This document shows, one piece after another, positions 1-31,541 of a stretch of 31,541 bases of DNA (its first letter is position 1; the number at the start of each line of letters is the position of its first letter). The position numbers and the translations under genes are program-made. The stretch is taken from positions 1 to 31,541 of IMG/VR virus record IMGVR_UViG_3300009418_000070, one strand, 5' to 3'. This DNA comes from a virus. The notes beneath the pieces were generated by a model. That model was not told the DNA's origin. It made no database searches and saw only the letters and a list, made by a program, of their open reading frames with translations.

Positions 1-691
1 AAGAAGAAGAGGAAACAGGCTTTCCTTTAAGGTGAACTATTACTGTGATCCAAAACATCCGGCCTGCTCCTCCCCATAATAAGATATAACTTAGTAAGAA
101 CTTCTTTCTGTATAGAATCTCTTCCTAGATAGTTGCCTTACTAAATACCATTGTATTAATCATTCATAGCTAATACCTCTTACTAAGTACTATTTAGTAG
201 AAGCTACTTACGGGGCGTAAGTAGCTCAAGATTTTAGCATCTGACCACATCTTCACACGAAACTCAAATAACTGGGCCATTGTCTGCGCAAATACCAAAA
301 AATACCGGCCGGGTATGGCGTAATTCGGGTAAAAATAGTGAAAACAAGGGGTGGTATGGGCAAAAAAGGCTGTGATTTCAGTAATATAGTACCGGTGGGG
401 TATGAAAAGTGGGCTATGGATGAGCAGATCACTATGTAAATACAGTCGGTCGCTACACCTTTTTTCTTCCGTGGGGGGTGGGTGTCTGTCGGGCGCGGGA
501 ACTACGGGATGGAATCTGTAAGTTATTGATTGTCAAGGGTTTTTTCCTTTCTCAGTCGGGTTCTAAGTTACTGATTTATAAGGATTTTCTCAACTCATTA
601 TTCTTCCTTGGATCGGCCACTCACCCGCTCAGGCGCACTCAGGGCGCGCACAGGCGTGGCGCGTCTGTGTGTGAGTCCAGTGAAGGTCATG
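1..691. other. Gene-poor region downstream of terS
   Basis: No convincing gene is visible on either strand in this stretch, which lies just past the stop codon of the leftward terS gene. It holds a perfect 10-bp hairpin at 202-226 (AGCTACTTAC, loop GGGGC, GTAAGTAGCT) without a following T-run. It also has three copies of a CTTACTAA-type motif (89-98, 137-146, 179-188), two copies of a TACCGG..GGGTATG element, and GC-rich imperfect inverted repeats at about 616-680. A large terminase gene might be expected further left, outside the window. The region could hold packaging or regulatory sites, but nothing in it proves that. Confidence 0.5.
303..404. repeat. Pair of 15-bp TACCGG..GGGTATG repeats
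   Basis: Two direct copies of a 15-bp element lie at 303-317 (TACCGGCCGGGTATG) and 390-404 (TACCGGTGGGGTATG), matching at 13 of 15 positions and 87 bp apart. Each is imperfectly self-complementary (TACC..GGTA). The position next to terS would suit a terminase recognition site or a regulator-binding site, but that is inference from location only. Confidence 0.5.
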
Positions 692-1177
692 TCAGGCCAG
701 TAGCTCAGACAGCCGTTGGTGTAGCTCAGACTCGATTTCCTCAGGTGACCTCGACTCTTCGCGCACCTCCACCTTGTCGCTGAACAGTGACACATGATCA
801 AGCTTGCCGAGAAGTTCGAGTGCCCGTACCCGTGATGCGTCCGACTCTGCTTCGGTGCTCTCTGTGTAGAGCCGTGAGATAACGTGATTCCTGATCCTGA
901 GTGCGGATGCTACCGACTCGTGCTCTTTCCTCTGCAATGCACGTTGCAAGCTTAGTGCAATCTTAGGAGTCGCTAGCAGCTTGCTGGCTTCGACTTCTAC
1001 CCACTTTGGTATCGAACCATTCTTGTTCAGCCTAACGCTGTACGCCTCTGCGTACGCCGCCTTGTGACTACCCAACTTGCCGCGCGAAACTGCGTCAACA
1101 AATGCACGTTGCTTTTGCGTTAACGTGAGATCAATCTGCGGGACAACTTCCAATTTTGCTTTCGGTTTTTTGACCAT
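692..1177 (-). CDS. terS: Terminase small subunit
   Basis: This 161-residue protein is predicted to recognise phage DNA and recruit the large terminase subunit for packaging. The N-terminal half has the helix-turn-helix pattern of the Terminase_2 family: LTLTQKQRAFVDAVSRGK (about residues 18-35), then KAAYAEAYSV, then ASKLLATPKIALSLQRAL. A helical segment (IRNHVISRLYTE, RVRALELLGKLDHVSLFSDKVE) and an acidic, glutamate-rich C-terminus follow, as is usual for small terminases. The ATG at 1175-1177 has a short AGGA upstream. The gene stands alone on the minus strand. Its expected partner, the large subunit, is not in the window and may lie to the left. Length and motif order fit the family well. 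Confidence 0.88.
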   Translation of the reverse strand: MVKKPKAKLEVVPQIDLTLTQKQRAFVDAVSRGKLGSHKAAYAEAYSVRLNKNGSIPKWVEVEASKLLATPKIALSLQRALQRKEHESVASALRIRNHVISRLYTESTEAESDASRVRALELLGKLDHVSLFSDKVEVREESRSPEEIESELHQRLSELLA

Positions 1178-1419
1178 AATTCCTGCGCAACCTGAGATTG
1201 TTTTTGGCTCAGTAAAATATTATCTCGTGCCACTAACCAAAGCTACGCTTGCACTTAGCTATCGTGTGCAGTTGATGTTGCGAATGATGTTTGACTGATC
1301 TAAAATTCTTAGTAGAAGTGATATGCAGCAAGTTTGATTGGATCAACCCTCATATCATGAAACCAGTCCCCGAGGGCCTGCGGTTGTTTCAACACTGTCG
1401 CGATGACACGGTTCGAAAT

Positions 1420-1745
1420 GTCCGCAAGTCAAATCGCTGGAACTCCATCAGGAGTTAAGAGGTAGCGGGTAGAGCGGAGAGGTTCACCAAGTGAACCAAG
1501 ACCGCCAGAAAATCCAACAAGGAAGCCTTGTCTTTTGGTTGGGTTCAGTGCAGGCGGTTAGTCTTGCTAGGAGTACCCTCGGGGAAAGCAGGACGGGATA
1601 AGTTTTTTGATGCAACGTCAACAAGAAATTCCCAACGCTGTCGAATCTGAATTCATCAGGCCAGAATAAAAATAGCGGCGAAGACAATCGGACTACGTTG
1701 GGACCTTCCTCCAAGGGTCGAGCTAGTGTGGCGACTAGCTCCTGA
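1420..1745 (+). ncRNA. Candidate large structured noncoding RNA
   Basis: No gene is supported between terS (1177) and 1824, but the segment is packed with nested stems. Hairpin AACTCC-ATCA-GGAGTT (1441-1456) sits inside a CGCT/AGCG closing pair (1435-1438 with 1464-1467). GGTTCAC-CAA-GTGAACC is at 1481-1497. A long arm pairs CCGCC (1502-1506) with GGCGG (1553-1557). Inside that arm AATCCAA (1511-1517) pairs with TTGGGTT (1539-1545) and CAAGG-AAG-CCTTG caps it. GAGCTAGT-GTGGCG-ACTAGCTC is at 1720-1741. Long-range closing stems of this kind rarely occur by chance. The ends are approximate, the structure could start nearer 1310, and the strand is inferred from the downstream plus-strand genes. 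I do not recognise a known class; a group I intron or a GOLLD-type phage RNA was considered but not supported. Confidence 0.6.
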
Positions 1746-1758
1746 AGATGATAGCCAG

Positions 1759-1788
1759 AACAAAATATTGACTAGTAAATATTTTGTT
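1759..1788. repeat. Palindromic AT-rich element, copy 1
   Basis: A 30-bp inverted repeat: 14-bp arm AACAAAATATTGAC, centre TA, arm GTAAATATTTTGTT, with one mismatch. It is one of at least six related intergenic elements in the window (3362, 6196, 7812, 8129, 18823). It lies about 35 bp upstream of the start codon of the next gene, so it may be an operator for a dimeric regulator or part of a phage promoter. Confidence 0.6.
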
Positions 1789-1823
1789 TTAAATCGAAAC
1801 CAATTCACTTGGAGGTGAATAAA

Positions 1824-2057
1824 ATGACTGCTAAAGCATTGAAAGAAAAGTACCGACAAACCAACTACCGAAAGACGATTCGCGCACACAAGAAACAGTG
1901 TCGCATTCGCGCTGAGCGGCAGGCTAAAAATAAAGGTAAGTGGATGTCGTTGGTGGAGTCTGTAAGTGCAATTTCGATTCACGATGAAATTGATTCACTC
2001 GCGGAACCCAGACATTGGGTAGCGGTGGCAAAACTTCTCAAAAATCGTTTTGCATAA
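1824..2057 (+). CDS. Small basic hypothetical protein
   Basis: This encodes 77 residues. The N-terminal half is strongly basic and rich in lysine, arginine and glutamine (MTAKALKEKYRQTNYRKTIR, then HKKQCRIRAERQAKNKGK), predicted helical, and could bind nucleic acid. The C-terminal half is more neutral. I chose the ATG at 1824 because GGAGGTG at 1811-1817 is correctly spaced; the upstream TTG at 1809 overlaps that ribosome site. The palindromic element at 1759-1788 precedes it. Two terminator-like hairpins follow, and its stop codon overlaps a possible hammerhead. No family is recognised; a role as a small early host-takeover or regulatory protein is only a guess. Confidence 0.72.
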   Translation: MTAKALKEKYRQTNYRKTIRAHKKQCRIRAERQAKNKGKWMSLVESVSAISIHDEIDSLAEPRHWVAVAKLLKNRFA

Positions 2058-2102
2058 TTTGTAAACCAACTGAAGAGCTAGCGAAAATCTAGCGAAACGA
2101 TT
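2043..2102 (+). ncRNA. Possible hammerhead ribozyme (weak candidate)
   Basis: The sequence CUGAAGAG (2070-2077), a 5-bp stem II (GCUAG/CUAGC, 2077-2081 with 2089-2093) and GAAA (2094-2097) match the hammerhead core, in which the fourth base after CUGA may vary. Stem III would be AAUCG (2043-2047) with CGAUU (2098-2102), with UU at the cleavage position. Stem I is poor: only UUG/CAA directly flanks the core, with an internal mismatch. The predicted cleavage site lies inside the last codons of the upstream gene. It is listed because better hammerheads occur downstream, but it could be a degenerate copy. Confidence 0.4.
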
Positions 2103-2109
2103 CGTAATG

Positions 2110-2135
2110 AAACTTGTTTTGTATAACAAGTTTTT
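2110..2135 (+). terminator. Terminator-like hairpin
   Basis: A 9-bp stem, AAACTTGTT / AACAAGTTT, closes a 6-base loop (2119-2124) and runs into a T-run ending at 2135. It is AT-rich, so it may terminate weakly. A second, better terminator follows at 2162. Confidence 0.5.
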
Positions 2136-2161
2136 CCTGTTCAAGGTTGAATCGTCTTGGT

Positions 2162-2188
2162 GTAACCCATTTTGGGTTACGTTTTTTT
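2162..2188 (+). terminator. Rho-independent terminator
   Basis: An 8-bp stem, GTAACCCA / TGGGTTAC, with a TTT loop is followed by G and seven T residues. It separates the 77-residue gene from the ATPase gene. The ATPase operon therefore needs its own promoter, readthrough, or a promoter between the two hairpins; I could not see a good sigma70 match there. Confidence 0.78.
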
Positions 2189-2219
2189 AGCTTTTGATTT
2201 CATTTACTTGGAGGTAATC

Positions 2220-3326
2220 GTGAAAACAAATCCAACAAAAGCAGTGCAAGATATTCTCAATTGTTTGAAGGCCAACCATGTGCCGTATCTGGAGGGACAA
2301 GTTGGTATCGGGAAGTCGGCCATCGTAGATGTGTGTGTGAACATACTTCGCGGTGATCGGAAGCTCGTTACTGACAAGGAATCCCTCCCGCTAGCTGTTG
2401 CACCCCCAAAGGGTTCATTCGGCTATGTGTCGGTGCGACTGGGCTTGTATGAAGCGGTAGATTTTGGCGGCTTGCCGCACATCATGTTCCGCAAGGACAA
2501 CCCAGATATTGGAATTCAGCAACGAGCATTTCTTGAGAATCTTCCACAGTCTGGTGAAGGCGTTTTGTTCTTGGATGAATTTGCACAAGCTCATGCTTCG
2601 TTGCAAAGCATCATTGGACAATTGCTCCATGAGCGTAGGCTTGGGTCCTATATTTTCCCGTCAGGTTGGCGAATAGTGTGTGCTGGAAATCGGAGTACAG
2701 ACCGTGCTGGTAGCAACAAGGTTCCAACCCATGTGGTCAGTAGGGTTCAGCTTATTGAGTTCGAAGCCAGCACAAAGGAATGGTTGATCTGGGCAGCGAA
2801 GAATTATGTTTCCCCGTTAATTACGGGTTACATATCTTACCAACCCGAAAACTTGAACGTCTTCGATCCGAAGATTGCGGGACAGCAACCGAGTTCAAGA
2901 AGTTGGGTGCGCCTTAGCGACATATTAATTGTCGCACCAGAAGTTGTTAAGAACGAGGACGACTTGCAGCGCACTACGTCACAATCTATTGGTGATGCAG
3001 CGGCGATTGATTTTGCAACATTCGTTAAGCTTCAAAACGACATTCCCAATCTGTCGGAGATTATGAAGGACGGCGGGAACGTCCAAATTCCTGACGACAA
3101 CAAAATGCACTACGCCACTTGCATAGCGTTGGTCCACACAATGAAAGAAGCCGAAGCAGGCGAAGTGACTGGCTACTTTGAAAACGCACTCGCGTACATT
3201 CAAAGGATGCCAAGTGATGAGTTTGCGTTCTTCTTCATGCGTCAGGTAATTGGTCAGCGTCCTGACCTTGCTGAGACTTCTATTTATTCCGATTTCAAAA
3301 TCGCCAATCAGGCTTTTGAAATTTAA
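2220..3326 (+). CDS. MoxR-type AAA+ ATPase
   Basis: A 368-residue AAA+ ATPase of the MoxR/dynein-related type, expected to use ATP to remodel a partner. In known families MoxR ATPases act with VWA-domain proteins as chaperones or metal-insertion machines. Walker A is GQVGIGKS (residues 26-33), Walker B VLFLDEF (115-121), sensor 1 GNRSTDR (156-162), followed by a candidate arginine finger (SRV, about 174). The start is GTG at 2220, placed 7 bases after GGAGG; the reading frame runs further upstream but without a ribosome site. It is followed by the helical protein and the metallopeptidase/VWA protein, the classic MoxR-VWA gene order, here in a phage. The spacer after the stop codon holds an atypical hammerhead and a palindromic element. 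Confidence 0.85.
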   Translation: MKTNPTKAVQDILNCLKANHVPYLEGQVGIGKSAIVDVCVNILRGDRKLVTDKESLPLAVAPPKGSFGYVSVRLGLYEAVDFGGLPHIMFRKDNPDIGIQQRAFLENLPQSGEGVLFLDEFAQAHASLQSIIGQLLHERRLGSYIFPSGWRIVCAGNRSTDRAGSNKVPTHVVSRVQLIEFEASTKEWLIWAAKNYVSPLITGYISYQPENLNVFDPKIAGQQPSSRSWVRLSDILIVAPEVVKNEDDLQRTTSQSIGDAAAIDFATFVKLQNDIPNLSEIMKDGGNVQIPDDNKMHYATCIALVHTMKEAEAGEVTGYFENALAYIQRMPSDEFAFFFMRQVIGQRPDLAETSIYSDFKIANQAFEI

Positions 3327-3328
3327 AA

Positions 3329-3432
3329 CCACTGATGAGACCTGCAGGAATTCCAATTCCAAATAATTATTTACCAGTAAATATTTATTCGGTGAGGGCA
3401 GGCGAAACGCGCACGGGAGGTTGCGCGTTTGG
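3329..3432 (+). ncRNA. Atypical hammerhead ribozyme with very large stem II
   Basis: The core CUGAUGAG (3332-3339) and CGAAAC (3403-3408) are joined by stem II, CCUGC (3341-3345) with GCAGG (3398-3402), whose roughly 50-base loop contains another inverted repeat. Stem III is a closed 6-bp hairpin, CGCGCA (3408-3413) with UGCGCG (3422-3427), followed by UU at the cleavage position (3428-3429). Stem I is only CCA/UGG (3329-3331 with 3430-3432). This is type I topology. The core and two stems are convincing; the short stem I is the weakness. A further hairpin, GATGCAC-TTT-GTGCATC, follows at 3434-3450. Confidence 0.55.
3362..3389. repeat. Palindromic AT-rich element, copy 2
   Basis: AATAATTATTTAC, centre CA, GTAAATATTTATT: an inverted repeat pairing at 12 of 13 positions. 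It belongs to the same family as the element at 1759-1788 and lies inside the loop of stem II of the atypical hammerhead, so it could act as a DNA site, an RNA hairpin, or both. Confidence 0.6.
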
Positions 3433-3472
3433 GGATGCACTTTGTGCATCAATTTATAATTGGTTAAACATG

Positions 3473-3490
3473 ATCACTTGGAGGTGAAAC
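3473..3490 (+). promoter_or_regulatory. Conserved Shine-Dalgarno leader
   Basis: ATCACTTGGAGGTGAAAC directly precedes the ATG at 3491, and the identical 18 bases recur at 4571-4588. Shorter versions, ACTTGGAGGT, precede the starts at 1824 and 2220, and CGGAGGTGAAAT precedes 6613. Such identity beyond the ribosome site suggests a shared translation signal or recent duplication of leaders. Confidence 0.7.
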
Positions 3491-4477
3491 ATGGTTAAGA
3501 AAACCAAAAGTACCTTAGCTGAAAACGCTACTCTTGTTAGGCTTACCGCGAAGAATTTTTCGGGCGTTAAGGTTGACAGGGAAGCGCGGAAAGCACTCGC
3601 GAAAGAGTTCAATGCAAATGAAAAGTCTCTGCAAAGCAACAAACATCTGCTAGGAACTCCATGCTCTGCGCCCTTTCGGTCCATCGTGAATCGTTTTCGG
3701 AACGATAACGGGGGATACCTTGAGGTCACCTTACCTTGGCATGACAATACGCCAGCCGAAAACACTTCGAATAAAACTCAGGTTGTCGGATGGCGCATTT
3801 GTCCCAACAAGGAATTGCAGGGCTTGCTTGATAAATTCCAAGAATCCAAACGCGAGTTTGATTCGCTAAAAGAGGAATTCATTAAGGATTACCCGAAGAG
3901 GGTTGAAGCTTCGAAGAAAGCTTTGGGAGGTCTCTGGAAACGGCAAGACTACCCATCGCAGTCTGAGGTTGAGGATAAGTTCTACTACCACCTTGAAGTT
4001 GGAGGAGTTCCAACAGGTAAGAAAGAAGGTGAGGTGGACATTCGACTCAATCTCAGCAAAGAGCTTCGCGAGCGAATCGAAGCGGACGCTGAAAGACGTA
4101 TTCGACAAAGCGTGGAAAATGCTGCGAAGGATACTGTCGAGAGCTTACTGTCCGAGGTTAGCCATCTCGCTACCAAGTTGGTTGAGTATGATCCGAAGAA
4201 TAAACAGAAGTCGTTCTTCAAGGATGCAAGCTTTGACAATTTGCGAGATACGCTGTCCAAATTGCCGACAATTAACGAGGACATTCTTGGTGGAAATTCA
4301 GACATCAAGAAAGCTCACCAGAAATTGGTGAAAACTTTCTCAACAATTGGAAGCGATTTGGAGTCATACAGGGAAGACACTGCAGAGTCGAAGGCGAAAA
4401 GGGACACTCTCTCCGAGAGTCTCGACAAGTCAGTGGACAATCTGAAAGACAGCTTCTTGGGCAAGGCGTTTAAGTAA
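3491..4477 (+). CDS. Helical protein between MoxR and VWA genes, DUF3150-like
   Basis: A 328-residue, largely alpha-helical protein. An N-terminal region (residues 1-95) carries the stretch KNFSGVKVDREARKALAKEF. A central coiled-coil segment (about 105-150) is rich in lysine and glutamate, followed by KELRERIEADAERRIRQSVE (about 192-211) and a second helical region to the end. No catalytic motif is visible. The position between a MoxR ATPase and a metallopeptidase/VWA protein, and the overall make-up, resemble the phage DUF3150 family, which often sits in this gene order; that match is from memory and is tentative. It probably acts as an adaptor or substrate of the ATPase. The ATG at 3491 has the conserved GGAGGTGAAAC leader. 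Confidence 0.72.
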   Translation: MVKKTKSTLAENATLVRLTAKNFSGVKVDREARKALAKEFNANEKSLQSNKHLLGTPCSAPFRSIVNRFRNDNGGYLEVTLPWHDNTPAENTSNKTQVVGWRICPNKELQGLLDKFQESKREFDSLKEEFIKDYPKRVEASKKALGGLWKRQDYPSQSEVEDKFYYHLEVGGVPTGKKEGEVDIRLNLSKELRERIEADAERRIRQSVENAAKDTVESLLSEVSHLATKLVEYDPKNKQKSFFKDASFDNLRDTLSKLPTINEDILGGNSDIKKAHQKLVKTFSTIGSDLESYREDTAESKAKRDTLSESLDKSVDNLKDSFLGKAFK

Positions 4478-4483
4478 GGTGAA

Positions 4484-4507
4484 GGGGGGAACGATTTTGT
4501 TCCCCCC
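4484..4507 (+). other. Strong GC-rich hairpin abutting a hammerhead
   Basis: A perfect 9-bp stem, GGGGGGAAC / GTTCCCCCC, with loop GATTTT lies seven bases after the preceding stop codon. There is no T-run, so it is not a standard terminator. The next base starts the hammerhead at 4508. After self-cleavage the upstream mRNA would end six bases beyond this hairpin, which should block 3' exonucleases. Confidence 0.75.
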
Positions 4508-4558
4508 GCTGTATTGGAATGTGTATTCCAACTGATGAGATCGAAAGATCGAAACAGC
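4508..4558 (+). ncRNA. Hammerhead ribozyme, type III
   Basis: Every conserved part is present. Stem III is GCUG (4508-4511) with CAGC (4555-4558). The U-A step at 4512-4513 gives a GUA cleavage site after A4513. Stem I is a perfect 7-bp UUGGAAU / AUUCCAA (4514-4520, 4525-4531) with loop GUGU. The CUGAUGA core is at 4532-4538. Stem II is GAUC / GAUC with a GAAA tetraloop (4539-4550), and core GAAA is at 4551-4554. The 3' product would carry a 5'-hydroxyl leader of 76 bases to the next start codon. A sequence meeting all these constraints is very unlikely by chance. Confidence 0.93.
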
Positions 4559-4589
4559 AAATATATTCATATCACTTGGAGGTGAAACA

Positions 4590-6089
4590 ATGAATATTGA
4601 AACGATGAATGAGCAAGCAATGATAGCTTTGAAACGCTCTAACCTTCGCGTCATGCGCGATCACATGAGCTTGTCGAAGATATTATTGAACCTCAAACCT
4701 GTGATGTTAGAGAGTGGCACTTGTGCAACCGACATGATTCACTTTTTCTATAATCCAGAATACGTTCTCAGTCGGACTGAGGATGAATTGGATTTTGTTG
4801 TGACGCATGAAGTTGGACATGATTACTTTGAACATCCGCTCCGAATTGGATCGTGGAATCTGAAGCTCTTTAATATAGCTGCAGACCTTTCGATCAATTC
4901 TTTTCTCGTTTATGAATGCGGCTTGACAATGCCTAAGGGCGGTCTGTTGCTGCCTGAGTATCGGGGATGGGCGGTCGAAGCTATATGCCGCGATCTGGAC
5001 AACAACCCTGAGAAGCTTAAGGAAATTGTCGAGGAATTAACTAAGGACGATGACGGCGAAGAAGAGACCATGTGGACCCGTTCAGAAGACGGCGAAGACG
5101 GCTCCGAAGGCGAAGAGTCCGAAGGCGAATCCGAAGGCGAAGGCGAAGGCGAAGAGTCCGAAGAAACTTGCAATAACTGCGGGACTGAAATCGACAACGG
5201 TGGAAACTGGGGTCGCTGTGATCCATGCGCAGATGAAGAAGATTCAGACTCCGACTCAGGTTCCGAAGGCGAAGGCGATGGCAAAGAAAATCAGACTGAT
5301 AAATATTCTGATTTGCCCGAGCTGGCTGGAGGTGTTGTTGCGCCAAGGCATGATGATGGGACCAAGCTTGATAGCAACGAGATGGAAGAGCTTCGAGGTG
5401 AATTCCAACGGGCTAAAACCCTTGCGGAAAAACTCGAAGCAACCTTGCCAGCTGGAAGTGACACTGGCAATTGGACCACAGCGGCAGCGGATAACCCGAA
5501 GCACCAAGGCGAAATCAACTGGAAGGAATTGATGAAGGATAAACTCATGGATTCACTTTCGGACGATACGACTTGGTCGCGGCCAAACCGCCGATTTGCA
5601 TGGTCTGGGACTTATCTTCCATCGCGGCTTAAATCGCCTAATGGCGGCGAAGTTGCGGTGATGGTTGATACGTCAGGTTCTGTTTCACAGCGTGAGCTAG
5701 ATGTCTTTTCTGCAGAGCTTCAGATTCTTCTGGAGGAATGCGGGATTGAGCGGGTCAGAATCTGCTACTGCGATACCAGCGTTAAGAAAAACAGTGACGG
5801 CGAGTGGTGGGACGTTTTTGACCTCGATCAAGAGGACTTGAAAATGGTTAGGCGAGGTGGTGGTGGTACATCCTTCACCCCCCCGTTCAACCTGTTCAAC
5901 GATTGGTCCGAAGGCGAAGTGGATGACGTAGTTGCGATCATCTACTTCACTGACGGCGAGGGAGAAGTTGATGAGGATGTGGAGCCAGACGTACCCGTAA
6001 TCTGGGCAGTGACTTCTGAGAGTTGCTGGTCTGAGGAGCTTCCCTTCGGAGAGATCGTCTACATTGATCCGATAGACTTGCGTTGGTAG
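4590..6089 (+). CDS. Metallopeptidase-fold and VWA domain protein (DUF2201-like)
   Basis: This 499-residue protein joins a zincin-like N-terminal domain to a C-terminal von Willebrand A domain, as in the DUF2201 family. HEVGH (73-77) with H82 fits a zinc-peptidase motif, and NIAADLSIN (95-103) is typical of this family. A long acidic Glu-Gly-Ser linker follows (about 151-235), encoded by a repetitive GAAGGCGAA-rich stretch and interrupted by a zinc-ribbon-like C194-x2-C197 and C210-x2-C213. The VWA domain has the MIDAS motif DTSGS (360-364), GGGGTSFTP with T427, and YFTDGEGE (D455). It is the expected partner of the MoxR ATPase encoded upstream. Whether the peptidase fold is active is unknown. 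The ATG follows the conserved GGAGGTGAAAC leader. Confidence 0.87.
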   Translation: MNIETMNEQAMIALKRSNLRVMRDHMSLSKILLNLKPVMLESGTCATDMIHFFYNPEYVLSRTEDELDFVVTHEVGHDYFEHPLRIGSWNLKLFNIAADLSINSFLVYECGLTMPKGGLLLPEYRGWAVEAICRDLDNNPEKLKEIVEELTKDDDGEEETMWTRSEDGEDGSEGEESEGESEGEGEGEESEETCNNCGTEIDNGGNWGRCDPCADEEDSDSDSGSEGEGDGKENQTDKYSDLPELAGGVVAPRHDDGTKLDSNEMEELRGEFQRAKTLAEKLEATLPAGSDTGNWTTAAADNPKHQGEINWKELMKDKLMDSLSDDTTWSRPNRRFAWSGTYLPSRLKSPNGGEVAVMVDTSGSVSQRELDVFSAELQILLEECGIERVRICYCDTSVKKNSDGEWWDVFDLDQEDLKMVRRGGGGTSFTPPFNLFNDWSEGEVDDVVAIIYFTDGEGEVDEDVEPDVPVIWAVTSESCWSEELPFGEIVYIDPIDLRW

Positions 6090-6102
6090 GTGAGAGAGAG
6101 AA

Positions 6103-6130
6103 AGAGGGCGCGACAAAAGTCGCGCCCTCT
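6103..6130 (+). other. Strong GC-rich hairpin preceding a hammerhead
   Basis: A perfect 12-bp stem, AGAGGGCGCGAC / GTCGCGCCCTCT, with loop AAAA lies 13 bases after the VWA stop codon and 12 bases before the hammerhead at 6143. No T-run follows. It repeats the hairpin-then-ribozyme arrangement seen at 4484-4558, with a different stem sequence. Confidence 0.75.
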
Positions 6131-6142
6131 GGGCGGGGATAA

Positions 6143-6193
6143 TCTGTCGTGGAATGTGTGTTCCACCTGATGAGATCGAAAGATCGAAACAGA
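6143..6193 (+). ncRNA. Hammerhead ribozyme, type III
   Basis: Stem III is UCUG (6143-6146) with CAGA (6190-6193). The U-C step at 6147-6148 gives the classic GUC cleavage site after C6148. Stem I is GUGGAAU / GUUCCAC (6149-6155, 6160-6166), 7 bp with one G-U pair and loop GUGU. CUGAUGA is at 6167-6173. Stem II is GAUC-GAAA-GAUC (6174-6185), and core GAAA is at 6186-6189. Stem II, the core and the stem I loop match the ribozyme at 4508, while the stem I and III bases differ in a compensated way, as expected for a selected RNA structure. Confidence 0.93.
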
Positions 6194-6195
6194 CA

Positions 6196-6225
6196 AAAGT
6201 TTTGACTGGTAAAATATTATTTTGG
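6196..6225. repeat. AT-rich element, copy 3 (imperfect)
   Basis: The core TTTTGACTGGTAAAATATT (6201-6219), flanked by AAAAG and ATTTTG, matches the element family but is a less perfect inverted repeat than the copies at 1759 and 3362. It begins just three bases after the hammerhead at 6143-6193. Confidence 0.5.
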
Positions 6226-6323
6226 ACCGAGATGAAATAACAATTCGTTTTGTGAAATAACAATTCATCTTGTTTTTTTTATTTCGTTTTTTTTTGATCC
6301 TAGAATCTCACGGAAAGAAAGCC

Positions 6324-6365
6324 ATCGAGTGTCTTTCATCGAGTGTCATTCATCGGGTGTCTTTC
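6324..6365. repeat. Three tandem 14-bp repeats
   Basis: Three copies of ATCGAGTGTCTTTC with one change in each of the second and third (6324-6337, 6338-6351, 6352-6365). They share the core TCG(A/T/G)GTGTCTTTC with the 19-bp tandem repeats at 8247-8301. They lie in a 520-base spacer (6090-6612) that otherwise holds a hairpin, two hammerheads, an AT-rich element, a palindrome GTGATATCAC near 6433 and a weak hairpin AAGGG/CCCTT near 6448. Confidence 0.7.
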
Positions 6366-6507
6366 ATCCCTTTTATAGCGCGGCCTGCAGAGGGCGGCAA
6401 AATTAGAGGCGATCTGAGAGGGGCTGTTTTCGGTGATATCACGACAAGGGTCACTCCCTTTTATCGCGTCTAAGCGCAAATGTGGGCTTCCGAATTTCCA
6501 AAAACCA

Positions 6508-6556
6508 CTGTCTCAGACTGAAAGTCTGGCTGAATGAGTCCAAAAGGACGAAACAG
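6508..6556 (+). ncRNA. Hammerhead ribozyme, CUGAAUGA core variant
   Basis: Stem III is CUG (6508-6510) with CAG (6554-6556). The U-C step at 6511-6512 gives a GUC cleavage site. Stem I is 7 bp, UCAGACU (6513-6519) with AGUCUGG (6523-6529), loop GAA. The core reads CUGAAUGA (6530-6537), one extra A compared with CUGAUGA. Stem II is GUCC-AAAA-GGAC (6538-6549) and core GAAA is at 6550-6553. All stems are fully paired, so I call it a hammerhead with an inserted core base. Activity may be reduced or retained. It lies in the leader of the next gene set, 57 bases before the ATG at 6613. Confidence 0.78.
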
Positions 6557-6612
6557 GGGTGGATTGGCTTTATCGCCAATCTTGATTGAAATGAAATAGT
6601 CGGAGGTGAAAT

Positions 6613-6762
6613 ATGAGTAGTGAAAAAAAGTTAGGCCGGCGTATTTCTGGTACTTACGGACGATTAGGCACGAGGAAATTAAAACGTGCAGCGTCCAAGG
6701 GTACTCGAAAGAAAATGAAAGATGATCTTTCGTTAAAGGAAAGGGAGGTGAAAAATGGATGA
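6613..6762 (+). CDS. Small basic hypothetical protein
   Basis: A 49-residue, strongly basic peptide (MSSEKKLGRRISGTYGRLGT, then KLKRAASKGTRKKMKDD) with no recognised family; a nucleic-acid or ribosome contact is possible from charge alone. CGGAGGTGAAAT precedes the ATG. Its last 8 bases overlap the start of the next gene, and the overlap region carries that gene's ribosome site, so the two are probably translationally coupled. It is short but the start signal and the gene packing support it. Confidence 0.65.
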   Translation: MSSEKKLGRRISGTYGRLGTRKLKRAASKGTRKKMKDDLSLKEREVKNG

Positions 6763-7027
6763 ATTGTTAAAAATAGATGCGCTAGTAGATGAGACTTTCT
6801 TAAAAATGGCGAACCATAACCTACTCTATGATTTTGATGATGTAGGCGCAGTTGAGGAAATAATAGGCCATCTTTTGGAACTCGGCACTGCTAGTGCTGA
6901 TAATGTTATTGAAAAACTGAACGCTATCGAAGAAAAGAAGAAAGCCTATCAACGTGAGATTAAATTACTAAGAGATAGAATTGAACTATTAAAATCTAAG
7001 GAAAGGGAGGTGAAAAATGTCAGTTGA
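6755..7027 (+). CDS. Hypothetical coiled-coil protein
   Basis: A 90-residue acidic protein with a helical N-terminus (MDELLKIDALVDETFLKM) and a C-terminal coiled coil (about residues 49-85, NVIEKLNAIEEKKKAYQREI and on). No family is recognised. It overlaps genes on both sides (8 and 11 bases). The 22 bases containing its ribosome site and ATG (6736-6757) recur exactly before the next gene (6998-7019), so both upstream proteins end in EREVKN plus a short tail. This looks like a duplicated translation-coupling cassette. Confidence 0.75.
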   Translation: MDELLKIDALVDETFLKMANHNLLYDFDDVGAVEEIIGHLLELGTASADNVIEKLNAIEEKKKAYQREIKLLRDRIELLKSKEREVKNVS

Positions 7028-7583
7028 AAAATCTCAAAGCTGCCCATTCAATGCAGTCGTATCTACTGACCGAATCAAATCCAAAATTGAGAAGGGCAAA
7101 GAAGTTGAAGTGCGCTCGATCAAGGATGGGAAGTTCGGATTCTTTGCGGTTGCTTTTGCTGAGGGCGAAACGAGTCCTGTTTTCATAGGTCTTAAAAATC
7201 TTGACTTTGCCAGTGATTGCACTGACGAAAGAAAGAATGAGCTTGAGGCAGAAAAGAAAGCTTGGAAGGCGAAACAGGATATGCGCATCTTTGTCGGAAC
7301 CGATCCAGACTGGATAGGTGAAAGATCAGTTGCATTCGATTGGACTCTGTCCGACAGTGTTCCGCTGCAGAACGGACGATCAGGGTCGCTCAAGAAAAAG
7401 GTTCGTCTCTTCTTTCCTCTCGTGACTCGTGCTGGAAAGAAAATCTATGATGAGAAGGACGGAACCATCCCTCAGTGGATTTGGGACGCTAAGTGCAAAG
7501 AGCATAGCGGTAAAGTTCTCAGCAGCAGATGGGGATACGCGGTTACTGATTTTCGTATCTTGAAACCGAGCGTTGGCGGTTAG
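7017..7583 (+). CDS. Hypothetical phage protein
   Basis: A 188-residue, apparently globular protein with a mixed composition and several aromatic residues (RIFVGTDPDWIGERSVAFDW, VRLFFPLVTRAGKKIYDEKD, PQWIWDAKCKEH). No motif is recognised. The alternating hydrophobic pattern in the N-terminal half suggests beta structure. The ribosome site GGGAGGTG lies inside the previous gene. A hairpin, GCGTTGG / CCAACGC (7570-7591), spans the stop codon. The gene closes the plus-strand set that starts at 6613. Confidence 0.75.
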   Translation: MSVEKSQSCPFNAVVSTDRIKSKIEKGKEVEVRSIKDGKFGFFAVAFAEGETSPVFIGLKNLDFASDCTDERKNELEAEKKAWKAKQDMRIFVGTDPDWIGERSVAFDWTLSDSVPLQNGRSGSLKKKVRLFFPLVTRAGKKIYDEKDGTIPQWIWDAKCKEHSGKVLSSRWGYAVTDFRILKPSVGG

Positions 7584-7591
7584 CCCAACGC

Positions 7592-7746
7592 GGCCAGTCG
7601 ATGGCTAAAATGCGATGAGAGTAGGTCATACCAAGATTCCCCTACTGACAAATTCGACAGGGAAGGCTGGAAGACGGTTAGTCACAGTCTAGTTGCGATG
7701 GGAACAACACTGGTAACAGGTTCCATAAACAAGCAGTGCAAAATTA
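7592..7746 (+). ncRNA. Candidate noncoding RNA ending at a strong terminator
   Basis: After the stop codon at 7583 there are about 165 noncoding bases before a strong terminator. Visible stems are GGCCA/TGGCT (7592-7596 with 7602-7606), GTAGG/CCTAC (7621-7625 with 7641-7645), and GGAAC/GTTCC (7701-7705 with 7720-7724). This could be a small RNA processed from the 3' untranslated region or an independent transcript. No known class is recognised and the ends are guesses. Confidence 0.4.
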
Positions 7747-7781
7747 GGGCAGTAGCAGAAATGCTACTGCCCTTTTTTTTT
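7747..7781 (+). terminator. Strong rho-independent terminator
   Basis: A perfect 11-bp stem, GGGCAGTAGCA / TGCTACTGCCC, with a GAAA tetraloop and nine T residues. It ends the plus-strand transcript that begins before 6613. Confidence 0.92.
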
Positions 7782-7811
7782 GCCTGAAAAAACGTACCTG
7801 CTTACTTCAGG

Positions 7812-7838
7812 TAAATAAATATTTACCAGTCAAAAGAT
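7812..7838. repeat. AT-rich element, copy 4 (reverse orientation)
   Basis: AATAAATATTTACCAGTCAAAAG is the reverse-strand counterpart of copy 3 (TTTTGACTGGTAAA..). A small hairpin, ACCTG/CAGGT, lies just upstream (7796-7812). It follows the terminator at 7747. Confidence 0.5.
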
Positions 7839-7946
7839 AACTTTCTTGGGGAGACTTTTAAAAAGGTGGGCGGTTAGGGAGAAATGTCTCCCCCCCCTGT
7901 TAAGTTTTGAATAGTTAGGTGAAAAAAATATTTTTGAAAAAGTTCT

Positions 7947-7986
7947 CCGGCATAAACTTTTTTATGCCGGCATAAACTTTTTTATC
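7947..7986 (+). terminator. Hairpin in a 20-bp tandem repeat, terminator-like
   Basis: Two tandem 20-bp copies of CCGGCATAAACTTTTTTAT plus one base (7947-7966, 7967-7986). The first copy and the start of the second form a perfect 10-bp stem, CCGGCATAAA / TTTATGCCGG, followed by a T-rich tract. It therefore works as a terminator shape as well as a repeat. A weaker hairpin, GGGAGA/TCTCCC, lies at about 7879-7894. Bases 7782-8128 contain no supported gene. Confidence 0.6.
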
Positions 7987-8128
7987 TTTTCCTTGTCGCT
8001 TATTTTTTTATGTTCTGGTGATCCCGACTGTGGAAGCTCAGGCGTTTATTTTTGAACTGCATAAACTTCTTAATATTCAAAAGCTTATACGGAAGAGCCG
8101 AGAGAAGCTGGCAACCGCGAGCGTAGTT

Positions 8129-8160
8129 AACAAAATATTTACTGGTAAAATTTCGTTTTG
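8129..8160. repeat. AT-rich element, copy 5
   Basis: AACAAAATATTTAC, centre TG, GTAAAATTTCGTTTTG. The left arm equals that of copy 1 apart from one base; the right arm is closer to copy 3. It precedes the 17-bp inverted repeat at 8194 in a stretch without genes. Confidence 0.55.
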
Positions 8161-8193
8161 ACCAGAAACTTCTTGAATTTCAAAGACTTAGGG

Positions 8194-8233
8194 CAGACCA
8201 CCCCCCGTTATTCCAGTAACGGGGGGTGGTCTG
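8194..8233. repeat. Perfect 17-bp inverted repeat
   Basis: CAGACCACCCCCCGTTA (8194-8210), loop TTCCAG, and its exact complement (8217-8233). No T-run follows on either strand, so it is not a plain terminator. It is immediately followed by tandem repeats at 8247. It could be a cruciform or regulator site, an RNA stability hairpin, or part of a replication or packaging site. Confidence 0.85.
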
Positions 8234-8246
8234 AGCCGCGCCTCCA

Positions 8247-8301
8247 ATCGTGTGCCTTTCCTCGGATCGTGTGCCTTTCCTCGGATCGTGTGTCTTTCCT
8301 C
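8247..8301. repeat. Tandem 19-bp repeats
   Basis: Two exact copies of ATCGTGTGCCTTTCCTCGG (8247-8265, 8266-8284) and a third partial copy with one change (8285-8301). The core TCGTGTG(C/T)CTTTC resembles the 14-bp repeats at 6324-6365. Iterated sites next to a long inverted repeat are typical of protein-loading sites; the role here is unknown. Confidence 0.75.
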
Positions 8302-8378
8302 TTGATCCAAGTCGGCCAGATGGTTTACTATGAGCACATCGAGACGTTTTGGGTTTACGTTTTCGGTTCACCTCCTGA

Positions 8379-8405
8379 GGGGTCAAGCAATTGGCCCCTT
8401 TTTTT
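8379..8405 (+). terminator. Rho-independent terminator
   Basis: An 8-bp stem, GGGGTCAA / TTGGCCCC (one G-U pair), with a GCAA tetraloop and a seven-T run. No gene is seen directly upstream on this strand, so it implies a noncoding transcript crossing the repeats at 8194-8301, or late readthrough. Confidence 0.85.
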
Positions 8406-8465
8406 ATGTGCATACGCTTTCATAGAGCAAGCAATATGCTATTATGATGAAGATAAAGGGAGGCA

Positions 8466-8624
8466 ATGATTATGGAAGTTTCAGTACCAGTTTTTTCTTG
8501 GCAGCGTTGGTGGGAAGTACCCTTCTTTATATTCATCGGTCTTATGATGATCCTTTTCCTTCCCTGTTATTTCGGAATCCATTTGATGCGTAAACACTTT
8601 AAAAAAGAAAAGGTTTCTCAATAA
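8466..8624 (+). CDS. Small single-pass membrane protein
   Basis: A 52-residue protein with one hydrophobic segment (about residues 19-38, PFFIFIGLMMILFLPCYFGI), an N-terminal tryptophan-rich stretch (SWQRWWE) and a basic tail (RKHFKKEK). This layout fits a small inner-membrane protein with its C-terminus in the cytoplasm. A holin-like or superinfection role is conceivable but unproven. AGGGAGG precedes the ATG at 8466. The stop codon overlaps the next ATG by one base (TAATG), which indicates translational coupling. Confidence 0.72.
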   Translation: MIMEVSVPVFSWQRWWEVPFFIFIGLMMILFLPCYFGIHLMRKHFKKEKVSQ

Positions 8625-8983
8625 TGAAGTTTGCTGTCATTCGGCACACCTTCGTCCTCACCCAAATACAAGAAGACCCGCCAGAAAGCGAAGGCAGTTG
8701 GGAACATTTTGTCTGGCTTTTCGATGATGAAAGAGACTCCATCGCATTCGCCATCACCCTGCTCGACAGTCCGCTTCTGAAGAATGAATTTGCTCTGGCT
8801 GATGCTGTTGAGCAACTTGAAAAACGTGGCTACTACCAGATCGGTGGCGAGAGCGTAGCTGTAGGGGTCGTGATGAACACGGTTGAGGGATTCGGATTAA
8901 CGCAGGAAGAAGGCTCTCCAGACTGGGAAGAATCAGCAAAGGAATTTGTATCCAATGAAAAACGAAAAAACAATCTTCATTAG
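8624..8983 (+). CDS. Hypothetical phage protein
   Basis: A 119-residue acidic protein with a beta-like start (MKFAVIRHTFVLTQI), aromatic EHFVWLFDDERDSIAFAITL, then a helical stretch (ALADAVEQLEKRGYYQIGGE) and a hydrophilic, charged tail. No family is recognised. It starts on the stop codon of the membrane protein gene, and its last 29 bases overlap the next gene. Gene packing and composition support it as real. Confidence 0.72.
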   Translation: MKFAVIRHTFVLTQIQEDPPESEGSWEHFVWLFDDERDSIAFAITLLDSPLLKNEFALADAVEQLEKRGYYQIGGESVAVGVVMNTVEGFGLTQEEGSPDWEESAKEFVSNEKRKNNLH

Positions 8984-9215
8984 ATGTAGCGAGGAAACGC
9001 TGCTGTTGGCAAAGGCACTCGCTGAACATGAAGATCGATCAGTGAATAAACAAATCATCCACCTGATTCATTCTGCCGCGAAGAAGAATCCAATACTGGC
9101 TGGAGAATTAAGCAGGAGGAAAACCGTTTACCCCAACAAGAAAGAGACTAAGTATGGTCTGGTAGAGCTTGCAAAAAGCCTTCAGAAGGTGATTCCCCAA
9201 GACCCCAAAAATTAA
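8955..9215 (+). CDS. Ribbon-helix-helix (Arc-like) DNA-binding protein
   Basis: An 86-residue protein. The N-terminal half fits the ribbon-helix-helix fold of Arc-type repressors: a short strand (KTIFIRCSEET), helix A (LLLAKALAEHED) and a turn plus helix B beginning RSVNKQIIHLIHSAAKK. The C-terminal half is basic and less defined. Such dimeric proteins bind short palindromic operators, so it is a candidate ligand for the repeated palindromic elements of this region; that link is speculation. I use the ATG at 8955 (MKNEK) rather than the TTG at 8946. Its 3' end overlaps the opposing gene by 68 bases. Confidence 0.72.
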   Translation: MKNEKTIFIRCSEETLLLAKALAEHEDRSVNKQIIHLIHSAAKKNPILAGELSRRKTVYPNKKETKYGLVELAKSLQKVIPQDPKN

Positions 9216-9633
9216 TCAAGGTGTCGCAGCATCTTTGGGCGACATTTACGACTCCATCCCTGATCTCTATGGGATTCCCCACCATCAATGCCCAGAAAAT
9301 CTTCTCATCCTCATTCCCGCATTCTTGGGAAATTAATCTTTGAACCTTTAGTAATACAACGGACCTGTGGAACGGTTTCGGAGAAGAATTATGATCAGTA
9401 AATATTCTTTCCCAAGAAACACTTCCGCCAAAAGCACCCGATTTCGAAATCAATCCCAAATACTGGTTTGCTACGTTGTGCTGCTGTGCCGACAGTTGTT
9501 TCAAAAGATACAGCCTGTCAATCGCGTGTTGATCGAGGACAACAGCCTGCCCAAGTCGGTCAACACCTACTCGATGCCTCTTATGTAGGCATCGAGTGCC
9601 AGTCTCCCTACAGGGACCAGTCGAAGTCTTCAT
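9148..9633 (-). CDS. Hypothetical protein downstream of primase-helicase
   Basis: A 161-residue frame on the minus strand that starts within the last 26 bases of the primase-helicase gene. From about residue 20 it reads like a real helical protein (VDRLGQAVVLDQHAIDRLYL, then QLSAQQHNVANQYLGLISKS, then DGVVNVAQRCCDTLINFW). I placed the start at the ATG at 9631-9633, which has GGGAG nine bases upstream. An 11-bp hairpin (9569-9597) falls inside its early coding region. The stop codon lies within the opposing ribbon-helix-helix gene. The family is not recognised; the helical pattern could suit a transcription or replication accessory factor. Confidence 0.62.
   Translation of the reverse strand: MKTSTGPCRETGTRCLHKRHRVGVDRLGQAVVLDQHAIDRLYLLKQLSAQQHNVANQYLGLISKSGAFGGSVSWERIFTDHNSSPKPFHRSVVLLKVQRLISQECGNEDEKIFWALMVGNPIEIRDGVVNVAQRCCDTLINFWGLGESPSEGFLQALPDHT
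9569..9597 (-). other. Perfect 11-bp hairpin at primase gene end
   Basis: ACTCGATGCCT, loop of 7, AGGCATCGAGT. It begins about 11 bases beyond the primase-helicase stop codon on the minus strand. It has no T-run. It may stabilise the primase mRNA or regulate translation of the overlapping gene 9148-9633. Confidence 0.6.
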
Positions 9634-11398
9634 CCTCGATATCTCCCTGCACTTCTGAATAACGCCCAGTCCTTGGGTCAAAGATAAGAGAAACCTTTCC
9701 AGTCTTTCCGCACCAACCCCACCTGACTTTCCAAGCGATCAACTCACAGTTTCCATCTTCTGGTCTTTCATCATCAATTTTCCTGATCGTCAATCCAACG
9801 TCACACTTCGAAAACCAGTGCATCGATCCAGCCACATCGAGTCCTCCCACCAATGGACGCTTGCCGTCACGATAACTTGGCTTTGCGGGATGGCTCACAA
9901 AAAGGCAAAGAACGTCATAATGCCTGCAGAAAAGTTGAATTTTGGTAAGTACACTGGAGATAAAATCAGTATCAATCGACTTAGCGTGGATGAAATTGAA
10001 CGGATCGATTACGAGAATTCTGCAGCCACGCATGACGGCTCCCTCGGCTTTCTCTAGAATTTTCTCAATGGTCGGAAGCTCATCGGACCTGTAATCTTGG
10101 AACAGGATGTGATCCTTGATCCAGCTTGCCGCCCAGTCTTTTTCGGACTGTGTCATGCGGGGTCCAGAGCCATCGGAAAAGAAACTTTTACCAATCAGAA
10201 CTTGAGACAACAGCGCGGAGTGCATGGCTGGAGGTTTTTCGAAAGAGCAGAAACAGGTCTTGAGTCCAGTCGAGCGTCCTACGTTTACGATCAATGAATC
10301 GAGCCAAGCTGACTTGCCTTCTGACGGCCAACCGCTGATCACAACTAGACTGCTGGTAGTAAGCTTGAATAACTTATCGACAGAGGTGTAGCCAGTTGAA
10401 ATTCCCCTAGGCACTCCCTGATCATAGAGCCTCTGGAATTCTTCGTGGTAACTGGAAATGTCGTTCAGCCCGTGCAACGGCATCGGAGTTGCATTGATGA
10501 TGGATTCCCTCACGGCTTCCGAGCCATCTGCCATCAGTAATTCATTGGCATCCTTGTGTGTCCCGTAGCTCACTCTCGTACATCGTCCTGCATTTAATCT
10601 TCTGCTTAATTCTGCAGCGAGTAGGTCCCCGCATTTGTCAGCATCGGTAGCTAGGATAATTTTTGTCTGGCTTTTGAACTTGTCCCTTTCTTCCCATATG
10701 AATTTGAATCTACCTTCCTCTTCTGGAGCAACGCGGTTCTCTGAGATTTTTGACGGTGCGCCATTCGGAACTGAATAACACTGGATATTCATGTGCCCAG
10801 CGAATGCGTTTTGCACGGCAAGGCAATCGAGTTCTCCTTCGGTAATAATAATGCCATCCAGAATAGGAAGATCAGGATCGAAAATTTGCTGACCCCACAG
10901 GCGGGATGCTTTTCCCTCCCACCAGAAAGTTTTCGCTCCATTGGCAGACCTCCACTTTACTGCGTCCACGTTACCGTCTGTCAGATAGGGAAAACCTATT
11001 ACTGGTTTATTATTCTTTTGGTTGAGGATTGCGCCAGCCTTATCAGCAATGACTGGGTCGATCCCGCGTTGCTTCAACCAATCAGCTGCCTGTCCAGACA
11101 GGTGGTTGGGAGGAATATTTTTTATATTTGGGGCAGCCTTAACAGGACGCTCCAAGTTGTTGAAATTTATGGTCTTATTGGTAAATACAGACCCGCGCTC
11201 ACCGCAGTGGTGGCAGTGGAAAACCAATCTGTCGCTTTCGATCTTCACCGACAAGGGCCTGTCGGCTTTGTTTTTTCTCTGGGACTGGCAATCTGGACAG
11301 CTGATTTTGAATTGCCCGATTGGAAGTCCTTGGGTAGGTGGCTGTTTTTCGATATGTGCTAAAAAAAATTCTCTCTTCTCTCGTTCTTGGATTTGCAT
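9608..11398 (-). CDS. DNA primase-helicase, T7 gp4-like
   Basis: A 596-residue bifunctional replication enzyme that makes RNA primers and unwinds DNA at the fork. The zinc-binding domain has C34-x2-C37 and C62-x2-C65 (CPDC, CHHC). The TOPRIM primase domain shows IITEGELD (E187) and the DxD pair ATDADK (D252, D254). The C-terminal RecA/DnaB-type helicase has Walker A GWPSEGKS (356-363), Walker B ILVIDPFN (461-468) and FVSHPAKPS. The C-terminus is acidic (IEDEDFDWSL), as in T7 gp4, where the tail contacts the polymerase. The ATG has a strong GAGGAGG site. Length and domain order match the phage T7 family. It is the largest gene of a minus-strand replication set. Confidence 0.95.
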   Translation of the reverse strand: MQIQEREKREFFLAHIEKQPPTQGLPIGQFKISCPDCQSQRKNKADRPLSVKIESDRLVFHCHHCGERGSVFTNKTINFNNLERPVKAAPNIKNIPPNHLSGQAADWLKQRGIDPVIADKAGAILNQKNNKPVIGFPYLTDGNVDAVKWRSANGAKTFWWEGKASRLWGQQIFDPDLPILDGIIITEGELDCLAVQNAFAGHMNIQCYSVPNGAPSKISENRVAPEEEGRFKFIWEERDKFKSQTKIILATDADKCGDLLAAELSRRLNAGRCTRVSYGTHKDANELLMADGSEAVRESIINATPMPLHGLNDISSYHEEFQRLYDQGVPRGISTGYTSVDKLFKLTTSSLVVISGWPSEGKSAWLDSLIVNVGRSTGLKTCFCSFEKPPAMHSALLSQVLIGKSFFSDGSGPRMTQSEKDWAASWIKDHILFQDYRSDELPTIEKILEKAEGAVMRGCRILVIDPFNFIHAKSIDTDFISSVLTKIQLFCRHYDVLCLFVSHPAKPSYRDGKRPLVGGLDVAGSMHWFSKCDVGLTIRKIDDERPEDGNCELIAWKVRWGWCGKTGKVSLIFDPRTGRYSEVQGDIEDEDFDWSL

Positions 11399-11411
11399 TG
11401 GTCCTCCTCAT

Positions 11412-11468
11412 AGTTCTTACTAAGTAGTTCTAACTAAGACTTAGTATAAGATTATTATTATATAATTC
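11412..11468. promoter_or_regulatory. AT-rich spacer with repeated CTTACTAAGT motif
   Basis: This spacer upstream of the primase-helicase contains AGTTCTTACTAAGT (11412-11425), ACTAAG and ACTTAGTATA, and a TATAAT-like tract with ATAAGA/TCTTAT symmetry near 11447-11473. The 14-base core is the exact reverse complement of a site at 89-102 at the left end of the window. It may be a shared operator or a promoter region for the primase gene. Confidence 0.45.
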
Positions 11469-11909
11469 TTATACCTCTTCTAAAGATGAAATAAATTTCG
11501 AAATTTTCCTGATCATGCGCCTCTCGCGGAAGCTGTCATTCACAAAATCGTGATACTCAGCAAGCTGTGGGTCGTGGCAGAAAGATTCCTCGTTGATATC
11601 ATTCTGATAAATTGCCCACTCAAGTGCTTGTTTCAGATCGTGCGGAAACGATCCAAGATGTGTGGGTGGCGTGTAAATGTCCTCATCTAACCCTACGTTG
11701 ATCTTGCCAACAGACAGGGGCTTCTTGCGTTTGAGTGTTCGGTATTTTTTGAGGCACAGGGCATTGCAAAATTTATTTTTCCCCAGACTGGGACTCTCGA
11801 TTCCGCACCCCAAACAAACCTTGACGCTCAATATCCTTCTGATCGGTTTGATAATTTCCCCGTGCTTGGGGGGAGTGTGCAAGAAAATCAAACCACCTAT
11901 GCTAGCCAT
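11469..11909 (-). CDS. Hypothetical zinc-finger-like protein
   Basis: A 146-residue protein with an N-terminal cysteine cluster, CLGCG (about 32-36) and FCNALCLKKY (about 47-56), that could bind zinc in a treble-clef or recombination-factor-like manner. A basic segment follows (RTLKRKKP). The C-terminal half is helical and acidic, with FPHDLKQALEWAIYQNDINE and a charged end. No family is recognised. AAGGA precedes the ATG. Its first 8 bases overlap the end of the next upstream gene, so the two are probably co-translated ahead of the primase-helicase. Confidence 0.75.
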   Translation of the reverse strand: MASIGGLIFLHTPPKHGEIIKPIRRILSVKVCLGCGIESPSLGKNKFCNALCLKKYRTLKRKKPLSVGKINVGLDEDIYTPPTHLGSFPHDLKQALEWAIYQNDINEESFCHDPQLAEYHDFVNDSFRERRMIRKISKFISSLEEV

Positions 11910-12174
11910 TTGCTTTCCTTGTGATTCTCTTGTCCACCATACGCGCCATCCAGTCTGAAATTCTTTTCCTTGAGACCTGAGGATATTCTAAAATTCTCAG
12001 AACATTTTTTCTTGCACCACCTGAATCGATGCCAAGCTCCTGTGAAATTTTCAGGAAGTCATCAGAAAGAAAATATTCTAGTCCATTTTTCTTTAGCTCA
12101 GAATCACTACTTCCAACATCTCTGATTGCCTGCTTGAGAATAGCCGAATTAATTTTGAGTGCCGTGAAATTCAT
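11902..12174 (-). CDS. Hypothetical helical protein
   Basis: A 90-residue protein that looks helical throughout (INSAILKQAIRDVGSSDSEL, YFLSDDFLKISQELGID, ARKNVLRILEYPQVSRKRIS) with a basic end. The arrangement resembles small phage DNA-binding or sensor proteins, but no specific motif is firm. It is the first gene of the minus-strand replication set and faces the divergent plus-strand operon across 119 bases that carry a sigma70-type promoter for the other direction. Confidence 0.72.
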   Translation of the reverse strand: MNFTALKINSAILKQAIRDVGSSDSELKKNGLEYFLSDDFLKISQELGIDSGGARKNVLRILEYPQVSRKRISDWMARMVDKRITRKANG

Positions 12175-12226
12175 TGCCCAAGTCTAGCACCAGAAAAAAG
12201 CTCCATCAACCATCTGTGTCTCATGC

Positions 12227-12255
12227 TTGTCACCACCAACCAACTCTTTTATAAT
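12227..12255 (+). promoter_or_regulatory. Sigma70-type promoter
   Basis: TTGTCA (12227-12232), an exact 17-base spacer, and a perfect TATAAT (12250-12255) give a near-consensus host promoter. Transcription would start near 12262, leaving a leader of about 32 bases with AAGGAGG before the ATG at 12294. It should drive the whole plus-strand recombination operon. Confidence 0.85.
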
Positions 12256-12293
12256 CAGCACCACCCCATCGAAATCATCAAGGAGGCATCTAT

Positions 12294-12479
12294 ATGAAAG
12301 CCAAGATTTTATTGGCTCAAAAACCCATGCTAGGCAACGAACACCAAGGATACTTGGTAATCGGCCTAGTCAATCTCACAACCCACGACATCGGTTCTGA
12401 ACTCAGCAAAAGCGAAGTAACTGTTCTATGTAAAGACAGAAGGCTCACCGTTGAAATCTGCGAATGGTCAAAAACTTAG
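12294..12479 (+). CDS. Small hypothetical protein, first gene of the recombination operon
   Basis: A 61-residue protein (MKAKILLAQKPMLGNEHQGY, LVIGLVNLTTHD, EVTVLCKDRRLTVEICEW) that appears to be mostly beta strand. No family is recognised. It has an ideal ribosome site (AAGGAGG) and is the first gene behind the sigma70-type promoter, so it is likely expressed early and strongly. The alternating hydrophobic pattern suggests a compact beta protein, possibly an inhibitor or regulator; this is a guess. Confidence 0.72.
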   Translation: MKAKILLAQKPMLGNEHQGYLVIGLVNLTTHDIGSELSKSEVTVLCKDRRLTVEICEWSKT

Positions 12480-12488
12480 GGGGATAAT

Positions 12489-12716
12489 ATGAATTGTGTA
12501 ATATGTAAAAAACCAATCCTCCCAGACCGTGACGATAAGGGAAAAATCTACTGGACCCAAGGAAACAATTCCCTGCCCGTTCAAGAGGGAAGGTGCTGCA
12601 ATGCCTGCAATTTTACAAAGGTTATTCCAGCTAGGATAAACAGAATCGGGAAATTGAAAAAGGAACTGGATTCAAGAAAAATTGAGAATCATAAGGAGGC
12701 ACAAAATGAAGCTTGA
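12489..12716 (+). CDS. Zinc-ribbon small protein
   Basis: A 75-residue protein with two cysteine knuckles, C-x2-C at residues 3-6 (MNCVICKKPILP) and CCNAC at about 36-40, forming a probable zinc ribbon of a type common in small phage proteins. A helical, charged C-terminus includes RIGKLKKELDSRK. The DNA coding for that piece (12640-12682) is almost identical to the start of the gene at 18863, which is evidence of a duplication. It is the second gene of the operon, followed with overlap by the next one. Confidence 0.75.
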   Translation: MNCVICKKPILPDRDDKGKIYWTQGNNSLPVQEGRCCNACNFTKVIPARINRIGKLKKELDSRKIENHKEAQNEA

Positions 12717-12951
12717 AGTAGTGAGCGGTGTTCCTATTCCAGAAACGAAAGGAAAGCCTAGAAAATATCCGCTCGATCTGGATGAGCTTGGATCAGGTGA
12801 CCATGTACTGGTTCCTATTCCGAAGAATCAGATCGGACAGGAAGTGAAAATTATAAGAAATTTTGTACTGAGATACACGCACAAAAATCCTTCTAAAAAA
12901 TTCACCATCAGGCAGCTTCCAGAAGGTGTGGGGATTTGGAGAATAAAATAA
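12706..12951 (+). CDS. Hypothetical phage protein
   Basis: An 81-residue protein (MKLEVVSGVPIPETKGKPRK, YPLDLDELGSGDHVLVPIPK, FTIRQLPEGVGIWRIK). The pattern, with a basic loop after VSGVPIP and a repeated IP/VP motif, occurs in small phage proteins of unknown role; I do not assign a function. I chose the ATG at 12706, which follows AAGGAGG, over an upstream in-frame start at 12682. It overlaps the previous gene by 11 bases. Confidence 0.75.
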   Translation: MKLEVVSGVPIPETKGKPRKYPLDLDELGSGDHVLVPIPKNQIGQEVKIIRNFVLRYTHKNPSKKFTIRQLPEGVGIWRIK

Positions 12952-12952
12952 A

Positions 12953-14491
12953 GTGAAAAATTACCGCCCTTGGAGGTGGGTCAAACCCAATTCACACCGC
13001 AGTTCTCTGGCTAAGACAGTAAAAAAATCAGCTAAACACGAACCAGAATTGTGGCATCCAGTTTCGCGCAGTCATGCAAACCTAGACCCGTGGAACTTGA
13101 TGTGCTTTCTGGTTGAGCAAATTTCGTGCGCCCATCAGACTGGAGCAAACAAGTGGAACACGGGCGAGGTAGTGCAGGGACTGTCAGATGCTGACACCAC
13201 ATCCTCAAGCAGAATTGCTTTGCTTGGAAGTGGGGACAATCGGTCTAAGGTGGCAAAACTGGACGACACCAATAATATACCCATCAGTCTGGAGGATATT
13301 AATAAAACAAGTTCTGGTTATAGTGATTTTTTCTCTGATACTGAAATTGACAATCAAAAAATAAAACTGCAAATCGAAAACCATTACTTGAACTCAACCC
13401 CCAAAAATATAATATTTCCTGAGTCCGCAGAACTGCTCCACAGCATCATGGATGCCGACTACCAAACTGACGGATTCAAGCTTTTGAATGACACTCCAAG
13501 CTTTCTTCTGATGATACCCAATGATTTTATGCGTGACGGCAAACCCATGAACAGTTTACTTTTTTCTTATTCCTCAAGATCGGAAACGGTTTTTCGATGG
13601 TATTGCCATTTGATAAACCTCCTAGGTTGCGTGAGAGGAGACAACGAACTAATTCCTTGGAATTCTGGAAGGATGGGAGTCCAGTATCAGGTGGAAGGAG
13701 GGGCAATTACGATAACCGACAAAGAACTTCATTCACTGGGGTTATCTGGAGAAGAAGAAGAAAAAGTAGAATGGATTACTCAGAAAGAGGCACTTGGAAG
13801 ATATTATCAACTGCATCTTAATTTGCAGGAAAAAATTATGAGAGGACATCCTGACCTTAAATTATCGCCAAAGGACGACATCAAAAACAACGACAAAAGA
13901 GTGTCAATTGTTTTTGATGGCAACGAATCTACTGGTGCAATTTCCGTGTCTCCTGACCAGTTACAAAAAACTGCTAATTACGGGCGCGGAGACAAGGAAA
14001 TCGATGATGAAGTTATGAATTTAATTCTGGAAGGTCAGGGCAACGCGAGCAAAGAGATGTTCCTAGGTGACAAAAGCCCAGTAGAAGAACTCTGTGAAAT
14101 AACCAGACTGGTTACATCCGTTTTAGTGTACATCCAAGCCTTGGGAGACGAAGTTCTGATCGAGGGAGTGCCTCTCAAAAAGAGGAACGGGCATGGCGGA
14201 ATACCGATGTCACTTCGGGAAATGCCGAGCAAAAAGAAAAGTAGACCAGTAATATTTAATTTGAAAGGACCCAAGCGGTCGTTCACATCCAGAGCAGGCG
14301 GATACAGGCGTTTTCATTTCAGAACACTTACCCACGAAAAATACTATCAGGGAGAACACGCACGAAAACCAAGGGGCAGTCGGGTTGTATTTGTTCGGGA
14401 TGCTTGGATAAAGGGAATGAAGCCCCATGTACTGACAGATGGAAAAGACATCGATAACAAAGTGATCAGGAGAGAAAACTATGACCATTGA
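12953..14491 (+). CDS. Large hypothetical phage protein
   Basis: A 512-residue protein of unknown function starting at GTG (12953) with a weak, distant GGAG site; an internal start is possible. The N-terminus is basic. The central part has globular, tryptophan-containing stretches, and an acidic region lies around 215-260. The C-terminal section YRRFHFRTLTHEKYYQGEHA followed by RKPRGSRVVFVRDAW is a pattern I associate with phage hypothetical proteins located in recombination operons. No catalytic motif is visible. It precedes a coiled-coil protein and the RecB-like nuclease, with an 11-base overlap. Confidence 0.75.
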   Translation: MKNYRPWRWVKPNSHRSSLAKTVKKSAKHEPELWHPVSRSHANLDPWNLMCFLVEQISCAHQTGANKWNTGEVVQGLSDADTTSSSRIALLGSGDNRSKVAKLDDTNNIPISLEDINKTSSGYSDFFSDTEIDNQKIKLQIENHYLNSTPKNIIFPESAELLHSIMDADYQTDGFKLLNDTPSFLLMIPNDFMRDGKPMNSLLFSYSSRSETVFRWYCHLINLLGCVRGDNELIPWNSGRMGVQYQVEGGAITITDKELHSLGLSGEEEEKVEWITQKEALGRYYQLHLNLQEKIMRGHPDLKLSPKDDIKNNDKRVSIVFDGNESTGAISVSPDQLQKTANYGRGDKEIDDEVMNLILEGQGNASKEMFLGDKSPVEELCEITRLVTSVLVYIQALGDEVLIEGVPLKKRNGHGGIPMSLREMPSKKKSRPVIFNLKGPKRSFTSRAGGYRRFHFRTLTHEKYYQGEHARKPRGSRVVFVRDAWIKGMKPHVLTDGKDIDNKVIRRENYDH

Positions 14492-14714
14492 AGACAACTC
14501 TGATGCTTGGCATCAGGTCAACAACGAAGAGAGGCAACAAGCTGATCTTGATAAGCAAGTGGAAGCACTTAAAAAAAAGTATGCAGCAGAAAGAAAAAAA
14601 CGGATTGAGGAAGAGAGAAAGATGGAATCATTGAAATCAGAAAATAAAAAGTTAAAAAAAGACCTTGAAGAGTGGGATCAGGGTAAGTCAATTAAAAGGT
14701 TTTTACCCGAATGA
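14481..14714 (+). CDS. Small coiled-coil protein
   Basis: A 77-residue, highly charged protein. Residues 18-68 form a near-continuous coiled coil (QQADLDKQVEALKKKYAAER, then EEERKMESLKSENKKLKK). It overlaps the previous gene by 11 bases and the nuclease gene by 4 (ATGA), so it is tightly coupled. It may be a scaffold or a partner of the nuclease; no family is recognised. Confidence 0.75.
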   Translation: MTIEDNSDAWHQVNNEERQQADLDKQVEALKKKYAAERKKRIEEERKMESLKSENKKLKKDLEEWDQGKSIKRFLPE

Positions 14715-15661
14715 AGTTTACGAATAAATTTAACGTGCCTAGCGAGATTATCCGCGCTTATCACAATGACAAGTACAGCAAGGGGGATAGTGATTTTTCC
14801 ATCACTGGGCTTATCACCCCACCACAGCAGCGAGTCCTCAAGGAAATGTACAGGCCAGAGATTACAATTGATTATTCAGACGAAATCTGGAAACTACTCG
14901 GCAGTGGCATTCATGCTGTAATAGAAAGAGCCAACGAAAACTACACGGACAACCTCACTGAGCAGAGGTTCACTGTGGATATTCTTGGAAAGAAGGTAAG
15001 TGGACAGATTGACAATCTCAACGTACCCGAAAAGAAACTTGAAGACTGGAAGGTAACCAGTTCCTATACCGTCAAGAACGCAATCAAGAACGGTATTAAA
15101 AGTGAATGGGTCTCCCAACTCAATTGCTATAAGTATCTCTACGAGAAATCCACAGGAAAGAAAATAGACCAGTTAAATATTATTTGTTTGTGCAGGGACT
15201 GGAATCGTTGGGAATTTGAACGAAGCGGATCGCCCTATCCTGAGTGTCCCATTGCAACCTTGCCAGTTGAAATTTGGGAAACAGAGAAAACTGAGAAGTT
15301 CCTTACTGACAGGGTTGCACTTCACAAAGAAACCGACATCGCAGTGGAAATGGGAATAAGGGTAATGCCAGTCTGTACTGACGAAGAACGCTGGATGAAG
15401 CCAGACGAGTTCCGCGTCACAAAGAAAGGACGGAAGAGCGCAATGCGAAGATTGCCGTCCGAAGAAGAAGCGAATGAATGGATAAAGAAAAACGTACCAG
15501 AAAAAATTCATAAAGATATCAGCATAGTTTTTATCAAGGGAGAAGCCACACGCTGCAAGGCTTACTGCCCTGTTTCTAATTTTTGCAGCCAGTATCAGGA
15601 GGAAGTTAAAAACTCCGAAGGAGGGGAACAATGGACGAAGAATTCGAAGGATGCTACATAG
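14711..15661 (+). CDS. PD-(D/E)XK exonuclease, RecB/Cas4-like
   Basis: A 316-residue nuclease of the RecB-like PD-(D/E)XK superfamily, expected to resect DNA ends for recombination or host DNA breakdown. The core shows H68 (SGIHAVIERA), D101 (SGQIDNLN), then EDWKVTSS with D112 and K114, and the helix motif QLNCYKYL (136-143). A C-terminal cluster, C222 with C282, C286 and C292 (CKAYCPVSNFC), may bind an iron-sulfur cluster, as in Cas4/AddB-type nucleases. It is encoded next to a putative annealing protein and an SSB-like protein, the expected partners in a phage recombination pathway. The ATG overlaps the preceding stop codon (ATGA). Confidence 0.85.
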   Translation: MKFTNKFNVPSEIIRAYHNDKYSKGDSDFSITGLITPPQQRVLKEMYRPEITIDYSDEIWKLLGSGIHAVIERANENYTDNLTEQRFTVDILGKKVSGQIDNLNVPEKKLEDWKVTSSYTVKNAIKNGIKSEWVSQLNCYKYLYEKSTGKKIDQLNIICLCRDWNRWEFERSGSPYPECPIATLPVEIWETEKTEKFLTDRVALHKETDIAVEMGIRVMPVCTDEERWMKPDEFRVTKKGRKSAMRRLPSEEEANEWIKKNVPEKIHKDISIVFIKGEATRCKAYCPVSNFCSQYQEEVKNSEGGEQWTKNSKDAT

Positions 15662-15852
15662 CCGTCATAAAATACGGAGACCCTAATTCACACCTTGCTT
15701 TAACGTGTGGATTCGGGCCTTTCAAAGACGATGAAGATGCGAAGGGTTGGGTCTCGCGAGCCTATCGTGGAGCCAACGTGATCTCGGAAATAGTAATTAT
15801 TAATGAGCCATTTGAAATGAAACCAGTTCTGGTTGAGGAGGAAGATTCGTGA
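15631..15852 (+). CDS. Small hypothetical protein
   Basis: A 73-residue acidic protein (MDEEFEGCYIAVIKYGDPNS, FGPFKDDEDAKGWVSRAYRG) with an alternating pattern suggesting an alpha/beta fold. No family is recognised. It overlaps the nuclease gene by 31 bases and the next gene by 4, with GGAGGGG before the ATG, so it is translated within the recombination operon. Confidence 0.72.
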   Translation: MDEEFEGCYIAVIKYGDPNSHLALTCGFGPFKDDEDAKGWVSRAYRGANVISEIVIINEPFEMKPVLVEEEDS

Positions 15853-16706
15853 GCAAAGAAACAAAACCGACAACTTTGGTTGAAACCCTACTGAAGAAGA
15901 TAGACGACCCGCTGAAAGACGCAGTGAAGAATATGTCCACCCTGAGCGATGATGACAAAGTTAACATCAGAGGAAAATATTACGCTGAGGTCCATGTTCG
16001 TGTGCAGGCTTTTCGTGAAGCTTATGGAGAAAGAGGAAAAATAATTTCAACCATCCATCAAGCGGACGAAACAAAAGTTATGACGGAAACGGTAATCAGC
16101 GTCTTTGTGGATGGCTCGTGGCGACAACTTGCTAACGATTTTGCTGAAGAGTTCCGTGGCGCTGGCATGGTTAATAAGACCAGTGCGGTTGAAAACTGCT
16201 TGACAAGTTCGATTGGCCGGTCACTCGCAGCTTGCGGCCTAAGCGGTGGAAGTTATGCAAGCTTTGAGGAAGTGGACCACGCTATCAACGAGAAAGCAGA
16301 AGCACCAAATCCAGAACCATCGAAAAAGAAGAAACCGAAGAAGGCTGAAAAGAAAACTGACCAGTCAGATTTCAAAAAAGAAATTCTGGTCACAGAGGTT
16401 TCCGACAGCCACATCGTGGCTGGAGACGGGCAAGAACTGACCCAAGTCCTGACTAAAAACGGGAAGGTTTTTGATGAGGCTTGGGCTTCCAAATTTCTTG
16501 AGGACTACAATGAAATTTCAGATGCAATTCTTAGCGATGGCACTGATGATGAAGCTATGAAGAAATTTCGATCCCTGTACCGTGCAGAAAAGGACAACAT
16601 AGATATCATGGGCAAGCAGTTTCCAGAACTCAAGATTGAATTCGACAAGGCCCTAGAGAAAAATCTGAACAGATTTCCAGATGAAGTGAGGGGTACTTCC
16701 AAATGA
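15849..16706 (+). CDS. Putative single-strand annealing recombination protein
   Basis: A 285-residue protein starting at GTG. The N-terminal 140 residues match the layout of ERF/Sak-like annealing proteins (Rad52-type): KYYAEVHVRVQAFREAYGER, then TVISVFVDGSWRQLANDFAE, EEFRGAGMVNKTSAVENCLT and SSIGRSLAACGLSGGSYASF. The conserved pattern of EE-RG-..N-TSA-EN-..S-IGR-LA..G is what I recognise. A basic Lys-Pro-rich linker (about 158-175) and a helical acidic domain follow. In a phage it would coat and anneal single strands made by the exonuclease encoded upstream. The family name is a moderate inference; gene context supports it strongly. Confidence 0.72.
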   Translation: MSKETKPTTLVETLLKKIDDPLKDAVKNMSTLSDDDKVNIRGKYYAEVHVRVQAFREAYGERGKIISTIHQADETKVMTETVISVFVDGSWRQLANDFAEEFRGAGMVNKTSAVENCLTSSIGRSLAACGLSGGSYASFEEVDHAINEKAEAPNPEPSKKKKPKKAEKKTDQSDFKKEILVTEVSDSHIVAGDGQELTQVLTKNGKVFDEAWASKFLEDYNEISDAILSDGTDDEAMKKFRSLYRAEKDNIDIMGKQFPELKIEFDKALEKNLNRFPDEVRGTSK

Positions 16707-16834
16707 GTGCAAGAAAAAAGCATCTGCACGATATCAGCAAATTTTTCTATTCTTGTGAATTGGAGTATAGGGGATTTGGCTTTGATGTGTTAGAAGGAAG
16801 AAGTAGATACCGTGACGAATATGATAATGACTAA
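16703..16834 (+). CDS. Small hypothetical protein
   Basis: A 43-residue peptide (MSARKKHLHDISKFFYSCEL, EYRGFGFDVLEGRSRYRDEY) whose ATG overlaps the preceding stop codon by three bases (ATGA). It ends 11 bases before the next gene, whose ribosome site AGGAGG directly follows its stop codon. No family is recognised; coupling and the lack of any gap support it. Confidence 0.6.
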   Translation: MSARKKHLHDISKFFYSCELEYRGFGFDVLEGRSRYRDEYDND

Positions 16835-16845
16835 GGAGGAAAAAC

Positions 16846-17160
16846 ATGACGACAAATAGTAGACCACAGGCAGACGGGGCAGCATGGAAAAACAGTTTCA
16901 AAAAAGGTGCAAACCACCCTGATTGGACTGGAAAGATTGACCTTACTAGGGAGCTTCTCAAGGAGATTGTGACCGAAATCAATAGTGGGGATAAATCTCC
17001 AACAATTGAAATAAAAGTTGCAATGTGGGACAGGGTCTCTAACGAAAAGGGAACTGAGTTTAAATTTATAAGGGTTGATCTTCCGATGAAAAAACAAGAG
17101 AAGGCAGCTGAGGAACCCGTAGATATTTCTATGGAGGAAGGTGACGATGTCCCATTCTAA
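16846..17160 (+). CDS. SSB-like single-stranded DNA-binding protein
   Basis: A 104-residue protein. The centre reads as beta strands (PTIEIKVAMWDRVSNEKGTE, FKFIRVDLPMKK) consistent with a compact OB-like fold. The acidic tail ends in EEGDDVPF, very similar to the DDIPF tip by which bacterial SSB proteins recruit partner enzymes. It is shorter than typical SSB (about 150-180 residues), so it may be a divergent phage form. It has a strong AAGGAGG site and follows the nuclease and annealing genes. The assignment rests on the tail motif and context. Confidence 0.6.
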   Translation: MTTNSRPQADGAAWKNSFKKGANHPDWTGKIDLTRELLKEIVTEINSGDKSPTIEIKVAMWDRVSNEKGTEFKFIRVDLPMKKQEKAAEEPVDISMEEGDDVPF

Positions 17161-17362
17161 AGTTTCTAACATTCAAATTATCAAAGGCACAAATGCTTCG
17201 GACGAAACAGTCTCAAAAGCAATGACGATGCTTGGAAAAACAAATCCAGAAGATAAAGTGGAAGTCTCGGACTCAATAACTTGCGTTGGCATTCCAGAAG
17301 ATGGCCTTCTGGTTGTGTGGCCTGATCGCGATGCTATTCTGGTTCCGCAGAAAGAGGGATAA
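17147..17362 (+). CDS. Small hypothetical protein
   Basis: A 71-residue protein (MSHSKVSNIQIIKGTNASDE, VSKAMTMLGKTNPEDKVEVS, LLVVWPDRDAILVPQ). The pattern suggests an alpha/beta fold. No family is recognised. It overlaps the SSB-like gene by 14 bases, and GGAGGAAGG precedes the ATG at 17147; an in-frame GTG at 17141 is an alternative start. Confidence 0.7.
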   Translation: MSHSKVSNIQIIKGTNASDETVSKAMTMLGKTNPEDKVEVSDSITCVGIPEDGLLVVWPDRDAILVPQKEG

Positions 17363-17365
17363 TAA

Positions 17366-17701
17366 ATGGAAATCGAAGAAAGCTGGATGGATAAAATAAG
17401 AAACTTTTCTGCAGGCTTGCGTGAAGCAGAAGAGAGCGTCCACAGGTGGGATGCTGAGATAAAAAAAATCCTAGCCTTGAAAAAGACTGAGGCACTAGGT
17501 GATGGGTGCAAGACGAGTGCTTCCCAAGAACGGTATGCAGAGGTGCAACCTGAGGTCTATCAGGCAAGGATTAACTTTGCCAAAGCCAAAGGCCACCTCG
17601 CTGCTGTACGCTGTCAGTTAAAGGCTATCGAGATAGGGTTCGAAGAGTGGCGCACTAGGGTCGTCACCGCGAGAGAGGAACGCAAACGATATGGAGCTTA
17701 G
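17366..17701 (+). CDS. Hypothetical helical protein
   Basis: A 111-residue, mostly helical and strongly charged protein (IRNFSAGLREAEESVHRWDA, NFAKAKGHLAAVRCQLKAIE, WRTRVVTAREERKRYGA), with coiled-coil potential over most of its length. No family is recognised. It is the last gene before the terminator at 17762, so it ends the main recombination operon. Confidence 0.75.
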   Translation: MEIEESWMDKIRNFSAGLREAEESVHRWDAEIKKILALKKTEALGDGCKTSASQERYAEVQPEVYQARINFAKAKGHLAAVRCQLKAIEIGFEEWRTRVVTAREERKRYGA

Positions 17702-17761
17702 TAATTATTTCCACAATCAAAGCAGCTTGGCGTAACTCCAACAAGTTCCTTGGCTGCTTTA

Positions 17762-17815
17762 CCCCTCTACCAAACTTACAAGTAGGTGCACCGAGATTGG
17801 TAGGGGGGGTTTTTT
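17762..17815 (+). terminator. Terminator with long bulged stem
   Basis: CCCCTCTACCAA (17762-17773) pairs with TTGGTAGGGGGG (17797-17808), 12 bp, with an intervening 23-base insert containing GGTGCACC, followed by six T residues. A smaller stem, AAAGCAGC/GCTGCTTT, lies just upstream (17720-17760). It ends the recombination operon. Confidence 0.8.
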
Positions 17816-17902
17816 GTTTGGGTTAAGGATCAAAACCATCGTGTTAAAATTATTAATAGTTGGTTGTACCTTTTTTAGCACTTCTTTGGGTGCATATCAA
17901 CG

Positions 17903-17964
17903 CCCCTCTATCAATCATCTATTGAAATCACCAATAGGTATACAAGGTTGGTAGGGGGGTTTTT
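17903..17964 (+). terminator. Second, near-duplicate terminator or attenuator
   Basis: CCCCTCTATCAA (17903-17914) pairs with TTGGTAGGGGGG (17948-17959) and is followed by five T residues. The loop holds its own hairpin, CTATTG/CAATAG. The stem repeats the one at 17762 with one changed base. It overlaps the upstream, start-less part of the Mom-like frame, so it may be an attenuator of that gene rather than a plain terminator. Confidence 0.6.
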
Positions 17965-17980
17965 AACCGAACTACAGGAA

Positions 17981-18000
17981 AGCCCATCAAAGCCCATCAA
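17981..18000. repeat. Two tandem 10-bp repeats at the Mom-like gene start
   Basis: AGCCCATCAA occurs twice in tandem. A 10-bp unit changes the reading frame when copy number changes. A third copy would join the TTG-initiated frame at 17948 to the Mom-like frame. This may be a deletion slip, an assembly difference, or a phase-variation site. Confidence 0.5.
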
Positions 18001-18156
18001 AGAAAAATACGCGAGGAAAAGGCACTCAAACCTTCTGAAGATTTATTTGGAAGATGGTGGGAAAAGATTGATACAGACATCAGAAAGGCTGAGGTCAGAG
18101 AGATTAGCTACGGGCAGGCAAATGAAATTATAGAAAAATACGAATGGCTCGGATGT

Positions 18157-18711
18157 ATGCCAGCAATGGTAAAAGTTTGTTACGGAATTTTCTTTGAAAA
18201 TGTATGCGGTGGGGCGGTAGTTTTCAGCGATGAATATGCAGAAAATCTCGGAGTCTGGGATAAATACGATTTCACTGGAAAAATTATTTTGCTGTCCAGA
18301 GGAGCTTGCGTACATTGGGCGCACAAACATTCGGCAAGCAGATTGATTTCAAGGGCAATTAAATTATTACCAGTAAAATATAAAATCATCACGGCGACCA
18401 CCGATGAACTTGCTGGAGAAATTGGAACAATTTACCAAGCCTGTAATTTTAATTATGTCGGCGTGATGCGAAAGACTGACACCAGATTGGGCGTGTCGGT
18501 AAATGGAAAACTGTACGGTTCAAGATCAATCCGGCAAAAGATCGGCACTACAAAGAAAGAAGAGATTCTCGATATGTTTCCCAACGCAGAATTCATTGAG
18601 CAGAAATCCAAGTCCAGATACTTTTTTTTCAGAGGTACGAAGCAAGAGAAAAAATATCACAGGGCGCAGATAGAGAAACTCATTAAACCCTATCCGAAGA
18701 GGACGGCATGA
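18157..18711 (+). CDS. Mom-like DNA modification protein
   Basis: The frame from the first ATG gives 184 residues that fit the phage Mom family, GNAT-fold enzymes that modify adenines in phage DNA to resist host restriction. Typical pieces are VCYGIFFENVCGGAVVFSDE, ILLSRGACVHWAHKHSASRLI, ATTDELAGEIGTIYQACNFN and YVGVMRK. The homologous-looking frame continues upstream without a stop to 17938, including DLFGRWWEKID and EIIEKYEWLGC, but has no ATG, GTG or TTG. The true protein is therefore probably about 65 residues longer, starting at a rare codon or after a lost frame. The family match is from recognised motifs. Confidence 0.78.
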   Translation: MPAMVKVCYGIFFENVCGGAVVFSDEYAENLGVWDKYDFTGKIILLSRGACVHWAHKHSASRLISRAIKLLPVKYKIITATTDELAGEIGTIYQACNFNYVGVMRKTDTRLGVSVNGKLYGSRSIRQKIGTTKKEEILDMFPNAEFIEQKSKSRYFFFRGTKQEKKYHRAQIEKLIKPYPKRTA

Positions 18712-18824
18712 AATTGAAAGAATTTCATAAAGCAAGCCTTTCAAAAATTCTTTCACTCTACAAAATATATTTTTTGAGCTTTTTTGATGGCTGGCCGAAA
18801 GCCAAGAAAGCCTCGAAAAAATAA
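18708..18824 (+). CDS. Small hypothetical protein
   Basis: A 38-residue basic peptide (MKLKEFHKASLSKILSLYKI, YFLSFFDGWPKAKKASKK) whose ATG overlaps the Mom-like stop codon (ATGA). The central hydrophobic stretch could be a short amphipathic helix. No family is recognised. The coupling argues for translation, but a gene this short is uncertain. Confidence 0.5.
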   Translation: MKLKEFHKASLSKILSLYKIYFLSFFDGWPKAKKASKK

Positions 18825-18849
18825 ATATTTTACTGGTATTATTTTATTT
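18823..18849. repeat. AT-rich element, copy 6
   Basis: AAATATTTTAC, centre TG, GTATTATTTTATTT. It belongs to the same family as the intergenic elements at 1759-8160, although it is located 10 kb away. It sits 13 bases upstream of the start codon at 18863, similar to copy 1, which suggests a regulatory role at gene starts. Confidence 0.5.
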
Positions 18850-18862
18850 CGGGGGCAATCAC

Positions 18863-19231
18863 ATGGACAGAATCGGGAAATTAAAAAAGGAACTGGATTC
18901 CAGAAAAAAGGAATGGTGGGCTTGGCACAGGATGAACCCAGAGGTGTGGGAAAAATTTGAGGAATACACTCTGGAAGCTATCCATTCTGGCAACAGGAGA
19001 CACTACTCCCATTGGGCCATAGTAAACAGGATCAGGTGGAATCGGGAGATTGAGACGCAGGGAGGAGAGTTCAAGATATCCAATGACCATATAGCCTTCT
19101 ATGCAAGGCTATTCCATGCCAGACATCCAGATTATGATGGTTTCTTCAAGCTGAAACCGCTCAAGGAAGAGCGGGAAATGCTGCTTTTAAAGGCCCAAGG
19201 TTACAACGGGAATATCAGCCTTTTCGCGTAG
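18863..19231 (+). CDS. Hypothetical phage protein (W-rich, helical)
   Basis: A 122-residue protein with a basic start (RIGKLKKELDSRKKEWWAWH), a helical middle (PEVWEKFEEYTLEAIHSGNR, YSHWAIVNRIRWNREIE) and KISNDHIAFYARLFHARHPD. The pattern WAIVNRIRW..E..TQG.EFKISND.IA.YARLF is one I associate with small phage proteins of unknown role. The first 42 bases nearly repeat the end of the gene at 12489. The ATG follows the sixth AT-rich element. Its last 45 bases overlap the opposing giant gene. Confidence 0.75.
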   Translation: MDRIGKLKKELDSRKKEWWAWHRMNPEVWEKFEEYTLEAIHSGNRRHYSHWAIVNRIRWNREIETQGGEFKISNDHIAFYARLFHARHPDYDGFFKLKPLKEEREMLLLKAQGYNGNISLFA

Positions 19232-22200
19232 TTCTGGGACATTCGCCAGCCGTACATCCCTGTCCGATTCCATCTGGTTGATCAAGGTCCTCTTCTCAGA
19301 AGGGGAGGCATCTGAGTGCAGCACCCTGTCCCTCCTGTTCCTCCAATTCCTCAGGTAACGGTCTATGGCAAGGACTTGGCCTCTGGTGCGTACAAGACCC
19401 CCGTGATTCTGCCTGTAAGCCTCTAACTCATCCAGCCTGCCCTCATCCCTCAAAGAGTTCATAGTCTGCACAAATCGATTGCTAATCGTTCTGAGTTCAT
19501 AATACTGCTGCTGGAGTCCACCCCCGTATGGAGTCTGGAAGAACCTCCTCAGGATGGGGGCTTGGTCTAATCTCGGCCTGATGTAATCCCTTCCAGTGGC
19601 CTGCCTGAGAGCGACATCAATCAGGGTGAGGAGATAGGTCCCTAGAGTTCCCCCGTAACCACGCAGGGCGTATTCAATTTTCATCGGAGAAAGATTCATC
19701 CCTTCCCCGATAAGCCTAGCGAGTTCATTCGTCTGGTATCTGGACTGGTATCCCTTCTCCAATCCTTCCTCCATATAACTCGGAACAATTTCCGTGCCTG
19801 TGAAGCTGCTCTTGTTTCGGAGTGCCTCCAAGAATGGCTTGAGTACCTGAAAGCCTAATGGGTCTATTTTGAGCGTTGAAACTCCCTGTCTACTGTAGCT
19901 CTCGATGAGTTCATTCATTCCACCCTCACCAAACATCAGGTCTGCCATTCTTTCTGGAATAACCTTGAACAGGACTCCTACTTCAAATGGGATAGGAATC
20001 TTCCCAGAAACCCCCCAAGGGGTGGGAACAACCCAGTAATTATCCCTGACCTCGCGCCTGAGGTTCCTGTACTGCTCATCATCTGAAACCCAAGCATAAT
20101 AAAGAAGGGTCATAAGCATCAGGAACCCACCCCGCGTTAGGGCATTAAATATAATATCCCTCTCCATGTCCCCCTGCTTTTCGCCATGCTGGAGTTTTCT
20201 CACAGCAGAATATTTACCAGCAAGTAATCCTCTGTAGAGAACATCCAGTCCCTGAATTCTTGCATTCATAAACGGGATCGATGCCGTAATAATTCTGAAG
20301 AGAGGGTTCGCTCCCCTTCTGGAAAAATTGATGATCTCCATCGCCTGATAAGCGGCCTCTGCCTCGTTCCCAGTTAGCTCCTTAACCTTCTTATAAACTG
20401 CCAGTCGAGTAGACGCATCTGAATATAATGTCTGTTCTCCCATGAAATCCCATAACTTCATAAAAGCGTCTTTAGCAGACAGGGAGCCATTCGTTCCAAC
20501 GCCCTGTTTACGCATTTCTTTCTTGATAAACTTGACAATATCCATCTCATCCGTGGAGTAGTCATAACCACCGACTACCCCGAACCGTTCCAATTCAGTA
20601 ATATCCGCACCATAATTCCTAAAGGTATCTATCACTGGTGTAAAATCAGCACCACTTGTGACATAGGCACTGACCGTATCACGCATCATATTGACAAGGA
20701 TAAAGGCTGGGTCTCTCGTAACCATCTCCCTGAGGAAACTTGCTGGAACTGCCAAAATTTTCATTACACCCTGTAAATCCTGCATTCCTACTGACTGCAT
20801 CGCGTCAATCATAAGAGGGTCTGCAACCTTGTAAAAAACCCTAACCCCGTTCTCAAAGACTGGAAGGATGTCTATACCTTGAGCGTTCTTGGCATCAACC
20901 TTTACGGCCATATTAGCCAACTCAAAAGTCTTGGAAAGTTTTCGCAAGGCATCATTCTTCATACCTGCAGTCAATATGGAAAGTGAATTTCTGGCAATAA
21001 CCTCCATAGGTGCAGGTTCTATCGCTTCTTCGCTTCCTTTCAATGCAATATTCAATGGATTCCCGACAAGAAGACCTGACCCGACATTGGGACCCTTGAT
21101 CGTTTCATCGGTCATTTTCCTGTAGAAGGGATAATAATCAGAATTATCTTTCCAGATTTGTGCAGTTCCACGGGTCTCCAGCCCAAGCTCTCCAGCAATC
21201 TGAAGTAACTGTGCATTCTCCATATCCTTCAGTTCTGCTTCTGGATATATGGATTTTCTGCTTTCAACTATATCTGCTATTAATTCTCCATTAGTTCTTA
21301 CGTTGCTTAATATTCCTGTTTCCACTGCATAATCGATCAGCTTGTTATTCCATATCTGGTAATTTTTCCAGACCTCAACCACTTCTGGATAATCGATTTC
21401 AATTTCTTTCGCAAGGTCAATCGTCTTCTGATCTAGTGGAACCAGAATACCATCCGAGTTCAACCTTTCTCCCCTTATGCCTATACTATAAATTTTGAAA
21501 AGTTCTTCCTTGTTGATGTTCGGGTCTGCAAATAACGGGACCAGAATTTCCAGAAGCCCAGTATTAAATTCCACCCCCGTTACTCCACTTTTTAGGGTGG
21601 GAGTGCCGTACTTGATCATTCCAGCAAATATTCCTCTGGCCCTTTCAACCCACCTGATGGCCTGTATAGCCCCAGAGTCCGCCATTAAATTCATGGCTGC
21701 GGCTTCTGGGCTAACTTCAATTGCCTTTCCAACAAATTTTTCAGTAAAGGTATATTTGTCAATAATCCCTCTTCTGATTCTATTGAAAATTGTATCTACG
21801 TCTTCTTTCGTATCCGCAACATCAAGCAACCTGTACCCGAATGGCATCTCTGCCTGACGAGCGCCACCGATTGCTTCAGAAGCCTCAAGGTATTTGGCTG
21901 GTGTTGCAGCTTGGCCCTTGGAAAATCTTGGAATATCTTCAGGGCTTTCGTATCCGTATGATTCATCCAGAGGCTTCCCGTCCTGAATGTCGTACAGAAT
22001 CTGGATTGCAAGCTTGCTTGCATTAGGATTAACGTGAGGAATCCATCCCCTAGGAGCATCACGAGTAGCTTGTGCTGCTCTGGACATTCCATCATATTCC
22101 TTGAGTGTAAGAGGAAACTGTCCAGCCATAGCAGAACCTTCCTCAAGTGCAGGTATATTATTATTAACTGCTATTCCGATTTCTTCTGCGAATTTTTTGT

Positions 22201-25200
22201 AGGTGTTAAAGGCGGGGATGTAAAGATAGTTAAGGAGGGTTCTTTGTAAATCGAATCTGTCTCCTTCGATTTGACGATCCCCAAGGATTTCTGTATCTCC
22301 TCTAATCGGGTAGTCGATATGTTCCCCATTTTCGTCCGTTTGTTCATATTCGATGAGTTCTGTGTCTTCTCCATAAGTTTTCAGTGTGTAACCACTTTCT
22401 CCTGCAATTGATTGTAACTGGCTATAAAAATCCCTTAAATCCTGTTCAGAATAATTATCCTCCCAAGCTCTGGGGTCCGATAAAATAATTCCAGACCTTT
22501 CGGTAGAAGAAATTGTAAAATCAACAGGCACTTCCCGACCCGCAACCAATCTGGTCATTCCCTTCAAAGATGCCGCAAGGTTTTCGATCTCTTCTAATGT
22601 AAAGTCTTTATTTAAAGGCTTCACAAGCTGAAGGCCAGTATGCCTCTTTCCTTTTGGTTGGGGCATACTTGTAGTTGCCGAATCCAGCATCAGCGCATCC
22701 ACCATAAGCGCAGTCACACCATGAACCAATTTTGGTGGAGCGCCCGGTAACCTCAGGATAATTTCAGGGGCCAAGTCCCCCAATCTAGTTCCATTAGAAA
22801 TACTAATCTGATGGGGAATAAGCATTTCCCTCAACGCCACAATCTGATTCCCAACAGCAATGGATTTTAAAAGGTTGGTCTGGTAGTTGTGCAAAGTTTC
22901 ACGGGATACAGGTGTATCCAATGTTTCTGGGAAATACCCTCTTTTGACTCCCATCTTTGTTTGAAAGATAACTGCTGGCGAATGAGCCAAAATAGCACGG
23001 GCCATTGAGTCCTGTTGATCAGTACTGAAAGTATCCTTTGCCAATGAAGAGGTAAAGAGAGGAGATGAAATAAAGTTACTACCAGTCAAAGGTTTATCTT
23101 TAGTGAATAATCCTTCTTTTATAAGTTCATTTAATTCTGTGATTTCTTCTTTAGCGTGTTGAACAGAACTATCCCAAGTTCCTTCATTTGGAGAACCTTT
23201 TTTGTATTTCTGAAATCCCCATAATGAAGCCTGAACCTGCCTAGGAAAAGAAAAATTAAAAGGTTCACCATTAATCGTGTAATTTTCGGTAGCCAAAAGC
23301 GACATCATGGCCTGCATGATTCTATATTCTTTTTCTGTGAAACTAGGCTGCTCCTTTTTCAGCCCAGTCCTTTCTGTAAATTCCTCAATGGTTTCCCCTT
23401 TTTGCATCTTTCCACCATCGAACCCAAGAATTGCCAACATATGTCTGTCGATTACGCTCCAAGGGCTAAAACTATTGTTCGCTGCTTCAAGAATTTCCAA
23501 AGCATAGGTAGCTGTTTTTTGCCCATACTCAGGATGGAATACCCCTGTTTCATAAACTTTCTGAATTGATTTTATTCTGGCTGGATCAGATTTCCCTACC
23601 CCGAAGTTATGTAATTCCCTTATAAACTTGGATGATTCTTTTACGGGATCGATTTTCCTAGCGATAATCATCGTCCTTAGTGTGTCTTTAAAGTTGACCT
23701 CTGGACTTGTTTGTGCGGAAGTAATTCCAAAGACCTTACTGAACTCGTTCATATTTGCACTTCCAACAAGAAGAGGAACTTCCCTGCCGAATCTTTCATA
23801 CCAGAACCTGTCAATTCCCATCTTTACGGAAGAAACAAGGTCTTTTCTTATATCAGCTAAATTCCTGAAAGAATGTTTTCTTTTGCCTAATGGGGAAACT
23901 TCCTTGTAAAGTTTTTTCATTTCACTAGCTGGAATATTTCCACGAAACCTTTTGTAAAGAGACCAGACCGCGTCTTCAACTGTTCCTGAAAAAAGGACAT
24001 CCTGAGGTACTAAACCATGACGACCATATCTCGCAATATCCACAGGTATCCCTGTTGTTGCCTCTAGGTTTCTTAATTCTCTAAGACTTCTTACTTCATC
24101 GCGTGACCGTCGTCCAATCTCTCCGCTTGCTATACTTTCCATAATACTTGTCGGGCTTCTGAAGCCAGCGCCAAAAATGGACTCAATAATATTTGAAAAG
24201 AATGAGATAATTTTTTCTATTATAGTGCGTGGATTTTTAGCAATTTTATCTGGAGAACTGCGATAGAGTCTGAACAATTCCGCAACTTTTTCTTCCCTTC
24301 TTACCTCGGCATTAAATCCATCTCGATCAGCATAATTCTCAGTAATACTATCTGTAACTTCTTTCGGCAATACCCTGTTTGCCTCGCTAACAAGATTCTG
24401 GTATTCGCGCTCGGTTAACAAATCAAGCCTAATCAGAGCGTGTATTACCTCATGGTCTATGACTTGCGCTATCGAATCCCTCATCTCCTCTTCAGTCTTC
24501 TTTCCTTCTGGATTAATATTGTCAAGAGAAATAAGTATACGGCGCATAGGCGCATCAAATTCTCCTGTAGTAATAGCATCGCGAGGCTCGAAAAACATAT
24601 CATTTCTTGAATCGAACTTAGCTGCATTTTTAATAATCTCCCCATTGGGACCTACCTGATAAAGACCCATAGAGGATGCAAGAGCATTATTGAATTTCAA
24701 TCCAATATCTTTAAGTCCCATATCAGAAAGCCTTTTACGCGCCTCATCAAAAAACTGTTTATAGGTAGCCATATTTGAATAGCCTTCTGGGGGAGGTAAC
24801 CGCTTCAGGCTTTCTGGCGTAATCCTTTCACCTAAATCAATATTCTCTCTGGAAAGATTAGATATTTCTTCCTGAGTAAGGTTTGTAGAAGAACCCAACC
24901 TTTCCACAAACTCTTCTGTAGTTTCATTTAAAGGTGCTGCGTTTCTGGCCTGCCTCATATCAAAATCTTCAGCCATACGGATTCTATTATTCTTAGCCCT
25001 GTCAGCACGGCCACTGTTGATCAGGTCCTGCCTGAGCAATGCAATTTGTTTCTTTGTTAAATTCTGCCCTGTTTCATTATTCTTAACGAAATTCTTGATT
25101 TGAGGGGTAGTAATATACTCTCCCTTACTTGCTTCATAAAATTCATTCAGTTGCTTGGCAGTATAAGGTCTTGGCCTGAAGTCAGGTAACTTCCTCTTAC

Positions 25201-27388
25201 TACTAAACCTGTTCAGTTGAATGACACGGGCCATTAGCATTTCTTTTTGCCCACGGCTCATGGTTCCCAATGATTTTGAACCAGCAACGGATTCTGCAAA
25301 ATACTGGAACTCTGGACTTCTATAATCTACTTCTATATTTTTTTCATTAAAGACTTTGTCAAAAGCTTTCTTGCTTACATCAATTCTACCGTCTTTCCTA
25401 GCAAGTGGAACTTTGCGAGCTTCCCTGATTTCTTCTATCTTATCTTTAATCCTTACCTGATAAGTCTCAGGTTGTGTCTCGGTTCTATAGCCTGCTTCAA
25501 CATCAACTCTTTGCCCTTGTAATACGATAGCCGCCTTCTCAGACATCAGGCTATTGAAATCAGGGGCAGATAATATTTTTCTAGCTTCCTGAATCGTATA
25601 AAAACTCTTTACAGGAACTCCCAACTTTTTTGCCTTGGCCCAAAGCTGACCAAGAACACTTGAATTATCTACTCCCTTGATATCATATATAGATTGAGTC
25701 TGTCCGAGACGATATTTTCTCGCCTGAACTTTTGCGTCATAGACTCTCTTGGCTACATTGTCTGCTACCTTTTTTGAAACCCTGCTTTGCTGCAATATAT
25801 CGGAAATTTCTTTTTCACTTTGAATCCTGAATAAGTCACTTTCTGCAGCAGCATCACCAAGAGGCAAAACTGCTTGTCCGAATTGCCCCCAAAATTGCTC
25901 ATCACGGGCAAGTTTTTCTACTGACTGATCTTCTTTTTGTTTTTGCCTGCGTACACTGTAATCAGAATCATAATTCGCTACCGCTTTGGCATCGATTAAG
26001 TTCCCAGTAGGATCATAAACAATTTCACCTATCCTGAATGCATTGCCATTTCCATACAATCCATTTATGGAGAGTGACTGTTTAACAGAAGAATCAATAA
26101 AATCTTCCCGTAACTGTTTTGTTGCATCTAATGCAGCATTAGCCGTCTCTTCAATATCAGGAAAAGTACCGATATTCTTTCCAGTAACAGAACCTATTAC
26201 TGAAAATGTACCGTCTGGATTCTGTATGGGTTCAAATTCTTCAAGCACAGGAACAGGCTCTATACCCACAGTAGTTTCTTGGGCAGTCGTCAGCGGAAGC
26301 TCAAGTTGAGGGTCCCTTTCTGGCTGAAGTTCTGGACTTATAGAGGGCGCACCAGCAGCCTCTGCTTCCCTAGTCCTCGCTGCTCTGGTCTTGAATCTTG
26401 CCTCTGTTTTCTTTCTTAGTTCCGCTTCCCTTTCTCTTTCATATGCATTACCCAAAGATTTCCTTCCAGCAACACCCCTGAATATCAGGTCAGCTATCGC
26501 ACCAGTTGCACCACCAACAGTAAAGTCATCCAGAAAACTTTCACCAATCGGTATCTTGTCGCTATAAATTCCAGTTGCTACTACATCCTGTGCTATCCCT
26601 GCCAATGATTCCTGTAGAGCTTCTGCCGTACCTGTTGTTGCTGCCTGCCTTAACCTTTGCGGAATCTTTAATAAAGGACCAGCCGCTTTGGGCATACGCT
26701 TGAACATACTGAATAGAGGGAAAACCTCCGTTGCACCTATTCCACCGCCCAAAACTTCAGACACGATTTCCTTGAATGGCGAAACCTCTTCATCCATCTC
26801 CCTAGCCAAGGCTATATTTCTACCCTGTTCCGAGATACCGACAGGAACCGCCAGACTCATCGCGGCAAGAGAAGGCTTCATGTAAAGAGACCTTCTCATT
26901 TTCTCATATTGTGGAAGGGTTATTTTATTTGCCCTGAGAGCCTGCTGCGCCCTTGATAGCTTACCAGCAACACCCAAAGCCTTTGCCGTAGCTGTGGCGG
27001 GTATCGCGAAAGCAGCAAAAGAACCAAGACCCGCTCCAAGCTTGGCAGAGAAAGCATCTTCGTATCCTTGGTCTACCCCAACAGCACTCTCATTTAATTT
27101 CTTTTGCAAATCACGAAAGTATCTGGAAGCACCACTCTCATTGCCGACAGAAAGAAGATTTGATACTCCTTCCCCAGCAGAAATAAATGCACCAGCCAGA
27201 CCCCTAGGTACACCCTTGACCAATTCTTCCAGATGCCCACCGAAAGTAGTCTGGACTTCCTCCCTGTGCTGCTGGTAATAATCAGGGTAAAGGTCGCTTA
27301 ACCTGTTTTGAATACCAATTAACTCTTCCCGACTTGCGTTGTCGGGAACGGTTAAAATTCTTCCGTCAGGTAATCTGTACTGTGCCAT
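19187..27388 (-). CDS. Giant polyvalent virion protein with metallopeptidase motif
   Basis: A 2733-residue protein filling a quarter of the window. The N-terminus (MAQYRLPDGRILTVPDNASR) and hydrophobic stretches around 115-200 suit a virion protein that is ejected with the DNA. HEVIHALIRLDLL at about residue 977 is an HExxH zinc-peptidase motif. A DNA-glycosylase-like stretch around 1250-1320 (TSAQTSPEVNF, FSPWSVIDRHMLAILGF) resembles a polyvalent-protein module. Near 2215-2400, RDPAFILVNMMRDTVSAYVTS and NPLFRIITASIPFMNARIQG match the C-terminal domain (LPD38-like) of large polyvalent phage proteins. Such proteins often protect incoming DNA. The ATG follows the upstream gene by three bases; no clear ribosome site is visible. 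Its 3' end overlaps a plus-strand gene. Confidence 0.85.
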   Translation of the reverse strand: MAQYRLPDGRILTVPDNASREELIGIQNRLSDLYPDYYQQHREEVQTTFGGHLEELVKGVPRGLAGAFISAGEGVSNLLSVGNESGASRYFRDLQKKLNESAVGVDQGYEDAFSAKLGAGLGSFAAFAIPATATAKALGVAGKLSRAQQALRANKITLPQYEKMRRSLYMKPSLAAMSLAVPVGISEQGRNIALAREMDEEVSPFKEIVSEVLGGGIGATEVFPLFSMFKRMPKAAGPLLKIPQRLRQAATTGTAEALQESLAGIAQDVVATGIYSDKIPIGESFLDDFTVGGATGAIADLIFRGVAGRKSLGNAYEREREAELRKKTEARFKTRAARTREAEAAGAPSISPELQPERDPQLELPLTTAQETTVGIEPVPVLEEFEPIQNPDGTFSVIGSVTGKNIGTFPDIEETANAALDATKQLREDFIDSSVKQSLSINGLYGNGNAFRIGEIVYDPTGNLIDAKAVANYDSDYSVRRQKQKEDQSVEKLARDEQFWGQFGQAVLPLGDAAAESDLFRIQSEKEISDILQQSRVSKKVADNVAKRVYDAKVQARKYRLGQTQSIYDIKGVDNSSVLGQLWAKAKKLGVPVKSFYTIQEARKILSAPDFNSLMSEKAAIVLQGQRVDVEAGYRTETQPETYQVRIKDKIEEIREARKVPLARKDGRIDVSKKAFDKVFNEKNIEVDYRSPEFQYFAESVAGSKSLGTMSRGQKEMLMARVIQLNRFSSKRKLPDFRPRPYTAKQLNEFYEASKGEYITTPQIKNFVKNNETGQNLTKKQIALLRQDLINSGRADRAKNNRIRMAEDFDMRQARNAAPLNETTEEFVERLGSSTNLTQEEISNLSRENIDLGERITPESLKRLPPPEGYSNMATYKQFFDEARKRLSDMGLKDIGLKFNNALASSMGLYQVGPNGEIIKNAAKFDSRNDMFFEPRDAITTGEFDAPMRRILISLDNINPEGKKTEEEMRDSIAQVIDHEVIHALIRLDLLTEREYQNLVSEANRVLPKEVTDSITENYADRDGFNAEVRREEKVAELFRLYRSSPDKIAKNPRTIIEKIISFFSNIIESIFGAGFRSPTSIMESIASGEIGRRSRDEVRSLRELRNLEATTGIPVDIARYGRHGLVPQDVLFSGTVEDAVWSLYKRFRGNIPASEMKKLYKEVSPLGKRKHSFRNLADIRKDLVSSVKMGIDRFWYERFGREVPLLVGSANMNEFSKVFGITSAQTSPEVNFKDTLRTMIIARKIDPVKESSKFIRELHNFGVGKSDPARIKSIQKVYETGVFHPEYGQKTATYALEILEAANNSFSPWSVIDRHMLAILGFDGGKMQKGETIEEFTERTGLKKEQPSFTEKEYRIMQAMMSLLATENYTINGEPFNFSFPRQVQASLWGFQKYKKGSPNEGTWDSSVQHAKEEITELNELIKEGLFTKDKPLTGSNFISSPLFTSSLAKDTFSTDQQDSMARAILAHSPAVIFQTKMGVKRGYFPETLDTPVSRETLHNYQTNLLKSIAVGNQIVALREMLIPHQISISNGTRLGDLAPEIILRLPGAPPKLVHGVTALMVDALMLDSATTSMPQPKGKRHTGLQLVKPLNKDFTLEEIENLAASLKGMTRLVAGREVPVDFTISSTERSGIILSDPRAWEDNYSEQDLRDFYSQLQSIAGESGYTLKTYGEDTELIEYEQTDENGEHIDYPIRGDTEILGDRQIEGDRFDLQRTLLNYLYIPAFNTYKKFAEEIGIAVNNNIPALEEGSAMAGQFPLTLKEYDGMSRAAQATRDAPRGWIPHVNPNASKLAIQILYDIQDGKPLDESYGYESPEDIPRFSKGQAATPAKYLEASEAIGGARQAEMPFGYRLLDVADTKEDVDTIFNRIRRGIIDKYTFTEKFVGKAIEVSPEAAAMNLMADSGAIQAIRWVERARGIFAGMIKYGTPTLKSGVTGVEFNTGLLEILVPLFADPNINKEELFKIYSIGIRGERLNSDGILVPLDQKTIDLAKEIEIDYPEVVEVWKNYQIWNNKLIDYAVETGILSNVRTNGELIADIVESRKSIYPEAELKDMENAQLLQIAGELGLETRGTAQIWKDNSDYYPFYRKMTDETIKGPNVGSGLLVGNPLNIALKGSEEAIEPAPMEVIARNSLSILTAGMKNDALRKLSKTFELANMAVKVDAKNAQGIDILPVFENGVRVFYKVADPLMIDAMQSVGMQDLQGVMKILAVPASFLREMVTRDPAFILVNMMRDTVSAYVTSGADFTPVIDTFRNYGADITELERFGVVGGYDYSTDEMDIVKFIKKEMRKQGVGTNGSLSAKDAFMKLWDFMGEQTLYSDASTRLAVYKKVKELTGNEAEAAYQAMEIINFSRRGANPLFRIITASIPFMNARIQGLDVLYRGLLAGKYSAVRKLQHGEKQGDMERDIIFNALTRGGFLMLMTLLYYAWVSDDEQYRNLRREVRDNYWVVPTPWGVSGKIPIPFEVGVLFKVIPERMADLMFGEGGMNELIESYSRQGVSTLKIDPLGFQVLKPFLEALRNKSSFTGTEIVPSYMEEGLEKGYQSRYQTNELARLIGEGMNLSPMKIEYALRGYGGTLGTYLLTLIDVALRQATGRDYIRPRLDQAPILRRFFQTPYGGGLQQQYYELRTISNRFVQTMNSLRDEGRLDELEAYRQNHGGLVRTRGQVLAIDRYLRNWRNRRDRVLHSDASPSEKRTLINQMESDRDVRLANVPELREKADIPVVTLGL

Positions 27389-27391
27389 TTT

Positions 27392-29110
27392 TTACTGGTT
27401 AACGAGGTCTATAGGAAGAGGTTGCATTCCTGTTTGTATTCCTTCTGGCATGGTAATTCCGCCCCTACGAGTTATATATAGAACAATATTCGTCAGCATT
27501 CCATTCTGATCATTAAGTTGTCTTAGTAAATAATCAGAATCACCAATACCGCTTTCAATTTGATCCATCGTGTTTCTTATATTATTTTCCAGAGTATTCG
27601 CTATGGTGGTAATGGTTGCATCCTGTTGTGCATCGACCTGCTGTCTAAGAATTTTTAGTCTTGCTGTTGTTTCTGCTATCCTAGCAGCATCTCCCTCCAT
27701 CCCTCTTGAGGCTTCTGATATCTTGTATTGACTCTCAAATGCAGCCTGCATACTCGCAAATTCATTTGCATAATCCTGCTGCATCACAGTAACCCAATTT
27801 ACAATACCTTGCTGAGTTCTGTCGAGGTTTGCCATCTCTGACTCGTACTCTTCTTTTGACCGCGTTCTTTTTAAAGTTTCCTGCTGAAGTCTCAAATTAA
27901 AATCTTCAGAAGCCATCTGCCTAGCCAGAGACTGTCCAGCAAGTGCTTCCTGCCTTTGTTCGCGTTTAATCGATGGAATTGCAAGTGCAGCCTCTCCCAT
28001 CATTGCGCCAGCTTCACCCATATGTTTGGCAGTCCCAAAAGCTTTAGCCAAAGATGCAAGACCATACGCATTCAATTCGTCCTGTCTCTGCTGTTCGGTG
28101 GGGGCTTCATATACCACAGGTGGTAATGTAGCAGTGTAAAGAGACGGATCAATCTCTGGTGGCTGCCATTTTTCAGGAGAAGTAGTATCAAGAAATCGCT
28201 GCTGCATTTCTGGTGTAAATATAGATTGATATTCAGGGATATTACCTGCAGCCTCTTTTAGGGGCGCTAAGGTAGTGCCAATATTTTCTTGGGCTGCATC
28301 TATAGCAGCCTGTATATCAAACTCAGCAGGGTCTATGGTTTGGTCATCAATCTCAGGGCCTATGGTTTGGTCATCCCTTATGTCGAGATTCCTAAGCTCT
28401 TCCTCGGTTGGAACCGTAAAAACTTCTCCACCCACACCACCTTCAATAGTTCTATACCTTTCTTCCCCGAAAGGCTCCACCTCTTCAATTCCAAGTTCTC
28501 GTGCGACCCTTAGCAGTTCAGCATTCCGAGCTTCTATCTGCGCTTGTTCTGCAGCCTTAATTTGTCCTTTCCTCTTCTGAATGAAAGCATGGGGAGCAAG
28601 ATCGTATGGCTCAGACAGTTCAGTCCAAATATCTGGAATAGTAAGAACACCTTCGCCACTAACAGGTTGACGCTCAATAGTCTCAAGTTCATTTACTAAA
28701 GCCTGATATTTTCCTTCTTCAGTAAGCCTCCTTTGCAGGGTTCCCCAGTCTGGATAACCCAATTCCCCAGAAAGGTAACTTCTATCTGCTTCAGTAAGCC
28801 CTCCAGTCTGGAAACCAGTTCTCTGGGGCATCGGTTGCTGCATCCCGTTAGCCGCTCCCCTCATATCAGCAACCTGCTCAAGACCTTGTCTGGGCTGGGA
28901 AAACTCTGAAAGAAGTTCATCGGTTACAGTAGTATCGGGCTGCTGCCTCTGCTTCTGTGCGGCATACATCTTTTCCATCTGTGTACGCCTCTGTATTTCA
29001 CTCACAACCATATATTGCGGAAACCTTGAATTAGGGTCTTGCGCAAGAGCAACTAATTGTTCCTTTGGAACAAACTCTAATTCTTCAGCTATTTGTACTA
29101 GATTTGCCAT
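27392..29110 (-). CDS. Internal virion protein, glutamine-rich
   Basis: A 572-residue protein with the start ELEFVPKEQLVALAQDPNSR, FPQYMVVSEIQRRTQMEKMY, which I recognise as typical of environmental T7-like internal virion proteins. Glutamate- and proline-rich regions follow in the middle. The last third is a long helical region (QGIVNWVTVMQQDYANEFAS, AETTARLKILRQQVDAQQDA). It lies between the 458-residue protein and the giant protein with gaps of only a few bases, so the three are co-transcribed and probably assemble in one capsid-internal complex. It shares the peptide PYDLAP, and 19 bases of DNA, with the 458-residue protein. Confidence 0.72.
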   Translation of the reverse strand: MANLVQIAEELEFVPKEQLVALAQDPNSRFPQYMVVSEIQRRTQMEKMYAAQKQRQQPDTTVTDELLSEFSQPRQGLEQVADMRGAANGMQQPMPQRTGFQTGGLTEADRSYLSGELGYPDWGTLQRRLTEEGKYQALVNELETIERQPVSGEGVLTIPDIWTELSEPYDLAPHAFIQKRKGQIKAAEQAQIEARNAELLRVARELGIEEVEPFGEERYRTIEGGVGGEVFTVPTEEELRNLDIRDDQTIGPEIDDQTIDPAEFDIQAAIDAAQENIGTTLAPLKEAAGNIPEYQSIFTPEMQQRFLDTTSPEKWQPPEIDPSLYTATLPPVVYEAPTEQQRQDELNAYGLASLAKAFGTAKHMGEAGAMMGEAALAIPSIKREQRQEALAGQSLARQMASEDFNLRLQQETLKRTRSKEEYESEMANLDRTQQGIVNWVTVMQQDYANEFASMQAAFESQYKISEASRGMEGDAARIAETTARLKILRQQVDAQQDATITTIANTLENNIRNTMDQIESGIGDSDYLLRQLNDQNGMLTNIVLYITRRGGITMPEGIQTGMQPLPIDLVNQ

Positions 29111-29116
29111 GATTGA

Positions 29117-30493
29117 TTACCTTAATCCCCTGTACAAACCCAACCCACCAAGACCCATACTGAGTGATGACTGGAAAAGTCCCGGTTGTTGCTCGTAAGT
29201 ACTAATTTGTTCGTCACGCCCAGCTGGAACTCCTCTCAGCAAGGCACTTAATCCAGCAATTCTTTCAGACGGGTATCTCTGTTGCCGCATGAAGTCCTGA
29301 TAACCGATATCCATTCCTGCCTGCCTCATCGCTCTGGCCCTTTCACCCTGAGCCTGCATGGCAGCTATTCTGGACTGTACATCCTGCTGCCTTGCTCCAC
29401 CAATACCACGGAGAGCATCAGCCGATGCTATACCGTACCGTCCAGAAACGTCATAAGCACGTTGTTTTAATTCTTCTTGGGCCTGTCTTGCTCCCTCACC
29501 CATTCCCCATCCACTCTGTCTTAATTTCTCCTGAGCCTGTCTGGCTTCCTGAGTCATTCCGTATCTACTTTGCCTGAACTTTTCTTGGGCCTGTCTTGCA
29601 GCATTTTCTTGTTCTGCAGCACTCATCCCCATTTTTGCGGCTTCCAAGCGAGCCTGTTCTCCAGTTGTATAAGCCTGCTGCTGGAACTCTTCCTGTCTTT
29701 GTCTGGTTCCTTCGCCAACACCATATCTCTGCAATCCAAATTCAGCACCAGCTAGCTGGGCAGCCCTTTCCCGCTCAAGTTGCTGTTGTGCCTGAGTAAA
29801 AGCGGCCTGACTACCTCTGGTTTGTATTGATCCAAGTTGATTAGCTAGATTCTTCTCTCTCTCTGCCTGAAGGATAGCCTCACGATAACCGCCCAATCCT
29901 CCTGCCTGAATAGCCCTTTCTTCAGCACCAGTTCGTATTTTTTCAGATTCCTTAATAGCTTTCTGTTTTTCTAGGTCAATAACACCTTGCTGGTACGGAT
30001 TAACATAGGGAGCAAGATCGTATGGCAAAGGACTGTATCCAGCCCCCATTTCCTGAGGACGATATCCAGACGCTCTCGGATCAGGCTCATACCCACCACC
30101 AAAAAATTCCTTTCCGGGTGCGCGATAGCCTCCTCTTCCTCGCCTGCCGCCACCACCTCCCATTCTTCCAGCCGTATACTGGGAAGCATAATCTGTTGGG
30201 GCAGTATATCCAGAAGTCATGGGCGCTCCGACTTGCGAGGCCCTCTGTGCTGCCTGACCATATTCGGCTGGCGTACCCGCCCCAGCATATCCTCTTGTCA
30301 TTGCCTGAGCATTCAGTTCATCTGGAGACCAGTATGCAAGACGCTGGCCCTGATAGGGACTGTATGGCTGCAAAGACTCAGCCTCCCCCCTCTGCATAAT
30401 CCGATGAAAATACGGCTCTGCATATTCAGGAAGAGTTACCTGAGATATAGTAGATTGAGTAGGTGATGCGCCTGATCCTGAACTACCGCCCAT
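29117..30493 (-). CDS. Internal or tail-associated virion protein with Gln-rich repeats
   Basis: A 458-residue protein. The N-terminal third is rich in glycine, tyrosine, proline and serine (LPEYAEPYFHRIMQRGEAES, GRMGGGGGRRGRGGYRAPG). Residues about 180-410 form a helical region with loosely repeated units of about 20 residues built on EGARQ/QAQE..R (for example YGMTQEARQAQEKLRQ and WGMGEGARQAQEELKQRAYD). This suggests a long rod, as in internal core or tail proteins. LPYDLAPYVNPYQQGVIDLE is conserved-looking and shares its DNA with the next gene. No catalytic domain is visible. Confidence 0.7.
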   Translation of the reverse strand: MGGSSGSGASPTQSTISQVTLPEYAEPYFHRIMQRGEAESLQPYSPYQGQRLAYWSPDELNAQAMTRGYAGAGTPAEYGQAAQRASQVGAPMTSGYTAPTDYASQYTAGRMGGGGGRRGRGGYRAPGKEFFGGGYEPDPRASGYRPQEMGAGYSPLPYDLAPYVNPYQQGVIDLEKQKAIKESEKIRTGAEERAIQAGGLGGYREAILQAEREKNLANQLGSIQTRGSQAAFTQAQQQLERERAAQLAGAEFGLQRYGVGEGTRQRQEEFQQQAYTTGEQARLEAAKMGMSAAEQENAARQAQEKFRQSRYGMTQEARQAQEKLRQSGWGMGEGARQAQEELKQRAYDVSGRYGIASADALRGIGGARQQDVQSRIAAMQAQGERARAMRQAGMDIGYQDFMRQQRYPSERIAGLSALLRGVPAGRDEQISTYEQQPGLFQSSLSMGLGGLGLYRGLR

Positions 30494-30495
30494 GA

Positions 30496-30975
30496 TTATT
30501 CCTCATTAAATTTAATTTCGTAAAACGAAGAAGTTTGTTTCCATCCTTCCTTGTTTTTAATCCAATTCCAAAAACCTTTCCTTCCCACGCCCTCTATTCC
30601 AACACACTGGTTATCTTTAGACCATGAAGTTAATACTTCTAAGCCACGATCAATCCACCTTTCCATATATTTCCCAGCTATGTGATCGATATTCAACATC
30701 TTTATACCTGACGGGTAATTCATTATTTCCGTAACAAGACACCCAATAATTTTTAAATCAGATTTATTGAAAACAATCCAGATACTATTATTATTTTTAA
30801 GAAAATTATAATAAATGTCTTTGGTATTTACCCTGCCATTAGAACGCTTGCATGACCTGATTAATATTTTTTCACATTCATCCCAGACCAATCCAAGATT
30901 TTCTATCAATACCAAAGAGATATCATATTCTTCTTCTTTTGTAGCCCCATTACTGGATAATGCTTGTTCGTTCAT
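30496..30975 (-). CDS. GNAT-like virion protein
   Basis: A 159-residue protein with an acetyltransferase-like alpha/beta layout: a helical start, IYYNFLKNNNSIWIVFNKSD, LKIIGCLVTEIMNYPSGIKM, LNIDHIAGKYMERWIDRG, VLTSWSKDNQCVGIEGVG. T7 gp13 and related small internal virion proteins have the same fold class and position, next to the internal proteins. The acetyl-CoA loop is not clear, so catalytic activity is doubtful. It is three bases from both neighbouring genes on the minus strand. Confidence 0.6.
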   Translation of the reverse strand: MNEQALSSNGATKEEEYDISLVLIENLGLVWDECEKILIRSCKRSNGRVNTKDIYYNFLKNNNSIWIVFNKSDLKIIGCLVTEIMNYPSGIKMLNIDHIAGKYMERWIDRGLEVLTSWSKDNQCVGIEGVGRKGFWNWIKNKEGWKQTSSFYEIKFNEE

Positions 30976-30978
30976 TTG

Positions 30979-31541
30979 TTACGCCCTGCCCAACCCCGGT
31001 ATAATTTTTTGAGCATCTATTTCTGGGGGCTGCACAGCATTACCTGTCCTCTGCTGCCTGACATTATCCATCATGGAATATAAGAGTTTTGATCCAGCAT
31101 CTGAGCTTCCATTTCCTAATCCAGAAACTACATCGGCAGGAACTATGAATTCATCCTGAGATACAGCTATCTTTTCCTTGTTATCACCAATGACACCATT
31201 GATATCATCTGCCATACCACCCGCTCCAGTTCCAACTATTTGTCCTTGTGTCTGCGATCCGGGTACAACTTCCTGAAGAATCATATCCCGCAACATGACG
31301 AAAGCCTCAGTTCCATACTTACTAATAAATGCACTTAATGCTTCTTCATTATCAGATTCGCCCAATATAAAAAGTCTTACTTCCTGTGTGAGCGGGTCTT
31401 GTAAAATAGTTTCCAGCATTGCCTCTGGAGAAGCTGAAGGCATAGGCATCGGAGGACCCTGCATCGGAGGCCCCTGCATTGGAGGACCCTGCATCGAAGC
31501 GGCCTGAGGAGATACAACCTGAGGAGATACAACCTGAGGAG
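30979..31541 (-). CDS. Virion-associated protein, 5' end outside the window
   Basis: The frame is open to the window edge, so at least 187 codons are seen and the start is missing. The N-terminal visible part has tandem PQVVS repeats, then MQGPP repeats. The C-terminal part contains AVSQDEFIVPADVVSGLGNG, SSDAGSKLLYSMMDNVRQ, a signature I recognise from structural proteins of marine T7-like phages. The function is unknown. The repeats at 31431-31541 may vary in length between relatives. Confidence 0.7.
   Translation of the reverse strand, partial: PQVVSPQVVSPQAASMQGPPMQGPPMQGPPMPMPSASPEAMLETILQDPLTQEVRLFILGESDNEEALSAFISKYGTEAFVMLRDMILQEVVPGSQTQGQIVGTGAGGMADDINGVIGDNKEKIAVSQDEFIVPADVVSGLGNGSSDAGSKLLYSMMDNVRQQRTGNAVQPPEIDAQKIIPGLGRA

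Follow-up and report, generated by a model that had tools for sequence, protein, structure and literature searches.

We report on a gene cluster of a marine virus of bacteria in which hammerhead ribozymes punctuate the operon. The DNA analysed (positions 1 to 31,541 of IMG/VR virus record IMGVR_UViG_3300009418_000070; 31,541 nt, here called the window) contains in this single cluster at least five, probably six, putative hammerheads, and distant relatives retain such motifs in almost all of the long gaps that separate the operon genes. Together, the ribozymes of the window and those in the long gaps of the relatives suggest that the virus cuts its own mRNA into separate, end-protected messages without a protein. 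We consider it likely that hammerhead self-cleavage is a maturation step of a polycistronic phage mRNA, comparable to the action of RNase III on T7 mRNA, and this is the best explanation at hand, but there is no biochemistry behind it. The original prediction had already proposed that self-cleavage divides one transcript, and this remains the best-supported reading, since the motifs occur on one strand, are placed in long spacers only, have a narrow geometry, are accompanied by hairpins at the RNA ends and replace each other, type I for type III, at the same site. This evidence is comparative only: the ribozyme structures, their placement, strand and geometry, the hairpins and the site-wise replacement can be read from the DNA, whereas it is inferred and unproven that the RNA is cleaved in the cell, that the genes are co-transcribed as a single primary transcript, that the ends are protected and that the mRNAs decay or are translated independently.

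Hammerheads of the window

Four hammerheads had been predicted from the sequence, and all of them proved to be real, the three of type III by a covariance model and the one at 3329-3432 by a descriptor (Table 1). The copies at 4508-4558 and 6143-6193 are complete type III ribozymes, the copy at 6508-6556 is indeed a type III variant with an inserted A, and 3329-3432 with its long stem II is a type I hammerhead according to the descriptor. The latter is the weakest of the four and was not detected by the type I covariance model R2; it starts 5 nt past the MoxR stop codon, which is where type I copies of the family most often begin. Homologues of 3329-3432 are near-identical only. The predicted number of ribozymes was too low, because 2065-2161 and the probable hammerhead at 1708-1815 had been missed.

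Table 1. Predicted features of the operon, with positions in the window
Feature	Position	Strand	Basis and remarks
Leader hammerhead (probable sixth)	about 1708-1815	+	predicted cleavage between 1719 and 1720; two divergent relatives (L052, L093)
First operon gene, 77 aa, unknown	1824-2057	+	sequence; start after Shine-Dalgarno
Type I hammerhead upstream of MoxR	2065-2161	+	predicted cleavage between 2156 and 2157; model R2, 50.6 bits, E 6.9e-12
Hairpin, starts 5 nt past new 5' end of MoxR mRNA	2162-2180	+	fold analysis
MoxR-like ATPase	2220-3326	+	phrog_1297 ATPase, E 2.6e-66
Type I hammerhead candidate, long bulged stem II, 3-bp stem I	3329-3432	+	descriptor; predicted cleavage between 3429 and 3430
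Hairpin at new 5' end of DUF3150 mRNA	3434-3450	+	fold analysis
DUF3150-like protein	3491-4477	+	PF11348, E 8.1e-5, 22.5 bits, under the cut-off of 24.9
10-bp hairpin, 3' end of upstream mRNA	4484-4507	+	z -4.6 for 70 nt
Type III hammerhead, complete	4508-4558	+	H17 at 4513, predicted cleavage between 4513 and 4514; 72.9 bits, E 3.5e-20
Metallopeptidase/VWA protein (DUF2201)	4590-6089	+	PF13203, E 1.2e-30; PF09967, E 5.1e-16
12-bp hairpin, 3' end of VWA mRNA	6103-6130	+	z -5.9 for 70 nt
Type III hammerhead, complete	6143-6193	+	H17 at 6148, predicted cleavage between 6148 and 6149; 65.6 bits, E 6.9e-18
Type III hammerhead, A inserted after A6 (CUGAAUGA)	6505-6559	+	predicted cleavage between 6512 and 6513; 36.6 bits, E 8.5e-9
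49-aa ORF	6613-6762	+	read from sequence
Two overlapping ORFs, no spacer	6755-7027, 7017-7583	+	open reading frames
Terminator-like hairpin and T run, likely operon end	7746-7781	+	fold analysis

The type III scores were obtained with covariance model R3, which was built without window rows. The proposed check with Rfam gave less: the only hammerhead match in the window at E values up to 10 was Hammerhead_3 at 6505-6559 with 33.7 bits, below the gathering score of 48.5, whereas our own model matched all three type III copies. These share topology and core with RF00008 (Hammerhead_3) but fail its gathering threshold and are filed outside its membership. In 14 relative loci (139.5 kb) Rfam gave zero matches at the gathering score, and RF00008 at E 0.5 matched in four loci only the counterpart of the third type III copy in L002. 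Since Rfam alone was too insensitive, our own descriptors and covariance models were used; as hardly any of these ribozymes were picked up by the Rfam models in the loci run, such systems may be more numerous than annotation indicates.

The hammerhead core (CUGANGA ... GAAA ... UH) with three surrounding stems is met by the window copies, in full at 2065, 4508 and 6143. Apart from the short stem I at 3329 and the insertion at 6508, the deviations are a 3-bp inner stem III and an inserted U at 1708. The pairs A15.1-U16.1 and G10.1-C11.1 are present in all six copies. In relatives, U10.1-U11.1 is common (44/85 type III, 15/77 type I) and goes with A17 (42/44 and 15/15, respectively); this was not corrected for kinship and is not used as proof. 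With a shorter alignment, 2065-2161 still scored 35.6 bits (E 9.9e-8); its minimum-energy fold is the hammerhead, and the closed stem III provides the upstream RNA with a 3'-terminal hairpin. The minimum-energy fold at 6486-6607 is the third type III hammerhead enclosed by an outer helix (z -3.0). This copy counts against our explanation, because low activity has been reported for the variant with an insertion after A6 in the available part of Perreault et al. (PMC3088659).

As predicted, the two complete type III copies differ in a compensated manner, by sequence in one pair of stem I and one of stem III. In 21 aligned type III copies, 108 cells were changed on both sides of a pair (28.2 in shuffles), the covariation score was 0.871 (0.243 in shuffles), and 14 of 17 pairs had changes on both sides (11.3 in shuffles). 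Two window rows are included in this alignment and in type III model R1. The first pair of stem II is non-standard in 17 of the 21 rows. Loop I has the recurrent sequence UGUGUR, presumably akin to that of sTRSV, which suggests, from sequence, a tertiary contact between loops I and II.

The MoxR-like protein has no Pfam match at 0.001. A 2733-aa ORF was considered as an N4-type virion RNA polymerase, but it matched LPD38 and two phage families whose function is unknown, and this identity was rejected. No hammerhead was present in 6755-7583, which the two overlapping ORFs occupy, in the searches run.

Placement in related loci

The window and 161 further loci (L001-L161) were gathered by protein similarity and not by ribozyme; these 162 loci form 30 DNA clusters and contain near-identical contigs as well as stretches of one contig that overlap (the window itself recurs as L010). 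On the operon strand, 543 hammerheads (243 nonredundant) were found in 153 of the 162 loci. At a descriptor score of 12 there were 425 matches on the operon strand, none on the opposite strand and 1.0 per strand in shuffles; at a score of 10 the numbers were 433, 1 and 3.5, respectively. No hammerhead was found on the opposite strand of the 162 loci at the thresholds used (stricter descriptor, covariance models), nor inside the MoxR, DUF3150 or VWA genes of the loci surveyed. A first, relaxed descriptor had given scattered weak matches in genes, 8 of them on the opposite strand, and was dropped; since it was replaced by stricter scoring, the strand count depends on thresholds set afterwards, with the shuffles as control.

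Spacers between MoxR and DUF3150 and between DUF3150 and VWA contained a hammerhead in 77 of 81 distinct cases if longer than 60 nt and in 0 of 69 if 60 nt or shorter (identical spacer sequences counted once, L027-L030 excluded). Of the four long spacers without a match, L102 and L157 have by eye a type I hammerhead whose stem III loop is very long, L089 is degenerate and L100 has a small ORF. The nine hammerhead-free loci comprise L008 and L009, L019 and L020, which are stretches of the same contigs, and five loci (L023 and the annotated phages L027-L030) in which no hammerhead was accepted. In the related contigs L008 and L009, the three genes are separated by short spacers and ribozymes are absent; therefore, the genes as such do not need the device. 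A descriptor match in Roseobacter phage CRP-7 (L027) was rejected, having a 3-bp stem II and a 4-bp stem III, and is not among the 543. A weak match to R1 (6.2e-4) came from Vibrio phage 1.025.O.

Depending on the lineage, type I or type III occupies the MoxR/DUF3150 spacer, and the MoxR tree demands at least three changes at this site. In this tree, two long branches meet, one of them the window, 11 of 38 inner branches are weak, and L089 and L157 are scored as having none.

Proposed division of the transcript and its alternatives

Hammerhead cleavage leaves a 2',3'-cyclic phosphate on the upstream RNA and a 5'-OH on the downstream RNA. If the hammerheads between the genes cut a polycistronic phage transcript, a hairpin would stand at or close to the 3' end of the upstream piece. 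The downstream piece would begin with a hairpin, at the first nucleotide or close to it, followed by a leader whose length varies little and a strong Shine-Dalgarno sequence. With type III, the stem I of the ribozyme would cap the downstream 5' end and an extra hairpin would lie upstream; with type I, the closed stem III would cap the upstream 3' end and the extra hairpin would lie downstream. The family is in line with this scheme. The 70 nt upstream of type III copies had a fold z below -2 in 66% (n = 160), as opposed to 16% of 288 stretches located 600 nt farther upstream and 24% of the 90 regions that precede type I copies; 34% of the type III copies, including the one at 6530 in the window (z -0.8), are without a significant upstream hairpin. 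The first 36 nt past the type I cleavage site had z below -2 in 60 to 62% and the first pair at an index of 5 or less in 86% (n = 91 for both), compared to 7 to 18% and 51 to 62%, respectively, at five shifted positions (n = 107 to 155). Judging from these predicted folds, RNA ends not capped by the ribozyme itself tend to bear an added hairpin.

The type III cleavage-to-start distance is narrow (interquartile range, 76 to 83 nt; n = 136), which is also expected if each spacer has its own promoter and the ribozyme merely makes a variable 5' leader constant by trimming it, as does the synthetic part RiboJ. The promoter may then be marked by the recurrent palindrome TTTACYRGTAAA, which lies at 6 window sites (11 strand matches, 0.10 expected; the motif was picked after it had been seen); a looser 9-base palindrome is present in 53 of 70 MoxR/DUF3150 spacers, without a chance control. 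We regard this as unlikely, though not to be dismissed. Sigma-70-like promoters were not in clear excess (10 found, 7.5 expected). Moreover, the upstream gene's stop codon is where type I ribozymes begin (at 5 nt in 54 of 106; in 13, the UGA of the core is itself the stop codon), and the 3'-end hairpins at 4484-4507 and 6103-6130 lack the palindrome; because of these two findings, the upstream message is shaped as well. Control of the cut by a ligand or condition, sensed by a bistable leader fold or by the two-hairpin inserts that some relatives carry between core and stem II, would be in keeping with the 11 distinct inserts, the Shine-Dalgarno masking predicted for the leader copies before cleavage and an alternative fold of 1700-1830. 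However, apart from a GNRA-type first loop the inserts have no common sequence, as far as seen by eye, and they occur only 34 times against 543 copies counted and not in the window; we think such control improbable. A twelfth insert, in L064, was a mis-parse and was excluded.

That the hammerheads are selfish or neutral and spread between spacers without a role for the phage seems very improbable to us. Copying is suggested, since stem II and the loops are near-identical within one genome (copies at 4532 and 6167), and L004 has similar type I copies, but the absence from the other strand and from the three genes, the narrow geometry, the compensatory changes in the stems and the replacement of one type by the other in the same spacer all speak against it. 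Genes flanked by ribozymes that leave, by hammerhead chemistry, 5'-OH and cyclic-phosphate ends could also give rise to gene-length RNAs with ligatable ends and thus to circular mRNAs, but neither RNA ligase PF09414 nor RtcB (PF01139) was found in 15 records, several of them fragments (T4 Rnl1-type and host enzymes were outside the search), and Perreault et al. detected no circular or spliced products, according to the part of their paper available (PMC3088659). We hold this, too, to be very improbable.

For division of the transcript, the family offers many natural replicates with clear placement rules, and hammerhead function thereby becomes testable; handles are cut sites predicted to the base, type I/III swaps at one site and two related contigs free of ribozymes.

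Leader copies and known systems

In the probable leader hammerhead, the stem I loop is UGUGGCGA, the core CUGAAGA (1742-1748) is followed by GAAA at 1796, and beyond 3 bp and an internal loop stem III continues with CCUCCAAG (1708-1715) paired with CUUGGAGG (1808-1815), which contains the Shine-Dalgarno sequence of the next gene. The minimum-energy fold of 1700-1830 differs from this structure and counts against it, and the class rests on three divergent sequences compared by eye. Around the third type III copy lies an outer helix (6486-6498/6593-6607) in which the Shine-Dalgarno sequence of the next gene is paired. Thus, in both leader copies an anti-Shine-Dalgarno strand beyond the cleavage site pairs with the Shine-Dalgarno sequence (1708-1715/1808-1815, also in two divergent relatives, and 6486-6493/6600-6607), and its predicted accessibility rises upon cleavage from 0.04 to 0.62 and from 0.00 to 0.74, respectively. 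As a less certain inference from these models, cutting at 1719 and 6512 may, in addition, expose the ribosome-binding site. A general masking role of the hammerheads was rejected: a gain above 0.4 was predicted for 21 of 272 hammerheads and 28 of 292 control genes. The scan for anti-Shine-Dalgarno strands was designed after the window case had been seen and revealed no case in bacterial contigs with distant MoxR relatives. Synthetic hammerhead and twister switches likewise have anti-Shine-Dalgarno and Shine-Dalgarno sequences in a ribozyme stem, the latter being freed by cleavage; these, as far as the available text goes, are engineered (PMC5052635), whereas the leader here is natural and its masking only predicted. 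If they work as predicted, the leader copies are a natural form of a design known to us only as synthetic.

According to the accessible portions of the literature, it was considered unclear in 2011 what bacterial and phage hammerheads do (PMC3088659), and in 2023 it was still unknown why they are associated with phage genes (PMC10085705). The novelty expected in the original prediction stands only in part. Phage hammerhead clusters and the transcript-processing hypothesis were published in 2011: multiple hammerheads flank genes in prophages, and processing of phage transcripts was proposed (Perreault et al. 2011, PMC3088659). The same text describes a triple cluster of A. tumefaciens that cleaves in vitro and in E. 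coli. In these clusters, as in the window, phage genes are flanked by several hammerheads that all point the same way, but the available text names none larger than the triple one and the identity of the genes is not constant, whereas the present family has one conserved operon, up to 8 hammerheads per locus, a narrow geometry and end hairpins. As far as searches of the partly available literature show, punctuation of nearly every long spacer with up to 8 hammerheads per locus, a hammerhead with two additional helices next to its core and naturally occurring leader ribozymes predicted to mask a Shine-Dalgarno sequence are apparently new. The early mRNA of T7 is, as proposed here, polycistronic, and cuts at five sites yield mRNAs of one or two genes, but there the host protein RNase III makes the cuts, whereas here the RNA would cut itself (PMC4858673, as far as available). 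HHphage of haloviruses HF1/HF2 also precedes a gene, the first of an early polycistronic transcript, from whose start codon it is 13 nt away, and a 5' end was mapped near its cleavage site; unlike the copies described here, it is a single one, has a short insertion near C3 and belongs to an archaeal virus (PMC3088659, same portions).

Among INPHARED cultured phages there was no DNA match to window positions 2000-9000; protein matches to cultured phages were at about 27 to 32% among the 40 matches listed, and distant MoxR relatives in bacterial contigs had at most 34% identity among the 80 kept. Similar punctuation, with ten hammerheads, was found in a phage outside the clade (L265).

Hammerheads of the window and of related loci

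The window is an IMG/VR virus record of 31,541 bases, whose phage nature is supported by a Mom-like protein, an exonuclease, a primase/helicase and an LPD38 giant protein. The original prediction placed four hammerheads in the operon, and a plain descriptor of hammerhead core and stems did recover the three of type III (starting at 4508, 6143 and 6508). The fourth, at 3329-3432, was recovered by descriptor versions permitting a bulge and was missed by the type I covariance model. A type I copy at 2065-2161, overlooked previously, was found with the plain descriptor, and a probable leader ribozyme with its cleavage-site nucleotide (H17) at 1719 was added by a still looser scan of the window; every copy lies on the operon strand. 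With a covariance model built without window sequences, the type III copies had E values of 3.5e-20, 6.9e-18 and 8.5e-9. The 2065-2161 copy scored 50.6 bits (E 6.9e-12) under the type I model with filters on and 35.6 bits, over a shorter alignment, without filters; an alternative reading is a weak type III hammerhead using the upstream strand (2042-2103; 21.3 bits with R1, the type III model). In the Rfam check proposed for the window, a single hammerhead was listed (6505-6559, 33.7 bits), below the gathering score.

Viral contigs were the source of VWA and MoxR protein relatives, to which four annotated phage regions were added; ribozymes played no part in this selection. The descriptor was applied to the window and L001-L161 (162 loci, 1.57 Mb). 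Descriptor scoring took the place of a looser form that gave weak matches on both strands. At score 12, 425 matches were on the operon strand and none on the opposite strand, with shuffles giving 1.0 per strand; a cut-off of 10 changed these numbers to 433, 1 and 3.5. An extended descriptor allowing an insert before stem II gave, at score 15, 123 matches on the operon strand (119 of them new) and none on the opposite strand or in shuffles. Together, both descriptors found 543 hammerheads (243 nonredundant) in 153 of the 162 loci, with at most 8 per locus (L100 and L139). An alignment of 21 type III copies had 93% of its cells paired and a covariation score of 0.871 versus 0.243 in shuffles, and 14 of 17 pairs changed on both sides (11.3 in shuffles); the first pair of stem II was non-standard in 17 of the 21 rows. 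Judged from sequence, by structure and covariation, the hammerheads are real; cleavage has not been shown.

Many copies among the relatives carry U10.1-U11.1, a mismatch noted earlier by Perreault et al. (PMC3088659). Some have a single extra nucleotide before stem II, and 11 distinct sequences (34 occurrences) have two complete hairpins (28 to 40 nt) that separate CUGANGA from stem II. Of the two, the first has 3 to 4 bp, with a stem that varies in compensated ways, and in 10 of the 11 a four-base loop (GAAA, GCAA or GAGA). An insert in L064 was a mis-parse and is left out of the 11. With kinship not removed, U10.1-U11.1 was accompanied by A17 in 57 of 59 copies from relatives of the window, and C17 was present in all 29 listed copies where a single nucleotide is added before stem II. 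A rare core variant with A15.1-U16.1 swapped to U-A (GAAU) was seen in hammerheads near the operon start (L006, 4425-4475; also L005, L078 and L087); these are not among the 543.

Placement and hairpins at the predicted RNA ends

No hammerhead was found inside the MoxR, DUF3150 or VWA genes. Distinct MoxR-DUF3150 spacers carried one in 0 of 5 cases at ≤60 nt and in 65 of 68 at >60 nt; for DUF3150-VWA spacers the numbers were 0 of 64 at ≤60 nt and 12 of 13 when longer. The MoxR-DUF3150 spacer holds a type I copy in the window, L016, L018 and L021 and a type III copy in L004-L006, L013, L014 and L017, and the MoxR tree requires at least three changes between the types (the window and L014 being long branches). 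What is kept appears to be a cut at that place, not one inherited RNA. In scans of 20 whole records (E 0.01), 17 had a type III match, one of them a Vibrio phage with a weak match (6.2e-4), and 13 a type I match. In virus records of the window's clade, the matches lay within several kilobases of one another around the operon; record G010 had an additional copy at its other end.

The distance from cut to next start was a median of 79 nt for type III (interquartile range, 76 to 83; n = 136) and 56 nt for type I (35 to 62; n = 103). In 54 of 106 type I copies, the core begins 5 nt past the point where the preceding gene stops, and in 13 the UGA of the core doubles as that stop codon. A strong hairpin (z < -2) preceded 66% of type III copies (n = 160) versus 16% of controls (n = 288), and few hairpins were found upstream of type I (24%; n = 90). 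Over the first 36 nt past the type I cleavage site (n = 91), strong folding was predicted in 62% (60% on rerun), and pairing began at index ≤5 in 86%; five shifted control positions gave 7 to 18% and 51 to 62%. With hairpins upstream of type III and downstream of type I, the end not capped by the ribozyme's own stem thus tends to have a separate hairpin. The upstream hairpin was absent at the 6508 copy (z -0.8).

Features of the window
Feature	Position	Match
Hairpin preceding type III	4484-4507	
Hairpin preceding type III	6103-6130	
Hairpin following type I	2162-2180	
Hairpin following type I	3434-3450	
Mom-like DNA modification protein	18157-18711	PF25680, E 6.6e-18

Predicted Shine-Dalgarno masking

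In the leader copy (1708-1815), the outer stem III is formed by CCUCCAAG paired with CUUGGAGG, which includes the Shine-Dalgarno sequence (SD) of gene 1824. The divergent relatives L052 and L093 differ in stem I sequence and retain the loop UGUGRCGR and the anti-SD pairing. Predicted SD accessibility rises upon cleavage from 0.04 to 0.62, 0.16 to 0.78 and 0.03 to 0.80 in these three leaders. The minimum-energy fold of the 6508 copy is a hammerhead within an outer helix containing the SD, with accessibility predicted to rise from 0.00 to 0.74. Against this leader reading, the predicted fold of 1700-1830 favours another structure, and the anti-SD scan was devised only once the window case had been seen. 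Masking is not general: the mean longest SD complement was 3.95 versus 3.94 shuffled for type I and 4.02 versus 4.16 for type III, and hammerheads were predicted to unmask an SD no more often than control cuts (21/272 versus 28/292). Upstream of the operon, 1440-1700 forms long hairpins (z -2.6) without an Rfam match.

Role, breadth and other noncoding elements

With several hammerheads per operon and their position kept, the most likely role is mRNA punctuation, although cleavage remains undemonstrated. The direct precedent is Perreault et al. 2011 (PMC3088659), and RNase III processing of T7 early mRNA (PMC4858673) is the functional analogue. The concept of punctuation is not new and is extended by its extent here, by the rule for end capping, by the two-helix insert and by the predicted SD-masking leaders. 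Searches on phage hammerheads, core inserts and SD masking, which left subscription literature mostly uncovered, found no earlier report of this family.

A further 93 loci came from two scans of viral contigs by pattern. Of these, 52 are in the window's clade by protein or DNA match, and the descriptor found one or more hammerheads in 34 of the 41 others. L265, which these tests place outside the clade and which carries a DNA ligase gene, has ten on one strand (reverse) in a small-gene cluster (4476-11714 of the reverse complement); L297 has five, and L292 and L323 have four each. Since these loci were selected by ribozyme pattern, they demonstrate existence, not frequency.

After the last gene of the window, noncoding 7584-7785 folds strongly (z -4.0), ends in a terminator-like hairpin and matches no Rfam family at gathering score. 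The palindrome TTKACYRGTHAA occurs at 1768, 3370, 6202, 7822, 8138 and 27391 (11 strand matches at 6 sites versus 0.10 expected, the motif having been picked after being seen) and is possibly a phage operator or promoter. A looser form was present in 53 of 70 MoxR-DUF3150 spacers of relatives, often within the hairpin preceding the ribozyme.
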